A DNA stretch of 57,117 nucleotides from an uncultured Oscillospiraceae bacterium. Lineage in GTDB: Bacteria > Bacillota > Clostridia > Oscillospirales > Oscillospiraceae. The DNA lies in NCBI GenBank assembly GCA_947629955.1, contig CANRFT010000011.1, positions 1 to 57,117 on the forward strand. Reading direction: 5' to 3'. Made by a program: the position numbers and the translations under genes. The notes under the pieces were generated by a model, which worked only from the letters and a program-made list of their open reading frames with translations, was not told where the DNA came from and did not search any database. Positions 1-57,117 of this stretch are shown here, in pieces. How positions within the stretch are numbered: the first letter of the stretch is position 1; the number at the start of each line of letters is the position of its first letter.

Positions 1-350
1 GTGGAGAATCGAAGCTATTTTGATTCAAATGCGGGATTGCTACCCTTCTTCCAGAATATCCGAGCAGAGGGGGTTCGAGTGAGTGCCTGAGATGAATCGA
101 ACTGGGCTTCTGCTTTGATTTCGCTTATTTGAGAATTATTCATGTTTTATGCAGGGAAGTTTTTGCATGATTCTCTTGCGGGGTCTGGCCGCGTTTTGGC
201 GACCAAAACCGCCGTTGACCACATGACCGACCACAGCCGGGCGTGTAACACACGGACGCTGGCGCACAAAATACAACAAAAAAGTATTTGAGATATAATA
301 GAAATGACTAAAACGCACAACAAATAAATAGAAAAAGTTTGGATTCGGCC
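1..350. other. Left-edge sequence, no convincing gene
   Basis: The first 90 bases stay open in frame 1 and end at a TGA (88-90), so they could be the last 29 codons of a gene cut by the window edge, but I recognise no family. The rest is non-coding in appearance, comparatively AT-rich toward 300, with a TATAAT at 294-299 but no good -35. Because the tRNA half that follows begins abruptly at 351, I infer that this stretch is the tail of an older insertion into the same tRNA. Confidence 0.35.
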
Positions 351-395
351 TTCACACGCAAGAGGTCACAGATTCGAGTTCTGTAGTCTCCGCCA
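351..395 (+). pseudogene. 3' half of a tRNA-Val(CAC) gene
   Basis: The 45 bases fit a tRNA 3' half with canonical spacing: a 7-base anticodon loop TTCACAC (T33, anticodon CAC, A37), the 3' anticodon strand GCAAG, a 5-base variable loop AGGTC, a perfect T arm (ACAGA, loop TTCGAGT, TCTGT), the acceptor strand AGTCTCC, a discriminator G and CCA. The 5' neighbour CGGCC cannot pair with GCAAG and no 5' tRNA half lies upstream, so the gene is broken exactly at the anticodon loop. The G discriminator is odd for tRNA-Val, which normally has A; the copy at the right end of the element has A. Confidence 0.75.
373..395 (+). repeat. attL core (direct repeat with 18779-18801)
   Basis: TTCGAGTTCTGTAGTCTCC followed by G-CCA is repeated at 18779-18801 with one mismatch (A for G). 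It covers the T loop to the CCA end of the tRNA half, the usual crossover segment of tyrosine integrases. The integrase gene ends 90 bases away, as expected of an att site. Confidence 0.75.
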
Positions 396-399
396 ATTT

Positions 400-428
400 C
401 CCTGCCAAAGCAATGCGTTTTGGCAGGG
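400..428. terminator. Hairpin downstream of the tRNA half
   Basis: A 10-base perfect inverted repeat, CCCTGCCAAA with TTTGGCAGGG, loop 9 bases. It sits between the tRNA fragment and the end of the integrase gene and could end transcription from either side. Confidence 0.6.
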
Positions 429-470
429 ATTAATTCATTTTTGAGAACTTTTTAGAGCAAAACTCAAAAA

Positions 471-489
471 TGTCTAACGGATTTCTAAC
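471..489. repeat. Arm-type integrase sites, left end
   Basis: TGTCTAAC and TTTCTAAC, 11 bases start to start (one helical turn), overlap the integrase stop region. The right end has TGTCTAAC twice with the same spacing and orientation. Phased 8-base direct repeats near both ends are typical of integrase arm sites. Confidence 0.5.
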
Positions 490-1645
490 GGGCAGCTGGA
501 TCGGCCTTTCCTGCCAACGCAGATTCGATGGTGTCGGCCATATCTTGTTTGGCAGAGTAGAGAAAATGGGAGTAAATGTTCGCCGTCGTGGCGATGTCGC
601 TGTGCCCCAGCCATCCCTGGATGTCCTGAATATCACGGCCGGCCCCGTGGAGCAGGGTCGCCACGCTGTGGCGAAGGTCATGGAACCGGATGCGGGGCAG
701 GCCGCTCTTGTTTATCATCCGTCTGAAGTGTAAAGACATGGCGTTGGGGGCCACCGGCTTTCCGTCCGGAGTCGTGCAGACATATCCGCTGTCCACATAG
801 GCCGCGCCGAGGAACTCTTTTTCTTTCTGCTGGTTTTCCCGCACGCTTTTGAGGTATTCTTTCATGGTTTTTGTCAGCGGCAGGGTCCGACAGCTGCTCC
901 GGGTCTTTGTGGTGTCCGCATAGATGACGCCCTCTTTGCTCTGTACCGCTGTGTGGCAAATCGAGATAGTGCCCTTTTCAAAGTTTACCGCATCCCAGCG
1001 CAGACCCAGCACCTCGCTGCGGCGCAGACCGTATGTAGCCGTCAGGCGAACCACCGTCTCCAAAACATCGCCCCGGAAGAATTCCATCAGCTTTTGCAAC
1101 TCTTCAGGAGAGTAGATCGTGCCGCACTGCTTGTGCTGCTTCTTTGGCAGCACTGTCCGATCCGCCGGGTTACGGTCGATGATGTCCAGCTGCATGGCAT
1201 ACTGAAGGCATCTGTGGATGTTGGTGTGGTATTTCCGAACCGTTGCCGGCGAAACACCGCGCTTGATCTGCTGGTTATAGAGCCCTTGGATATAAGCGGG
1301 GGTAAGGCCTCTCAGTGTCACATTACGGAATGGAGGATAGGGCTCGATCACGTTCCGAAATACTGCCTTATACTGCTCCAGCGTAGTGCTGCGGATGGAG
1401 TAGGCCTCCACGTTATCCAGCCACTGGGCCATGAACGGCAGGAAAGGCTGGTCTGCCCCCGTGAGGATGCAGCTTTTGGCCGATTTCAGCTTTTCGATCT
1501 CCTGTTGCAGAATATTTTCAGCCCGACGCTTGTTTCCCCTCACCGGCAGACCGGTGGCGATCCATTTTTGCTTCCGTTTCTCTCCCTCATTCCAGGAGAG
1601 AACGACATAATACTTATCTCGTTTGATTTGCAGGCTACCTGTCAT
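485..1645 (-). CDS. int: Tyrosine recombinase / integrase
   Basis: This 386-residue site-specific recombinase should integrate and excise the element. The N-terminal part (about 1-60) looks like the AP2/arm-binding domain of Tn916-type integrases, followed by a SAM-like core-binding domain (about 68-165) and the catalytic domain (about 175-370). The active-site set is complete: R208 in YGLRRSE, K247, H322 and R325 in HDLRH, H348 in GWLGHSD and nucleophile Y358. The ATG is preceded by AAAGGAG. It lies 90 bases from the att core and 97 bases from the excisionase-like gene, same strand. All residues needed for activity are present, so the element may still be mobile. Confidence 0.95.
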   Translation of the reverse strand: MTGSLQIKRDKYYVVLSWNEGEKRKQKWIATGLPVRGNKRRAENILQQEIEKLKSAKSCILTGADQPFLPFMAQWLDNVEAYSIRSTTLEQYKAVFRNVIEPYPPFRNVTLRGLTPAYIQGLYNQQIKRGVSPATVRKYHTNIHRCLQYAMQLDIIDRNPADRTVLPKKQHKQCGTIYSPEELQKLMEFFRGDVLETVVRLTATYGLRRSEVLGLRWDAVNFEKGTISICHTAVQSKEGVIYADTTKTRSSCRTLPLTKTMKEYLKSVRENQQKEKEFLGAAYVDSGYVCTTPDGKPVAPNAMSLHFRRMINKSGLPRIRFHDLRHSVATLLHGAGRDIQDIQGWLGHSDIATTANIYSHFLYSAKQDMADTIESALAGKADPAAR

Positions 1646-1692
1646 GATAGACTCCTTTCCAACAGGATAGAGTGCCCGCTGTTACAAGGTCA

Positions 1693-1723
1693 GTATACCA
1701 CACCGCTGAGCGATGTGGTATAC
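1693..1723. repeat. Inverted repeat between int and xis
   Basis: A perfect 10-base inverted repeat (GTATACCACA / TGTGGTATAC, loop 11) lies in the 97-base gap between the excisionase-like gene and the integrase. It is followed by a T run on the plus strand only. It may be a weak terminator, an attenuator that lowers integrase expression, or an operator. Confidence 0.5.
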
Positions 1724-1742
1724 CGATTTTTATCAGCGTGGC

Positions 1743-1943
1743 TCAGTTGTTGTTACAGTTCAAGAATCGAATAACTTCAGTTTTGGGGATGCAGATTCTG
1801 TGCCGGATCCTGACGCTTCTGATCTGCCCGGACCGCATCAGCTCATAGGCGGTGTTCCTGCCAATGCCCAGGATGGGCATCAGCTCTTCCACCCGGAGGG
1901 TCAGAGGCAGATCATCATAGGTGTGATATGTAGTATTGTCCAT
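1743..1943 (-). CDS. Excisionase-type HTH protein
   Basis: A 66-residue protein with the HTH_17/excisionase fold: LRVEELMPILGIG (first helix), RNTAYELMRSG (recognition helix) and IPKTEVIRFL (wing and last helix). Such proteins bend att DNA and bias the integrase toward excision. Its position directly upstream of the integrase on the same strand matches Tn916-like and phage-like modules. It may alternatively be only a regulator of the module. Confidence 0.8.
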   Translation of the reverse strand: MDNTTYHTYDDLPLTLRVEELMPILGIGRNTAYELMRSGQIRSVRIRHRICIPKTEVIRFLNCNNN

Positions 1944-2041
1944 GCTTCAAAACCTCTTTTGTTCATTTTGGATCAGTGCTGCCAGCGACAGACTTTGATT
2001 TGGCTACCTCAGATTGAGTTGCGAAATGGGGCGACCTTCGC

Positions 2042-2863
2042 TCACTTCGAAGGAGTATCTTGGATATTTGCCGCTTGCACTGTCTCACAGTTGGGGAACC
2101 AGTGAAAAAACAGCCTTGCCGCGGTTAACTCACTTTGGGTCAGATTTACTATATATAGCCAGGGGGTCTTGGCTGGCGGGAGCGGGACGGACCCCTTTCC
2201 ACTCCATGCTGAATTCATACATGTTGGGCTTGCGGAGCCGCTTGTTGGAATAGACCTTGATGAAGCCGGCAGATTCCAACTCTTTAACGTACCGCCAGAG
2301 GGAGGCCGGGGGAATGGCGTACTTTTTTGCAGCAGACTCAGGGAATTGGAACTGGCGGTGTCCTGCGCTTTCCATACCCATGCAGCCGAGCAGATACCTG
2401 GCACCGAGCCCAAGGGAATGAAAGGCCTTCGAGAGATACAACGAATTTCCCATTTGAATAAAACGGGTTTCCTTGTTGTCTGGCCTTGCGGAGAACCAGA
2501 AACAGAGGGTGGTTTGTTTTTTGCGGGGCATGATGAACAACTCCTTTGTAAATTTAGGAGTCGAGGGCCGGTCCCTGGGCGCCTCAGGAGCAATGGTCCT
2601 CTCTCCGTAATGAATGTAGAAATGAAGCCGGATATAGTGTGCTTTTTCTGAGGGAATTTACAGAATTCACAAATTGTTTTCAAATAATCGCAAACAGGGA
2701 TCAGCCTCCCCGACTTTTGAGCCGCTGACCGGGAATGGAGCAGCGCTTCGCGCCTGATGCGCTCCATGACCGGTGATGATTCAGGGGGGCCGGTGAGCGC
2801 CCTCCATTTTGCAGACAGTGTCCGGGAGGTATGGCTCCCTTGGATTAGATACTCAAGTCTCAT
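2042..2863 (-). CDS. Possible degenerate or small ORF of the element core
   Basis: An ATG at 2863 has a good ribosome site (AAAGGAG, 8-base spacing) and opens a frame that reads MRLEYLIQGS at its start. The first ~110 codons lie in otherwise empty DNA, but the remainder overlaps the winged-helix gene in another frame and is low-complexity, so the natural protein may be short or truncated by a frameshift. No family recognised. Confidence 0.25.
   Translation of the reverse strand: MRLEYLIQGSHTSRTLSAKWRALTGPPESSPVMERIRREALLHSRSAAQKSGRLIPVCDYLKTICEFCKFPQKKHTISGFISTFITERGPLLLRRPGTGPRLLNLQRSCSSCPAKNKPPSVSGSPQGQTTRKPVLFKWEIRCISRRPFIPLGSVPGICSAAWVWKAQDTASSNSLSLLQKSTPFPRPPSGGTLKSWNLPASSRSIPTSGSASPTCMNSAWSGKGSVPLPPAKTPWLYIVNLTQSELTAARLFFHWFPNCETVQAANIQDTPSK
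2130..2531 (-). CDS. Winged-helix protein, replication/maintenance type
   Basis: About 133 residues. The second half has a clear winged-helix pattern: FPESAAKKYAIPPASLWRYV (helix-turn-helix) then KELESAGFIKVYSN (wing), ending with YEFSMEWKG. Similar small proteins accompany integrase/excisionase modules in Firmicute elements and resemble the DNA-binding part of plasmid replication initiators. The ATG at 2531 is chosen over the TTG at 2540 because AGGAG lies 9 bases upstream of it. Role in replication or control is inferred from context. Confidence 0.7.
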   Translation of the reverse strand: MPRKKQTTLCFWFSARPDNKETRFIQMGNSLYLSKAFHSLGLGARYLLGCMGMESAGHRQFQFPESAAKKYAIPPASLWRYVKELESAGFIKVYSNKRLRKPNMYEFSMEWKGVRPAPASQDPLAIYSKSDPK

Positions 2864-3042
2864 GATAACGATCTCCTTTTCGTTGGCAGAATTATGAGGG
2901 AGGAACGGATCAATCTTGCGTGACACAACAACTCATCATATTTTCCCCCTCGTAATAAATGTATTTTTTCCTGGGTTTTTATACCCATCTCCGAGCAAAG
3001 AATTTTAATTTGGGTATAGGAAAGTCCTTGATAACACAAAAA

Positions 3043-3080
3043 GGGCCGGGGAGCGAAAACTTTCTTCGCTCCCCGGGCCC
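3043..3080 (-). terminator. Strong hairpin, minus-strand T run
   Basis: GGGGAGCGAA pairs with TTCGCTCCCC and the stem extends by GGGCC/GGCCC with one bulge. Reading leftward, the hairpin is followed by CCCTTTTTG, the pattern of an intrinsic terminator for minus-strand transcription. Confidence 0.6.
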
Positions 3081-3147
3081 GGGTGGTACCTTTCATATTG
3101 ACTTGCTGTGAACCGCGCTGTTGTTTTGGCACACTACCGACCGCATC

Positions 3148-3721
3148 CTAAATGTGCAATGGGCTACCTGCGGGAGTGTGGGTGGAGTCGGGAATCACTA
3201 TATCGTACGTGCCGCCAGGAAGGAGCGTTATCTCCGGTTCAAGCGGGATCGGCGGTCTGAGGAGGCTTTGCAATAATAAAACGATAAAGCATTTCCATGC
3301 CCCGCGATTTATGCTAGCCTTTGACCAGACTTTCAGCTGTCTGGTCTTTGTGTTTTGGACGGCCTCTACCGTCGCGCCGCCATAAATAGCGTCCGACATG
3401 GCGTGTACCATCTCCGGGTAACCGCCAAAGCGGATCGCGCTGATGACGCTGTCTCCGTCGTTGCGGTCTGGCAGAGGGCGCACTTATCCCCTCCTTAAGC
3501 CTGTTGAAGTCTATGGCTGGCGCACCTGTGTGAACATCATCTGTGTTGAACTTGGAATCCTCGCTGTCGTCTGTGTTGCTGGGATTGTGATCCGCAATGT
3601 AAAGGGTAGGAAACAAGAGACTAAATAATATAAGTAATTCTGTGCTGACACATCTGATTAGTTTCCTCTTACTTTTCCATTGGAAAGGGGGCACCGCTTC
3701 GGCGGTGCCCCCTTTCCTCAA
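3148..3721 (-). pseudogene. Possible broken membrane/surface protein gene
   Basis: Two minus-strand frames overlap around 3470. The upstream one encodes a hydrophobic segment (residues about 20-42, LLILFSLLFPTLYIA) followed by an acidic Asn/Asp-rich stretch. The downstream one continues with GYPEMVHAMSDAIYGGATVE and ends near LLPGGTYDIVIPDS. Neither has an obvious ribosome site and neither matches a family I know. A frameshifted relic is the simplest reading, but both may be chance ORFs. Confidence 0.25.
3682..3717. terminator. 16-bp perfect hairpin
   Basis: GGAAAGGGGGCACCGC pairs perfectly with GCGGTGCCCCCTTTCC around a TTCG tetraloop. The symmetric A/T flanks allow termination in either direction. 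Confidence 0.7.
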
Positions 3722-3748
3722 ATCGACTTGTTCACGGAGGTGCTTAAC

Positions 3749-3757
3749 ATGGACTAA
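3749..3757 (+). other. Minimal ORF (ATG GAC TAA) with ribosome site
   Basis: A textbook GGAGG lies 8 bases before an ATG that is followed at once by GAC TAA, and a hairpin AGGCCCGGAAAC/GTTTTCGGGCCT (3761-3788) starts 3 bases later. This may be the scar of a truncated gene or a tiny translational leader. No transcription start was found for it. Confidence 0.3.
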
Positions 3758-3842
3758 GTAAGGCCCGGAAACTTATGTTTTCGGGCCTCTTGCGCCGTAT
3801 TATCCGAGTTCCCGGTTCTAACAATATTCGGTGACAAATTGT

Positions 3843-3882
3843 CGATAGAGTTGGACTTGAAGTCCAGCTCTATCGCTTTTTT
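3843..3882 (+). terminator. Intrinsic terminator with T6 tail
   Basis: CGATAGAGTTGGACT pairs with AGTCCAGCTCTATCG (one G-T pair) and is followed by TTTTTT. It isolates the cargo promoter 40 bases downstream from leftward or upstream transcription. Confidence 0.85.
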
Positions 3883-3922
3883 CCACAAATCAGATGCACA
3901 ATTTTTGTTAATAACGGCAATA

Positions 3923-3971
3923 TTGACAAATGCAATAATAAGCAATATTATATATGTGGTCAGAACAGTAA
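3923..3971 (+). promoter_or_regulatory. Promoter and GntR operator of the sugar-acid operon
   Basis: TTGACA (3923-3928), a 17-base spacer and TATTAT (3946-3951) form a strong sigma-A promoter. Five bases after the -10 box is TGGTCAGAACAGTAA (3957-3971). The identical 15-mer stands at the same 5-base distance from the -10 box of the oxidoreductase operon (14416-14430) and a close variant precedes the GntR pair (10911-10925). Its position at the start site implies repression relieved by a ligand. Confidence 0.85.
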
Positions 3972-4010
3972 ATACAGCAATGAGAGGTAAAATAACTGGG
4001 AGGGGTCTGT

Positions 4011-4283
4011 ATGAAGCCAAACGCACTTTTGCTCAATGACAAGGACAACGTCGTAACGGTAACAAGAAGTCTAAGCGCAGGAGAAAACGTGGTTTTCCTC
4101 GCAGGCGGGGAGTATGTAACTTTGATCACCTCTGGCGTCCCAGCCTACCATAAGGTCGCCCGCAAGGATATCCAGGCAGGCGAGGATGTGGTGAAGTACG
4201 GCCAGGTCATGGCCGTGGCCACCACCAACATCAAAACCGGTGAACACGTTCACACGCAAAACGTAAAAAGCAAAGTACAATGA
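4011..4283 (+). CDS. SAF-domain small subunit of a UxaA-family dehydratase
   Basis: This 90-residue protein is a stand-alone SAF domain, the N-terminal module of altronate/galactarate dehydratases; features include LSAGENVVFLAGGEYV and a conserved KYGQVMAVATTNIKTGEHVH near the end. It presumably pairs with the large subunit encoded next. First gene after the regulated promoter, ribosome site GGGAGGGG. The separate small and large subunits are seen both in sugar-acid dehydratases and in sulfolactate sulfo-lyase (SuyA/SuyB), so the substrate cannot be fixed from this gene alone. Confidence 0.85.
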   Translation: MKPNALLLNDKDNVVTVTRSLSAGENVVFLAGGEYVTLITSGVPAYHKVARKDIQAGEDVVKYGQVMAVATTNIKTGEHVHTQNVKSKVQ

Positions 4284-4297
4284 AAGGAGCTGCTCAT

Positions 4298-5464
4298 ATG
4301 GAATTCTGGGGATATCGCAGGCCGGACGGTAAAGTCGGTGTACGAAATCATGTGCTTGTAGTGGCTACGGTCGGCTGCGCCGGCGAGGTAGCCAGAAAGG
4401 TCGCGGAAAGTCTCAACGGGACTGTCTCTTTTGTCTGCCAAGGCGGCTGCGCGGCTGGCATCAAGGATCTGGAGGCCACCCGTGCGGTCCTTCTGGGGAT
4501 GATCGCAAATCCCAATATTTACGGCACCGTGGCCATTGGTCTGGGCTGTGAGTTCAACAAGATGGAGGACTTCCTGGCGCTTGCCAGAGAGCGCACCTGC
4601 AAGCCCATCGTGGGATTCACGATTCAGGAGGAGGGCGGCTCCATCAACACGATCGCCGTGGCGACCCGCGCCGCCCAGCAGATGGTCTCAGAGGCGACGG
4701 AATGTGTCCGGGAGCTGTGTCCCATTTCGGAGTTGACCCTCGGCATTGAGTGCGGGGGATCCGACGCCACCTCCGGGCTGGTGTCCAATCCCGTGATGGG
4801 TTTGGTTTCGGACAAGCTGATTGCGGCCGGCGGCACCTCTATGTACAGTGAGACCGTTGAAATGATTGGCGCAGAGCACCTGCTGGCGGCTCAGGCGGCG
4901 GAACCTGCCGTCGCGCAGCGCATCCTTGAGGTCGTGAAAGGCCGTGAGGAGGAGCAGATCCGTTCTGGCGAGGACATCCGAAAGATCCAGCCCTCTCCGG
5001 GCAATAAAGCAGGCGGGATCACCACTCTGGAAGAGAAGTCTTTGGGCTGTGTCCATAAGGGCGGCCACACACCTGTTATGGAGATGTGTGCCTACGCCCA
5101 GGTCCCCACCAGAAAAGGACTTGTGCTGATGGACACCCCCTGCTTTGATCTTCTCTCCGTTACCGCCAAAATAGCGGGTGGCTGCCAGGTGGTCGTCTTC
5201 ACTACCGGCCGTGGCAATACCATCGGCAACCCCGTCGCCCCCGTCATGAAGGTCACAGCCAACGTGGACACCTATCACCATATGCTGGACAACCACGATG
5301 TGGATATGAGCGCCGTTGTCGCCGGCGACCGCTCTCTGGAGGAACAGGCCGATATCACCCTGCAGGAGATCATCAAGGTCATGAACGGCAAGCTCACCAA
5401 GGCGGAGATCCAGAAATTCGGCTATGCGGAAACGGTAGTCAGCCAGCCCACCGATTATATCTGA
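4298..5464 (+). CDS. UxaA-family dehydratase large subunit
   Basis: This is the catalytic C-terminal module of the altronate dehydratase family (about 388 residues), which eliminates water from a sugar acid to give a 2-keto-3-deoxy acid, using a metal centre. Family marks: FWGYRRPDGKVGVRNHV at the start, GIECGGSDATSG in the middle and FTTGRGNTIGNPVAPVMKV near residue 320. An ATG at 4280 overlaps the previous stop, but the ribosome site AAAGGAG fits the ATG at 4298, which also gives the normal family start. Substrates to consider: altronate, galactarate, or, as SuyB, (R)-sulfolactate; the enolase-superfamily partner downstream favours a sugar acid. Confidence 0.88.
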   Translation: MEFWGYRRPDGKVGVRNHVLVVATVGCAGEVARKVAESLNGTVSFVCQGGCAAGIKDLEATRAVLLGMIANPNIYGTVAIGLGCEFNKMEDFLALARERTCKPIVGFTIQEEGGSINTIAVATRAAQQMVSEATECVRELCPISELTLGIECGGSDATSGLVSNPVMGLVSDKLIAAGGTSMYSETVEMIGAEHLLAAQAAEPAVAQRILEVVKGREEEQIRSGEDIRKIQPSPGNKAGGITTLEEKSLGCVHKGGHTPVMEMCAYAQVPTRKGLVLMDTPCFDLLSVTAKIAGGCQVVVFTTGRGNTIGNPVAPVMKVTANVDTYHHMLDNHDVDMSAVVAGDRSLEEQADITLQEIIKVMNGKLTKAEIQKFGYAETVVSQPTDYI

Positions 5465-5495
5465 GACCCGGTCCCGCAGAAACGGCGGTGCGCAA

Positions 5496-5786
5496 ATGAA
5501 GCACTATGTTTACCTAAAGCTTACTGAGAGCTGCGACATAGCGGCGTTGATTGGGGAGACGGAGCGGGTCCTCCGGAAAGCCCAAAACTCGTTGGAAGGC
5601 CTGGAGACCTTTCAACTGCTGCAGGAATTCAACGGTGGCGCCGATCCCTGCTCCCTTCTGATCATTTTATCCTTCCGCTCTGAGGCGGATAAAGATACCT
5701 TCCTGAAATGCCCGCTGCACCAAAGACTTCTTCAGATGATCAAGGCATCCGTTGCGATGAAATCGGTATTTGATATCACCGCATAA
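5496..5786 (+). CDS. Small Dabb-like (stress A/B barrel) protein
   Basis: A 96-residue protein opening with MKHYVYLKL, with the length and alternating strand/helix pattern of dimeric alpha/beta-barrel (Dabb) proteins. Such proteins often sit beside sugar-acid and CoA-transferase genes, with unknown or minor roles. It lies 31 bases after the dehydratase and 21 bases before the transporter, so it is within the operon. The Dabb assignment rests on size and pattern only. Confidence 0.55.
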   Translation: MKHYVYLKLTESCDIAALIGETERVLRKAQNSLEGLETFQLLQEFNGGADPCSLLIILSFRSEADKDTFLKCPLHQRLLQMIKASVAMKSVFDITA

Positions 5787-5807
5787 TAAATAAGGAGGAA
5801 ACACATT

Positions 5808-6920
5808 ATGAAAAAAAAGAGTTTGACCGCATCGTTCATCGGCGTTTCCGCAGTCTGGATTGGCGGCCACTTCGGCCCTGGCTTTGCAACCGGCACCTCT
5901 ATGACAACCTGGTTCGTGCGCTACGGGATTGCCGGCATTTTTCTGCCTCTGATTTCCATGGCTATCACAGCCGGCGTCATGTACTTCATGATGGAGTTTG
6001 CCCGGCGTAAGCAAACCTATAACTACAGGGACCTGGCCTACAGCATTTATGGCGAAAAGGGCGGCAAGGTCATGACCCTGATGTACGACATTGTATTCCT
6101 GGTTACCGTCATGTGCGCCGGTGGTCTGTGCGTCTCCGGCCTTGCCTCTCTGCTGGAAGCACACTTGGGCCTGCCCTACTGGGGCGGCGCAGCTATTACC
6201 ATTGTGCTGGCAGCTCTTCTCTGTCTCTACGGTTCCAAAGTCTTAAGCAACGCCTCCGCATATATGATGTATTTCATCATCGGTGTCGTTGTTCTCATCG
6301 TCGCGATGTCTTTCATCTTTGGCGACTACGATTTGGCCGGTTCTTTTGCCAATGCCTCCACAAACACGAAAGATCCCAGTTTCCTCAGCGCCCTCTGGCA
6401 CGCGGTGCTGTATGGCTTCTTCCAGTCCGGCCTTTGCTTTAACGTTGTCTCCGTCTCAGATGTGCTGGAGGACAATAGCGCATCCCAAAAGGCTACCGGC
6501 TGCGGTTTCCTGATCAATATTGTGCTGATGGTAGCGGTTATCTTTATGATGTTCAGTTATACAAATGTCTTTGATGTTAGCGGCGATACGTTGCCGATTT
6601 ACTCCATCCTGGGGCGTCTGGGTTTCGGATGGCTGACTTGGGTCTATGTGATCCTGATGGCCTTGGCCGTTCTCACTAGCGCTGCTGGTCTGGCTTACGC
6701 CGGGACCGTCCGTTTTGATTCCGTGCTTAAGGGGATCCAGAACAAGAAGGCGCGCAGCGCTATCATCACCATCGTCCTGCTGGGTCTGGCCACCGCGGCG
6801 GCTTCTTTCGGCCTCAAGTCCCTGATGTCCACCGGCAACTCCATCATCGGCTATCTTTGCATTGTAGTAATCGTGATTCCTGCGTTTACGATTGTCCGTG
6901 CGAAACTGAAGAAGGACTGA
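5808..6920 (+). CDS. YkvI-family membrane transporter
   Basis: A 370-residue integral membrane protein with about ten hydrophobic segments. The first segment carries GGHFGPGFATGTSMTTWF, the glycine-rich broken helix typical of the YkvI family (LeuT-like fold, uncharacterised). In this operon it is the only transporter and probably imports the acid that the two dehydratases consume. The ribosome site AAGGAGG lies 8 bases before the ATG. Substrate unknown. Confidence 0.8.
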   Translation: MKKKSLTASFIGVSAVWIGGHFGPGFATGTSMTTWFVRYGIAGIFLPLISMAITAGVMYFMMEFARRKQTYNYRDLAYSIYGEKGGKVMTLMYDIVFLVTVMCAGGLCVSGLASLLEAHLGLPYWGGAAITIVLAALLCLYGSKVLSNASAYMMYFIIGVVVLIVAMSFIFGDYDLAGSFANASTNTKDPSFLSALWHAVLYGFFQSGLCFNVVSVSDVLEDNSASQKATGCGFLINIVLMVAVIFMMFSYTNVFDVSGDTLPIYSILGRLGFGWLTWVYVILMALAVLTSAAGLAYAGTVRFDSVLKGIQNKKARSAIITIVLLGLATAAASFGLKSLMSTGNSIIGYLCIVVIVIPAFTIVRAKLKKD

Positions 6921-6925
6921 GTTTC

Positions 6926-8137
6926 ATGAAAATCACAAAAATCGATGTTATGCTGGTCCACCCGGATTTCCGCACTGGGGAGGTCACCAATATGCAGGCC
7001 GTCTTTGGCAAGTGCCGGCCCATCATGGTGCGGATCCACACGGACGAGGGCCTCTACGGGGATGGCGAGGCGGGCCTTCAATTCGCTTTCGGCGCATTGG
7101 CTGCCGTAGGAATGCTCCGCGATTTTGCCCACATGCTCATTGGAATGGATCCCTTGAAGAACGAACAAATCTGGGATAAGCTGTACCGGCAGGGTTACAT
7201 GACGCAAGTGGGAGGTCCTGTAATATATGCGGCTGTGTCCGCCTTTGACATGGCAATCTGGGACATTAGGGGTAAATACTTCAACACCTCTGTGGCCACC
7301 TTGCTTGGCGGCAGCCGCAGGGACAGGATCCGCTGCTATGCAAGCCAGCTCCAGTTCGGCTGGGGAGCGGACAAGACCCCCGCCACCAAAACGAAACAGT
7401 ATGCGGAAAACGCCCGGAAGGCCATCGCAGACGGATACAGCGCGGTGAAATTCGACTTCTTCACCTTCGACCGGGACGGCCGCTCCTTCAACGAGGACGA
7501 CCGGACCAAGCTGCTCTCCCCCTACTATGTGGGCTTGGTGGAGGAGCGCGTGGCGGCTGTGCGGGAGGCCATCGGTCCCCAGAAGGATCTGATTGTAGAA
7601 GGTCACTCGTTTACCGATGCGGCCTCGGCCATTCAAATCGGAGAGGCAATTCGGAAATATAATATTTTCTACTATGAGGAGGCCTGTACCCCCACGCCGA
7701 AGATGCAGAAATTTGTCTATGACGCGCTGAAGATCCCCATGAGCAGCGGTGAGCGCATTTTCTCCAGATGGCAGTACGCTCCCTACATCGAGAACCAGTC
7801 CTTGCAGGTCCTCCAGCCGGATCTCTCCAACTGCGGCGGCATCACCGAAGCGAAAAAGATCGCGGACATGGCCTATATCTATGATATCAGCATCCAGGGC
7901 CACCTGTGCGGCTCGGCCTTGTCTATGTCCGCTACCCTGCAATTTGAGTCTGTCATCCCCAATTTCCTGATCCACGAACACCACGTAGAGCAGTTCCAGC
8001 CCTATATGAACGATCTCTGCACAAAAAATTTCGCCCCGCAAAACGGCTGGTTCGACGTTCCCCAGGGACCGGGCCTCGGTACGGAACTCTCCGAATATGC
8101 GCTGACCCACTGCGACAAATGGACTATAGACAGCTGA
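6926..8137 (+). CDS. Enolase-superfamily sugar-acid dehydratase
   Basis: A 403-residue mandelate-racemase/muconate-lactonizing type enzyme. The N-terminal capping domain is followed by a TIM barrel with metal-ligand motifs VEGHS, YYEEACTP and SSGERIF, then QPDLSNCGG and a late His in IQGHLCGSA as a likely acid/base. This pattern fits galactonate/gluconate/mannonate-type dehydratases that form 2-keto-3-deoxy acids. The start at 6926 has AAGGA ten bases upstream, and it follows the transporter stop by 5 bases, hinting at translational coupling. Having two unrelated dehydratases in one operon suggests two epimeric substrates or consecutive dehydrations. Confidence 0.88.
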   Translation: MKITKIDVMLVHPDFRTGEVTNMQAVFGKCRPIMVRIHTDEGLYGDGEAGLQFAFGALAAVGMLRDFAHMLIGMDPLKNEQIWDKLYRQGYMTQVGGPVIYAAVSAFDMAIWDIRGKYFNTSVATLLGGSRRDRIRCYASQLQFGWGADKTPATKTKQYAENARKAIADGYSAVKFDFFTFDRDGRSFNEDDRTKLLSPYYVGLVEERVAAVREAIGPQKDLIVEGHSFTDAASAIQIGEAIRKYNIFYYEEACTPTPKMQKFVYDALKIPMSSGERIFSRWQYAPYIENQSLQVLQPDLSNCGGITEAKKIADMAYIYDISIQGHLCGSALSMSATLQFESVIPNFLIHEHHVEQFQPYMNDLCTKNFAPQNGWFDVPQGPGLGTELSEYALTHCDKWTIDS

Positions 8138-8178
8138 GTCAGCGGCGTCTTTCACAGAACTGATACTGGAGGTAGCTC

Positions 8179-9399
8179 ATGGCACAGAATTTACCGCTCA
8201 GCGGCCTTCGCGTTGTGGAACTTGCGACCATCGTCGCCGCGCCCACCGTGGGCCGCATGATGGCAGCGTACGGCGCAGAGGTGATCAAAGTCGAAACGCT
8301 TGCCGGCGACGGCCTTCGCCCCTTTGGAAAGGGCCACTGTTTGCCCACGGAAGACGGCAACAGCCCCCTGTTCGATCTGTACAACAGCGGCAAAAAGTTC
8401 ATCTCTCTAAACCTGAAAACCGAGCAGGGCAAGGAGGCATTCGACCGCCTGCTGGCCGGCTCCGATGTCTTTCTGACGAATGTCCGCTGGCAGGGTCTGA
8501 AGCGAATGGGGCTGGACTATGATTCCCTAAAGGAAAAGTATCCCAGACTGGTCTATGGCCATTTCTCCGGCTTTGGTCTGAAAGGCGCGGATGCCGACCG
8601 TCCGGGATATGACATGACTGCCTTCTGGATGAGGTCCGGTGCTCTGCAGGACTGGCTGCTGCCAGACTCCTTTCCCATGCGGCCCACCTTCGGCTTTGGG
8701 GATGTGGCCACAGCCTCCGCTTTTCTCAGTGGGATCATGATGGCGCTCTATGCCAGAGGAAACACAGGGAGGGGCACCATGGTCTCCTCGTCCCTGCTGG
8801 GCGGCGGTATCTGGTGCAACTCCGCCTATGTCCTCAACGCCCAGGAGCCGTATAACCGTCCCTATCCCATGGAGCGCTATGACCCTTGGAACCCCTTTGG
8901 CGAGTGGTATCAGTGCTCCGACGGCAATTGGGTAGCAGTATTCGAAAAAAGGTATGCGACAGACCGATTCACTTACGCAAAGCTCTTTGATTTTCCGGAG
9001 TTAGCAGAAGACCCGGATCTGGAGGACCTGACCAAAATGCGCCAGTCCGGCAAACTGCCCATGGTCACCAAGCGGGTCTCTGAGGCATTTTTGAAAAAGC
9101 CGTCACAGGAGTGGCTGAAGATCCTGGCAGAGCACGATATTCCCAGTGAATTACTGAGGCATTTCAAAGATGTATGCAAGGACGAACAGGCATGGGAAAA
9201 CGGATATTTCGACCGGGTGGAGTATCCCGACGGTGCAAAAGTCGCAATGCCGGCACCGCCCATCAGCTTTCCGGAATATGAACGCAAGCCGTTCAAAATC
9301 AACCGATCCATCGGTGAGGACACCGCCGAAATCCTGACCGCACTGGGTTATACAGCGGTGGAAATAGAAGAAATGCGCCGAGATAAAGCGGTTATCTAA
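8179..9399 (+). CDS. Class III (CaiB/BaiF) CoA-transferase
   Basis: A 406-residue family III CoA-transferase, moving CoA from an acyl-CoA donor to a free acid. The N-terminus has LSGLRVVELATIVAAPTVGR and the catalytic aspartate is D145 in RPGYDMTAF. It has a GGAGG ribosome site and is the last gene before a 21-bp hairpin. Its presence with sugar-acid dehydratases is unexpected: the classical pathways phosphorylate 2-keto-3-deoxy acids. It may activate the substrate or an end product such as a dicarboxylate or deoxy-acid. Confidence 0.9.
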   Translation: MAQNLPLSGLRVVELATIVAAPTVGRMMAAYGAEVIKVETLAGDGLRPFGKGHCLPTEDGNSPLFDLYNSGKKFISLNLKTEQGKEAFDRLLAGSDVFLTNVRWQGLKRMGLDYDSLKEKYPRLVYGHFSGFGLKGADADRPGYDMTAFWMRSGALQDWLLPDSFPMRPTFGFGDVATASAFLSGIMMALYARGNTGRGTMVSSSLLGGGIWCNSAYVLNAQEPYNRPYPMERYDPWNPFGEWYQCSDGNWVAVFEKRYATDRFTYAKLFDFPELAEDPDLEDLTKMRQSGKLPMVTKRVSEAFLKKPSQEWLKILAEHDIPSELLRHFKDVCKDEQAWENGYFDRVEYPDGAKVAMPAPPISFPEYERKPFKINRSIGEDTAEILTALGYTAVEIEEMRRDKAVI

Positions 9400-9449
9400 A
9401 AAGCGGCAAGGCCAGGCTCAATTAAATCGAGCCTGGCCTTGCCGCTTTT
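9399..9449. terminator. 21-bp perfect bidirectional terminator
   Basis: AAAAGCGGCAAGGCCAGGCTC and its exact complement flank a 9-base loop, with A4 and T4 tails. It ends the convergent sugar-acid operon and the GntR pair; the stop codons of both flanking genes lie in or at the stem edges. Confidence 0.95.
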
Positions 9450-10182
9450 ACACATGATACAGGGCGTTGGCGATGCTTTGGATATGCTCGTTGTTTCTCT
9501 GGACAGCTTTCTCCGAGTCCCTTTGAACAATGGCCTCAAACAGTCCGAAATGCTGTTTCAAAATATTTTTTGCCAATTGTGTCTTCTCCTCCTCGGACAT
9601 CTTAGCCGCGCTCGCAAGCATTTTTTCATTGGAGAATTTTGATGTGATCCTCATGATCAGGTAAAGCATTTCGTTGTGCGAGGACCTTGCCATGGCGCCA
9701 TTGAAGCGGTTTCCGTTTTCCATGGACCTCTCAAAATCGGATGTGATCCCTTCGCCGTAGGATAGGATATCCTTCATCACCCGGATATCCTGATCCGTTC
9801 GGTTCTGAGCGGCAAGAGAAATCGACAATGGTTCGCATACATTCCGAATATCCAAAATATTGTCCACAGAAACAAGGCTTAGACGAACTAAGTTTGAGAG
9901 CGTTCGCTCAACTTCGTCTGTGGACAGCTTGTTGACGATCGTCCCTTTCCCGCGGGAGATGGTGACGTAGTTCTTGTTTTCCAGCATGCGAAGCGCTTCC
10001 CGCACGGTGGGGCGGCTGCGTTGGAACATTTCAATCAAATCCCGCTCAGGTGGGAGCTTATCCCCCGGCTTCAATTCTCCGGAGAGGATCTTGGAGCGGA
10101 TCTGCTCATAAATCGCCACAGAGGCTTTTTGAGGGGGCGGAGAGGCAGTCTCCTGCTGAAAGGCAAGGCATTTATCCTTCAT
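9448..10182 (-). CDS. GntR-family (FCD) regulator 1
   Basis: A 244-residue FadR-subfamily repressor: winged helix at about 20-90 (ILSGELKPGDKLPPERDLIEMF and RSRPTVREALRMLE) and an all-helical FCD ligand domain after 95. It overlaps the stop region of GntR regulator 2, the two forming an operon. FCD regulators usually bind organic acids, here plausibly a sugar acid or its keto-deoxy derivative. It is a candidate reader of the TGGT(C/A)AGAACAG operators. Confidence 0.92.
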   Translation of the reverse strand: MKDKCLAFQQETASPPPQKASVAIYEQIRSKILSGELKPGDKLPPERDLIEMFQRSRPTVREALRMLENKNYVTISRGKGTIVNKLSTDEVERTLSNLVRLSLVSVDNILDIRNVCEPLSISLAAQNRTDQDIRVMKDILSYGEGITSDFERSMENGNRFNGAMARSSHNEMLYLIMRITSKFSNEKMLASAAKMSEEEKTQLAKNILKQHFGLFEAIVQRDSEKAVQRNNEHIQSIANALYHV

Positions 10183-10895
10183 TAGCGATCCTCCTTGTCT
10201 GGCTCGGCCATCTGCCAGTTTTCCCAGCAGACGCGGACGAGGCTTGCGGCTCTTTCCGGTTCTTCTTTTCGGATTGCATCCAGAATATCTCTATTGGCAG
10301 CCTGGAGCAATCGAATATCCTGAATTTGAATGGAACCAAAATCACGCTGAAGCTTCTCTGATGTCCAGAACCGCTCCATGGTGTTCCAGAACACATACAG
10401 AAGCGGGTTGTGGGTGGCCTTCATCAATTCTACATGGAATGTGAACATTTTGATGGTATAGTCAACGGCATCATCGGTGCTGTTCTCCATGGCTTCGCAG
10501 AGTTCCTCCAGGCTCACCAGGTCTTCCCATGTATAATGCTGTATGGTCTGCTTGATGAATTCCGGCTCAGCAAGTTTTGCAAAGAGATAAATATCCGTAA
10601 TCGATACCCTGCGGAATTCCAGCAGTTCGCCGATGGATTCCTGAATGCCCTCTGTGCTGTTATAGCACACCTCTGCGCCGCCGCCGGGAATAACACGGAT
10701 GTAATTTGAAGACTCAAGCATCCTCAGTGCTTCCCGAATGGTGGGATGGCTACGTTTGTATATTTCCATCAAGTCCCGTTCGGAAGGAAGTTTATCCCCC
10801 GGTTTGAGCTGTCCGGACAAAATCAGATTTTCAATTTGCTCAAAGACATACTCATTTGCTTTCTTTGTCTCTACTGGAGTAAAGTTCATCGCCAT
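10182..10895 (-). CDS. GntR-family (FCD) regulator 2
   Basis: About 237 residues, again FadR-like: NLILSGQLKPGDKLPSERDLMEIYKRSHPTIREALRM is the winged-helix region, in pieces identical to regulator 1, then an FCD domain. The ATG at 10895 is preferred to the GTG at 10904 because AGAGG stands 8 bases before it. Its own promoter carries a variant of the shared operator, so autoregulation is likely. Two similar FCD regulators in tandem could form heterodimers or sense different intermediates. Confidence 0.92.
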   Translation of the reverse strand: MAMNFTPVETKKANEYVFEQIENLILSGQLKPGDKLPSERDLMEIYKRSHPTIREALRMLESSNYIRVIPGGGAEVCYNSTEGIQESIGELLEFRRVSITDIYLFAKLAEPEFIKQTIQHYTWEDLVSLEELCEAMENSTDDAVDYTIKMFTFHVELMKATHNPLLYVFWNTMERFWTSEKLQRDFGSIQIQDIRLLQAANRDILDAIRKEEPERAASLVRVCWENWQMAEPDKEDR

Positions 10896-10910
10896 ATTAT
10901 ACACCTCTAT

Positions 10911-10968
10911 TATCTGTTCTTACCAATTTCCTTTTGATAATTATAAGATACATTTTTAGAGAAGTCAA
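10911..10968 (-). promoter_or_regulatory. Promoter and operator of the GntR pair
   Basis: On the minus strand TTGACT (10968-10963), a 17-base spacer and TATAAT (10945-10940) form a near-consensus promoter. TGGTAAGAACAGATA (10925-10911) lies 14 bases downstream, matching the sugar-acid and oxidoreductase operators at 12 of 15 positions. Confidence 0.8.
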
Positions 10969-10995
10969 GCGCTATCATGGTGAAGATATAAAGAA

Positions 10996-11032
10996 AAAGG
11001 GTCGGGCCTTTCTTCAACTGCCCGACCCCTTT
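10996..11032 (-). terminator. Terminator of the oxidoreductase operon
   Basis: GGGTCGGGC pairs with GCCCGACCC (loop 12). On the minus strand the stem is followed by TTTTTCTTT, just past the gamma-subunit stop. Confidence 0.85.
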
Positions 11033-11035
11033 ATA

Positions 11036-11584
11036 TTACTTCTGGCTCCGCCCGATCTCCAGGCCCTTCTCGAAGGCCTGCTTGTTCAGGGGGAGCAGCT
11101 TGGGCTTGGAGCCCAGCTTGTGCTCGATAGTGTCCCACACCACGTCGGGGGGAACTACTTCGGTGTAGCCCACGTACACGCCCAGCATGATCACGTTCAG
11201 CACCTTGGCGTTGCCCATCTCCAGCGCCATCTCGGTCACGGGGGCCTTGACCAGCTTCACGTCGGAGCGGGTCACTTCCTTCTCGTCCACGATGGAGCTG
11301 TTGATGAACAGGGTGCCGCCCTGCTTCAGGGTGGGCAGGAACTTGGCCAGGGAGGGGCCGTTCATGACGATCAGGTCGTCCATCACGTCCCCCAGGGGGG
11401 CGCCGATGAGCCCGTCGGAGATGACCACGAAGCAGTTGGCGGTGCCGCCCCGCTGCTCCGCGCCGTAAGAGGGGAAGAAGGTCACGTTCTTGTCGGTGGA
11501 GTCACAGGTGGCCTGGGCCAGGAACTTGCCCAAGGACATGACGCCCTGCCCGCCGAAGCCGGCTACGCACAGATTGGTTTCCAT
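11036..11584 (-). CDS. 2-oxoacid:ferredoxin oxidoreductase, gamma subunit
   Basis: 182 residues of the gamma (POR_N-type) subunit: NLCVAGFGGQGVMSLGKFLA at the N-terminus, then FFPSYGAEQRGGTANC. With the alpha, beta and ferredoxin subunits it oxidises a 2-oxoacid to its acyl-CoA, reducing ferredoxin. Last gene of the five-gene operon, 12 bases after the beta subunit, followed by a terminator. Confidence 0.93.
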   Translation of the reverse strand: METNLCVAGFGGQGVMSLGKFLAQATCDSTDKNVTFFPSYGAEQRGGTANCFVVISDGLIGAPLGDVMDDLIVMNGPSLAKFLPTLKQGGTLFINSSIVDEKEVTRSDVKLVKAPVTEMALEMGNAKVLNVIMLGVYVGYTEVVPPDVVWDTIEHKLGSKPKLLPLNKQAFEKGLEIGRSQK

Positions 11585-11596
11585 ATCCAGCCCTCC

Positions 11597-12337
11597 TCAC
11601 TTCTTGTCCCGGACGACGCCCAGGGGATACTCCGGCAGCATCTTCTGCTCGATGAAGTCCAGCGCGTCCAGGGGATCCAGGCCCCAGTTGGTGGGGCAGC
11701 TGGTGACGATCTCCACCAGGGAGAAGCCCTTGCCCTCCAGCTGGTACTTGAACGCCTTCTTGATGGCGTTCTTGGTCTTGATGACGTTCTGCGGGGTGTT
11801 GCAGCTCACCCGCTCCAGATAGTGGGGGGCGGTGAGCTGGTCCAGCAGCTCGCAGACGTGCATGGGATAGCCGTGTTCCTCGGCGTTGCGGCCTTTGGGG
11901 GCGGTGGTGGCCTTCATGCCCAGCAGGGTGGTGGGGGCCATCTGGCCGCCGGTCATGCCGTAGATGCCGTTGTTGATGAAGATGACGGTGAAGTTCTCGC
12001 CCCGGTTGGCGGCGGAGACGGACTCGGCCAGACCGATAGAGGCGAAGTCGCCGTCGCCCTGGTAGGTGAACACAAGGGAGTCGGGGCTGGTGCGCTTGAT
12101 GCCGGTGGCCACGGCGCAGGCGCGGCCGTGGGGGGCGGTGATATTGTCATAGGCGATGTAATCCATGTGGAGGCCGCAGCAGCCGATGCCGGTGATTGCA
12201 ACGCTTTTATCAATAACTCCTAATTCATCAATAGCTTCGCCGATAAGTTTGATGACGGTGGAGTGCATGCAGCCGGGGCAGAAACCGGAGACCTTGTTCT
12301 CCTGGATGGTCAGCGTGCGCGAATAGATCTTTTCCAT
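11597..12337 (-). CDS. 2-oxoacid:ferredoxin oxidoreductase, beta (TPP) subunit
   Basis: A 246-residue thiamine-diphosphate-binding subunit. The TPP/Mg motif runs from GDGD (94-97) to NNG (122-124, NNGIYGMTGGQ), and an N-terminal CPGC (20-23) is typical of KOR/VOR-type beta subunits. It forms the active site where the 2-oxoacid is decarboxylated. It lies 13 bases after the alpha subunit and 12 before gamma. Confidence 0.94.
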   Translation of the reverse strand: MEKIYSRTLTIQENKVSGFCPGCMHSTVIKLIGEAIDELGVIDKSVAITGIGCCGLHMDYIAYDNITAPHGRACAVATGIKRTSPDSLVFTYQGDGDFASIGLAESVSAANRGENFTVIFINNGIYGMTGGQMAPTTLLGMKATTAPKGRNAEEHGYPMHVCELLDQLTAPHYLERVSCNTPQNVIKTKNAIKKAFKYQLEGKGFSLVEIVTSCPTNWGLDPLDALDFIEQKMLPEYPLGVVRDKK

Positions 12338-12350
12338 ATCTCGTTCCCCC

Positions 12351-13430
12351 TTACTTGGCCAGGATGGCGTCCACGGCCTCGAGGACGGCCTCCCGGCTCA
12401 TGATGTTGCCGCCGGAGCACAGGCAGGTCTCGATGGGGCAGCGGCCCTTGACGCCCAGCTCCACGTCCTGTACCAGCTGGGCGGGGATGGACATCTCCAC
12501 GTCGAGCACGGCCTTGCACACGTCATAGTTGATCTTGTCGAAGGAGCTGTAGGGGAAGGGGTGGACGGTGATGGGGCGGATGAGGCCCACCTTCTTGCCG
12601 GCAGCCCGGCAGATATCTACCACGGACTTGCCAATGCGGGCGCAGATGCCGTAGGCCGCGATGACCACCTCGGCATCCTCGATTTGATATTCCTCTACCT
12701 GCAAATCCTTTTTCCATGAAGCATAAACCGCAGCAGCTTCTTCGTTTTGCTTTTGCATAATAGCAGTATCCCATTGACCGGGGGCGATCCAGGAGCGGTT
12801 GGCGTAGTCCAGCTTATGCCCGATGCAGGCCCAGCCGGACTTGGAGGCCTTGATGGCGGCCACCTCCTCGTCGGTCTTCATGGGGGGCAGCTCCACCGGC
12901 TCCATCATGGTGCCGATGACGCCGTCCGCCAGCAGCAGCACGGGGTTGCGGTCCCGGTCCGCGTAGTCGAAGGCGGCGTAAGTCAGGTCCACCGCCTCCT
13001 GCACCGTGGAGGGGGCCAGCACCAGCATCTCAAAGCCGCCGTTGCCGCTGGCCTTGGTGGCCTGGAAATAGTCCTGCTGAGCGGGCTGGATGGCGCCCAC
13101 GCCGGGGCCGCCACGGCTGATGTTGGCGTACACCATGGGGATGCGCGCGGCGGCGCAGTAGGAGATGCCCTCGCTCTTCAGCGCGATGCCCGGGGAGGAG
13201 GAGGAGGTCATGCTCCGGGTGCCCGCGGCGGCGGCGCCGTAGACCATGTTGACCGAGGCAACCTCGGACTCGCCCTGGACGAACACGCCGCCCACCTCGG
13301 GCAGCCGCCGGGCGAAGTACTCGGGGATCTCGTTCTGCGGGGTGATGGGGTAGCCGGCGAAGAAACGACAGCCGGCCCGGACGGCCGCTTCGGCGATAGC
13401 CTCGCAGCCCTTCATCAGTTTTCTTGCCAT
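12351..13430 (-). CDS. vorB: 2-oxoacid:ferredoxin oxidoreductase, alpha subunit (VorB-like)
   Basis: A 359-residue alpha subunit with the pyrimidine-binding domain first (GYPITPQNEIPEYFARRLPE, then TSSSSPGIALKSEGISY) and the transketolase C-like domain last. The sequence resembles VorB of 2-oxoisovalerate (branched-chain 2-oxoacid) oxidoreductases, but KorA of 2-oxoglutarate enzymes is close and substrate cannot be settled by eye. Sharing an operator with a sugar-acid operon would fit 2-oxoglutarate or another 2-oxoacid released by that pathway. Confidence 0.88.
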   Translation of the reverse strand: MARKLMKGCEAIAEAAVRAGCRFFAGYPITPQNEIPEYFARRLPEVGGVFVQGESEVASVNMVYGAAAAGTRSMTSSSSPGIALKSEGISYCAAARIPMVYANISRGGPGVGAIQPAQQDYFQATKASGNGGFEMLVLAPSTVQEAVDLTYAAFDYADRDRNPVLLLADGVIGTMMEPVELPPMKTDEEVAAIKASKSGWACIGHKLDYANRSWIAPGQWDTAIMQKQNEEAAAVYASWKKDLQVEEYQIEDAEVVIAAYGICARIGKSVVDICRAAGKKVGLIRPITVHPFPYSSFDKINYDVCKAVLDVEMSIPAQLVQDVELGVKGRCPIETCLCSGGNIMSREAVLEAVDAILAK

Positions 13431-13445
13431 GTTCGTTTCTCTCCT

Positions 13446-13649
13446 TTACTTATAGACTTCGATGGCGCCGTCGGGGCAGACCCGGGCGCACATGCAGCAG
13501 GCGATGCATGCCTCCTGGTTGACGGGCTCCGCGTATTCGTAGCCCTTGGAGTTGACGTTCCTGCCGATCGCCAGCACGCCCTTGGGACAGTACTTCACGC
13601 AGTACTTGCAGCTCTTGCAGCGCTCGGCGATCACTTTGATCATTGCCAT
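13446..13649 (-). CDS. 2x[4Fe-4S] ferredoxin subunit
   Basis: A 67-residue delta subunit with two cluster motifs, C11-x2-C14-x2-C17-x3-C21 and C48-x2-C51-x2-C54-x3-C58, both followed by Pro. It carries electrons from the TPP site to external ferredoxin. It lies between the P-loop ATPase and the alpha subunit, 15 bases from the latter. Confidence 0.95.
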   Translation of the reverse strand: MAMIKVIAERCKSCKYCVKYCPKGVLAIGRNVNSKGYEYAEPVNQEACIACCMCARVCPDGAIEVYK

Positions 13650-13699
13650 GGCGAATCCTCCTTTCCCCGTTGAATTTTACAGCTTGTATCAAAAGGCTT

Positions 13700-14392
13700 T
13701 CACATAAGCCAGGGATACACCAGTTCCAGCCGGACGGGCAGCACCGGCTCCTCCACCGCCCCGGCGGCCTCCGCGGCGATCTCCTCACGGGCGCAGGCGA
13801 AGGCTACAGGCAGGTAGGGGCTGATGAGCTCCACGGTCCGCCGGTGGCCCGCCGCAAACTCCTCTACGGTGGTGGTGACGCCGTTGTTAGGGTTGGACAC
13901 GATGGTCAACTGGTCCAGCCGCACGTGGGACATCCCCAGGATCTTGCCCAGGGTCTCGTCGATGTGCTCGATGGTGTCCGACCAGGGCCGGTAGGCGTTG
14001 ACCACATACAGCACCGCCGTCTCCGGCCGGTTCAGCTGGGGGGCAAAGCCGCCGATGGACCGGGCGCCGATGTAATCGCCTCCCACGTCCATGACCACCA
14101 GACAGCCGGGGTCCCGGAGCATGGGCTCCACGCCGCCCACCAGAGTGGGGGCGTCCATGAACTGCTCCATGAAATGGACGGTGACGCCCTCCGCCTCCAG
14201 TTTCGCCGCCGCGTCACGGGAGCGGAACAGGGGCTTGGTCATGTCCAGGTCGAAGAAGTGAACGGGCAGGGGGGACCGCTCCGCCAGCCGCCGGGCGAAG
14301 GTCATGGCCACCTCGCTCTTGCCGCTGCCCGCCTCGCCAATAAATACGAAGTTCTTGGAGGATGAATTCGGAGTATAAAATAGAGAAGTCAT
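13700..14392 (-). CDS. P-loop ATPase leading the oxidoreductase operon
   Basis: A 230-residue cytosolic nucleotide-binding protein with Walker A GEAGSGKS (19-26), Walker B-like CLVVMDVGGDYIGAR (about 98-112) and a likely base-recognition YVVNAYRPW. It resembles the SIMIBI/MinD-like group without membrane helices. First gene of the oxidoreductase operon, 50 bases before the ferredoxin. Co-transcription suggests a chaperone, metallocluster or cofactor-loading role for the oxidoreductase, but no function is established here. Confidence 0.75.
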   Translation of the reverse strand: MTSLFYTPNSSSKNFVFIGEAGSGKSEVAMTFARRLAERSPLPVHFFDLDMTKPLFRSRDAAAKLEAEGVTVHFMEQFMDAPTLVGGVEPMLRDPGCLVVMDVGGDYIGARSIGGFAPQLNRPETAVLYVVNAYRPWSDTIEHIDETLGKILGMSHVRLDQLTIVSNPNNGVTTTVEEFAAGHRRTVELISPYLPVAFACAREEIAAEAAGAVEEPVLPVRLELVYPWLM

Positions 14393-14415
14393 TATCCCAA
14401 TCCGCCTATACTATA

Positions 14416-14464
14416 TTACTGTTCTGACCAATAAAATTATATGGCTATGTTGATTGTTTGTCAA
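14416..14464 (-). promoter_or_regulatory. Promoter and GntR operator of the oxidoreductase operon
   Basis: TTGACA (14464-14459), a 17-base spacer and TATAAT (14441-14436) form a consensus minus-strand promoter. TGGTCAGAACAGTAA (14430-14416) begins 5 bases after the -10 box, the same 15-mer at the same distance as in the sugar-acid operon promoter 10.5 kb away. Confidence 0.88.
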
Positions 14465-14502
14465 GCTCTTTTTTGCTTGAGGAAGAATCTTTATGGTATC
14501 AT

Positions 14503-14902
14503 GTGCAGCGCCTGGAATGCACAGACTGGCGCGCTGTCTGACTTCAACGCTGAGTGGATCCGTGCCCTTCTGCGCGACGCGATCCATAATGTTCTGTATG
14601 TCCAAGCCAACAGTCTGGCCGTGAACGGACTGGCACACGGGGCGGCCTATGACCCCGGTTTCCCGGTCTACAAGATCATCCTGATCGCGGCCTGGGTGCT
14701 GGTGGGTATCGGGATCGTGGTTGGCGGCTTCTTCGTCTATCGGACGATCCCCTGGACCGAGGATCGCTGGTACGGCAGAAAACGCATCACAAAGAAGGGC
14801 TGGATCATCATCGGCTGTGTGGCGGCAGCCATCGTTGCGGCCATTGTCATCGCGTTCTGTGTGCTGATCCTGCCTGAGTTAACCAAAGCGCTTGTCATGT
14901 GA
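14503..14902 (+). pseudogene. C-terminal remnant of a membrane-anchored GH3 glycosidase
   Basis: The frame ends with about 130 residues that align by eye with the end of the intact GH3 at 24890-27892: LLRDAIHNVLYVQANSLAVNG here against MLRESQHGFYYMLANSNVIN there, each followed by one transmembrane helix. The remnant has a second helix near the end (IIIGCVAAAIVAAIVIAFCV). Everything upstream of the last helix of the barrel is gone; the frame opens only because an ATG occurs at 14441 inside the oxidoreductase promoter. This marks a deletion or insertion junction near 14,500. Confidence 0.7.
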
Positions 14903-15067
14903 GCAGGCTGCCTGCCCCGCATCTTTTGAGCGCGGGAAAATCAATCTGAAGAAACCGCGTTTTGCGCGTTTCCTCCACTTTTCCAAACGGCAGAGGCCGG
15001 GCCTGAAAAGGTCCGGCCTCTGCCGTAAATCCATAAAGGTAGCAGTCAATCTTCGCTTAGAACATCG
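14903..15067. other. Hairpin-rich spacer
   Basis: Contains a GAAAC-type hairpin at about 14949-14972 and the strong terminator at 14987-15026. No gene seen. Confidence 0.6.
14987..15026 (+). terminator. 18-bp terminator hairpin
   Basis: ACGGCAGAGGCCGGGCCT pairs with AGGTCCGGCCTCTGCCGT (one G-T pair) around GAAA. It lies after the GH3 remnant and is probably that gene's surviving terminator. Confidence 0.75.
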
Positions 15068-15322
15068 TCATAAACAATGTATTGGCCACTCGGCAAAATA
15101 ATCCATATCAAGCACAATGGCACTGATCGCCTTATTCCGCTTAACGCCGTTGGGAAGTGTTCTGCTGGATTTCATATAGTTATCACAAGTAATGGCCGCT
15201 AAAACATCGCACAGATAAGCGGCGCCGGACATATTGCTGAAATATTCCCCATCGCGCGGAGTTGAAAGTACTATGGCATTCCTACCGCCCGCAAGACATT
15301 CTGGTAAAAAAGAAAGAGTGCC
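15068..15322 (-). pseudogene. 3' fragment of an unrecognised gene
   Basis: The minus frame is open for 84 codons from an upstream TAA to a TGA at 15070-15068 and contains protein-like sequence such as GRNAIVLSTPRDGEYFSNMS and NKAISAIVLDMDYFAEWP. There is no start codon or ribosome site near its upstream end. The look is of a truncated, sugar-isomerase (SIS)-like or similar alpha/beta protein end, but I cannot name the family. Confidence 0.4.
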
Positions 15323-15649
15323 TTAGACTGCGGCTGAGGCTGCCGGCTGAACAACCTTCGGCGCTTATACAAAGCGGCCTATCTGCTCCCGACCAAAAAG
15401 ACCCCGTCCTAAAAAAGCTCAAAACAGATACCTAAATCTGCGCCCTCTGGCCTTGGAGTTCAAAAATCGCAAAACCGATACCAAAAAGTGCATCGGTCTT
15501 TCAACAGTTTTTGGTATGTGTTTTTTGACTCAATTTGAGCTATGGCGGCGGAGATCCAGGGCTCAAGATATAGAGGCCAATACAGCCTCGATTTGATATA
15601 GAAGGCATCCATTGGCGGTGAGCCCTTTGGGGCGATCCATTGGGCAAGA
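15323..15649. other. Spacer with inverted repeat
   Basis: Holds an inverted repeat ATACCAAAAA / TTTTTGGTAT (about 15479-15523) followed by a T6 run on the plus strand. A 70-codon minus frame (15460-15672) has no ribosome site and overlaps the SLH gene end; I see no reason to call it. Confidence 0.4.
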
Positions 15650-16792
15650 TCAGGGTTCCCATACGTTTGCACTTGCCCCGGTGAACGGGATCGTGACCGG
15701 GTACCGGGTCCAGGCTTCCAGACGATAGGTTCGGCCCTCGCCCAAGTAGCAGTTCAGGTTCTCCCGGCTGTACGGTGAATCGGCCTCCGGCCAGTACACA
15801 ATATGGCCATGGTTGCCGTCGGTATAGTGCAACGCGTTCATGGCGTTCGGAGACTCCAGCGCAACCATCACATGCCAGATCTCACCCGTGTCGTTGCGGA
15901 CCAGGAACAGGATATCGCCCGGTCTGATCTGAGACAGGTCTTTCACCTGACGTGCGGGGTTGGTCTTGTCCCCGAAGACAAGGGTGCTGACCATATTGGC
16001 ATAGCCGCTACAGCCGTACACCCGGTTCACCCAGTACAGATCCATGACACGTCCGGAGACTGTGCCGGGGATCTCGTTCTTATTGGTGCCTGCCAGAGTG
16101 TGCGGGCCCCAGACGGTGCCGCTGGGCCAATCCTTCTCGATCTCATGCAGCAGTTCCAGCACGTTCTCCTCGCTCACAGGCTTGCCGTTGGTGAGACAGC
16201 CGACGCCGTCGGTCATGGCCCGATAGATCAACAGCGCCATCTCTCCGCGGGTGATGGTGGAGGCGGCAGCGGTGACTTTATCCAGCCAGCCCAGGCTGAC
16301 AGCGTAGCCGCAGGCGGTGCTATAGATCCAGGCTGAACCTTCCTCGTCCGCCTTGCCACAAGCCCGCAGGATGACCGTACAGGCTGCCGCAGGGTTCACC
16401 GGGTCAGATCCACCGTAGTGGAGCTTGTCGTAGCCCACCACCAGGTTGTTACGGACGCAGTAGCCTACATAGAGCCTGGCCCACTCGGGCACGTCGACAA
16501 ACTTGCAGCCCCGGCTGTAGTAGTCGGTGTTGGCCATCAGTGCCTTCTCTCCGTTGCGGAGTCGGGTCAGCAGTGCTGCCAGTTCAGAGCGGGTGAGGCC
16601 GGCGTCCAAGTTCATATCCCCGGCTCCGTCGCCCACCATGATGCCCTGTTCCCGCACAAACTCGGCGGCAGTCTCCAACTCCGTTTGCTCCGCCGCGAAT
16701 GCGGGAACGATCAGCGTGACACCCAAGGCGCAGGCCAGTGCCAGTCCGATAAGCCTTGCCGGCCAATCCGTATTCTTCATTTTGCTTTTCAT
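15650..16792 (-). CDS. SLH-domain surface protein with NlpC/P60-like peptidase domain
   Basis: About 380 residues. A Sec signal peptide (LIGLALACALGVTLIVPAFA, cut after AFA) is followed by S-layer homology repeats (TAAEFVREQGIMVGDGAGD, LTRSELAALLTRL, ITRGEMALLIYRA), which anchor proteins to cell-wall polymer. The C-terminal third has VYGCSGYANMVSTLVFG (candidate catalytic Cys), GDILFLVRN, WHVMVAL (candidate His) and a final HGHIVYWPE, the layout of an NlpC/P60-type cysteine peptidase. The start at 16792 has GGAGG 7 bases upstream; the longer frame from 16813 lacks one. Likely a cell-wall hydrolase exported to the surface. Confidence 0.8.
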   Translation of the reverse strand: MKSKMKNTDWPARLIGLALACALGVTLIVPAFAAEQTELETAAEFVREQGIMVGDGAGDMNLDAGLTRSELAALLTRLRNGEKALMANTDYYSRGCKFVDVPEWARLYVGYCVRNNLVVGYDKLHYGGSDPVNPAAACTVILRACGKADEEGSAWIYSTACGYAVSLGWLDKVTAAASTITRGEMALLIYRAMTDGVGCLTNGKPVSEENVLELLHEIEKDWPSGTVWGPHTLAGTNKNEIPGTVSGRVMDLYWVNRVYGCSGYANMVSTLVFGDKTNPARQVKDLSQIRPGDILFLVRNDTGEIWHVMVALESPNAMNALHYTDGNHGHIVYWPEADSPYSRENLNCYLGEGRTYRLEAWTRYPVTIPFTGASANVWEP

Positions 16793-16854
16793 AGTTGTAC
16801 CTCCATTTCTCAAAATCCTGATCTAAATGTATTGACTATCGCATCTGCTTGATG

Positions 16855-16929
16855 TATAGTCTATCTATAGTTTTATGATAGCATATCCCGCCGTATTTGT
16901 CAACAGCAAACGAGATATATATAGTCTAT
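16855..16929. promoter_or_regulatory. Overlapping divergent promoters with repeated TATAGTCTAT
   Basis: Rightward: TTGTCA (16897-16902), 17 bases, TATAGT (16920-16925). Leftward: TTGACA (16903-16898), 17 bases, TATCAT (16880-16875). The -35 boxes overlap, so the two promoters probably exclude one another. TATAGTCTAT occurs at 16855-16864 and 16920-16929, one copy in each transcript start region, and may be a regulator site. Confidence 0.65.
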
Positions 16930-16945
16930 TTTGGAGGACACTTCT

Positions 16946-17668
16946 ATGGACTTACCAAAGCTGACCTTCCCCGTCACAGTCGATTTCATAGAGGACGGAT
17001 ACTGGATCGGGGGGGCGGGGCCGTTCAAATACGGCGAGGCTGCGACGGCTTTCCTTGCGGCGCCTGCGGACGATGCTCTGACGGAGGATCTGGCAACCTT
17101 TCTACAGAATTTTGGCGGCAGTCTGAAACCCTATGCCCATGCGGGAAAGGACTCAAACGGGCGGCTGGACAACCCTCCCGCTGATTGCCAAGTGAGTTAT
17201 GGCCGTTGCGCTCTGGCCGGTAATTCTGTGCCGGTGGAGCGGTACACATTTTCCTCCCTCCGGGACTTCCTGCATGTAGAACTGGGGAAGGCCATCCTCA
17301 GAGGAAACGCGCCCAGGCAGTGCCGCCTGTGCGGGAACTGGTTCCTGCATGAGTCGGGGGACCGGGCGATGTACTGTGAACGTATCGCGCCGGGAGAGAC
17401 CGGAAGGACCTGCCGGGAGGCCGGGGCCCGGACTGTCTTTGAGAAGAAGATCCAGGACGAGGAGGCGTGGAAGCTCTATAAGCGGGCATACAAGAAATAC
17501 TACGCCCGCTATATGAAGGGCAACATGGATAGAGAGGACTTCAAGACATGGGCGGATCAGGCCGCGGCGGACAGGGATGCCGCCATCGAGCGGCTGAGCC
17601 AGATGTCTGACGCGGAGGAAAGGGCAAGGATCACGGAAGAACTGAAGGGGCAGTTGAATAGACTGTAA
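16946..17668 (+). CDS. Zinc-ribbon protein (DUF6076-like)
   Basis: About 240 residues. A central Cys cluster (CRLCGNWF, then MYCERIAPGETGRTC) resembles a CGNR-type zinc ribbon found in DUF6076 proteins and is followed by a highly charged, helical C-terminus with YKRAYKKYYARYMKG. The start at 16946 follows GGAGG; the TTG at 16931 lacks one. It is divergent from the SLH gene and lies before the toxin-antitoxin pair. A nucleic-acid-binding role is plausible, not shown. Confidence 0.65.
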   Translation: MDLPKLTFPVTVDFIEDGYWIGGAGPFKYGEAATAFLAAPADDALTEDLATFLQNFGGSLKPYAHAGKDSNGRLDNPPADCQVSYGRCALAGNSVPVERYTFSSLRDFLHVELGKAILRGNAPRQCRLCGNWFLHESGDRAMYCERIAPGETGRTCREAGARTVFEKKIQDEEAWKLYKRAYKKYYARYMKGNMDREDFKTWADQAAADRDAAIERLSQMSDAEERARITEELKGQLNRL

Positions 17669-17697
17669 GGGAAAGAGACAATTATAATCAAACCCTA

Positions 17698-17746
17698 TTG
17701 ACGACTACGATAAAATCGTATATTATATAGATACGATAAAATCGTA
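17698..17746 (+). promoter_or_regulatory. Toxin-antitoxin promoter with two palindromic operators
   Basis: TTGACG (17698-17703), 17 bases, TATTAT (17721-17726). TACGATAAAATCGTA fills the spacer (17706-17720) and is repeated at 17732-17746 over the start site, 26 bases centre to centre. This is the typical layout for autorepression by an antitoxin or its complex with toxin. Confidence 0.88.
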
Positions 17747-17759
17747 GGTAGGTTTGAGA

Positions 17760-18089
17760 ATGACAAGAAAGTTTATCTATACGACACCGTTTCGTAAAAG
17801 CTGGAGTGCTATGGGGCTTAACGACGATAATCTGCTTGATCTTGAGGTTGTTTTGTTGAAGGACCCGCAGGTTGGCGACGTTATTGAGGGAACTGGTGGA
17901 GCAAGAAAAATGCGTATCCAGCTTGAAGGGCGCGGAAAGCGCGGAGGCGGAAGAGTTATTTATCTTGATGTGTTTGAGCATGAGAATCTATATCTGCTCT
18001 TTGCATATCCTAAGAATGTACAGGAAGACTTCACGCCAGACCAGAAAAGGGCGATTCGCAAGATGATAGAGGAAATTCGGAAGGAGTGA
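17760..18089 (+). CDS. RelE/HigB-type toxin
   Basis: About 109 residues. DPQVGDVIEGTGGARKMRIQ, GRGKRGGGRVIYLDVFE and LLFAYPKNVQEDFTPDQ are the marks of the HigB2/RelE-like mRNA interferase family. It would cleave mRNA at the ribosome when free of antitoxin. The ATG at 17760 is chosen for the AGG-rich ribosome site just upstream. Toxin precedes antitoxin, as in HigBA, and the pair sits 0.35 kb from the right att site where it would stabilise the element. Confidence 0.9.
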   Translation: MTRKFIYTTPFRKSWSAMGLNDDNLLDLEVVLLKDPQVGDVIEGTGGARKMRIQLEGRGKRGGGRVIYLDVFEHENLYLLFAYPKNVQEDFTPDQKRAIRKMIEEIRKE

Positions 18090-18091
18090 TT

Positions 18092-18442
18092 ATGGTGTCT
18101 GAATTGAAACTCAAATCCTCCCTTACAATGGATGAGATCGAAAAGAATTTTAAGGATATTGATTTTTTCTCCAGTGTTATGGACGGATTGCAGGAGGCGC
18201 TTGCGTTTGAAAAAGGAAAGGCCGCTGCAGATACATTCGTCAGAAAGAGATCGCTCCCCACGGTGAATGTTGTTGAAATCAGATCCGCATTATCCATGAC
18301 ACAAAGGGCGTTTGCTGAAATACTTGGTGTGTCCTGCCGGACGGTTGAGGCATGGGAGAGCGGGAAAAGCACGCCAACTCCGACAGCAAAGAAGTTAATG
18401 TTCTTGATCCAAGAGGATCATTCGCTTGTTCAAAAGCTTTGA
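18092..18442 (+). CDS. HigA-type antitoxin, HTH
   Basis: About 116 residues with a C-terminal Xre/Cro helix-turn-helix (MTQRAFAEILGVSCRTVEAW, ESGKSTPTPTAKKL). It should neutralise the upstream toxin and bind the TACGAT palindromes. Ribosome site AAGGAG lies within the toxin stop region, 5 bases from the ATG, so the two are translationally coupled. Confidence 0.9.
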   Translation: MVSELKLKSSLTMDEIEKNFKDIDFFSSVMDGLQEALAFEKGKAAADTFVRKRSLPTVNVVEIRSALSMTQRAFAEILGVSCRTVEAWESGKSTPTPTAKKLMFLIQEDHSLVQKL

Positions 18443-18778
18443 CACTCTCCATTTCAGAGGCAAAGGATGCGCAGGAATTTGGGGCACGGCAGGCGGCTGC
18501 TTATAAGGCTATCCGTCTGGAATACGATTTCGTGGTCCGGGTAGCGGAGAGTGAGCGTTACCTTCAGCGGCGAATGCCTGATTTCTATCTTATTTTCTGT
18601 AACAGCGGTTCTATCCTGTCTAACAAATGTCTAACACAAAATCATAAAATTAGTTTCAAGAGGTACCAGATTTTTTGCGGATTCGCCTCCTATAATGCTC
18701 TCCAAACCCTTGAACCGCAAGGGATTAGCCGATATTAGGAGATATCAGGAAATTCGGGTTAAAAGTTCAAAGAATGCC
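18443..18778. other. Right end of the element, no clear gene
   Basis: A plus frame reads through part of it (AAAYKAIRLEYDFVVRVAES) without ribosome site or family match, perhaps the ruin of a gene. Contains the arm-type sites at 18618-18636; the att core follows. Confidence 0.5.
18618..18636. repeat. Arm-type integrase sites, right end
   Basis: TGTCTAAC-AAA-TGTCTAAC, two identical 8-mers in direct orientation 11 bases apart. It matches the TGTCTAAC-GGA-TTTCTAAC pair at 471-489 at the left end. Confidence 0.5.
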
Positions 18779-18801
18779 TTCGAGTTCTGTAGTCTCCACC
18801 A
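18779..18801 (+). repeat. attR core
   Basis: TTCGAGTTCTGTAGTCTCC followed by ACCA: second copy of the 373-395 repeat. The sequence before it (AAAGAATGCC) cannot form the T-arm, so this is a tRNA end fragment left by recombination. Its A discriminator fits a chromosomal tRNA-Val end. Confidence 0.7.
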
Positions 18802-18806
18802 CACGA

Positions 18807-18852
18807 AACTAATCCGAATCTAATCCCCATCGGGGACGGGTTCGGATTAGTT
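18807..18852 (+). terminator. Probable original tRNA terminator
   Basis: AACTAATCCGAA pairs with TTCGGATTAGTT, an inner CCCC/GGGG pair strengthens it, and CTTTAT follows. It is 6 bases beyond the tRNA end fragment, as expected for the terminator of the target tRNA gene. Confidence 0.7.
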
Positions 18853-18880
18853 CTTTATCTGAAAGATTTAGCGACATAAA

Positions 18881-18916
18881 AAAGCGGCCCCTGTCCGCAG
18901 CGGATGGGGCCGCTTT
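18881..18916 (-). terminator. Terminator of the arabinose operon
   Basis: AAAGCGGCCCC pairs with GGGGCCGCTTT; on the minus strand it is followed by T6. It lies 48 bases past the araA stop. Confidence 0.9.
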
Positions 18917-18963
18917 ATCATGCTTTTGTGGGGGTATCCTTTTCCGCCGCCGCGGTCATCACA

Positions 18964-20433
18964 TCACAGGGTCTTCAGTTTCCAGGCAATGTCGTTGTAG
19001 AAAAGCTCCTTTTCCAGCCCCTCCACGGTGGTGTCCTTCCCGATATGGACGAACTCGATGCCCATCATGTTGGCCCAGTCCTTCATCTGCTCGGCGGACA
19101 CGTCGTAGCTCAGCACCGTGTGGTGGGCGCCGCCGGCGGTGATCCAGCACTCCACGCCGGTGGTGAGGGAGGGCTCCGCCTGCCACATGACTCTTGCCAC
19201 AGGCAGGTTGGGCATGGGCAGGATGGGCTTCACGCAGTGGATGTCCTGACATATCAGCCGCAGCCGGCCGCCCATGTCGATGAGGGAGACCACGATGGCG
19301 TCGCCCTTCTTGCCCTCGAACACCAGGCGGGCGGGGTCCTTCTCGTTCATGCCGATGCCTAAGTGGTGGGTCTCGATGCGGGGCCGGTCCGCGGCCACAG
19401 AGGGGCACACCTCCAGCATGTGGGCGCCCAGGGAGTACTCCGCGCCGGGGACCAGATTGTAGGTGTAGTCCTCCATGAAAGCGGAGGAGCCGTTGCCGTT
19501 CTCGCCCATGGCCTTCAGGATGGCGGTCATGGCGGAGACCTTCCAGTCCCCCTCGCCGCCGTAGCCGTAGCCCTGGGCCATCAGGTGCTGGGAGGCCAGG
19601 CCGGGCAGCTGCTCCATGCCGTACAGGTCCTGGAAGGTGTTGGAGAAGGCCTTGCAGCCCTCGGCGTCCATCATCTTCTTGATGGCGATCTCCTCCCGGG
19701 CCTGATAGCGGATGGCAGCGGTGTCGCCGGTGGCCACGTCATAGGCGGCCTCGTAGATCTTCACCAGCTCGTCTATCTCAGCCTCGGTGACGGCGTTCAT
19801 CTCCTTCACGAGATCGCCCACGGCCCAGGTGTTCACCTGCCAGCCCAGCTTGGTCTGGACCTCCACCTTGTCGCCCTCGGTGACGGCCACCTCCCGCATG
19901 TTGTCGCCGAAGCGCATGACCTTCATTCCCTTGGATACGGCCACGCCGATAGCCGCCTTCATCCAGTCGCCCAGCCGCTTCTGAACGGTCTTGTCGGTCC
20001 AGTGGCCGGCGATGACCTTCCGGGGTATGCGCAGCCGGGCGGCAATGAACCCGTGCTCCCGGTCGCCGTGGGCGGCCTGGTTCAGGTTCATGAAGTCCAT
20101 GTCGATCTCCTCGTTGGGGATCTCCACGTTGTACTGGGTGGCCAGGTGGCAGTAGGGCTTCTGGAGGGCCGCCAGGCCGTTGATCCACATCTTGCTGGGG
20201 GAGAAGGTGTGGCACCAGGCCACGATGCCGGCGCAGTTGTCGTCGTAGTTGGCCTCCTTCACCACGTCGGCGATCTCCTTGTTGGTCTTGGCGGTGACCT
20301 TGTAGACCAGGGGATAGGGCAGGACCTTGGTCAGCTTCGCCGCCATCTCCCTTGCCCGCCGTTCCACGGTCTCCAGTACCTCGGGGCCATACAGGAACTG
20401 AGAGCCTACTACGAACCAAAATTCATACTTCAT
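18964..20433 (-). CDS. araA: L-arabinose isomerase
   Basis: 489 residues, normal for AraA, converting L-arabinose to L-ribulose with a Mn ion. Clear family features: FWFVVGSQFLYG at the start, WCHTFSPSKMWINGL, LNQAAHGDREHGFI, MEDYTYNLVPG and GAHMLEVCPS, which carry the Glu/His metal ligands. It is the last gene of the leftward cluster, 12 bases after the kinase. Regulation by the divergent araR is likely. No araD (epimerase) is visible in the window. Confidence 0.96.
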   Translation of the reverse strand: MKYEFWFVVGSQFLYGPEVLETVERRAREMAAKLTKVLPYPLVYKVTAKTNKEIADVVKEANYDDNCAGIVAWCHTFSPSKMWINGLAALQKPYCHLATQYNVEIPNEEIDMDFMNLNQAAHGDREHGFIAARLRIPRKVIAGHWTDKTVQKRLGDWMKAAIGVAVSKGMKVMRFGDNMREVAVTEGDKVEVQTKLGWQVNTWAVGDLVKEMNAVTEAEIDELVKIYEAAYDVATGDTAAIRYQAREEIAIKKMMDAEGCKAFSNTFQDLYGMEQLPGLASQHLMAQGYGYGGEGDWKVSAMTAILKAMGENGNGSSAFMEDYTYNLVPGAEYSLGAHMLEVCPSVAADRPRIETHHLGIGMNEKDPARLVFEGKKGDAIVVSLIDMGGRLRLICQDIHCVKPILPMPNLPVARVMWQAEPSLTTGVECWITAGGAHHTVLSYDVSAEQMKDWANMMGIEFVHIGKDTTVEGLEKELFYNDIAWKLKTL

Positions 20434-20445
20434 ATCTTATTCCTC

Positions 20446-21999
20446 CTAAAGCGCCTCCGCTGCCGTCCGCTCCACGGACAGCAGGGCGCGGTACTGTTTC
20501 ATGTAGGCGTTGAAGCCCTCCACGTCCTCCGCCAGCGGGGCCAGCGTGGTCCCGGACACCCCGGCGAAAACGCGACGACTCAGATAGTCCTCCAGCGTCT
20601 CCCCCGCCGCCCGGTTGAGCCGGTAGGCAGCCAGCAGCGCCATGCCGTAAGGGCCGCCCTCGCCGGCGGTCTCCATGCAGGTCACGGGGGCGTTGCAGGC
20701 GGCCGCCAGATACCGCTGCCCCACGCCGGGGGTCTTGAACAGGCCCCCGTGGCCGGTGAGGAAGTCGATGTTCACCCGTTCCTCCGCCAGGATGTCCATG
20801 CCGATCTTCAGCGTCGCCATGGTGGAGTAGAGTTGGGCCCGGAAGAAGTTTGCCAGCGTGAACCTGCTGTCCGGCCGCCGGACCACCAGCGGCCGCCCCG
20901 CGTCCATGTGGGTCACGCCCTCGCCCGCCAGATAGTTGCACACCGTCACGCCGCCGCAGTCCGGGTCGCCCTCCAGGCTTTTTTTGTACAGTTTGGTGTA
21001 CAGCTCGCCGGTATCGGGGGCGGCGCCGAACAGCTCCGCGGTCTCCCGCAGCACCCCCGCCCAGGCGTTGGTGTCGTTGGTGCAGTTGTTGCAGTGGACC
21101 ATGGCCACCGGCTTGCCGGTGGGGGTGGTCACCAGGTCGATCTCCTCATAGACCTTTTTCAGCGGCTGCTCCAGCACCACCATGGAAAAAATGGAGGTGC
21201 CGGCGGACACGTTGCCCGTCCGGGGGGCCACCGCGTTGGTGGCCGCCATGCCGGTGCCCGCGTCCCCCTCGGCGGGGGCAAAGGGGATACCGGCCGGCAG
21301 CAGGCCGTCCAGCCGGGCGGCCCCCTCCGGGGTCAGGGACCCGGCGTCCTCCCCCGCCGTCAGCACGGCGGGCAGGATATCCACCAGCTTCCAGGGCAGG
21401 TTTCGATCCGAGACGAGGTAGTCGAACTTTTCCAGCATATCCCTGTCATAGCAGAGATTTTCCGAGTCCATGGGGAACATCCCGGACGCCTCGCCGATGC
21501 CAACTGCGTTCACCCCGGTGAGCATATAGTGGACATATCCCGCCAAAGTGGTGATATGGGCGATGCGGGAAATATGCGCCTCCCCGTTCAGCACCGCCTG
21601 ATACAGGTGGGCGATGGACCACCGCTGGGGGATGTTGAAGCCGAACAGGGAGGTCAGCTCCTCCGAGGCCCGGCCTGTCATGGTATTCTGCCAGGTGCGG
21701 AAGGGGACCAGCAGATTCCAGTCCGCGTCAAAGGCCAGATAGCCGTGCATCATGGCGGACACGCCCATGGCCCTGACGTTCTCCCGGCCCCCCACGCCCG
21801 CGATGGCCGTCTTCAGCCCGGTCCACACCTCGTCCAGGGAGTAGGTCCAGACGCCGTTTTCATAGCTGCTGGCCCAGGTGTAATCCCCGGAGGAGATCGG
21901 GGCATGGCTTCCGTCGATGGCCACCGCCTTGATCCGGGTGGAGCCCAGTTCGATACCTAAGCAAAAATCATTTCCCTGGGTCGTTGGTTCCCGCCGCAT
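20446..21999 (-). CDS. FGGY-family carbohydrate kinase, ribulokinase role
   Basis: 517 residues of the FGGY kinase fold: N-terminal phosphate-binding [31 protein letters not shown], and C-terminal [18 protein letters not shown] and [12 protein letters not shown] for ATP. Position between GH2 and araA makes phosphorylation of L-ribulose the likely job, although the sequence is not classical AraB and could act on xylulose or another ketose. Spacing to neighbours is 12-15 bases. Confidence 0.85.
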
Positions 22000-22014
22000 T
22001 GCGCGCGCCTCCTT

Positions 22015-24366
22015 TTACCGTATTTCGTCCACAAGTTTGACCGCCGCCTGTGCGGAGCCGTGGCCGCTCTCCGCCCTGACCGTCACGTCGCCCTCGGGCC
22101 GGATGATGGCCAGGGCCTCGCCGTAATAGGTGTCGGTGGTGTCAGTGAGGTAGCCCCGCCCGTTGTAGGGGCAGGCGTTCCCTAAGGCCAGCAGTTTGCC
22201 GCCCTCCACAGTCACCTTGATATCTCCCCGCTCCAGGGGCTTGACGGTCCCGTCCCCGTCGGTGTAGCGCAGGCGGACATAGAGCAGATCGCCAAGCTTC
22301 ACCGTCTCCTGCTCCGGGACGAGGGTCAGCTTCGTCTCCTCCCCGGCGGTGCGGAGGCTGGTCCGGGCGGTCTCATTGCCGCTGTCATCGTAGACCACGG
22401 CGGTGAGCTCTCCCGGCTGATAGACCGCTTTGAACTTCACCTGCCGGCTGGCGGGCAGCTTCTTCCGGCCCAGGGGCTTCCCGTTCAGCAGCAGCTCTGC
22501 CTCCGCCCCACGGGCGTAGACCTCCACGGTGGTGGATTTGCCCTCGCAGCCCTGCCAGGACCAGCTCTCCACGGCATTGGTCATCCGCCACGCGCCGGGA
22601 GAGTGCTTCTCGCTGGCCCACTTCACCGGGATCACTCCGATGCGCACGGGGCACATCTCAAAAGCCACCTGGGTGTAGGCCATCTGGCAGGTCTCGGTGC
22701 CCACCAGGTCGATGGTCCCCGCCCCCGCGGTGAGCCAACCGGGGCCGTGCTCGAACTCCGGGGCGTACTCCCTGTACTCCCAGGCCCCCAGGCCCACTTC
22801 GCCCAGATAGTCCATCCCCGTCCACACGAAGTCGCCTATGAGGGCGGGATTGTCTTTCGCCAGATCATAGAAGGCTGCCGCGTCGGAGCAGAAGGTCTCG
22901 CTGCCCAGGATGACCCGGCCCGGGTACTTCTTCAGGTCCTTTTTGTAGCGGTCCACGCCATAGTTATAGCCCGCCGCGTCCAGTTTGGCGAAGGCATCCC
23001 GGGTCTTCACATCGCTGCCGTGGAGGGTAGCCCCGAACTTCATGAACCCGGCCCCCAGCAGGCCGGCCACATTGTTGATGAACTCGCTGCCCACCGCCTT
23101 TTTCTTCTGGGGCTTGCCCTTGTTCTTCTCCGCCTTGGCCGCCTCGGCCTTGGCCTTGTCGTCGGAGTAGACGCCGAACCCCATGGAGCTGAGGAAGTTG
23201 AAGAAGATGTTGATGCCGCATGTGACGGGCCGGTCGTCCAGAGTGTGCAGGTAGTTCCGCATTTGCCCTGTCAGCTCGATGCCCTTCTTCTGGGCGGTCT
23301 CGGCCACCTCGTTGCCGATGGAGTACATGACCACGGAGGGGTGGTTCCGGTCCTTCTCCACCAGCAGTTTCAGATCGTCCCGCCAATTCTTCTCCACAAA
23401 ATTGGCGTAGTCGTACTGGGTCTTATGGATGTACCACATATCCGCGTACTCATCCAGCATCATAACACCCAATTCATCGCAGGCGTCCAGAATGGCCTTT
23501 GAGCAGGGGTTGTGAGCGGACCGGATGGCGTTATACCCCGCCTTTTTCAGCAGGGCGATCTTCCGCCGGGCGGCGAAGGGGTGTTCCATGGCCCCCAGCA
23601 GGCCGTTGTCGTGGTGGACACAGGCCCCCAGCAGCAGGGTCCTCTTGCCGTTGAGCCGGAAGCCGCCCTTGGCGTCGCACTCCACCGAGCGGATGCCGAA
23701 GCGGATCTCCTGCACGTCCTCCCCACAGGTGAGGCGGCAGGTATACAGCTTGGGATGCTCCGGGCTCCACAGCTCCGCCCCGGCCAGGATGAACTCCATC
23801 CGGCCGGAGGACTCCTTCGCGGCCATTACCGTATCCCCGTCCAAAATCTCGCACTTGATGACGCCCGCCCCGGTGGCCCTGAAGTCCACGCTGACCTTGC
23901 GGGCCCGGAAGTCCACCGTCCTGATGACGACGCTCTCCGGAATGATATGCTCTTTTGGCAGGGTCACCAGGGTCACGGGGCGGTAGATGCCCGCACCGGA
24001 GTACCAGCGGGAGCTGGGCTGGCCGGCGTTATGGGCCACCACGCGGATGGTGTGTTTTCCCCCCGTCACCGGCACTATGAAGCCAAAGTAGCCGTTGGGG
24101 TGGGCGGGGACGCTCGCGCCGTCCAGCCAGACCTCCGCGTTGTGGTACACCCCCTCAAACTCGATGTAGGCGGCGTCCGCCGGGGCGTCGAACTCCTTGC
24201 GGTATTCGTAGTCCCGGCCGGCAAACCAGCCGGTGTTGGTGCCGCCGGCGCTGTCCGCCGTGCGGGGCTCGCTCAGCATGGGGTCGTGGGGCAGGGTAAC
24301 GCTCTGCCACTCCTCCCCGGCGTCCAGATGGCGGTACGACCAGTTGTCATTGAACGATGTGATCAT
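22015..24366 (-). CDS. GH2-family glycoside hydrolase
   Basis: 783 residues, no signal peptide, so cytoplasmic. Order: jelly-roll sugar-binding domain (about 1-135), Ig-like domain (about 140-230), TIM barrel (about 235-560) and C-terminal beta domains. Catalytic acid/base E353 in SIGNEVAE, probable nucleophile E490 in VILGSETF. Between them is an unusual Lys/Ala-rich segment (about 403-425, KAEAAKAEKNKGKPQKKK). GH2 includes beta-galactosidases and alpha-L-arabinopyranosidases; the ara context makes an arabinose-releasing activity attractive but unproven. Confidence 0.88.
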   Translation of the reverse strand: MITSFNDNWSYRHLDAGEEWQSVTLPHDPMLSEPRTADSAGGTNTGWFAGRDYEYRKEFDAPADAAYIEFEGVYHNAEVWLDGASVPAHPNGYFGFIVPVTGGKHTIRVVAHNAGQPSSRWYSGAGIYRPVTLVTLPKEHIIPESVVIRTVDFRARKVSVDFRATGAGVIKCEILDGDTVMAAKESSGRMEFILAGAELWSPEHPKLYTCRLTCGEDVQEIRFGIRSVECDAKGGFRLNGKRTLLLGACVHHDNGLLGAMEHPFAARRKIALLKKAGYNAIRSAHNPCSKAILDACDELGVMMLDEYADMWYIHKTQYDYANFVEKNWRDDLKLLVEKDRNHPSVVMYSIGNEVAETAQKKGIELTGQMRNYLHTLDDRPVTCGINIFFNFLSSMGFGVYSDDKAKAEAAKAEKNKGKPQKKKAVGSEFINNVAGLLGAGFMKFGATLHGSDVKTRDAFAKLDAAGYNYGVDRYKKDLKKYPGRVILGSETFCSDAAAFYDLAKDNPALIGDFVWTGMDYLGEVGLGAWEYREYAPEFEHGPGWLTAGAGTIDLVGTETCQMAYTQVAFEMCPVRIGVIPVKWASEKHSPGAWRMTNAVESWSWQGCEGKSTTVEVYARGAEAELLLNGKPLGRKKLPASRQVKFKAVYQPGELTAVVYDDSGNETARTSLRTAGEETKLTLVPEQETVKLGDLLYVRLRYTDGDGTVKPLERGDIKVTVEGGKLLALGNACPYNGRGYLTDTTDTYYGEALAIIRPEGDVTVRAESGHGSAQAAVKLVDEIR

Positions 24367-24385
24367 GAAATCCGCTCCTTAATCG

Positions 24386-24426
24386 CGAAACCGGCCCAGC
24401 AAGCAGAAGCTCCTGGGCCGGTTTCG
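24386..24426. terminator. 14-bp hairpin between GH2 and the small membrane gene
   Basis: CGAAACCGGCCCAG pairs perfectly with CTGGGCCGGTTTCG, loop 13. No strong T run, so it may attenuate or stabilise the transcript between the upstream pair and GH2 instead of ending it. Confidence 0.55.
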
Positions 24427-24478
24427 TTCGTCTCACATATTACTCATTTATGAACCGACTGACAGCCCTGCGGTAGTG

Positions 24479-24877
24479 TTACGCAGCTTCCTGGTACTGC
24501 TTCATGAAACTGGCGACCAGAGCTAAAATCGCGGCAGCCACCATCAGGACACAGAACGCGATCAGCATCTCAAGGGTCGTGCCGGTGGCGCCGAACCCGG
24601 TGTCGCTCAGCCGGCCGGAGATGTTCCCGATCTGGGAGGTCACATACAGGGCGACGGAGGCCATATAACAGACGCCGGGGACGATCGCCAGGAAGTGGAT
24701 GTTTTTCAGCAGGCCGACAGCGGCGACCACCGCGCCGATGATCAGGATAACGGGGGGGATCGCGTAGAAGTCCTTCACCGCGTTCCCATAAATCAACAGG
24801 GCGATACCCGTAATCAGTGCGATGGCTGCGGAAATCAAACCAATGTAGAAGCCCAGGGTTTTCTTGTTATTTTCCAT
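24479..24877 (-). CDS. Small four-helix membrane protein
   Basis: 132 residues with four hydrophobic segments (about 9-30, 40-60, 63-82 and 103-124). No family recognised. It starts 12 bases after the GH3 stop, so the two are translated together; a membrane partner or chaperone of the membrane-anchored GH3 is a reasonable guess. Confidence 0.75.
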   Translation of the reverse strand: MENNKKTLGFYIGLISAAIALITGIALLIYGNAVKDFYAIPPVILIIGAVVAAVGLLKNIHFLAIVPGVCYMASVALYVTSQIGNISGRLSDTGFGATGTTLEMLIAFCVLMVAAAILALVASFMKQYQEAA

Positions 24878-24889
24878 AGATCACACCTC

Positions 24890-27800
24890 TTATCTTTCGT
24901 TCTGCTTTTTCTTGCCGAAGGTCGTGAACACATAGGCGGCGCCCAGGATCACGGTGGCGACGCCGAACACGCCGTCAATCGCGTACAGCGCGATCTGCCA
25001 CGCCGGCGTAATGGCCCGATACTCCATGTTCTTGGACAGGCCATTGATCACGTTGCTGTTGGCCAGCATATAGTAGAACCCATGCTGAGACTCGCGGAGC
25101 ATCCCATACAGATTGCCGTCGTCATTGGTCGTGATGTACTCCTTCAGTTCAGGCGCCCGGAGCTTCTCGCCCACGATGCACCAGAAGTCGGTGCCGCCGA
25201 CCAGGCCTTCAACAGTGTGCTGATAGGGGTGCATGGCGCAGTCGGAAATAGTGGCTCCCTTGAAGCCCCACTCCCCGCGGAGCAAATCCTTCAGCATGGC
25301 GGCGCTGTGGCCAATGTAGGTGAGGCCCACGCGGCTGTAAGAGGTCATGGTGCTGGTGGCGCCGCCCTTCGTGAAGCCGCCTTCAAAGGCTTTCAGGTAG
25401 ATCTCGCGGATGGCCTGCTCGTTGCTGAACACGGCGCCGCCGTTGCGGTTGGTCTCCTGGTCGTTCAGGGCGAAGTGCTTGATGGCGGTAGCCACGCCCT
25501 TGTCCTGCATAGCCTTGACCTCGTCCGCGCACAGCAGATAGGACAGGACGCCGTCCTCGGAATAGTACTCATAGTTACGGCCGCTCAGAGGAGTGCGGTG
25601 GGTATCCGCGCCGGGGCACCACAGCTGGGTCACGCCGGAGAAGAGGGCGTCTTCGCCGATGAAGTAGCCCCGCTTGATGATCATCTCTTTGTTCCACTGG
25701 CTGGCAGCGACCATCTCACCGACGTAGCAGGTGCAGCTGCCCTCGATGCCGGTGTTATTCGCAAGGCCGTCCTGGGGAGACCCGTCGGGGAAATACGGAC
25801 CGGCGGCGCCGCCGGGGCCGTCCTGGTTCCGGTTCATGGGCTTCATGACCGTCTCGATCGGGCTCTGGCCGAAGTTCTCGTCGATCATGGCGGTCATATC
25901 GTCCAGGGTGAGCTGATCCAGGAAGTCTTCCCACAGAGGATCGTCATACGCCACGCCGTGCATATCGACAAGGGTCAGGCCCTTCTTCTCGCCCTGGGTG
26001 AAGGTGCTGACAGAGGGGGCGTCCGCAGGCGTCTCATACAGGTGGCCGTCGATCACACGGATCATCTCGTCGGTCGCCGTGACATTGTTCTGCGGAGTGG
26101 GGAAAGTGCCCTCCCAGTCCTGACGGGTCAGGTAGGTGACGGAGTCCTTGATCCAGTAGTTGAGGTCCGCGTCGTCGAACAGGTTGGTGACCTCGGCGCC
26201 GCTGGCGGCGGAAAGCTTATAGGACTCGGTATCCAGCGCGTCCTGCGTCCAGTGATAGGTCTTGGCCGCGTCGCCGGTGGCCGGTTCGCCGTTTTGATCA
26301 TACATGCCGGTGGCGCCCTTGGCGGCCAGCACGTTGTTCAGCGCGTCATGGGCGCTGTCGCCGATGGCCAGGTAGTAGTCGCCGGCGTCCAGGATATAGC
26401 CCTTGGCGTTGGTATAATCATAACTTGCGATCAGATACTTGTCAATCGTCACAGTGACCGTTTCAGACTCGCCCGGCTGCAGCAGCTTGGTCTTCCCAAA
26501 GCCGGCCAACTGGATGGCGGACTTCTCGACCAGGTTCTCGCGGTCATAATCGGTATAGGGGGTCTGGACATAGACCTCGACGACGGACTTGCCCGCCACA
26601 TCGCCGGTATTCGTGACAGTGGCCTTGGCGGTGATCACGCCGTCGCTCTCGGACACGCTGTCCAGCTTCTGCTCAAAGGTGGTGTAACTCATGCCGTAGC
26701 CGAAGGGGTACAGCACTTCCTCCGCGTAATTCCATCCATTGGTGGAGGCAAACGTACCGGCATGGCCGTCCGCGTTGCCCTGGCCCAGGACCGCGTCCTC
26801 ATAGCGGGTCTCATAATACTTGTACCCGACGTAGATGCCTTCCTGATAAACTACATAGCAGCCGACGTAGTTGATGGGGAAGGGAGAGGGGATCTTGCTG
26901 TCCGCGGTGCCCTCATTGACCGCGTCCACATTGACATAGTTGAAGTTGCCGCAGTTCTGGGTGGCGGCAGCGGACAGAGAATCGGTGGCGAAGGTGTCCA
27001 CCAGCCTGCCGGAGGGATTCACTTCACCTGTCAGCACGTCGACGACGCCGCGGAAGCCCACCAGGCCAGGGGTACCGATCCACAGAACGGCGTCAATGTT
27101 GTACTCGTCCAGGTAGGTCATCTCGATGGGATAGGCACTGTTGACGATCAGGATGATCTTGTCAAACTGGCCGGACTCGTTGATGATCCTGAGCATATCC
27201 GCCTCGTCCTTGTGCAGGGCCAGGCCGCTGATCCCCTCCTCGTCCGAGGCGCTGACGTCCACGTTCTCGCCGCCGCGCCGGCCGACCACTACGAAGGCCA
27301 CATCGTTATAGTCGGCAAAGGAGTTTTTGATCTCGTCAGTATAGAACTCAGCGGGCTTCTCCTCCACCGAGGGGCCCCACATACCGCCGCCGCCCTCGTC
27401 CTCGTCAGGGACCAGATAGGCGTTGTAAAGTGTGTCGTTGATATTGAAGCCCTCTTCCTTCAGGGCGTCATAAAAGCTGATCACACGGGTGGGATCGATG
27501 TTGCCGCCGCCGGAACTGTTCTTATACAGGGGCTCCGCGGAAGTCTGGCCGAACAGGGACACGTTGCGCTCATCGGCCGCCAGCGGCAGGGCGTTGTTCT
27601 CATTCCGCAAAAGCACGGCGCCCTCTTCCATTTCCTGCTCGACAAAGGCGTCCTCATCGGCAAGAAGGGCATCCAGGTCCTCCTGGGTCAGATTATTGAC
27701 ATCGCCATAGTCGCTCGCATAAAAGACGGGGCTGTCTTCTCCGTCCACAGGGACAAGCTCGCCCGTGGAAATGCCAAGGGCGGAGTTCAGAAGAGACGAA

Positions 27801-27892
27801 TATGCCATCGCAGTATTCGTCATGATGATTGCGAAAGCCAAGACCGCGGCGCACACGGCCGTCAGCCCTCGCAGCAGATTGCTTTTTTTCAT
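24890..27892 (-). CDS. Membrane-anchored GH3 glycoside hydrolase, permuted domains
   Basis: 1000 residues. An N-terminal signal-anchor (about 9-31) and a C-terminal helix (about 965-988) frame an extracellular enzyme. The usual second domain of GH3 comes first (about 70-330), then an FnIII-like domain (about 400-470, VEVYVQTPYTDY, LQPGESETVTV), and the TIM-barrel domain last (about 620-930). The barrel has IKHFALNDQETNR and GATISDCAMHPY, whose Asp is the likely nucleophile. This permuted order is known in some GH3 beta-glucosidases. Start of the arabinoside operon, divergent from araR; likely trims arabinosides or glucosides at the surface. Confidence 0.88.
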   Translation of the reverse strand: MKKSNLLRGLTAVCAAVLAFAIIMTNTAMAYSSLLNSALGISTGELVPVDGEDSPVFYASDYGDVNNLTQEDLDALLADEDAFVEQEMEEGAVLLRNENNALPLAADERNVSLFGQTSAEPLYKNSSGGGNIDPTRVISFYDALKEEGFNINDTLYNAYLVPDEDEGGGGMWGPSVEEKPAEFYTDEIKNSFADYNDVAFVVVGRRGGENVDVSASDEEGISGLALHKDEADMLRIINESGQFDKIILIVNSAYPIEMTYLDEYNIDAVLWIGTPGLVGFRGVVDVLTGEVNPSGRLVDTFATDSLSAAATQNCGNFNYVNVDAVNEGTADSKIPSPFPINYVGCYVVYQEGIYVGYKYYETRYEDAVLGQGNADGHAGTFASTNGWNYAEEVLYPFGYGMSYTTFEQKLDSVSESDGVITAKATVTNTGDVAGKSVVEVYVQTPYTDYDRENLVEKSAIQLAGFGKTKLLQPGESETVTVTIDKYLIASYDYTNAKGYILDAGDYYLAIGDSAHDALNNVLAAKGATGMYDQNGEPATGDAAKTYHWTQDALDTESYKLSAASGAEVTNLFDDADLNYWIKDSVTYLTRQDWEGTFPTPQNNVTATDEMIRVIDGHLYETPADAPSVSTFTQGEKKGLTLVDMHGVAYDDPLWEDFLDQLTLDDMTAMIDENFGQSPIETVMKPMNRNQDGPGGAAGPYFPDGSPQDGLANNTGIEGSCTCYVGEMVAASQWNKEMIIKRGYFIGEDALFSGVTQLWCPGADTHRTPLSGRNYEYYSEDGVLSYLLCADEVKAMQDKGVATAIKHFALNDQETNRNGGAVFSNEQAIREIYLKAFEGGFTKGGATSTMTSYSRVGLTYIGHSAAMLKDLLRGEWGFKGATISDCAMHPYQHTVEGLVGGTDFWCIVGEKLRAPELKEYITTNDDGNLYGMLRESQHGFYYMLANSNVINGLSKNMEYRAITPAWQIALYAIDGVFGVATVILGAAYVFTTFGKKKQNER

Positions 27893-28265
27893 TACTTTGT
27901 CGCCTCCATCATGTTTGCCTCCAAAAAATTGTAGGTCTCCTGCGTTTGGTCCAAAGTCGCGCGCACTTTGGCCCCTGCAGCTCCAATTTACTGATTGCGC
28001 GGGGTATTTTCAAGTGCTTTACGGCTTTCTTTCAGATATTTGTCAATCATAACAATACAAATTTTTAAATCCACAAATTTTGCAATACAACTTCCGTTTT
28101 TAAAATACTAGACCGCATTTTTAGCTCATTTTTCATAATTTGTAATGCGATATTTTATCAGCAATATATTGAAAATACTCCCGTTCTATGCTATAATTTG
28201 TATTGTTTTCTGAGGACCGCACGCAAAAGATGTATGTTTCCTCTTCGTAAAGGAGTGACCAGATC
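27893..28265. promoter_or_regulatory. araR-GH3 divergent control region
   Basis: AT-rich 373-bp gap. Rightward promoter TTGAAA (28169-28174), 17 bases, TATAAT (28192-28197). A candidate leftward promoter is TTGAAA (28013-28008), 17 bases, TAAATT (27990-27985). AACAATACAAATT (28051-28063) recurs as its exact complement at 28195-28207, overlapping the araR -10. Weaker relatives are GCAATACAACT (28082-28092) and AATTTGTAATGC (28137-28148). These are candidate AraR operators. Confidence 0.7.
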
Positions 28266-29330
28266 ATGGCTTTCAAATATCAGGAGCTTGCCGCGGACCT
28301 CCAGCGTGAGATCACATTGGGGGTCTATTCGCAAAACCTTCCCACAGAGGCGGCCCTGGTGGAGAAATATCATCTCAGCCGGCAGACCGTCCGCCAGGCG
28401 CTGGAGCGTCTGGTCCAGCTCGGACTGATCGAGAAGCGGCAGGGCAGCGGGTCGAAAGTCGTCAAAAGCGCCTTCATGCCGGGCCGGGACCGCGTCGCCA
28501 TCGTGACCACCTACATCAACGATTATATTTTCCCGACGATCCTCCAGGACATCCAGGACGTGCTGGCGCGAAAAAACTACTCCACCCTGCTCTACGCCAC
28601 CCATAACAATCTCTCCGAGGAGCGGAGCATCCTTCAGAACCTCCTCCAGCAGCCGGTGGCGGGTATCATTGTCGAGGGGACCAAGACGGCGCTTCCCAAT
28701 CCCAACCTGGAGCTGTATGAGAAGCTGGACCGCGCCGGGATCCCGGTCGTTTTCATCCACGGCGCGTACGGCGCGCTGCAAAATGCCGTGTGCGTCTCAG
28801 ACAACAATTTTGAGGGCGGGTATATGCTGACCCACCACCTGATCACCCACGGGCACAAGAAGATCGCCGGGATCTTTAAGTGCGATGACATGCAGGGGCA
28901 TCAGCGGTATCTCGGCTTTCTCACCGCCATGCAGGACGCCGGGCTGCCCCTTGCGGATGAGCAGGTGCTCTGGTACTCCACAAAGGAGCAGCAGTATCTG
29001 GTGGAATGCGGCCACACCGATCTGCTGAAGCATTTTCTGGAGTTTTATGTCCGCGATTGTACCGCCGCCGTCTGCTACAATGACGAAATATCCGATCGTC
29101 TGATCCGCTACATGCTGTCCGTCGGGAAACGGGTGCCGGACGATCTGGCCGTCGTCAGCTTCGACAACAGCTATTACAGCGACCTCTGTCCCGTGCGGAT
29201 CACATCCCTGGCCCATGAGCCGCATAAAATGGGGCAATTGGTCGCCGCTTTGCTGTTGGAGCGCATTGACGGGAAAGCGGTAAACTCTCAATCCATCTCC
29301 TGGAGGCTGATCCACAAGTCGAGCGGATGA
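28266..29330 (+). CDS. araR: AraR-type arabinose repressor
   Basis: 354 residues: GntR-type winged helix (about 1-70; NLPTEAALVEKYHLSRQTVR, QGSGSKV) fused to a LacI-type periplasmic-binding-like sensor domain (VAIVTTYINDYIFPTILQDI onward). This chimera is characteristic of AraR, which leaves DNA when L-arabinose binds. It is divergent from the GH3-araA cluster and one candidate operator overlaps its own -10 box, so autoregulation is likely. Confidence 0.92.
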   Translation: MAFKYQELAADLQREITLGVYSQNLPTEAALVEKYHLSRQTVRQALERLVQLGLIEKRQGSGSKVVKSAFMPGRDRVAIVTTYINDYIFPTILQDIQDVLARKNYSTLLYATHNNLSEERSILQNLLQQPVAGIIVEGTKTALPNPNLELYEKLDRAGIPVVFIHGAYGALQNAVCVSDNNFEGGYMLTHHLITHGHKKIAGIFKCDDMQGHQRYLGFLTAMQDAGLPLADEQVLWYSTKEQQYLVECGHTDLLKHFLEFYVRDCTAAVCYNDEISDRLIRYMLSVGKRVPDDLAVVSFDNSYYSDLCPVRITSLAHEPHKMGQLVAALLLERIDGKAVNSQSISWRLIHKSSG

Positions 29331-29441
29331 TCCTGGCGCACAGCCTGATTTTGCCGCGCGATTTTTCCCGTCCTCCCTTGTGTCCCGCATGGTCCCATGA
29401 TATAATAGGGGCGCCGCCGTTTCAGGGAAACAGGTGAAAAT

Positions 29442-29867
29442 ATGGAGGCCTTGCCCAACATCCATCCGCTGGCCCCCATGATCTGCGCTGTTACGCTGGT
29501 GTACCGGGGGAAGGCGCTCTACCCTCTCTACTGCTATGTACTGCTGGAGGGGCTGTTCGCCGGATTCGCCGGGTGGTGGCTTCCCTACCTGTACATCTGG
29601 ACGGTACTGTGGGGAGCGGTGATGCTGCTGCCCTGGGAGCTGCCCAAAAAGGCCGCCCCGCTCATCTACATGTGCGTGTGCGGCGCCCACGGCCTGCTGT
29701 TCGGGGTACTAGGCGCTGATGTACGGGCTGAGCTTCAAGGCCACGGTCGCCTAGATCGCGGCGGGGCTGCCCTTTGACGCCGTCCACGGGATCGGCGACT
29801 TCTGCATGGGGGCGCTGGTGCTGCCCATGACGGCGGCCATCCGGCTGGCCCAGCGGACCCACGGATA
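29442..29867 (+). pseudogene. Decayed ECF-type S-component / small membrane gene
   Basis: The start (MEALPNIHPLAPMICAVTLV) and YCYVLLEGLFAGFAGWWLPY look like the middle of a small five- or six-helix membrane protein of the ECF S-component kind. After VCGAHGLLFGVL a short deletion shifts frame. The +1 frame then continues ALMYGLSFKATVA, a TAG (about 29752) replaces a probable Trp codon, and the family-like end AAGLPFDAVHGIGDF runs to TAA at 29865-29867. The N-terminal helix is also missing. Three lesions make it a pseudogene. Confidence 0.75.
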
Positions 29868-29870
29868 ATA

Positions 29871-29913
29871 AAACGGCGTCAGGCGGGGAATGGCCCCGCC
29901 TGACGCCGTTTTT
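29871..29913 (+). terminator. 18-bp terminator
   Basis: AAACGGCGTCAGGCGGGG pairs perfectly with CCCCGCCTGACGCCGTTT around a 5-base loop and is followed by TT. It ends the decayed membrane gene. Confidence 0.9.
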
Positions 29914-29948
29914 CCGCAAGGCCGCCCTCCCCTGCCGGATCCCCCCGG

Positions 29949-30038
29949 TTGACGGCGGGAGAGGCAGGTGATATACTGAAACATACTCACGCGATAGGAA
30001 AATCCAAAATAGGAAAATCCAAAGAGGAGGGACTGCCC
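29949..30038 (+). promoter_or_regulatory. metH operon promoter and 5' leader with tandem 15-mer
   Basis: TTGACG (29949-29954), 17 bases, TATACT (29972-29977). The short leader contains two back-to-back copies of ATAGGAAAATCCAAA (29994-30023) just before the ribosome site GAGGAGG. No SAM or cobalamin riboswitch fold fits in the ~55-base leader. Confidence 0.75.
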
Positions 30039-30698
30039 GTGAAGATTGACATCGACGACGCGCTGCGCTACGCGGGGCTACGGGGCGCCGCCCCGGAGGA
30101 GTCCCGCCGGGAGATGGAGCTTATCGCCGGGGAGCTGGAGAGGAAGCTGACGCCCCGCTTTGCCTGGCGGGCCTGTGAACTGGACCGGGGGGACGCGGGC
30201 ATCGCCCTCCGGGGGACCGGCGTGGTGCTGACGGGGACGCTGGCGGAGCGGATGCTGGCGGACTGCCGCATAGCCTGCCTGCTCATCGGCACCGCCGGCA
30301 GCCGGTTCGACGCCTTGCTGCGGGCGGAGCAGGCCAGGGATATGGCCCGGGCCATCCTGATGGACGGCTGCGGCTCCGCCTGGGCGGAGGCCGTCTGCGA
30401 CGAGGCGGAGCGGGAGATCGCCGCCCGCTTCCCGGACCTGTATCTCACCGACCGGTTCAGTCCCGGCTACGGCGACCTGCCCCTGGACCTCCAGGCCGCT
30501 GTCTGCGCCGCCCTGGACGCGGAGCGGCGGGCGGGCGTCCATGTGACGGACAGCCTGCTCATGGTGCCGGTAAAGACGGTCACCGCCATCGTGGGCCTGT
30601 CGGACCGGCCCCAGGGGACCCGCATCCGGGGCTGCGCCTATTGTGATCTGAGAGAGACCTGCGCCATCCGCAAAGGAGGGACGACCTGTGCCGTCTAA
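30039..30698 (+). CDS. Methionine synthase activation-domain protein
   Basis: About 219 residues, starting at GTG 30039 behind GAGGAGG. The second half (DLYLTDRFSPGYGDLPLDLQ, LMVPVKTVTAIVGLSD, CAYCDLRETC) matches the AdoMet-binding reactivation domain of cobalamin methionine synthase, here as a free protein. It restores oxidised cob(II)alamin by reductive methylation. It overlaps the start of metH by 11 bases, so expression is coupled and supplies the domain missing from MetH. Confidence 0.9.
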   Translation: MKIDIDDALRYAGLRGAAPEESRREMELIAGELERKLTPRFAWRACELDRGDAGIALRGTGVVLTGTLAERMLADCRIACLLIGTAGSRFDALLRAEQARDMARAILMDGCGSAWAEAVCDEAEREIAARFPDLYLTDRFSPGYGDLPLDLQAAVCAALDAERRAGVHVTDSLLMVPVKTVTAIVGLSDRPQGTRIRGCAYCDLRETCAIRKGGTTCAV

Positions 30699-33078
30699 AT
30701 TCTGGAGAGACCGTATCGTGATCCTGGACGGGGCCATGGGCACCGAGCTGCAGAAGTGGGGCCTGCCCGCCGGGGCTGACCCGGTGCTGTGGAGTCTGGA
30801 CCACCCCGATGTGCTTGCCGCCATCCATCGGGAGTACATCGAGGCGGGCAGCCAGATCATCTACGCCAACACCTTTGGGGCCAACGCCCGGAAGCTGGCC
30901 CGCTCGGGCCGCTCCGTGGACCAGGTGGTCGCCGGGGCCGTTGCCATTGCCAGACAGGCCGCCGTCGGGACTGGCGTGAAGGTGGCCCTGGACATAGGCC
31001 CCCTGGGGGAGCTGCTGGAGCCCCTGGGCACTCTCACCTTTGAGGCAGCTTATGAGCAGTTCAGAGAGATCGCCCTGGCCGGGGAGCGGGCCGGGGCCGA
31101 CCTGGCCGTCATCGAGACCATGACCGATTTGTACGAGGCCAAGGCCGCTCTGCTGGCGGTGAAGGAGAACACCTCCCTGCCGGCCTTTGTCACCATGTCG
31201 GTGGAGGAGAGCGGCCGGACCTTCACCGGCTGCACGGTCCAGTCCATGGCCCGGACCCTGGAGGGGTTGGGGGCGGACGCCATCGGCCTGAACTGCTCCC
31301 TGGGACCGGACCAGCTGGCCCCGCTGCTGGCGGAGCTGTGTCAGAACACCCGCCTGCCCGTCATCGCCAAGCCCAACGCCGGCCTGCCCGACCCCGCCGA
31401 CGGCCACTACGATATGGGCCCGGAGGACTTCGCCGCCGCCATGCTGCCCTGCCTGGAGGCGGGGGCCGCCATCCTGGGCGGCTGCTGCGGCACCTCGCCG
31501 GAGTATATCCGAAAACTGCGGGAGGCGGTGACGGGACTCGAACCCGTACAGCGTGTCTACGAGCCGGTGAGCTTTGTGTGTACCCCCGTCTGCCCCTGCC
31601 GGATCGACGGGGTGCGCATCATCGGCGAGCGGGTGAACCCCACCGGCAAGAAGCGCTTTCAGCAGGCCCTGTTGGAGAACGACCTGGACTATATCCTGGA
31701 CGTGGCCGTCCAGCAGGAGGACGCCGGGGCGGATATCCTGGACGTTAACGTGGGCTATCCCGGCGTGGACGAGAGAACAATGCTGCCCCGGGTGGTGAAG
31801 CATTTGCAGAGCGCCGTGTCCCTGCCCCTCCAGCTGGACTCCTCCGACTCCGCCGCCCTGGAGGCCGGTCTGCGGGTGTACAACGGCAAGCCGGCGGTGA
31901 ACTCGGTGAATGGAGAGCCGGAGGTGCTGGAACGGGTCCTGCCCATCGTGAAGAAATACGGCGCGGCGGTGGTGGGGCTGACTCTGGACAAGGGCGGCAT
32001 CCCCCAGACGGCGGAGGGCAGGGTGGCCATTGCCCGGCGCATCCTGGACGCCGCCCTGTCTTACGGCATCCCCAAGGAGGACGTGTGGATTGACTGCCTG
32101 ACCCTCACCGTGTCCGCCCAGCAGGACCAGGCCCGGGAGACGTTAAAGGCTGTGCGGGCGGTGACAGAGGAGCTGGGGCTCAAAACGGTGCTGGGGGTGT
32201 CCAACATCTCCTTCGGCCTGCCAAACCGGCCCCTCATCACCCAAAACTTCCTGATCCAAGCCCTGGGGGCGGGGCTGGCCCTGCCCATCGTCAACCCCAA
32301 TCAGCGGGAGATGCTGGACGCGATAGCGGCCTTTAAAGCCCTGTCCGGGGAGGACGGGGGCTGTATGGCCTATGTGGAGCGCTTTGCCGGCTGGAAGGCG
32401 CCCGCCCCCGGCGGGGCCGGGTCCGGCCCCGCGAAGCCCGCCGCCTCCAAAGCGGTGGATACCCTGGAGGACGCCATCCTCCGGGGCCTGAAGGAGGACG
32501 CGGGCCGGTTGGCAAAGGAGGCCCTTTTGACCGAGGACGAGTTCTCCCTGGTGGAGAAGCGCCTCATTCCCGCCCTGGACCGGGTGGGGGAGGACTACGA
32601 GGCGGGGAAGGTGTTCCTGCCCCAGCTGCTCAGCGCCGCCCAGGCCGCCCAGGCGGTGTTCGAGGTCATCAAGATGTCCATTGCCGAGAAGGGAGCCGCT
32701 CCGATGAAAAAGGGCCGGCTCATCCTGGCCACCGTCCACGGGGACATCCACGACATCGGCAAGAACATCGTGAAAACCGTGCTGGAGAACTACGGCTACG
32801 AGGTCGTCGACCTGGGGAAGGATGTGCCGCCGGAGACGGTGGTCGAGGCCGCCGTCCGGGAAAATATCCGGCTGGTGGGGCTGTCCGCCCTGATGACCAC
32901 CACCCTTCCCGCCATGGAGGAGACAATCAGGCAGTTGAAATCCCTGCCCCATCCGCCCACCGTCATGGTAGGAGGCGCGGTGCTCACCCCGGAATACGCC
33001 GCCAAGATGGGGGCGGACTACTACTCCAAGGACGCGAAACAGTCGGTGGAGATCGCCCGAAAGGTGTTCGGAGCGTGA
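30688..33078 (+). CDS. metH: Cobalamin-dependent methionine synthase, core
   Basis: 796 residues against about 1,200 in full-length MetH. Homocysteine domain (about 1-285) with Zn ligands C203 and C266/C267 (GGCCGTS); methyltetrahydrofolate pterin domain (about 310-560, GERVNPTGKKRFQ, DVNVGYPG); cap and B12 domains (about 590-796) with D686-x-H688-x-x-G691, H688 being the lower cobalt ligand. The reactivation domain is absent and encoded by the overlapping upstream gene. Transfers methyl from methyl-THF to homocysteine. Confidence 0.95.
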   Translation: MPSKFWRDRIVILDGAMGTELQKWGLPAGADPVLWSLDHPDVLAAIHREYIEAGSQIIYANTFGANARKLARSGRSVDQVVAGAVAIARQAAVGTGVKVALDIGPLGELLEPLGTLTFEAAYEQFREIALAGERAGADLAVIETMTDLYEAKAALLAVKENTSLPAFVTMSVEESGRTFTGCTVQSMARTLEGLGADAIGLNCSLGPDQLAPLLAELCQNTRLPVIAKPNAGLPDPADGHYDMGPEDFAAAMLPCLEAGAAILGGCCGTSPEYIRKLREAVTGLEPVQRVYEPVSFVCTPVCPCRIDGVRIIGERVNPTGKKRFQQALLENDLDYILDVAVQQEDAGADILDVNVGYPGVDERTMLPRVVKHLQSAVSLPLQLDSSDSAALEAGLRVYNGKPAVNSVNGEPEVLERVLPIVKKYGAAVVGLTLDKGGIPQTAEGRVAIARRILDAALSYGIPKEDVWIDCLTLTVSAQQDQARETLKAVRAVTEELGLKTVLGVSNISFGLPNRPLITQNFLIQALGAGLALPIVNPNQREMLDAIAAFKALSGEDGGCMAYVERFAGWKAPAPGGAGSGPAKPAASKAVDTLEDAILRGLKEDAGRLAKEALLTEDEFSLVEKRLIPALDRVGEDYEAGKVFLPQLLSAAQAAQAVFEVIKMSIAEKGAAPMKKGRLILATVHGDIHDIGKNIVKTVLENYGYEVVDLGKDVPPETVVEAAVRENIRLVGLSALMTTTLPAMEETIRQLKSLPHPPTVMVGGAVLTPEYAAKMGADYYSKDAKQSVEIARKVFGA

Positions 33079-33170
33079 ACAGGAGGGATTACCTGGCCCA
33101 GGGACGGCTCGGTTAACGTGGGCGGGTGGAGCTCATAACCCGGATCATCCGGGCGCTTCCGTGATAAGTC

Positions 33171-33221
33171 AGAGGTCCGGGGGGACAGTACAGCGCTCCG
33201 CCGGACCTCTCAAATATTTTT
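33171..33221 (+). terminator. metH terminator
   Basis: AGAGGTCCGG pairs with CCGGACCTCT (loop 20) and is followed by CAAATATTTTTTATT. Confidence 0.85.
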
Positions 33222-33290
33222 TATTAACCTATTGACAAAGTAGGTAAATGGGTATATACTCCCTCTCACACAGAAAAGGAGGGCGGAGCC

Positions 33291-33347
33291 ATGAGCCGTT
33301 GGTTCTACCGGCTGCTGCGGCATAATTTCCGCTGCGGTCGAATGTGA
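33291..33347 (+). CDS. 18-residue leader peptide ahead of metY
   Basis: ATG to TGA encodes MSRWFYRLLRHNFRCGRM. It has its own AAAGGAGGG ribosome site and lies about 30 bases past the -10 box of the metY promoter. The peptide is Arg/aromatic-rich with Cys and Met near its end, so its translation could sense charged tRNA(Cys) or tRNA(Met), as in attenuation leaders. I see no classic terminator/antiterminator pair between it and metY, so the effect may be on translation or messenger stability. Confidence 0.6.
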   Translation: MSRWFYRLLRHNFRCGRM

Positions 33348-33403
33348 GGGTCTGGACACAGAGCCGCATTTCTCTCAAATATATTGAAAAGAGGTATCAT
33401 CCT

Positions 33404-34687
33404 ATGAGCAGCTATAAATTCGAGACCCTCCAACTCCATGTGGGCCAGGAGCAGGCCGACCCGGCCACCGATTCCCGGGCGGTGCCCATCTATGCCACCA
33501 CCTCCTACGTCTTCCACAACTCCGCCCACGCCGCCGCCCGCTTTGGCCTGACCGACACCGGCAACATCTACGGCCGCCTGACCAACTCCACCCAGGATGT
33601 GTTTGAAAAGCGCATCGCGGCTCTGGAGGGCGGCGTGGCCGCTCTGGCGGTGGCCTCTGGCGCGGCGGCCATCACCTACACCATCCAGGCCCTGGCCCAG
33701 GCCGGCGGCCACATCGTCTCCCAGAAGACCATCTACGGCGGCAGCTACAACCTGCTGGCCCACACTCTCCCCCAGTTCGGCGTGGAGACCACCTTTGTGG
33801 ATGCCCATGATCTGGCCGAGCTGGAGGGCGCCATCCGGCCCAACACCAGGGCCATCTATATCGAGACCCTGGGCAACCCCAACAGCGACATCCCCGATAT
33901 CGACGCCATCGCTGAGATCGCGCATAAGCACGGCCTGCCTCTGGTCATCGACAACACCTTCGGCACACCGTACCTGATCCGGCCCATCGAGCACGGGGCG
34001 GACATCGTGGTCCACTCCGCCACCAAGTTCATCGGCGGCCACGGCACCACCCTGGGCGGCGTCATCGTGGACTCCGGCAAGTTCGACTGGGCCGCCTCCG
34101 GCAAATATCCCAACATCGCCGCGCCCAATCCCAGTTATCACGGCGTCACCTTTACCGAGGCCGCCGGCCCCGCCGCCTTCGTCACCTATATCCGGGCCAT
34201 CCTGCTCCGGGACACCGGCGCCACCATCTCCCCCTTTGCCGCCTTCCTGCTGCTCCAGGGCGTCGAGACCTTGTCTCTCCGTCTGGAGCGTCACGCCGAG
34301 AACACCAAAAAGGTCGTCCAATACCTGGCCGATCACCCCCAGGTGGAGAAGGTCAACCACCCCTCCCTGCCGGATCACCCGGACCACACCCTGTATGAGA
34401 AGTATTTCCCCAACGGCGGCGCGTCCATCTTCACTTTCAACATTAAGGGCGGCCAGGCGGAGGCCCACCGGTTCATCGACAACCTGAAGATCTTCTCCCT
34501 GCTGGCCAACGTGGCCGATGTGAAGTCTTTGGTCATCCACCCGGCCACCACGACGCACTCCCAGCTCTCCCCAGAGGAGCTGGCCGATCAGGATATCTAC
34601 CCCAACACCATCCGGCTGTCCATCGGCACCGAGCACATCGACGACATCATCGCCGACCTGGAGCAGGCCTTTGCTGCTATCCGGTGA
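33404..34687 (+). CDS. metY: O-acetylhomoserine sulfhydrylase
   Basis: 427-residue PLP enzyme making homocysteine from O-acetylhomoserine and sulfide. Features: TLQLHVGQEQADPATDSRAVPIY at the N-terminus (here cited in part), IETLGNPNSDIPDID, and the PLP lysine K208 in VVHSATKFIGGHGTT. The ATG at 33404 follows AGAGG; the upstream in-frame ATG at 33344 lies inside the leader ORF end and is unlikely. Its homocysteine feeds metH upstream. Confidence 0.95.
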   Translation: MSSYKFETLQLHVGQEQADPATDSRAVPIYATTSYVFHNSAHAAARFGLTDTGNIYGRLTNSTQDVFEKRIAALEGGVAALAVASGAAAITYTIQALAQAGGHIVSQKTIYGGSYNLLAHTLPQFGVETTFVDAHDLAELEGAIRPNTRAIYIETLGNPNSDIPDIDAIAEIAHKHGLPLVIDNTFGTPYLIRPIEHGADIVVHSATKFIGGHGTTLGGVIVDSGKFDWAASGKYPNIAAPNPSYHGVTFTEAAGPAAFVTYIRAILLRDTGATISPFAAFLLLQGVETLSLRLERHAENTKKVVQYLADHPQVEKVNHPSLPDHPDHTLYEKYFPNGGASIFTFNIKGGQAEAHRFIDNLKIFSLLANVADVKSLVIHPATTTHSQLSPEELADQDIYPNTIRLSIGTEHIDDIIADLEQAFAAIR

Positions 34688-34746
34688 TCTCCGGCCCCTT
34701 GCGGGCGGTCATCCGGGCCGAACAACAGAATAATGTCACAATAAGT

Positions 34747-34793
34747 ATAGCGTGCGGTCATCGGCATAGATCAAACCGATGACCGCACGCTAT
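34747..34793. terminator. 18-bp convergent terminator
   Basis: ATAGCGTGCGGTCATCGG pairs with CCGATGACCGCACGCTAT around an 11-base loop, between metY and the convergent dehydrogenase gene. Confidence 0.9.
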
Positions 34794-34847
34794 GCTATTT
34801 ATTCTTTATTCGGAAGGCGCCGAAAACGCCGGGCAGCGTTATCGCCG

Positions 34848-36260
34848 TCAGCCGCACACCTTGCCGGGGTTCAGCAGACCCTTGGGGTCAAAGACCTTTT
34901 TGATGCCCCGCATCAGCTCCATGATGACGCCGCCCTCGAACTGGGCCAGATAGGGCACCTTGGCCCTGCCGATGCCGTGTTCGCCGGAACAGAGGCCGCC
35001 CAGCTCCCAGCCCTTGGCATACACCAGCTCCATGAATTTCTCGGCTTTGGCCAGGAACTCGCCCTTGTCCATATCGTTGGCGCACACATTCATGTGGACG
35101 TTGCCGTCGCCGGCGTGGCCGCTGGTGCGGATGGCCAGGCCCACCTCGCCCTCCAGGCTGTTGGCGTAGTTCACCAGCTCAGGGATGTTGGGGATGGGCA
35201 CCACCACGTCGCACTCGTCGATGAGCTGGAACTTGGCCTGGATGGCCTCCAGGGCAGCCCCGCGGAAGGACCAGGCGGTGCGGATGGCCTCAGGGGTGTC
35301 GAACACCAGCACGTCCAGCGCGCCGTTCTCCAGGAAGACCTCGGCGGCCTGCTCCATGATCTCGTCCATCAGCTCGGGCTTGGCGCCCTCAAAGGTGGTC
35401 AGCAGATAGGCGCCCACGTCCTCGCCGTCGCACTTGGCGGGATAGACCTCCTTGCCCAGGAATTCCTGGATCTCCGCCACATTGGCCCGGGACATGAACT
35501 CCAGTGCCTGGGGGTCCAGGCCCGCCAGCTTTACCTGGGGAACGCAGGAGATAGCGCTGTCCAGGTCGGGGAACAGGCCCAACAGGCTCACCGTCTGTTT
35601 GGGCAGGGGCAGCAGCTTCATGCTCAGCTCGGTGATGATGCCCAGGGTGCCCTCGCTGCCCGCCATCAGGTGGATCAGAGAATAGCCGGAGCTGGTCTTG
35701 TTCACCTCGCCGCCCAGGCGGATGATCTCGCCGCTGGGCAGCACCACGGTCATGGCCCGGACGTAATCCCGGGTGGCGCCGTATTTCACCGCCCGCATGC
35801 CGCCGGCGTTGGTGGCCACGTTGCCGCCCACGGTGGCGAACCGCTCGCCGGGGTCGGGGGGATAGAGCATCCCCTGGGCCAGGCAGTCGGCGGCCAGGGT
35901 GTCCAGCAGGACACCGGCCTGGACCCGGACGGTGAAGTTGTCCTTATCATAGCCCAGGATCTTGTCCATCTTGCTGGTGTCGATGATCACGCCGCCCTGG
36001 TCAGCCACACAGCCGCCGCACAGGCCGGTACCCGTGCCCCGGGGCACGATGGGGATGTCATCGTCATAGCAGATCTTACAGACGGCGGCCACCTCCTCGG
36101 TGGTCAGGGTCTGGACCACCGCCTCGGGCATACGCTCGCCGTAGATAGGCATTTCATCATGGGAGTAGTCCGCGCTGATGTCCCCGCCGGAGAACACCCG
36201 GCCGGGAGCGGCGGCGGAGAGCTGTTCCAAAATCTCAGCGGTGACAGGCTTAAATTCCAT
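34848..36260 (-). CDS. FAD-linked 2-hydroxyacid dehydrogenase (GlcD/D-lactate type)
   Basis: 470 residues: FAD-binding PCMH domain (about 40-215; [30 protein letters not shown]) and FAD-oxidase C-terminal domain with [12 protein letters not shown] and [11 protein letters not shown], which carry the metal-binding His. Oxidises a 2-hydroxyacid (lactate, glycolate or longer) to the 2-oxoacid. It is last in a leftward operon right after EtfB and EtfA, the same order as in the electron-confurcating lactate dehydrogenase-Etf complex of acetogens, so Etf is the likely electron partner. Confidence 0.9.
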
Positions 36261-36275
36261 CGTAAACCCTCCTTG

Positions 36276-37208
36276 TCAGCCGCGCTTGCGCAGCTCGTCC
36301 ATCAGCGCGGGGATGATCTCCAGCGCGTCGCCCACGATGCCCACGTCGGCCACCGAGAAGATGGGGGCGGACTCGTCCTTGTTGATGGCCACGATGAACT
36401 TGGAGCCCATAGCGCCGGAGATGTGCTGCATGGCGCCGGAGATGCCGCAGGCGATATACAGCTTGGGGGACACCATCTTGCCGGACTGGCCCACCTGATG
36501 GGCCCGGGAGATCCAGCCCTCCTCGATGGCGGGGCGGGAGGCGCCTACCACGCCGCCCAGCAGGGCGGCCAGCTCCTCCACCAGCCGGAAACCCTCCGCG
36601 CTGCCCATGCCCCGGCCGCCGGCCACCACGATGTCGGCGCCCTCCAGGTCCACCGCCTCGGAGATCTCGGTGACGGCCTCCATGAGCTTCGCCTTGACCG
36701 CCCCGTCCGGAATGGTCACGGGGACGGTCTCCACAGAGGCGGGGGCGGTCTGGGCGGGTTTGGCATAGGAACCGGAGCGAAGGGTGACGAAGGCGGGGGC
36801 GGTCACTGCCAGCCGCTCTAGGATCGTTCCGCCGTAGGCGGGGCGGGTGCAAATCAGCTTGCCGTCCTTTACCTCAAGGCCGGTGGCGTCGGTGACGCAG
36901 CCGCCGTCCAGACGGGCGGCCAGCCGGGGGGCCAGGTCCTTGGCGGCCTGGGTGGCGGCGAACAGCACGCCGTCGGGCTTTTGCTCTCTGATGACAGACT
37001 CCAGAGCGGCGGTGATCCTGTCGGGGCAGCAGGGCTCCGCGTCCAGATCCATGACGGGCACGCCATAGGCGGCCACGGCGGCCGCGGCGGAGGCGCTGCC
37101 CACGGTGACGGCCACGGCCTCGCCCAGTTGAGCGGCGGGGGTCAGGGCCTCCAGACTGGCGGACAGGGGCTGGCCGTCCTGGCACTCGATATAGACAAAG
37201 TATTTCAT
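36276..37208 (-). CDS. etfA: Electron transfer flavoprotein alpha subunit
   Basis: 310 residues. The C-terminal FAD domain shows [50 protein letters not shown] and [17 protein letters not shown]. It takes electrons from or to acyl-CoA dehydrogenase or the FAD dehydrogenase. No extra ferredoxin domain, unlike the LctC type. 15 bases before the dehydrogenase gene, 12 after etfB. Confidence 0.95.
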
Positions 37209-37220
37209 GTCATTCCCTCC

Positions 37221-38003
37221 TTACAGCGCCTTGGCCTCCGCCATCAGCGCGACGGCTTTGGCGGCGGCGACGGCGGCTTCCTTCTCCTGCACCTTCACGC
37301 CGGCCTGACGGTGGGGCGGTTCGGCGTAGCCCAGGCAGACGACCCGGGCGGGCCGGGCTTCCATGCCGGCCTCGGCGGCGGACACCGTGGGGATGACCGC
37401 CTTGCGGGCCGCCATCTTGTTCTTGATGGTGGGATACCGGGGGTCATAGCCCGGCTTGGCGATGGTGAACACGGCGGGGGTGGGGACCTCGTAGCGGATG
37501 TAGCCGAACTCGGTCTCCTGCCTGGCGGACAGGCCTCCGTCGATGGGCATGGCCTCGATGACGCTGGACACGAAGGGCAGATCCAGCTTTTCCGCCAGCA
37601 TAGCGCCCACCTGGCCGCTGATCTCGTCGGTGGACTCCTTGCCGCAGAGGATCAGGTCGAAGGGCTCATCGTTCAGCTCCTGACACTTCTGAACGGCGGC
37701 GGCCAGCCACGCAGCGACGCAGTTCTCGTCGGCGTCCCCCTCGGGCGGGGTAATCAGATAGGCCTTGGAGGCGCCCACGGCCAGCAGGTTCTTCAGGCCG
37801 CTCTGGGCCCCGTCCTTCCCCAGGGTGAGGACGGTGACCGCGCCGCCGTTGGCCTCGCAGAAGCGGGCGGCCAGCTCTACGGCGTAGGTGTCAAAGGCGT
37901 TGTTGACGATCTCCACCCCGGCGGTGGCGGGCTTGCCCGCGCCGTCCAGGCGGATCTCCACGTAATCGTCAGGGACCTGCTTCACACAGACCAGAATGTT
38001 CAT
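37221..38003 (-). CDS. etfB: Electron transfer flavoprotein beta subunit
   Basis: 260 residues opening with MNILVCVKQVPD, with the family segment LPFVSSVIEA and SARQETEFGYIRYEVPTPAV. Pairs with EtfA. Whether it is a bifurcating Etf (with NADH and beta-FAD) cannot be told by eye, but the catabolic anaerobic setting makes this plausible. Confidence 0.95.
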   Translation of the reverse strand: MNILVCVKQVPDDYVEIRLDGAGKPATAGVEIVNNAFDTYAVELAARFCEANGGAVTVLTLGKDGAQSGLKNLLAVGASKAYLITPPEGDADENCVAAWLAAAVQKCQELNDEPFDLILCGKESTDEISGQVGAMLAEKLDLPFVSSVIEAMPIDGGLSARQETEFGYIRYEVPTPAVFTIAKPGYDPRYPTIKNKMAARKAVIPTVSAAEAGMEARPARVVCLGYAEPPHRQAGVKVQEKEAAVAAAKAVALMAEAKAL

Positions 38004-38015
38004 GTCGTTCCCTCC

Positions 38016-39155
38016 TTAAATCTTGCCGATGACCGCGCGGCCCACTACCATGCGCTGGATCTCGTTGGTGCCCTCGAAGATCTGGAAGATCTTCGCGTCC
38101 CGCAGGAGCTTTTCCACGGGGTACTCCCGGCTGTAGCCGTAGCCGCCCAGGATCTGCACCGCGTCCAGCGCGGTCTGGACCACGCTGTCGCCGGCGAAGC
38201 ACTTGGCGGCGGCGGATTCCTTGCTGAAGGGCAGGCCCGCGTCGGCCAGGCGGATGGCGTGAGCCACCAGCTGGCGGGAGGCCTCCGTGCGGATCTCCAT
38301 GTCGGCGATCTTGAACTCGATGGCCTGGTTCTTGCAGATGGGCTTGCCGAACTGGACCCGCTGCCTGGAATAGGCCACCGCCTCGTCGATGCACCGCTGG
38401 GCCAGCCCCACGGCGATGACGGCGCACCAGGTCCGGGCCAGGTCCAGGGTCTTCATAGCGGTCTTGAAGCCGGTGCCCTCCTCGCCCAAGCGGTTTTCCA
38501 CGGGGACGCGGACGTTGTCCAGCACCAGGTCGCTGGTAGTGGAGCAGCGGATGCCCATCTTGTTCTCATGGGTGCCCACGCTGAGACCAGGGGTCCCCTT
38601 GTAGATGAGGAAGGCGGACATGCCCCGGGTGCCCTTGCTCTTATCGGTCATGGCGGTGACCACGAAGAAGTCGCCCACGGCGGCGTTGGTGATGAAGCAC
38701 TTGCGGCCGTTGAGGACGTACTCGTCCCCCTCCCGGACGGCGGTGGTGCGGCCATTGGCGGCGTCGCAGCCGGCGTCGGGCTCGGTGAGGGCAAACACGC
38801 CCCAGCCGCCGTTGATGATGATGTCGCAGCACTTTTTCTTCTGCTCCTCGTTCCCGGCGATGAGGACCGGCTTCAGAGCCAGGCCGTTGCCGTTGAGGGT
38901 GACGGCCACGCCGGCGTCCGCCCAGGCGATCTGCTCCAGGATGGCGGCCTGGTCGATGTGGTCCAGGCCCAATCCGCCATACTCCTCGGGCACGTCCATC
39001 ATGTGCAGCTGCATCTCAACGGCCTGGTCGTAGATCTCCTTGGGCCACTCGCCGCTGATGTCGTACTCCTTGACCTGCTCCTTGATCTCGTTCTCGCAGA
39101 AGTCCCTAACGTCCTTCAAAAGCTCGCGGGCGTCCTCCGAAATGATGTATGCCAT
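38016..39155 (-). CDS. Acyl-CoA dehydrogenase
   Basis: 379 residues with the three-domain acyl-CoA dehydrogenase fold. Features: FALTEPDAGCDAANGRTTAV (FAD/substrate loop), RCSTTSDLVLDNVRVP, QILGGYGYSREYPVEKLLRD and the terminal QIFEGTNEIQR, where E361 is the catalytic base. With Etf it would reduce the enoyl-CoA made by the 2-hydroxyacyl-CoA dehydratase, or run the reverse oxidation. 12 bases before etfB. Confidence 0.93.
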   Translation of the reverse strand: MAYIISEDARELLKDVRDFCENEIKEQVKEYDISGEWPKEIYDQAVEMQLHMMDVPEEYGGLGLDHIDQAAILEQIAWADAGVAVTLNGNGLALKPVLIAGNEEQKKKCCDIIINGGWGVFALTEPDAGCDAANGRTTAVREGDEYVLNGRKCFITNAAVGDFFVVTAMTDKSKGTRGMSAFLIYKGTPGLSVGTHENKMGIRCSTTSDLVLDNVRVPVENRLGEEGTGFKTAMKTLDLARTWCAVIAVGLAQRCIDEAVAYSRQRVQFGKPICKNQAIEFKIADMEIRTEASRQLVAHAIRLADAGLPFSKESAAAKCFAGDSVVQTALDAVQILGGYGYSREYPVEKLLRDAKIFQIFEGTNEIQRMVVGRAVIGKI

Positions 39156-39189
39156 GTTTGCTCCTCCTTATATGAATTGATATTGATCC

Positions 39190-40434
39190 TCAGTGTTCAC
39201 GGGGCTGGGGATGGGCGGCGGCGCCGGACGCCAGCATGGCCGCGATCTGCTCCTCGCTGTAGCCTAACTGAGCCAGCACCTGCTCGGTCTGCTCGCCGGG
39301 ATAGGGACCCCGGCGGTACTCGGGCAGCGGGGTATCCTGGAACAGCACGGGGGGCCGGACCAGAGTGCGCTCCGCGCCGTTGGGATAGCTCATCTTGTAG
39401 AAGCAGTCGGCCGCCCACGCCTGGGGGTCCTTCAGCAGCTCATCCCAGGTCTGGGCCACGGCGTAGGGGATGTCCGCCGCCTTGAAGATCTCGCACCACT
39501 CGGCCAGGGTCTTCCGGGCCACCGTTTCGACCAGCAGGTCGTAGAACTCGTGGAGGTTGGCCTGGAGGTTGGCCTGGGGGAAGAACCGGGGATCGTCGGC
39601 CAGTTCGGGCAGACCCAGGGCGGTGACGAACCGGGGGTACAGGGCGTCATAGGCCGGGGCGGCGAACTGGATCCAGCGGCCGTCGCTGGTCTTGTGGGCC
39701 ACGGTGAGGGGGTTGGAAATGTCCTGCCGGGACAGGGGATAGGTGGCGGCGGGCTGGCCGTACTGGGCGCTCTGGAGCATGGTGGCCACCGCCCAGATGG
39801 CGGAGTGGAACAGGCTGACGGTGACCTTATCGCCGCGGCCTGTCTTTTGCGCCCGGTAGAGGGCGGCCAGCAGGCCGCTGGCCATATAGATGCCCACCGG
39901 GTGGTCGCCGAAGCCGGGCATGGTGAGCATCGGGGTGGAGTCCTTGTCGAACAAAGTACCCAGGATGCCGCCCCGGGCAAAGTAGGCAGTGAAGTCAAAG
40001 CCGGGCAGGTCCTTGTCGGGCCCCTTCTCGCCGTAGCCGGTGACATAGCCCATCACCAGTTTGGGATACTTCACCTTCAGGGTCTCATAGTCCAGGCCGG
40101 ACTTGATCAGGGACTTGTAGCGCACGTTGGTGATAAAGATATCGCACCGGGCGATGAGCTTCTCCAGGGCCTCCCTGCCCTCAGGGGTCTTGGTGTTTAG
40201 CATGATGTCCCGCTTGTTGGCGTTGTCCAGGTCGAAGCTGATGTTCTCCAGGTCGCCGGTGGGCCGGCCCTCGTTGATGGCCGTGTTCCGGTAGGGATCG
40301 CCGCTGGGGGACTCCACCTTGATCACGTTGGCGCCCAGATCGGCCAGATAGCGGCCGCAGGACGGACCGGCGATGAAGGTGGCTAACTCCACTACGTTGA
40401 CTCCCTCCAGGGGACGGGGCAGATACTCACTCAT
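39190..40434 (-). CDS. Class III CoA-transferase, 2-hydroxyacid type
   Basis: About 414 residues of the CaiB/BaiF family; LEGVNVVELATFIAGPSCGR at the start and the catalytic Asp in LPGFDFTAYFARGG. It probably charges a 2-hydroxyacid with CoA for the dehydratase, the role HadA has in Clostridioides difficile. The start at 40434 follows GGAGG; the earlier in-frame TTG lacks one. First gene of the leftward operon, with an operator variant 30 bases upstream. Confidence 0.9.
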   Translation of the reverse strand: MSEYLPRPLEGVNVVELATFIAGPSCGRYLADLGANVIKVESPSGDPYRNTAINEGRPTGDLENISFDLDNANKRDIMLNTKTPEGREALEKLIARCDIFITNVRYKSLIKSGLDYETLKVKYPKLVMGYVTGYGEKGPDKDLPGFDFTAYFARGGILGTLFDKDSTPMLTMPGFGDHPVGIYMASGLLAALYRAQKTGRGDKVTVSLFHSAIWAVATMLQSAQYGQPAATYPLSRQDISNPLTVAHKTSDGRWIQFAAPAYDALYPRFVTALGLPELADDPRFFPQANLQANLHEFYDLLVETVARKTLAEWCEIFKAADIPYAVAQTWDELLKDPQAWAADCFYKMSYPNGAERTLVRPPVLFQDTPLPEYRRGPYPGEQTEQVLAQLGYSEEQIAAMLASGAAAHPQPREH

Positions 40435-40741
40435 ACAGATGACCTCCAATCAGATTTGGTTAGCTGGTAAGACCAATACTGTGCTTTTTTTACCCCGCTG
40501 CTCTGCGGGGCAGGACGGCTGCCAATGAGGCCGCCCTTTTTTCTATTCCTTTTTACCACACATAGTTAGCTAAGTCAACCTTATATTTTTTTATTTTTGA
40601 GCAAAACGCCACTTTCTACGGTTTGCACAAAGTGGAGTTTGGTTTTTCTGGCAATCTGACTGGAGATTTTGCCTTGACAAGCCTTGTTGAACCTACTATA
40701 CTGGTATTACCAGTTAGATAGGGCTTGGGGGGGTGAATCAA
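40435..40741. promoter_or_regulatory. Divergent control region of the 2-hydroxyacyl-CoA pathway
   Basis: Rightward promoter: TTGACA (40674-40679), 17 bases, TATACT (40697-40702); palindrome ACTGGTATTACCAGT (40700-40714) overlaps the -10. Leftward side: TGGTAAGACCA (40465-40475), a copy of the same operator core; its promoter is unclear, possibly TTGACT (40578-40573), 17 bases, TAAAAA (40555-40550). A GGACGGC/GCCGCCC hairpin with T6 (about 40513-40542) lies between on the plus strand. Confidence 0.8.
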
Positions 40742-41515
40742 ATGTTCACATTGGGCGTCGATATCGGCTCCACCACTTCCAAATGTGCGGTGCTGGAAGA
40801 CGGCGCCTCGCTGACCGTCACGTCCATCGCGGTGGGCGGTATGGGGACCAGAGGTCCCCAGGAGGCGCTGGACGCCGTCCTCGCTCAGGCCGGCCTTACA
40901 TTAAATGATATAGCCTCCGTCGTCGCCACTGGCTATGGCCGGGCCCGCTGTCCCTGGACGGAGCTTCAGGCCAGTGAGCTCACCTGCCACGCCCTGGGGG
41001 CACACATGGTGTTCCCAGGCGTCCGCACCGTCATCGACATCGGCGGACAGGACGCCAAGGTCATCGCTCTGAACGGCCAGGGCCGGATGAAAAGCTTTCT
41101 GATGAACGACAAATGCGCCGCCGGCACCGGCCGCTTTCTGGACGTGATGGCGAGCGTCCTCCAGATCCCCGTGGAGGAGTTGGGCCGCCGGGCGCTGCGG
41201 AGCGAGCATCCCTCCGCCGTGTCCAGCACCTGCACCGTCTTCGCCGAGAGCGAGGTCATCAGCCAACTGGCCAACGGCGTGGATCTGGACGATCTGGCCG
41301 CCGGGATCTGCGCCTCGGTGGCCGCCCGGACGGCGGCGCTGGCCAAGCGGCTGGGCGTGGTGCCGCCGCTGTGCATGAGCGGCGGCGTGGCCCGGAACGC
41401 GGGGGTCCGCGCCGCTCTGGAAAGCGCGCTGGGCGCGCCCGTCCTCACCTCGGAGCTGGCACAGCTGCTGGGCGCCGTGGGCGCGGCCCTTTACGCCTAT
41501 CGCAAGCAGCACTGA
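40742..41515 (+). CDS. 2-hydroxyacyl-CoA dehydratase activator
   Basis: 257-residue HgdC/HadI-type ATPase. ASKHA nucleotide fold (GVDIGSTTSK, 5-14; DIGGQDAKVI) and the two cysteines that hold a [4Fe-4S] cluster between the dimer halves, C125 in NDKCAAGTGRF and C164 in SSTCTVFAESE. ATP hydrolysis drives one electron into the dehydratase to start the ketyl-radical reaction. ATG at 40742 follows a G-rich ribosome site; the upstream GTG at 40733 lies within it. Confidence 0.95.
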   Translation: MFTLGVDIGSTTSKCAVLEDGASLTVTSIAVGGMGTRGPQEALDAVLAQAGLTLNDIASVVATGYGRARCPWTELQASELTCHALGAHMVFPGVRTVIDIGGQDAKVIALNGQGRMKSFLMNDKCAAGTGRFLDVMASVLQIPVEELGRRALRSEHPSAVSSTCTVFAESEVISQLANGVDLDDLAAGICASVAARTAALAKRLGVVPPLCMSGGVARNAGVRAALESALGAPVLTSELAQLLGAVGAALYAYRKQH

Positions 41516-41560
41516 ATCTACATATCAAAACCAAAAGCCATCGAACAGGAGGTCACACCA

Positions 41561-42796
41561 ATGGCAGAAGAGATCAAAAAACACCGTCCGCCCCCGGACC
41601 CCAACTCCGCCAAGTACAAGCTGGGGCAAATCGCCGCGAAGGCCTATTCCGATGCCCAGGCCGCCAAGGACCGGGGCGAGCCGGTGGGCTGGTGCGCCAG
41701 TAACTTCCCCGTGGAGATCCCGGAGACCCTGGGGCTGGCCGTGGTCTATCCCGAGAACCAGGCGGCCGGCATCGCCGCCCGGGGCGGCGGCGCCCGGCTG
41801 TGCGAGGAGGCCGAGGGCGACGGCTACTCCAACGACATCTGCGCCTATGCCCGCATCAGTCTGGCCTACGCCAAGCTGAAAAGCGCTCCCGAGCAGGATG
41901 TGCCCATGCCCGACTTCGTGCTGTGCTGCAACAACATCTGCAATTGCATGATCAAGTGGTATGAGAACCTGGCCCGGGAGCTGAACATCCCCATGATCAT
42001 GATCGACATCCCCTTTAACCCGGACTACGAGGTGTCCGACGAGCAGCTGGCCTACGTCCGCGCCCAGTTCTGGGACGCCATCCATCAGCTGGAGAAGCTC
42101 ACCGGCAAGAAGTGGAGCGACGAGAAGTACAAAGAGGTCATGGAGTACTCCGGCCGGACCAGCCGCGCCTGGCTGGCCGCCACCGCCACCGCCCGGTACA
42201 CCCCCTCCCCCTTCAACGGCTTTGACCTGCTGAACCACATGGCCGTCATGGTCACCGCCCGGGGCAAGAAGGAGGCCGCCGAGGCCATGGAGACCCTGCT
42301 GAAGGAGTACGAGGACAACCACGAAAAGGGCGTGTCCACCTTCCGGGCGGAGGAAAAGTACCGCATCATGTTCGAGGGCATCGCCTGCTGGCCCTGGCTG
42401 CGGGTCACCTCCACTGGCCTCAAGAGCCGGGGCATCAACATGGTCACCACCATCTACGCCGACGCCTTCGGCTTCATCTACAAGGACTTCGACGACATGT
42501 GCCGGGCCTACTGCAAGGTGCCCAACGCCATCAACCTGGAGTTCTCCCGGGACAAGCGGGTGAAGCTGTGCAAGGACAACCACGTGGAGGGCCTGCTGGT
42601 CCACACCAACCGGAGCTGCAAGCTGTGGTCCGGCTTCATGTACGAGATGAGCCGGCAGATCGGCGAGGCGTGCGATATCCCCGTGGCCAGCTTCGACGGC
42701 GACCAGGCCGATCCCCGCAACTTCTCCGAGGCCCAGTACGACACCCGCGTCCAGGGCCTGATGGAGATCATGGAAGCCAACAAGGAGGTGGGCTGA
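41561..42796 (+). CDS. 2-hydroxyacyl-CoA dehydratase subunit A
   Basis: 411 residues, HgdA/HadB/FldB-like. Conserved pieces include GWCASNFPVEIPETLGLAVV, FVLCCNNICNCM and VEGLLVHTNRSCKLWSG; the cysteines supply a [4Fe-4S] cluster. With subunit B it dehydrates a (R)-2-hydroxyacyl-CoA to the enoyl-CoA by a ketyl radical. Ribosome site AGGAGG. Translationally coupled (TGATG) to the next gene. Substrate could be lactoyl-, 2-hydroxyisocaproyl-, 2-hydroxyglutaryl- or phenyllactyl-CoA. Confidence 0.93.
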   Translation: MAEEIKKHRPPPDPNSAKYKLGQIAAKAYSDAQAAKDRGEPVGWCASNFPVEIPETLGLAVVYPENQAAGIAARGGGARLCEEAEGDGYSNDICAYARISLAYAKLKSAPEQDVPMPDFVLCCNNICNCMIKWYENLARELNIPMIMIDIPFNPDYEVSDEQLAYVRAQFWDAIHQLEKLTGKKWSDEKYKEVMEYSGRTSRAWLAATATARYTPSPFNGFDLLNHMAVMVTARGKKEAAEAMETLLKEYEDNHEKGVSTFRAEEKYRIMFEGIACWPWLRVTSTGLKSRGINMVTTIYADAFGFIYKDFDDMCRAYCKVPNAINLEFSRDKRVKLCKDNHVEGLLVHTNRSCKLWSGFMYEMSRQIGEACDIPVASFDGDQADPRNFSEAQYDTRVQGLMEIMEANKEVG

Positions 42797-43911
42797 TGAA
42801 CACCCAGGAGATCCTGAACCGGTTTGAGACCGTCGCCCGCGACCCCGCCGGGCAGAAGGACAAATACCTGGCCGCGGGCAAAAAGGTGGTCCTCATGGCC
42901 CCTGTGTACTGCCCCGAGGAGATCGTCCACGCCATGGGCCTGGTCCCCATGGGCGCCTGGGGCGGCGATATGGAGCTGCGGGACGCCAAGCAGTATTTCC
43001 CCGCCTTCATCTGCTCCATCGTCCAGAGCATCGTGGAACTGGGGATGCGGGGCGCCTACGAGGGCGCGTCCGCCATCGTCATCCCCTCCCTGTGCGACAG
43101 CCTGAAGGTGCTGGGCCAGAACTGGAAGTACGCCGTCCCCTCCATCCCCTTCATCCCCATGACCTGGCCCCAGAACCGCAAGCCGGACTACGCCCTGGAC
43201 TTCACCCTGGCCGGCCTGCGCCGGGTCATCCGGGACCTGGAGGCCGCCACCGGCGCGACTTTTGACGAGTCGAAGCTGGCCGCCTCCATCCGGGTCTACA
43301 ACGAGCACAACGCCGCCATGCGGGACCTGGTCCCCGCCCTGGCCGCCCACCCGGAGATCACCGCCGCCCAGCGCTCCGCCGTCTTCAAGAGCGCCTGGTT
43401 CATGCTGAAGGAGGAGCACACCGCCCTGGTGCGGGAACTGCTGTCCGGCCTGGCCGCCGCCTCCCCCGCCGCCGCCAAATGCCCGGTCACCGTCACCGGC
43501 ATCCTGGCCGACGCCCCTGGCCTCACCGCGCTGCTGGACGAGTATGGCTTCCAAATCGTGGCCGACGACGTGGCCGCCGAGAGCCGCCAGTACCGCACCG
43601 ACACCCCCGAGGACGGCGAACCGCTGACCCGCCTGGCCCGGAAGTTCCAGGCCATGGACTGCTGCTCCGTGCTGTATGACCCCGACAAGAAGCGGGTGGA
43701 GCACATCGTGGCGCTGGCAAAGAACAGCGGCTCTAGGGCCGTCATCATGGCACAGACCAAATTCTGCGATCCCGAGGAATTTGACTATCCCCTCATCAGG
43801 CGGGCCTGCGAGGACGCCGGGCTGCCCCTGATCCAGATCGAAGTTGACCGGCAGATGGTCAACTATGAGCAGGCGCGCACCATGCTGGAAACCCTGCGCG
43901 AGGCTCTTTGA
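42796..43911 (+). CDS. 2-hydroxyacyl-CoA dehydratase subunit B
   Basis: 371 residues. The ATG overlaps the subunit A stop. Features: KKVVLMAPVYCPEEIVHAMG, the cluster-binding IPSLCDSLKVLGQNW and IMAQTKFCDPEEFDYPLI with the third cysteine, then LPLIQIEVD. Smaller partner of subunit A. A longer frame from 42499 lies inside subunit A and is not used. Confidence 0.93.
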   Translation: MNTQEILNRFETVARDPAGQKDKYLAAGKKVVLMAPVYCPEEIVHAMGLVPMGAWGGDMELRDAKQYFPAFICSIVQSIVELGMRGAYEGASAIVIPSLCDSLKVLGQNWKYAVPSIPFIPMTWPQNRKPDYALDFTLAGLRRVIRDLEAATGATFDESKLAASIRVYNEHNAAMRDLVPALAAHPEITAAQRSAVFKSAWFMLKEEHTALVRELLSGLAAASPAAAKCPVTVTGILADAPGLTALLDEYGFQIVADDVAAESRQYRTDTPEDGEPLTRLARKFQAMDCCSVLYDPDKKRVEHIVALAKNSGSRAVIMAQTKFCDPEEFDYPLIRRACEDAGLPLIQIEVDRQMVNYEQARTMLETLREAL

Positions 43912-43974
43912 CATAGATCATCCCCGCACCATCCAGAAAGAAGAGAGAAGCAAAACAAGAAAGGAAGGAATATC

Positions 43975-45786
43975 ATGGCAGTCAATCCCAAAGCCAAGAA
44001 GCAGGCGGTCCGCTTCTTCTGTCTCTCCCTCGCGGTCCTGTTCATCGCAAGCATCCTCATCTGGGGCTTTCAGTCCAGCTGGGGCAAGGTGAAGATCAAG
44101 CGCATGGAGATCGCCGGCACTGACGGTGAGGCCGTCAGCACCCTGATCTACATCCCCGATAACGCCAGCGACGCCACTCCCGCCCCTGTCGTCCTGATCA
44201 TGCATGGCCGCTCCAACCACGGCCACTCCAATGACACCTGGTCCATGGAACTGGCCCGCCGGGGCTATGTGGTCCTCTCTCCTGACCTGGCCGGCGGCGG
44301 CGAGTCCGCTCCTACCGACCGTGACCGGGAGGCGATCGCCCTGGCCAAATACGCCAATACGCTGTCCTTCGTGGAGCATGACTCCCTGAACCTGGTCGGC
44401 TACTCCGCCGGCACCGGCACCTGCCTCAGCATCTACCGCACCATGCCCGACATCGTCAACAGCATGTGCGAGGTCTTCGGCCCCTTCATGATGCAGATCT
44501 CCGGCGGCTTTGCCGACGTGGATACCAACTTCTGCCTAATCAAGTCCACCGCCGACCAGTATGACGGCGACTTCCTGGGCGACCCCCAGGCCTGTATCGA
44601 GTACGTCTCCGAGCAGGCCGGCCTGGGGGTCACCATCGAGCCCAACGTGGACTATGACCGCAACGGCCATCTGTTCCGTTACGCTCAAATCGACGGCACC
44701 CTGCACCAGACCGGCAACATCAGCGGCGCTACTATCAGCGAGATCGTAAAATATGTCACCGATGTGGTACCCGCCCCCGTCCAGCTGGACAACTCCGACC
44801 TTCAGTGGGTCCCCCAGCAGCTGTTCTCCGGCGTGGCCTGCGTCACGATGATGTTCGCCCTGGCGGCCCTGATCAATCTGCTGATGCAGCTGGACTTCTT
44901 CTCCACCATCGCCAACCCCGTGCCCAACAAGCCCGCTCGCAAGGGCGCCAAGGCCTGGGTTTTGGACTTCCTTTTCGCGATCATCATCCCCGCCCTGATC
45001 TTTGTCCATGTATCCGCCTATGCCATGAAGTACGCGGGTTCCAGCCCCGCCTTCCTCAGCGTGTTCACCTCTAACAACCTGAACGGCATCATGGCCTGGC
45101 TGATGGTGCTGGCAGTCATCGGCGTCGTCCGCATGGTGCTGGCCAACAACAAGCGCAAGAAAGAGGGCATTGCCACCACCATGGGCACCTTCGCTCTGGG
45201 CGGCGACGATGAGACCCGCATCGACTGGCGCAAGCCCGCCAAGGCCTTCCTCATCGGCCTTGTCTGCATCATCTTCTTCGGCGCCTGGATGTGGGCCATG
45301 GAGGGCTTCCTGGGCATCGATTATCAGGTGTGGTGCCTGTCCACCTATGTCCGGCTCACCCCCTTCCGCATCGTGCGGGCCATTCCCTATGTGATCGTCA
45401 TTTTCATCGCCATGTTCACTGGCAACATGTCCCAGCGCATCCTGCCCTCCACCGGCAACGAGCGGCGGGATATGTGGATCGCCGTGGCGGTCAACGCCGC
45501 CATGACCGCCGGCGCCCTGTTCATCATCCTGCTGATCCAGTACGGCGGCAGCATGATCATCGGCGACGGCACCACCCTCATCCCCCAGATTGACGTGTAC
45601 GGCACGGGCCTCAATAAGAGCGCCGGCGCCCTGGATTTCGCCTTCGGCTACTGCTACATGATGGGCGGTACCACCGGCGTGGTGACCTATCTGTACCGGA
45701 AGTACGGCAACATCTGGGTAGGCGTTATCCCCTGCGCCATCTTCGCCGGCATGTTCACCCTGGCCAGCTTCACCCTGGTCGCCTGA
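43975..45786 (+). CDS. Alpha/beta-hydrolase fused to a polytopic membrane domain
   Basis: 603 residues. One helix (about 12-31) is followed by an extracytoplasmic alpha/beta-hydrolase (about 45-280): VVLIMHGRSNHGHS (oxyanion region) and nucleophile S144 in VGYSAGTGTC; a candidate acid is in NVDYDRNGH with H after it. Then come about eight helices (about 290-600). It is 63 bases after the dehydratase and before a terminator, so it belongs to the operon. It may release a hydroxyacid from an ester or amide at the surface and pass it inward, but this is inference. Confidence 0.75.
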   Translation: MAVNPKAKKQAVRFFCLSLAVLFIASILIWGFQSSWGKVKIKRMEIAGTDGEAVSTLIYIPDNASDATPAPVVLIMHGRSNHGHSNDTWSMELARRGYVVLSPDLAGGGESAPTDRDREAIALAKYANTLSFVEHDSLNLVGYSAGTGTCLSIYRTMPDIVNSMCEVFGPFMMQISGGFADVDTNFCLIKSTADQYDGDFLGDPQACIEYVSEQAGLGVTIEPNVDYDRNGHLFRYAQIDGTLHQTGNISGATISEIVKYVTDVVPAPVQLDNSDLQWVPQQLFSGVACVTMMFALAALINLLMQLDFFSTIANPVPNKPARKGAKAWVLDFLFAIIIPALIFVHVSAYAMKYAGSSPAFLSVFTSNNLNGIMAWLMVLAVIGVVRMVLANNKRKKEGIATTMGTFALGGDDETRIDWRKPAKAFLIGLVCIIFFGAWMWAMEGFLGIDYQVWCLSTYVRLTPFRIVRAIPYVIVIFIAMFTGNMSQRILPSTGNERRDMWIAVAVNAAMTAGALFIILLIQYGGSMIIGDGTTLIPQIDVYGTGLNKSAGALDFAFGYCYMMGGTTGVVTYLYRKYGNIWVGVIPCAIFAGMFTLASFTLVA

Positions 45787-45818
45787 TAACGCTTTACCTC
45801 TTTCTCTTTTTCAACCGC

Positions 45819-45853
45819 AAAGGGCGGGGGACCGATTCGGTCCCCCGCCCTTT
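45819..45853 (+). terminator. Terminator of the dehydratase operon
   Basis: AAAGGGCGGGGGACCG pairs with CGGTCCCCCGCCCTTT. It also serves the convergent GntR gene whose stop is 18 bases away. Confidence 0.9.
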
Positions 45854-45870
45854 CACATAGAATTGATCTG

Positions 45871-46614
45871 TTACAGCGTTCCCCCGCTCAGATCCTCCCC
45901 GAATGCGGTAAGGTGGATGCGCATGGCGGCGCTGGCGCTCTCGGCGTCACCGGCCCTGATGGCGTTAAAGATGGTCACGTGCATCTGGTGGACCCGCCGG
46001 TTCATTTCCAGCCGTGCGTCCGCCGGCATGGACGCCATCTGCCGGATCATGAAGGTGCGGTTCAGCCGGCTGAAGGTGCGGTTGAAGATGACGCTCACCG
46101 AGTTCTTGGCCGCCTTGGCGATGAGGCCGTGGAAATCGGGGTCCATGTTCACCGACTGCTCGTAGTCGTCCAGGCAGTCGGCCATCCGGGCCAGCATGGC
46201 CTCCATGGCGCGGATGTCCTCCTCCGTCCTGCGCTGGGCGGCCCAGGCAGCGGTGACCGCCTCGCTGGAGGTGCGGTACTCCGCCAGCTCGGGCAGAGGG
46301 ATGTGGCCAATGGACAGCGCGTCGGTGAGGGAGTTCTCCAGGTTCTTGTCGTTGGGCGGCATGACCACCGCGCCGTTGCTGCCGGCAATGGTGCGGATAT
46401 AGCCCGCACGCTCCAGCATCCGCAGGGCCTCCCGGATGGTGGGGCGGCTGCGCCGGAACATCTCGATCATATTGCGCTCACTGGGCAGCCGGTCGCCGGG
46501 CTTCAACTCTCCCCGGACGATCAGGTCCCGGATCTGTTCAAAAATGGCCTCGCTGGCTCTCTTCGTCTCCACCGGGCGGAAGATGCCGGAGGTTTGGGTC
46601 TGTTCAAATTCCAT
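45871..46614 (-). CDS. GntR-family (FCD) regulator 3
   Basis: 247-residue FadR-subfamily protein: winged helix (about 20-90; GELKPGDRLPSERNMIEMFR, RSRPTIREALRMLE) and FCD domain. Its own promoter and that of the dehydratase operon carry the same perfect palindrome, so it is the probable repressor of the pathway, with the 2-hydroxyacid or its CoA ester as likely inducer. Confidence 0.92.
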   Translation of the reverse strand: MEFEQTQTSGIFRPVETKRASEAIFEQIRDLIVRGELKPGDRLPSERNMIEMFRRSRPTIREALRMLERAGYIRTIAGSNGAVVMPPNDKNLENSLTDALSIGHIPLPELAEYRTSSEAVTAAWAAQRRTEEDIRAMEAMLARMADCLDDYEQSVNMDPDFHGLIAKAAKNSVSVIFNRTFSRLNRTFMIRQMASMPADARLEMNRRVHQMHVTIFNAIRAGDAESASAAMRIHLTAFGEDLSGGTL

Positions 46615-46632
46615 GGAAATACTCCCTTCGCA

Positions 46633-46673
46633 ACTGGTAAGACCAGTATAACATATCAGAAGGGGAAAGTCAA
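46633..46673 (-). promoter_or_regulatory. Autoregulated promoter of GntR 3
   Basis: TTGACT (46673-46668), 17 bases, TATACT (46650-46645). ACTGGTCTTACCAGT (46647-46633) overlaps the -10 by three bases, the same geometry as ACTGGTATTACCAGT at the activator promoter. Confidence 0.88.
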
Positions 46674-46801
46674 GGGCGGGAGCCGCACAATGTATGGCGC
46701 CGCGGGATTTTTATCCGCCCCGCTGGACAGCAAACCCCGCCTGTGCTACACTTTGAGCAGGGACCGCCGGTACGGGTCAGCTCCGCCAGTTTCCATGGCA
46801 G

Positions 46802-47194
46802 TCACTCTTCGCTCCCGCCTCCCATGAGCCGGCGCAGGATGGCCCGGTCAGCAGGGCAGAATTCATAGCGGGGGATCTCGTCCACCGTGATCCAGCGGAT
46901 GTCGTTGTGCTCCAGCTTTTGCGGGACGCCCTCCGCGATGGAGGCGTTGAACAGGGTCAGGTGGACCGTCAGGTCGGGGTACTCGTGGACCACATCCATG
47001 AACACGTCCGCCGGGGCCACCGTCACCGCCAGCTCCTCCCGGCACTCCCGGACGAGGGCCTGCTCCTTCGTCTCCCCCGGCTCCACCTTGCCGCCCACAA
47101 ATTCCCACAGCAGGCCCCGGGCCTTATGGGCGGGGCGCTGGCAGATCATGAATTTCCCGCCGTCCCAAATGAGGGCGGCCACCACTTCGGTCAT
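46802..47194 (-). CDS. NUDIX hydrolase (MutT/CTP-pyrophosphohydrolase type)
   Basis: About 130 residues starting at the ATG 47194, where the family start TEVVAALIWDGGKFMI appears; the 27 residues upstream look non-natural. The Nudix box runs GGKVEPGETKEQALVRECRE with EE following. QRPAHKARGLLWEFVGGK is typical of 8-oxo-dGTP/CTP diphosphatases that cleanse the nucleotide pool. Confidence 0.9.
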   Translation of the reverse strand: MTEVVAALIWDGGKFMICQRPAHKARGLLWEFVGGKVEPGETKEQALVRECREELAVTVAPADVFMDVVHEYPDLTVHLTLFNASIAEGVPQKLEHNDIRWITVDEIPRYEFCPADRAILRRLMGGGSEE

Positions 47195-47380
47195 AGACGT
47201 CACCGCTTTCGCTGATCTGAGGATCATACCACAGGCGTGCAGCACGCCGCGGCAGCCGATCCCCCAACGGGTCATTGAACGCAGTCATTATACCCCCGTT
47301 TTGCCGGATGCGCAATCATTCTCTGCTCCGGACAGTCATTTCTTTGCCCTGGCTTGCGGCGGGTCCGCGGTATTCCCCGC

Positions 47381-47409
47381 TTGACAAACACCTGCGCCCG
47401 TACTACAAT
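47381..47409 (+). promoter_or_regulatory. MarR-malic enzyme promoter
   Basis: TTGACA (47381-47386), 17 bases, TACAAT (47404-47409), 33 bases before the marR-like ATG with its AAGGAGG site. Confidence 0.8.
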
Positions 47410-47441
47410 AAAGTCCGAGTTCGTACATCAAGGAGGCTGCC

Positions 47442-47888
47442 ATGAAACAAGCGGCGAGACGGCTGACCCTGGCCCTGTACAATATCGACGAGTCGTACTG
47501 TCTCAGTGAAAAGAAGCGGCGCATCTCGCGGGCTGAATTGAATGTGATGTACGCGCTGGATGACGGGGCCCCTCATTCCCAGGCTGAGCTCAGCCGCGAC
47601 TGGCTGGTGCCTAAGACCACGGTCAACACCATCATCAAGCGCTGGGAGCGGCTGGGGTATCTCGTCCAAACCCCCGTTCCGGGCAAGCGCCGGGAAATGC
47701 AGATCACGCTGACCGACCGGGGAAAAGAATATGTCGGCGAGTTCACGGAGATCATCCGCCGCGCGGAGGACACCGCCCTGCGGGAGACAGTCCGGCGGTA
47801 TTCAGGGGAGTTTATCGAGGCGGTCGAATACTTCGGAAAGACTTTCCGCGAGGCGTTTGAGGGAGCTGAGCGGGAACGGCGATCATGA
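47442..47888 (+). CDS. MarR-family regulator
   Basis: 148 residues with the winged helix AELSRDWLVPKTTVNTIIKR and wing TPVPGKRREMQITLTDRGKE. It is followed after about 100 bases by malic enzyme on the same strand and may control it. Ligand unknown. Confidence 0.88.
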   Translation: MKQAARRLTLALYNIDESYCLSEKKRRISRAELNVMYALDDGAPHSQAELSRDWLVPKTTVNTIIKRWERLGYLVQTPVPGKRREMQITLTDRGKEYVGEFTEIIRRAEDTALRETVRRYSGEFIEAVEYFGKTFREAFEGAERERRS

Positions 47889-47990
47889 CTGGGCGGAGAT
47901 GCGGTCCCCAGGCCAAAAGTCGTACGTACTGGCGCGTTCGATAGGATGCGTCCATTTACAGTATTCTTGAGAGAAGAAGGAGAACAGTTT

Positions 47991-49163
47991 ATGGATTACG
48001 CAAAAGAGTCCCTGCGGCTGCACGGGGAGTGGAAGGGCAAGATCGAGGTGGCGGCCACCGTGCCCGTATCCACAAAGGACGACCTGTCTCTGGCCTACAC
48101 CCCCGGCGTGGCTCAGCCCTGCCTGGAGATCCAGAAGGACGTCAACAAAAGCTATGACCTGACCCGGCGGTGGAACCTCTGCGCCGTCATTACCGACGGC
48201 ACCGCCGTGCTCGGCCTGGGGGACATCGGTCCCGAGGCCGGTATGCCCGTCATGGAGGGCAAATGCGTGCTGTTCAAATCTTTCGGTGATGTGGACGCCT
48301 TCCCCCTGTGCGTCAAGGCCAAGGATGTGGACGAGTTCGTCAACACCGTCTACCTGATCTCCGGCTCCTTCGGCGGCATCAATCTGGAGGACATCTCCGC
48401 CCCCCGCTGCTTCGAGATCGAGCGAAAGCTGAAGGAAAGGTGCGATATCCCCATCTTCCACGACGACCAGCACGGCACCGCTGTTATCACGTTGGCGGGG
48501 CTGTATAACGCGCTGAAGGTCGTGGGCAAGAAGATCGACGAGATCAGGGTGGTCACCTCCGGCGCCGGCGCGGCGGCGATCTCCATCGTCAAGCTGCTCA
48601 TGGCCGCCGGCGTGAAGCATGTCACCATGTGCGACCGCAAAGGCGCCATTTACGCGGGCCGGGAGGGCCTGAACTGGATCAAAGAGGAAATGGCCCAGGT
48701 CACCAATCTGGAGAAGAAACAGGGCACCATCGCCGATATGTTGGTGGGGGCGGACGTGTTCATCGGCGTGTCCGGCCCCGGCACGGTGAGCACCGAGATG
48801 GTCAGGACCATGAATCGGGACGCCATCATCTTCGCCTGTGCCAATCCCACCCCCGAGATCTTCCCCGATGACGCCAAAGCGGGCGGCGCGGCGGTCATCG
48901 CCACCGGTCGCAGCGACTTTCCCAATCAGATCAACAACGTCCTGGCCTTCCCCGGTATCTTTCGGGGCACCTTCGACGTGCGCGCCAGCGATATCAACGA
49001 GGAGATGAAAATGGCTGCCGCCCACGCGCTGGCCGGCCTCATTTCCGATGAGGAGCTGTCTGCGGACTACATCATCCCCAAGGCGTTTGACAAGCGGGTC
49101 GGGCCCGCCGTAGCCGCCGCCGTGGCGGAAGCCGCCCGGAGATCCGGCGTGGCACGTCTGTGA
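47991..49163 (+). CDS. Malic enzyme
   Basis: About 390 residues of the short bacterial NAD(P)-malic enzyme: LAYTPGVAQPCLEI, the substrate/metal segment IPIFHDDQHGTAVIT, nucleotide fold VVTSGAGAAAISIVK and FACANPTPEIFPDDA. Converts malate to pyruvate and CO2. The ATG at 47991 has AAGGAG 9 bases upstream and gives the usual N-terminus. Confidence 0.95.
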   Translation: MDYAKESLRLHGEWKGKIEVAATVPVSTKDDLSLAYTPGVAQPCLEIQKDVNKSYDLTRRWNLCAVITDGTAVLGLGDIGPEAGMPVMEGKCVLFKSFGDVDAFPLCVKAKDVDEFVNTVYLISGSFGGINLEDISAPRCFEIERKLKERCDIPIFHDDQHGTAVITLAGLYNALKVVGKKIDEIRVVTSGAGAAAISIVKLLMAAGVKHVTMCDRKGAIYAGREGLNWIKEEMAQVTNLEKKQGTIADMLVGADVFIGVSGPGTVSTEMVRTMNRDAIIFACANPTPEIFPDDAKAGGAAVIATGRSDFPNQINNVLAFPGIFRGTFDVRASDINEEMKMAAAHALAGLISDEELSADYIIPKAFDKRVGPAVAAAVAEAARRSGVARL

Positions 49164-49218
49164 TCCCCCGCCGGGACACAGGCAGATCATCGCTATTTCC
49201 CCGTCTGAGGTGATCCCT

Positions 49219-50586
49219 TTGAACGACACCATCGCCGCCATCGCCACGGCCCCCGTCCCCACCGCCATCGGCATCCTGCGCCTGTCCGGGCCGGGGGCCA
49301 TCGCCGCGCTGGACCGGGTGTTCACTCCCACTCGGGGCGGACCCATGTCCGCCCGGCCCGACCGGGCCCTGGTCTACGGCGAGCTGCGGGGCGCGGACGG
49401 CGCGGTCATCGACCGGTGCCTTGCCACCGTCTCCCGGGCCCCCCACAGCTACACCGGGGAGGACACCGCCGAGCTCCAGTGCCACGGCTCCCCCGCCGCG
49501 CTGGCCCTGGGGCTGGAGGCCCTGTTTGCCGCCGGGGCCCGGCAGGCCAAAGCCGGGGAGTTCACCCGCCGGGCCTTTTTGAACGGCAAGCTGGACCTGA
49601 CAAGGGCCGAGGCGGTGGCCGATCTCATCCACGCCGAGACCCCCGCCGCCGTCCGGCAGGCGGCCAGTCAGCTGGGAGGCGCCTTGGCGACCGCCATCGA
49701 AGCGATTTACAACGATTTAGCCGAAGTCTGCGCCCACTTCCACGCGGTGCTGGACTGGCCCGACGAGGACATCGACCCCTTCCGGGCCGCCGAACTGAGA
49801 GAGGCCCTGGACGGGGCCGCCCGCCAGCTGGACGATCTGGCCGCCACCTACCGCCGGGGGAGGGCCGTCAACGAGGGGGTGCCCTGCGCCATCGTGGGCC
49901 GGCCCAACGCGGGGAAGTCCACCCTGTTCAATGCCCTGCTGGGCCGGGAGCGGGCCATCGTCACCCCCATCCCCGGCACCACCCGGGACACGGTGGAGGA
50001 GCGGGTGAACATGGCCGGGATGACCCTCCGGCTCATCGACACCGCCGGATTGCGGGACACCGACGACCAGGTGGAGCGGCTGGGGGTGGAGCGCAGCCGG
50101 GCCGCCATGGAGGGCGCGGAGCTGATTTTCGTACTGTGGGACTCCTCCCGCCCGGTGACGGAGGAAGACGCGGCCCTTCTGGAGCGGGCCACAGCCCTGG
50201 CGCCCACGATCCTGGTGTGGTCGAAATGCGACCTGCCCTCCGCATCGGTCCCGTTTCTTGATCCGTCGAAGCTGCCCCCCGCGGTGGAGGTGTCCGCCGC
50301 CACCGGCCAGGGGCTGGACCAGCTGGAACAGGCCGTGGCCGTCCTGTTCCCGGCGGGGGCGGACGATTCCGCCGCCGTCCTCACCAACGCCCGGCAGATG
50401 GAGGCCGCCTCCCGGGCCCGGGCGGCCATCGGGCGTGGGGCGGAGGCCCTGTCCGCCGGGATGCCCCCCGACGCGGTGGTGGCCGACGTGGAGGAGGCCA
50501 TGTCCGCCTTAGGCGAACTCACCGGCCGCACCGTCCGGGAGGATGTCACCGACCTGATCTTCCAACGGTTCTGCGTGGGCAAGTGA
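49219..50586 (+). CDS. mnmE: tRNA modification GTPase MnmE
   Basis: 455 residues from the TTG at 49219, placed by GAGG 8 bases upstream and the family start NDTIAAIATAP. Formyl-THF-binding N-domain, helical domain, inserted G domain with GRPNAGKS (227-234), PGTTRDTVEE, DTAG and the C-terminal FCVGK containing the conserved Cys. With MnmG it builds cmnm5U34 in tRNA. Begins a housekeeping run. Confidence 0.97.
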   Translation: MNDTIAAIATAPVPTAIGILRLSGPGAIAALDRVFTPTRGGPMSARPDRALVYGELRGADGAVIDRCLATVSRAPHSYTGEDTAELQCHGSPAALALGLEALFAAGARQAKAGEFTRRAFLNGKLDLTRAEAVADLIHAETPAAVRQAASQLGGALATAIEAIYNDLAEVCAHFHAVLDWPDEDIDPFRAAELREALDGAARQLDDLAATYRRGRAVNEGVPCAIVGRPNAGKSTLFNALLGRERAIVTPIPGTTRDTVEERVNMAGMTLRLIDTAGLRDTDDQVERLGVERSRAAMEGAELIFVLWDSSRPVTEEDAALLERATALAPTILVWSKCDLPSASVPFLDPSKLPPAVEVSAATGQGLDQLEQAVAVLFPAGADDSAAVLTNARQMEAASRARAAIGRGAEALSAGMPPDAVVADVEEAMSALGELTGRTVREDVTDLIFQRFCVGK

Positions 50587-50609
50587 AAACGCCCGGAAAG
50601 GACACGGCG

Positions 50610-51071
50610 ATGTTCCAATTCAGCGACCAGTTCAATACCCTGTCGGGAGAGGGCCTGCGCCTGGTGCTCATCGAGAAGTTCCCCGGCGACAGGGTCATGC
50701 TCCCCTTCTATTACTATGACATCCTCTCCCCGGCAGATGCGGCGGAGGTGGGCAAGATCAGTATCCGCATCGGCCACAACTATCACTCCTATTACAACGG
50801 GCACATCGGCTACGAGATCGGTGAGCCCTGGCGGGGCCGGGGCTTTGCCCTCCGGGCCTGCCGGCTGGTCCTCCCCGTGGCCCGGTCCCACGGGATGGAC
50901 TATCTGCACCTGACCTGCCGGGAGGACAACGCGCCGTCCTATAAGACCATCGAAAAGCTGGGGGCGGAGCTGGTGGAGATCGTGACCCCGCCCAGGGACT
51001 ATTTCGCCTGGCAGGAAGGCATGGGCCGTCAGCGCATCTACCGCCTGGATCTGAAAGGGGATCGCCCATGA
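50610..51071 (+). CDS. GNAT acetyltransferase
   Basis: About 153 residues of the RimJ/RimL-like group: GHIGYEIGEPWRGRGFALRA is the acetyl-CoA-binding motif, HLTCREDNAPSYKTIEKLGA the later helix. The ATG at 50610 follows GGAAAGGA; the upstream ATG overlapping mnmE is less likely. Overlaps the next gene by 4 bases. Substrate unknown. Confidence 0.88.
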   Translation: MFQFSDQFNTLSGEGLRLVLIEKFPGDRVMLPFYYYDILSPADAAEVGKISIRIGHNYHSYYNGHIGYEIGEPWRGRGFALRACRLVLPVARSHGMDYLHLTCREDNAPSYKTIEKLGAELVEIVTPPRDYFAWQEGMGRQRIYRLDLKGDRP

Positions 51072-51553
51072 GCTACATCGAAGCCCAATATCCCGCCGAA
51101 AAGCCGGCGTTTTATCAGATGTTGAAGGAGCAGCTGGCCCTGTATATGGCGGACGCCCCCAACCTCACCGCCGCCCTGGCCAACTTTTCCGCCGTCATCG
51201 TCCAGGCATTTCCAAACGCCAACTGGGCGGGCTTCTACCTGGTGGACGGGGACGAGCTGGCGGTGGGGCCCTTCCAGGGCAGGCCGGCGGTGAGCCGCAT
51301 CGGCTTTGGCAAAGGGGTCTGCGGCACCGCCTGGAAGGAGGACAAGGCCCAGGTGGTGGAGGAGGTGTCCTGCTTCGCGGGGCATATTGCTTGCGACTGC
51401 AACACCCATTCGGAGATCGTCGTTCCCCTGCGGCGTGCGGACGGGACCATCTGGGGGGTGCTGGATATGGACAGCGTCCTCCCCGGACACTTCACCGAGG
51501 AGGACCGTGTCGGGCTGGAGGAGTGCGTGAAGCTGCTCCCGGCCCCCAACTGA
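51068..51553 (+). CDS. Free methionine-(R)-sulfoxide reductase, GAF type
   Basis: 161-residue single GAF domain: NWAGFYLVDGDELAVGPFQG, GFGKGVCGTAW (C85) and HIACDCNTHSEIVVPL (C109, C111), with C102 nearby; these match the catalytic cysteines of fRMsr (MsrC/YebR). Reduces free Met-R-sulfoxide. The ATG overlaps the acetyltransferase stop (ATGA). Confidence 0.9.
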   Translation: MSYIEAQYPAEKPAFYQMLKEQLALYMADAPNLTAALANFSAVIVQAFPNANWAGFYLVDGDELAVGPFQGRPAVSRIGFGKGVCGTAWKEDKAQVVEEVSCFAGHIACDCNTHSEIVVPLRRADGTIWGVLDMDSVLPGHFTEEDRVGLEECVKLLPAPN

Positions 51554-51565
51554 GGAGGGAACCGT

Positions 51566-52000
51566 ATGCGCGCGGTGGTGACGCGGGTGAAAAACGCCCG
51601 TGTGGAGATCGACGATAAAATCAACGGCCAGATCGGCCGGGGCCTGCTGGTGCTGCTGGGCGTGGGCCCCGATGACACCGAGGCCCAGGCCGACAAGATG
51701 GCCGACAAGGTCTGCGGCCTCCGCATCTTCGAGGACAAGAACGAAAAGATGAATCTGAATCTGGCGGCGGTGGGGGGCTCCATCCTGGCGGTGAGCCAGT
51801 TCACCCTCTATGCCGACACCTCCTCCCGGCGGCCGGGATTCTCCCATGCCGCCAAGCCGGATGTGGCCATCCCCCTGTATGAGCGGTTCATGGAGGCGTG
51901 CCGCGCCCGGGGCTTCACCGTGGAGCACGGGGAGTTCGGCGCAGATATGCAGGTGTTCTCCCAAAACGACGGCCCTGTGACCATTTTGCTGGAGGTGTGA
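51566..52000 (+). CDS. dtd: D-aminoacyl-tRNA deacylase
   Basis: 144 residues, full length. MRAVVTRVKNARVEID start, the SQFTLYAD active-site motif and the Gly-cisPro-like NDGPVTILLEV end. Hydrolyses D-amino acids from tRNA. Sits between the GAF reductase (12 bases) and mutL (2 bases). Confidence 0.96.
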   Translation: MRAVVTRVKNARVEIDDKINGQIGRGLLVLLGVGPDDTEAQADKMADKVCGLRIFEDKNEKMNLNLAAVGGSILAVSQFTLYADTSSRRPGFSHAAKPDVAIPLYERFMEACRARGFTVEHGEFGADMQVFSQNDGPVTILLEV

Positions 52001-52002
52001 CT

Positions 52003-53985
52003 ATGCCCGTCATCAGACAACTTGACCCCCATGTGGCCGACCTGATCGCCGCCGGCGAGGTGGTGGAACGTCCCGCCTCCGTGGTGAAGGAGCTGATGGA
52101 GAACGCCATCGACGCCGGGGCCTCCGCCGTCACGGTGGAGATCGTCCACGGAGGCATGACCCTCATTCGGGTGAGCGACGACGGCTGCGGCATCCCGGCG
52201 GACCAGGCCGCCACCGCCTTCCTCCGCCACGCCACGTCAAAGATCGCCACCGAATACGATTTGGAGGCCATCGGCACCCTGGGGTTCCGGGGGGAGGCCC
52301 TGGCCGCCATCTCGGCGGTGTCCCTGGTGGAGCTGCGCACCCGCACCGAGGGCGAGGCCCTGGGCACCGTCCTCACCCTGGAGGCCGGGGTGGTCACCTC
52401 CCAGGAGGAGGCGGGCTGCCCCAAGGGCACCACCCTCTCCGTCCGGGACCTGTTTTACAATACCCCCGCCCGGCTGAAATTCATGAAGAAGGACGTGGCC
52501 GAGGGGGCCGCCGTGTTCGCGGTGGTCCAGCGGGTGGCCCTGTCCCACCCGGAGCTGTCGGTGAAATTCCTCCGGGACGGGAAGCAGGAGCTGCTCACCC
52601 CCGGGGACGGCCAGATGAAGAGCGCTGTCTACGCCGTGCTGGGCCGGGACATCGCCCTGGGGCTCCTGCCGGTGACCGGCTCCGGCGAGGGGATGGGCGT
52701 GTCCGGCTTCATCTCCCTGCCCGCCTGCTGCCGGGGGAGCCGGGGATATCAGCACTTCTTCGTCAACGGCCGGTATGTAAAAAGCCGGGTGATGACCGCC
52801 GCGATGGAAGAGGCATATAAAAATCAAAAGATGGTGGGCAAGTTCCCCGCCTGCGTGATCCACCTGACCCTCCGGCCCTCGGAGGTAGACGTGAACGTCC
52901 ACCCCACCAAGACGGAGGTGAAATTCCAGAAGGAGCAGTCGGTATACACCGCCGTGTACTACGCGGCGCTCTCCGCCCTGGACCGGGACCACACCCGGCC
53001 CCAGGCGTCCCTCTCCGCCGCCCCCAAGGGGGAGGACACCGTCACCCCCAACCAGACCAGACTGCCCATGGGCCACGGCCCCGCCGCCCGCAGACCGGCT
53101 GTAGGGGCGGATATCATCCGCCCGGCCGCCCAGAATGGCCCGTCCCGATCCGCCCTGCCTCTTAACGACTACACCGCCCCCAAGGCCCCGGTGGGGGCCC
53201 ACATGACGGTGGAGGAGTTCAAGGCGGCCGCCGGCCCGACCCCCCAGCGGCCCACGGCCGTGAGCCCCACCCCCTTCCGCCGGGTGAAGCCCCTGCCCGT
53301 AGACGAGCCCGCGCCCAAGCCTTCCCCCCTCAGGGGGGAAGGTGCCTCCCGCAGGGAGGCGGATGAGGGGGCGAAGGGAGAGCCCGCCCCCGTTCCTGAG
53401 CCCGGGCCCGCCCCCGAGGAGGAGCCCTGGGTCGTCCGGGGAGAGCTGTTCCGCACCTATGTGCTGGTGGAGCAGGGGGAGAAGGTATTGCTCATCGACA
53501 AGCACGCCGCCCACGAGCGGGCCAACTTCGACCGGCTCAAGGCGGCGGACTACAAGCCCATGGTCCAGGAGCTGCTGACCCCCCTGACCTTCACCCCCGC
53601 CCCGGAGGAGCGGGCCCTGCTGCTGGAGCAGACCGCCCTGCTCACCCGGTTTGGGTTCGAACTGGAGGAGTTCGGCTCCAACGCCCTGGCGGTGCGCTCC
53701 GCCCCCGACTATCTGGACGCCGGGGACATCGAGTCCGCCCTGCTGGAGCTGGCCCGGCGGCTGCGGGTGACGGGGACCGCCGACCCCGCCGGCGTCCGGG
53801 ACGAACTGCTCCACACTATGGCCTGCAAGGCGGCCATCAAGGGGGGCTGGCGCTCCGGGCAGGAGGAGCTGGAGGAGGTGGCCCGGATGGTGATGAGCGG
53901 TGAGGTCAAATACTGCCCCCACGGCCGGCCGGTGGCCATCGAGCTGACCAAAAAGCAACTGGAGAAGCAATTCAAGCGCGCGTAA
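52003..53985 (+). CDS. mutL: DNA mismatch repair protein MutL
   Basis: 660 residues. GHKL ATPase N-terminus (LIAAGEVVERPASVVKELME, DDGCGI, GFRGEAL, FYNTPARLKFMKK), a long Pro/Ala-rich linker (about 335-480) and the dimerisation/endonuclease C-terminus with LIDKHAAHER, MACKAAIKGG and CPHGRP. The endonuclease motif reads DKHA where DQHA is usual. The linker contains two palindromic DNA repeats translated in frame. ATG at 52003 behind GGAGG; the frame from 51898 lies inside dtd. Confidence 0.96.
   Translation: MPVIRQLDPHVADLIAAGEVVERPASVVKELMENAIDAGASAVTVEIVHGGMTLIRVSDDGCGIPADQAATAFLRHATSKIATEYDLEAIGTLGFRGEALAAISAVSLVELRTRTEGEALGTVLTLEAGVVTSQEEAGCPKGTTLSVRDLFYNTPARLKFMKKDVAEGAAVFAVVQRVALSHPELSVKFLRDGKQELLTPGDGQMKSAVYAVLGRDIALGLLPVTGSGEGMGVSGFISLPACCRGSRGYQHFFVNGRYVKSRVMTAAMEEAYKNQKMVGKFPACVIHLTLRPSEVDVNVHPTKTEVKFQKEQSVYTAVYYAALSALDRDHTRPQASLSAAPKGEDTVTPNQTRLPMGHGPAARRPAVGADIIRPAAQNGPSRSALPLNDYTAPKAPVGAHMTVEEFKAAAGPTPQRPTAVSPTPFRRVKPLPVDEPAPKPSPLRGEGASRREADEGAKGEPAPVPEPGPAPEEEPWVVRGELFRTYVLVEQGEKVLLIDKHAAHERANFDRLKAADYKPMVQELLTPLTFTPAPEERALLLEQTALLTRFGFELEEFGSNALAVRSAPDYLDAGDIESALLELARRLRVTGTADPAGVRDELLHTMACKAAIKGGWRSGQEELEEVARMVMSGEVKYCPHGRPVAIELTKKQLEKQFKRA
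53104..53123. repeat. Palindromic repeat inside mutL linker, copy type 1
   Basis: GGGCGGAT-ATC-ATCCGCCC, translated as VGADIIRPA. The form resembles short intergenic palindromes of GC-rich gut Firmicutes, here inserted into coding DNA. Only this copy is seen in the window. Confidence 0.5.
53320..53360. repeat. Twin palindromic repeats inside mutL linker, type 2
   Basis: CCTTCCCCCC-TCA-GGGGGGAAGG followed at once by GCCTCCC-GCA-GGGAGGC. Translated in frame as PSPLRGEGASRREADEGAKG, a low-complexity charged stretch unlike its surroundings. Looks like a REP/MITE-type element captured in a tolerant linker. Confidence 0.6.
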
Positions 53986-53997
53986 AGGAGTTATTTT

Positions 53998-54915
53998 ATG
54001 GCCTATCAACTGACCGAGATCAACGAGGCCGTCCGCCGGGATGCCAGGGGCTTCATGGAGGAGTGCGACGCCCGCTATCAGGACGCCATCGCCCGGTGCG
54101 CCGATATGATCTGCGAGAACCGGAAGGAGAGCCCAGTGGTGCTGCTGTCCGGCCCCTCCGGCTCCGGCAAGACCACCACCGCCTCCAAGCTCCGGGAGGA
54201 GCTGGAGCGCCGGGGCATCGGCAGTTACGCCGTGTCCATGGACGACTACTTCGTCCATCAGAACCCCCGTACCGCGCCCCGCACCCCGGACGGCTCCATC
54301 GACTACGAATCCCCCAAAATGATGGACCTGGACCTGCTGGACGAGCACTTCGAGAAGCTGGCCAGGGGCGAGTGGGTCCTGGTGCCCCATTTCGAGTTTG
54401 CCCGCCAGATGCGCAACGACAGCAAGGGCACTCCCCTGAAAGTGGGTCCCGACGAGGTGGCCATCTTCGAGGGCATCCACGCTCTGAACACTGACCTGAC
54501 CAGCCGCCACCCGGAGGCCGCGCGGCTCTACATCTCTGCCCGGAGCGATATCCGGGACGGGGAGAAGACCGTTTTCAAGGCCACCTGGCTACGGCTGACC
54601 CGCCGGGCCGTCCGGGACTACAACTACCGGGGCACCGATGTGGCTGGGACCCTGGAGATGTGGGGCAATGTCCGCCGGGGAGAAAAGCTGTACATCTCCC
54701 CCTACAAGGACACCGCCAACATCAAGCTGGACTCCTCCCTGGCCTATGAGGTGTCGGTGATGGCCTCCTACGCCAAGCCCCTCATCACCGCCGTGCCGGA
54801 GGAGAACGCCCGCCGCCATGAGCTGCTGGACATGATGGCCGCCTTCGACCGGTTCGCGCCCATTGACCCCGGACAAGTCCCCCCCGGGTCCCTGCTCCAC
54901 GAGTTCATCGGCTGA
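53998..54915 (+). CDS. Uridine-kinase-like nucleoside kinase
   Basis: 305 residues with Walker A GPSGSGKT (52-59), SMDDYFVHQNPRTAP, DGSIDYESPKMMDLDLL and VAIFEGIHALN, the pattern of the Udk/phosphoribulokinase family in its Firmicute variant. Phosphorylates uridine/cytidine or a related substrate. 12 bases after mutL. Confidence 0.88.
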   Translation: MAYQLTEINEAVRRDARGFMEECDARYQDAIARCADMICENRKESPVVLLSGPSGSGKTTTASKLREELERRGIGSYAVSMDDYFVHQNPRTAPRTPDGSIDYESPKMMDLDLLDEHFEKLARGEWVLVPHFEFARQMRNDSKGTPLKVGPDEVAIFEGIHALNTDLTSRHPEAARLYISARSDIRDGEKTVFKATWLRLTRRAVRDYNYRGTDVAGTLEMWGNVRRGEKLYISPYKDTANIKLDSSLAYEVSVMASYAKPLITAVPEENARRHELLDMMAAFDRFAPIDPGQVPPGSLLHEFIG

Positions 54916-55236
54916 CGCGCCCCGGCGCATATATGGCCCCACGCCGGCCGCCGCGCTTGGGGCAAAACAGAAGACCAATGCCCGCTCTTCCATATCTCCC
55001 CTTTAAAGTGAGAGTCCGCCAGAAAACGTTTTCAAGGCGGACTCTCGCTTTATATTTGTGCATTTTATACATATTTTCTGTTATAAAATTTAATAATCCA
55101 ACAAAATTGAAGTTTTTTTGAAGAAGTGCTTGCCATATAACTCCAAGGGCGCTATAATGAGTTTAGAATGGTTGGAAACGTTTCCACCCGTTTGCGCCGG
55201 AATCCCGGCACACATAATAAAAGGAGGAACTACAGA
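54916..55236 (+). promoter_or_regulatory. Control region of the sugar ABC importer
   Basis: Contains the terminator at 55004-55052, then TTGCCA (55130-55135), 17 bases, TATAAT (55153-55158), and a perfect 14-base palindrome TGGAAACGTTTCCA (55173-55186) 14 bases downstream, the form of a LacI-family (CcpA/sugar repressor) operator. An AAGGAGG ribosome site precedes the ATG at 55237. Confidence 0.85.
55004..55052 (+). terminator. Terminator with cre-like loop
   Basis: TAAAG-GAGAGTCCGCC pairs with GGCGGACTCTC-CTTTA (one T/G mismatch). The loop holds GAAAACGTTTTC, which fits a CcpA cre-site core. Confidence 0.8.
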
Positions 55237-56604
55237 ATGAAGAAATGATTGGCTCTTGTGCTCTCCCTGGTCATGGTGTTCGCCCTGTGCGCCTGCGGCG
55301 GCGGAGGCGACGCCGCTGAGACCAATCCCCCGGCCACCGAGGCCCCCTCCGGCGGCGACGAGCAGACTGAGGCCCCCTCCGGCGGCGAGACCGCCAAGGG
55401 TTCCGTCTACTGGCTGAACTTCAAGCCTGAGGCCGACGATATCCTGCATCAGATCGCCGAGATGTACACCAATGAGACCGGCGTGCCCGTGCAGGTGACC
55501 ACCGCCGCTTCCGGCACCTATGAGGAGACCCTCCGGGCCGAGATGGACAAGCCCAATCCCCCCACCCTGTTCGTCATCGGCAACGCGCCCGCGGTGAACA
55601 CCTGGAAGGACTATGCGCTGGACCTGACCGGCACCGCCATCGCCAACGAGTTGAACACTGACGCCTACAACCTCTATGACGACTCCGGCAAGCTGGTCTC
55701 CATCGGCTACTGCTATGAGGCCTATGGCATCATCGTCAACCCCACCCTGCTGGGTCAGGCCGGCTACAAGGTCGAGGACATCAAGAACTTTGAGACCCTG
55801 AAGGCCGCCGCCGAGGACATCCACGCCCGGGCCGCCGAGCTGGGCTTCGACGCCTTCACCTCCAACGACATGGATGACAGCTCCTCCTGGCGCTACACCG
55901 GCCACATGATCAACCTGGAGTACTACTACGAGGAGCAGGCCGCCAACACCAAGTGGACCGAGTCCCCCGCCACCCTCACCGGCGACTACATGGACAACTA
56001 CCGCAACCTGTATGACCTGTGCGTGAACAACTCCACCGTCGCCCGCAGCGACCTGGCCACCGGCGGCCACGACGCCGAGGCCGAGTTCAAGGACAGCAAG
56101 GCCGTGTTCTTCGTCCAGGGCTCCTGGGAATGGGGCGCCGTGTCCGAGACCGTGCCCGATGCCACCATGATCCCCTACTACTGCGGCGTGGCCGGTGAGG
56201 AGAAGGCCGGTCTGAACTGCGGCACCGAGAACTGCTGGGCCATCAACTCCAAAGCCTCCGCTGAGAACCAGCAGGCCACCATGGACTTTATGGTCTGGAT
56301 GGTCACTGATCCCGAGGCTTCCGAGATGCTGACCAACGGTGTGGGCGCCTTCGGCGTCATGCCCTATAAGAGCGCCGTCACCTCCACCAACGGCTTCCTG
56401 GCCGACGCCAACGAGTACGCCGCCAACGGCTGCTACGTGATGGACTGGGCCACCAACTATCAGCCCAACGTCAACGAGTACCGCGCCGTTCTGGTGTCCG
56501 CGCTGAACCAGTACAACGCCGATCCCTCCGACGCCAACTGGGAGACGGTGGTCACCGCCGCCATCCAGGGCTGGGCCACCCAGTATCAGGCGGTCAACGG
56601 CTGA
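55237..56604 (+). CDS. Sugar ABC transporter binding protein, nonsense codon at position 4
   Basis: Family 1 extracellular solute-binding lipoprotein of about 455 residues. The ribosome site and ATG (55237) give Met-Lys-Lys then TGA (55246-55248), after which the frame is open for 451 codons beginning LALVLSLVMVFALCACGGGG. The lipobox LCAC is intact and followed by an acidic Thr/Pro linker and the mature domain (YWLNFKPEADDILHQIAEMY, TTAASGTYEETLRAEMDKPN). Restart at TTG 55249 would give a signal lacking the Lys-Lys n-region. Normal codon was probably TGG (Trp). Sequencing error, true mutation or reinitiation remain open. Confidence 0.8.
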
Positions 56605-56642
56605 TCTGATCCCCTTCGGATCGAACGAAACGCATAAACGGC

Positions 56643-56670
56643 ACGGGGCGGGCGGCTTCGCCCGCCCCGT
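56643..56670 (+). terminator. Hairpin between binding protein and permease
   Basis: ACGGGGCGGGCG pairs with CGCCCGCCCCGT around GCTT, with only a short T run. Such hairpins commonly stabilise the binding-protein messenger and lower permease expression. Confidence 0.7.
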
Positions 56671-56698
56671 TCGATTTTCAGAGTGGGAGTTGATCTTC

Positions 56699-57117
56699 TT
56701 GAGAAAAAAGAATTCTCTGCCCAACCCCATCAAGCGGTGGTGGTGGCTGTTCCTCGGACCGGTGGTGGCCGCCTTTGCCATCGGGTTCGTCTGGCCCTTC
56801 CTGCAGGGCATCTATCTCTCCTTCTGCAAATTCCGTCTGGTGTCCGACGCGCAATTCATCGGCATCGACAACTATTTGAAGGCTTTTTCCGATCCCAGTT
56901 TCGTCCACTCCTTCTGGTACTCGGCCCTGTTCGCCGTCGTCAGCCTGGTGCTGATCAACGTGCTGGCCTTTGCCGCCGCCTATGCCCTGACTCAGGGCAT
57001 CAAGGGCAGCAACCTGTTCCGCACAGTGTTCTTCATGCCCAACCTGATCGGCGGCATCGTGCTGGGCCACATCTGGTCCATGATCTTTGACGGCATCCTC
57101 TCCAAATTCGGCACCTC
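56699..57117 (+). CDS. Sugar ABC transporter permease (MalF type), cut by window end
   Basis: TTG start at 56699 behind GGGAG, 139 codons visible. The protein begins RKKNSLPNPIKRWWW, has transmembrane segments near 15-37 and 70-95, and includes IGIDNYLKAFSDPSF and FFMPNLIGGIVLGHIWSMIF, typical of MalF/UgpA-type permeases just before the EAA region. It follows the binding-protein gene by 94 bases. The rest lies beyond the window. Confidence 0.9.
   Translation, partial: MRKKNSLPNPIKRWWWLFLGPVVAAFAIGFVWPFLQGIYLSFCKFRLVSDAQFIGIDNYLKAFSDPSFVHSFWYSALFAVVSLVLINVLAFAAAYALTQGIKGSNLFRTVFFMPNLIGGIVLGHIWSMIFDGILSKFGT

Follow-up and report, generated by a model that had tools for sequence, protein, structure and literature searches.

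The control of sugar-acid catabolism by GntR regulators is well known, also by paralogous pairs such as UxuR and ExuR of Escherichia coli, whose genes are not in tandem. In Corynebacterium glutamicum two FCD-GntR paralogs of the gluconate regulon, GntR1 and GntR2, share one operator near +1 and repress; their genes lie apart and are functionally redundant (PMC2230225, parts consulted). UxuR and ExuR of the hexuronate regulon are reported to form heterodimers and to show autorepression, and the targets named in the parts consulted are Ashwell pathway enzymes, with no CoA-transferase or ferredoxin oxidoreductase among them (PMC9369180). DgoR, the galactonate regulator of E. coli, is a single FadR-family GntR repressor with a metal site, which overlaps a sugar-acid promoter (PMC7674646, parts consulted).

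Here we analyzed a gene cluster in a contig of an uncultured Oscillospiraceae bacterium; the whole stretch of 57,117 nucleotides is called the window. The cluster is probably a self-contained catabolic island with a local FCD-GntR repressor regulon and a recruited, duplicated oxidoreductase, as judged from sequence comparison, and its make-up is unusual. It resembles the C. glutamicum system in having two GntR paralogs, predicted sugar-acid enzymes and one shared type of 15-bp site, which belongs to the FadR-subfamily class and deviates from TNGTNNNACNA at no more than 1-2 positions, with several sites near +1, which fits repression; this precedent favours the island regulon (PMC2230225, parts consulted). 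Unlike the C. glutamicum pair, the two genes overlap in one operon, the proteins differ in recognition helix and effector pocket, and the predicted regulon includes a ferredoxin-linked oxidoreductase. A paralogous GntR pair for sugar acids is shared with UxuR/ExuR, and a FadR-family repressor at a sugar-acid promoter with DgoR, although GntR1 and GntR2 of the island each lack part of the His set. An earlier note had held that one operator unites three units, two of them 10.5 kb apart. The operator type does stand on all three promoters, that of the GntR pair included, and is of the FadR/FCD-GntR kind, but a regulon of two remote operons was rejected because the units adjoin: the promoters concerned are the outer ones of one cluster, converging on the GntR pair.

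Features of the proposed island

485..1645, minus strand: tyrosine recombinase/integrase, left side of the segment (translation; family-level NCBIfam matches below curated cut-offs)
3923..3971, plus strand: operon 1 promoter, sigma-70 type, TTGACA 3923-3928 and TATTAT 3946-3951, predicted operator TGGTCAGAACAGTAA at 3957-3971
4011..4283, plus strand: SAF domain protein, small subunit of a split UxaA-type hydratase (Pfam SAF 2.4e-6)
4280..5464, plus strand: UxaA/galactarate-dehydratase-type sugar-acid dehydratase, large subunit (Pfam GD_AH_C 4.2e-86, GD_AH_second 7.2e-35)
5496..5786, plus strand: Dabb-like A/B barrel protein (Pfam Dabb 1.5e-4, 22.8 bits, under the cut-off of 25)
5808..6920, plus strand: hydrophobic protein, presumed substrate transporter (hydrophobic translation)
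6926..8137, plus strand: enolase-superfamily (MR_MLE) dehydratase (Pfam MR_MLE_C 8.2e-52)
8179..9399, plus strand: family III CoA-transferase (Pfam CoA_transf_3 3.1e-83)
9448..10182, minus strand: GntR1, regulator of the FCD type with Arg45 (FadR numbering) and Asn in place of the first FCD His
10182..10895, minus strand: GntR2, regulator of the FCD type with His45 (FadR numbering) and without the second and third FCD His
10911..10968, minus strand: GntR pair promoter, TTGACT 10968-10963 and TATAAT 10945-10940, predicted operator TGGTAAGAACAGATA at 10925-10911
11036..11584, minus strand: 2-oxoacid:ferredoxin oxidoreductase gamma, second copy (Pfam POR 6.5e-36)
11597..12337, minus strand: 2-oxoacid:ferredoxin oxidoreductase beta (TPP), second copy (Pfam TPP_enzyme_C 1.4e-21)
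12351..13430, minus strand: 2-oxoacid:ferredoxin oxidoreductase alpha, VorB type, second copy (NF005507, 430 bits, cut-off of 399 passed)
13446..13649, minus strand: two-cluster ferredoxin subunit (two CxxCxxCxxxCP motifs; 95.5% identical to a congener locus, L140)
13700..14392, minus strand: P-loop NTPase, first gene of the oxidoreductase operon (first codons unlike the native copy; marginal TniB match)
14416..14464, minus strand: promoter of the second oxidoreductase copy, TTGACA 14464-14459 and TATAAT 14441-14436, predicted operator TGGTCAGAACAGTAA at 14430-14416
14498..14902, plus strand: 3' remnant of a GH3-type glycosidase gene, right border (matches the intact G029 frame at its 3' end, 93%)

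Compared with four congeners, the cluster is a lineage-specific segment which ends inside the truncated glycosidase gene, and this border is one of the points in favour of the island. In congener G029 the glycosidase frame is intact (1034 aa), and the GH3 name comes from its DNA similarity to the GH3 gene of the window at 24890-27892. On the left, window 1-109 and 139-452 match contig C37 of congener G030. The island was probably acquired; a tRNA-borne island was rejected, as there is no tRNA in the window.

Predicted sugar-acid enzymes of operon 1

The large subunit scored 201 bits against the galactarate dehydratase equivalog TIGR03248 (cut-off 730.85), and a UxaA-type dehydratase function is the most that can be assigned. 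The Dabb and transporter assignments are weak; the presumed transporter, which we take to be YkvI-like, had no Pfam or NCBIfam match. The nearest solved structures of the MR_MLE enzyme are 2ox4 (1e-115), 2o56, 4e6m and 2gl5, whose titles name only "putative" enzymes. In hexuronate (Ashwell) and aldonate degradation a kinase and a KDG-aldolase gene are expected in the cluster. No kinase or aldolase family match was found by Pfam/NCBIfam among the six genes of operon 1 and five of operon 2, where the transporter-like protein had no match, the NTPase only the marginal TniB one and the ferredoxin was judged by its sequence; the cluster departs from those pathways in this feature.

Split SAF and UxaA-type hydratases on plasmids of Salmonella enterica, Metabacillus and E. 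albertii are likewise two-subunit dehydratases, with large subunits 45-51% identical. By annotation, a 2-keto-3-deoxygluconate permease stands beside all three, a DHDPS-family aldolase beside two and a semialdehyde dehydrogenase beside one, and no comparable CoA-transferase, MR_MLE enzyme or oxidoreductase is annotated in these stretches. Relatives of the CoA-transferase in plasmids were about 36% identical or less among the matches listed (eight rows), the two loci inspected having an unrelated or unannotated neighbourhood, and a DNA-level search of E. coli genomes gave none.

As a unit, operon 1 was absent from six loci of MR_MLE relatives and ten UxaA-type loci, so that the three island sites have no phylogenetic footprint, which weakens the island regulon. 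The MR_MLE enzyme matched in 22 of 99 genomes (its own counted; best elsewhere 54% identity); at its six loci the rest of operon 1 was never present, a GntR gene adjoined in four and a 28% identical CoA-transferase was found in one. The UxaA-type subunit is widespread in the class (found in 114 of 391 genomes at E <= 1e-60), but only SAF and UxaA2 recur at the ten loci, two of which hold other copies from the same genome. The transporter matched in 3 of 394 genomes of the order at E <= 1e-30, own genome included and the other two at 27%. In the literature, judged from the papers as listed, no description was found of this gene combination (UxaA family, CoA-transferase, enolase superfamily, ferredoxin oxidoreductase and GntR).

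Going by the families, the pathway would start with import, after which the acid would be dehydrated once or twice to a 2-oxo-3-deoxy acid; the oxidoreductase would convert this to an acyl-CoA by ferredoxin-linked oxidative decarboxylation, and the CoA-transferase would exchange CoA. The ferredoxin-linked and 2-hydroxyacyl-CoA dehydratase enzymes suggest an anaerobic life of the organism, and if the enzymes form one route, it would add a ferredoxin-reducing use of sugar acids in an anaerobe.

Operator sites and motif search

Exact copies of the 15-mer TGGTCAGAACAGTAA were confirmed 5 nt past the -10 box of operon 1 (TTGACA-17-TATTAT) and of the oxidoreductase operon (TTGACA-17-TATAAT; read by eye, as the regular expression gave an overlapping alternative with a spacer of 19). 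The site TGGTAAGAACAGATA, three mismatches from it, was located after the GntR promoter, for which TTGACT-17-TATAAT and a distance of 14 nt were read from the sequence. The equal promoter distance claimed in the earlier note thus applies to two of the three promoters. Since the operators stand downstream of the -10 box, a GntR dimer bound there would block initiation at the three sigma-70 promoters, and a sugar acid or its breakdown product would release it.

The operator consensus of FadR/FCD-GntR regulators is TKGT-N3-ACMA (PMC4494728, parts consulted). Each of the three island sites pairs a TGGT half with an AACA half (for ACCA), so one half fits and the other misses one base, with C changed to A at a normally fixed position. 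The predicted operator is probably of the FadR/FCD type with one changed half; the fit favours the island regulon and the departure at the fixed base weakens it.

The genome-wide scan which had been proposed for the motif found TGGTMAGAMCAGWWW exactly four times in the 2.2-Mb genome, all within the window (3957, 10911, 14416 and 46635), the fourth before a third FCD-GntR gene. This exact fit is partly by construction because the pattern was drawn from these four sites; together with the operator pair and third site at the promoters it favours the island regulon. One mismatch added two matches, at window 40698 and at C36:1463 (TGGTCAGAACAGCAA), the latter rejected as an operator as it falls inside a serine-recombinase frame. 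Weaker matches are noise, since up to two mismatches gave 27 against 37 for the reversed pattern, and the core palindrome alone is no regulon marker, TGGTNNNACCA occurring at 16 places against 70 for its reversed control. TGGTNNNAACAG was counted 9 times genome-wide.

A very low chance of the 15-base identity had also been asserted. Within the window, 90 15-mers occur more than once (32 place pairs), against a mean of 8.7 and a maximum of 16 over 20 Markov-1 simulations, so such an identity is not rare as such, and the 15-mer could be a chance repeat or a promoter or leader element shared without a regulator. We regard this as very improbable: a common 15-mer arose in only 3 of 200,000 single-base shuffles of the two 68-nt promoter regions, the distance to the -10 box is equal in two otherwise unlike promoters, and the site fits a known operator class and adjoins regulators of that class. 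At up to three mismatches the 15-mer had four matches, a number reached in 0 of 100 shuffles (mean 0.72, largest 3).

The second oxidoreductase copy

The window operon holds a VorB-type set of alpha, beta (TPP), gamma and ferredoxin together (Pfam POR_N, PFOR_II, TPP_enzyme_C and POR; NF005507), and is the second copy of an operon that the genus commonly carries, which favours the island regulon. The gene order NTPase-ferredoxin-alpha-beta-gamma is common to both; the NTPase shows 69-89% identity in 13 congeners and, along part of the protein, in one more, and alpha up to 95%. Unlike the genus operons, the window copy has the operator promoter, other first codons and changes clustered at residues 196-243 of alpha and 36-49 of beta. 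Of 20 upstream regions (from 15 congeners, three family members and two members of the order), none has an operator-like site in the 150 nt before the NTPase gene, which again favours the island regulon; two of the 20 loci (L146, L147) match the operator away from this promoter, both inside open frames.

The window operon was rejected as the native one, since the native 5' end is on contig C50 and the 3' part on C16, C50 aligning immediately upstream of vor and C16 immediately downstream in both G030 and G029 (90-92%). The window copy differs from the native one in promoter and 5' end. The genome search found no second full alpha gene, so that the native middle is missing from the assembly, which weakens the island regulon and would also suit an artefact of assembly or strain mixture, in which a real operator promoter was joined to native vor through a short shared stretch. 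C16 shares no long exact overlap with the window, and C50 opens with 77 nt that equal window 14262-14338, the contig ending exactly there as in an assembler overlap; a misjoin inside the copy is thus conceivable, which also weakens the island regulon. A length of 77 is a usual k-mer in assembly. The artefact is nevertheless quite unlikely, as C16 1-1263 and window 11035-12297 (gamma and most of beta) differ at 73 of 1263 positions (94.2% nt identity), both 5' contexts exist, and the window copy is unlike three congeners throughout, with one 200-nt bin as low as 75.5-78%, which a simple misjoin to the native operon would not give.

In the island regulon, the recruited copy would have had its native promoter and first codons replaced by the operator-bearing promoter, with alpha and beta diverging in two short segments; the native copy may serve the sugar-acid pathway too. 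If true, duplication and promoter exchange would here have brought an energy-conserving oxidoreductase under a new regulon, and the same genome would still hold both the native and the derived copy.

The GntR pair and the asymmetric operator

GntR1, GntR2 and GntR3, the third FCD-GntR, each score above the Pfam cut-offs for both the GntR HTH and FCD domains. In the alignment, position 45 is Arg in 25 of 27 rows, Lys in one and His only in GntR2 (7 of 31 loci had no usable frame, and row L228 is a repeat of GntR3). In the FadR-DNA complex the Arg at this position contacts G (PMC4494728, parts consulted). A heterodimer on the asymmetric operator is therefore conceivable, in which GntR1 (Arg45) would read TGGT and GntR2 (His45) the changed TGTT, keeping the island operators apart from the symmetric TGGT-N3-ACCA operators of GntR3. 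We consider it possible but rather unlikely. The island sites are asymmetric in three of three cases, while the GntR3-type sites are symmetric, and UxuR and ExuR are reported to form heterodimers (PMC9369180, parts consulted). Yet the evidence is confined to one genome and has no footprint in relatives, individual GntR sites may depart from the palindrome (PMC4494728, parts consulted), and a GntR1 homodimer could tolerate one weak half. The identity of GntR1 to GntR2 (36% over 172 residues) is hardly above that to GntR3 (34%). The initial literature search, by titles and abstract starts, found no FCD-GntR heterodimer at a shared operator; the UxuR/ExuR reports surfaced later.

Different metal-binding His are lost in the two proteins, so that neither keeps the full set of three, which would suit a heterodimer. 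An earlier chosen set of nine rows kept all of them, and all 25 other rows were then checked: 18 keep the three and 7 lack at least one. The loss is thus weakened as a mark of a special pair, which makes the heterodimer slightly less likely, and these His are not universal, FadR itself being without them (PMC7674646, parts consulted). A search of 394 genomes of the order with GntR2 (E <= 1e-12) gave matches in 28, its own among them; elsewhere the best identity was 37%.

If the heterodimer exists, it would be a compact case of specificity separation between paralogous GntR regulators, with one operator base and one contact residue changed. The extended proposal, in which an acquired island is under an obligate Arg45/His45 heterodimer insulated from the GntR3 regulon, and operator gain captured and re-specialised the duplicated oxidoreductase for an undescribed anaerobic route from sugar acid to acyl-CoA with reduced ferredoxin, seems unlikely to us.

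GntR3 and its related regulon

40465..40475, plus strand: symmetric operator TGGTAAGACCA, upstream of CoA-transferase 39190-40449 (minus strand)
40702..40712, plus strand: symmetric operator TGGTATTACCA, at the promoter of the 2-hydroxyacyl-CoA dehydratase activase gene 40733 (plus strand)
45871..46614, minus strand: GntR3, related regulon outside the island
46635..46649, plus strand: GntR3 promoter operator, symmetric TGGTAAGACCA

The predicted regulon of GntR3 is a 2-hydroxyacyl-CoA dehydratase cluster, unlike that of the island. As the same operator family serves both, the motif alone does not name the acting regulator, and GntR3 could control the island too while GntR1 and GntR2 have other targets. 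Its operator TGGTAAGACCAGTAT, the closest relative of the island sites, is three bases off the 15-mer, and it has Arg at position 45 as in GntR1. Such control is quite improbable, however: each of the three island sites carries A for C at a base that is normally fixed, the GntR pair is part of the island and has a site in its own promoter, and GntR3 has a conserved regulon of its own. In congener G001 a GntR3 ortholog (63% aa) stands beside the same cluster and TGGTCAGACCA is kept at both equivalent places of the divergent intergenic region, so that the operator of this clade is footprinted independently, a further point in favour of the island regulon; with these two intergenic sites and the three of the window, which fit TKGT-N3-ACMA, all GntR3-type sites are symmetric TGGT-N3-ACCA.

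Cluster and shared promoter site

The island, an apparently lineage-specific segment of the window, and its borders bear the following features.

485-1645: tyrosine recombinase
Operon 1, plus strand: SAF protein, UxaA-type dehydratase, Dabb-like protein, hydrophobic transporter-like protein, MR_MLE dehydratase, CoA-transferase III
9448..10182 (GntR1) and 10182..10895 (GntR2), minus strand: FCD-type GntR genes overlapping by one base
Operon 2, minus strand: P-loop NTPase, ferredoxin, alpha, beta and gamma of VorB-type 2-oxoacid:ferredoxin oxidoreductase (vor)
14498-14902: truncated GH3-like glycosidase gene, 3′ remnant

Two identical 15-mers (3957-3971, plus strand; 14430-14416, minus strand) and a third related site at the GntR promoter (10925-10911, minus strand) were found where the earlier note had placed them; the observation is confirmed, and its interpretation as a regulon is partly supported. 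The promoters of operons 1 and 2 have the form TTGACA-17 nt-TATWAT with the site starting 5 nt past the -10 box, so the equal promoter distance holds for these two but not for the GntR promoter, in which TATAAT is followed by 14 nt before the site starts. The distance of 10.5 kb between the two identical sites does not set remote units apart but spans a single cluster, with operon 1 on the plus strand, the GntR pair and operon 2 on the minus strand, and inward-facing promoters at both ends. The identity had been considered very unlikely by chance. Repeats of this length are in themselves not rare in the window (32 place pairs hold 90 repeated 15-mers; the Markov-1 mean was 8.7 over 20 simulations), but two shuffled 68-nt promoter regions had a 15-mer in common in only 3 of 200,000 trials.

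The genome-wide motif scan proposed in the same place was run on 2,208,210 bases in 75 contigs. TGGTNNNAACAG occurs 9 times in the genome, and TGGTMAGAMCAGWWW, a pattern derived from the sites themselves, has 4 exact matches, every one inside the window; at up to 2 mismatches it gives 27 matches versus 37 for the reversed control, i.e. no excess.

Third regulator and operator class

45871-46614, minus strand: GntR3, third FCD-GntR gene

The fourth exact match of TGGTMAGAMCAGWWW (46635-46649) is in the promoter of GntR3, which lies outside the island; FCD matches in the genome number 5, of which 3 are in the window. Beside this site, two more symmetric ones are present at 40465 and 40702 in a divergent intergenic region, flanked by a minus-strand run of CoA-transferase, acyl-CoA dehydrogenase, EtfBA and FAD-oxidase genes and a plus-strand run of 2-hydroxyacyl-CoA dehydratase genes. 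The same cluster recurs in congener G001 (locus L231) with a GntR3 63% identical and with TGGTCAGACCA at both equivalent intergenic places, and because this footprint is kept, regulators of the GntR3 clade probably read TGGT-N3-ACCA. This is an instance of TKGT-N3-ACMA, the FadR-subfamily operator consensus in PMC4494728, and the island sites match TGGT-N3-ACCA save that one C of the second half-site is replaced by A. Window 34848-46649 is a predicted second FCD-GntR regulon, a 2-hydroxyacyl-CoA dehydratase cluster with three symmetric operators, encoding an activase, two HGD-D subunits, CoA-transferase III, an acyl-CoA dehydrogenase (acryloyl-CoA reductase is the closest family, though its cut-off is not reached), EtfBA and a GlcD-like FAD oxidase.

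Regulator pair and proposed control

At the position of FadR Arg-45, GntR2 has His; over 27 aligned rows, among which GntR3 is present twice (7 of 31 loci had no usable frame), this position is Arg in 25 and Lys in 1, with His only in GntR2. Window residues were related to FadR numbering through the FadR helix sequence. Arg-45 contacts guanine in the FadR-DNA complex (PMC4494728). The FCD histidines bind metal in Tm0439 and Ps5454 (PMC7674646); GntR1 is without the first, and GntR2 without the second and third. They were kept in 9 of 9 others in a first, chosen row set, and all three are kept in 18 of 25 other rows; because the remaining 7 are also incomplete, the loss is a weak sign of a special pair. 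The asymmetric operator together with the Arg/His pair suggests that GntR1 and GntR2 may form a heterodimer, for which UxuR/ExuR is a precedent (PMC9369180), and C. glutamicum GntR1/GntR2 is one for two paralogs on one operator, by redundancy (PMC2230225).

With starts 5 or 14 nt downstream of the -10 box, the sites fit a repressor role: bound GntR would block RNA polymerase, and an acid would release it. This mode of control is ordinary among FCD-GntR regulators; what is unusual is the asymmetric operator/regulator pair, together with a second oxidoreductase drafted behind a different promoter. On enzyme families alone, the route may consist of import, dehydration, oxidative decarboxylation, which would give acyl-CoA and reduced ferredoxin, and CoA exchange. 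The UxaA-type protein falls far short of the cut-off of TIGR03248 (galactarate dehydratase), and for the MR_MLE enzyme the nearest solved structures carry only putative mandelate racemase or dehydratase titles. Further UxaA-type dehydratases of this genome are at C15:24272-25402 and C36:3366-4487, the latter near a serine recombinase and a hydrophobic protein resembling, by eye, a GntP-type permease.

Island borders

Window 453-14497 was compared with four congeners (40 candidates scored per genome), and the matches listed were all shorter than 160 bases, the vor copy excepted. The right border, 14498, is inside a glycosidase frame which is whole (1034 aa) in congener G029 and of which the window keeps the 3′ end only; a GH3-domain protein is encoded nearby (24890-27892, minus strand). 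Operon 1 as a unit was not found elsewhere among the relatives' loci examined. The segment appears lineage-specific and was probably acquired.

Oxidoreductase as probable second copy

At E <= 1e-8 the NTPase gene is matched in 131 of 247 genomes, a count that includes the present one; outside the genus most matches are weak. Identity is 69-89% in 13 congeners and 86%, along part of the gene, in a 14th; two further congeners stand at 55%. In 20 fetched vor loci (15 from congeners, 3 from the family, 2 from the order) the same genes follow the NTPase as far as each stretch extends, except in L152, where the ferredoxin gene was not found after it. In none of the 20 do the 150 nt preceding the NTPase gene hold an operator-like site; in its place TCTTGCAAAAT is present in 11 of them and on contig C50 (native vor promoter regions of L140, L142-L150, L152 and C50), probably a different regulatory site, absent from the window copy.

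C50 opens on the 5′ end of the NTPase gene and its native promoter, and contig C16 opens on beta and gamma genes that share 94% identity with the window; the two contigs align at 90-92% directly upstream and downstream, respectively, of vor in congeners G030 and G029. By these alignments, the window operon is probably a second copy in the genome. The middle of the native copy was not found in the assembly, and C50 begins with 77 nt identical to window 14262-14338, a stretch resembling an overlap left by an assembler. The P-loop NTPase (13700-14392), which heads the operon in all 20 loci (L140-L159), has no Pfam match above cut-off, no NCBIfam match and no confident PDB match; it may serve the oxidoreductase in an accessory role or in maturation.

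In the porB-porG comparison the C16 copy falls into one group with G030 and G029 (96-97%) and the window copy stands at 94%, with almost no support for the split (0.029), so the window copy may either have arisen inside the lineage or be derived from a congener. Its amino-acid differences from G030 are concentrated in two stretches: alpha 196-243 has 13 of 18, and beta 36-49 has 8 of 16. The 200-nt bins 12593-12792 and 12193-12392 are 75.5-84.5% identical to the three congeners compared, and all the other bins between 13592 and 11193 stand at 92-98%; the two low ones may stem from gene conversion or from selection acting on substrate specificity.
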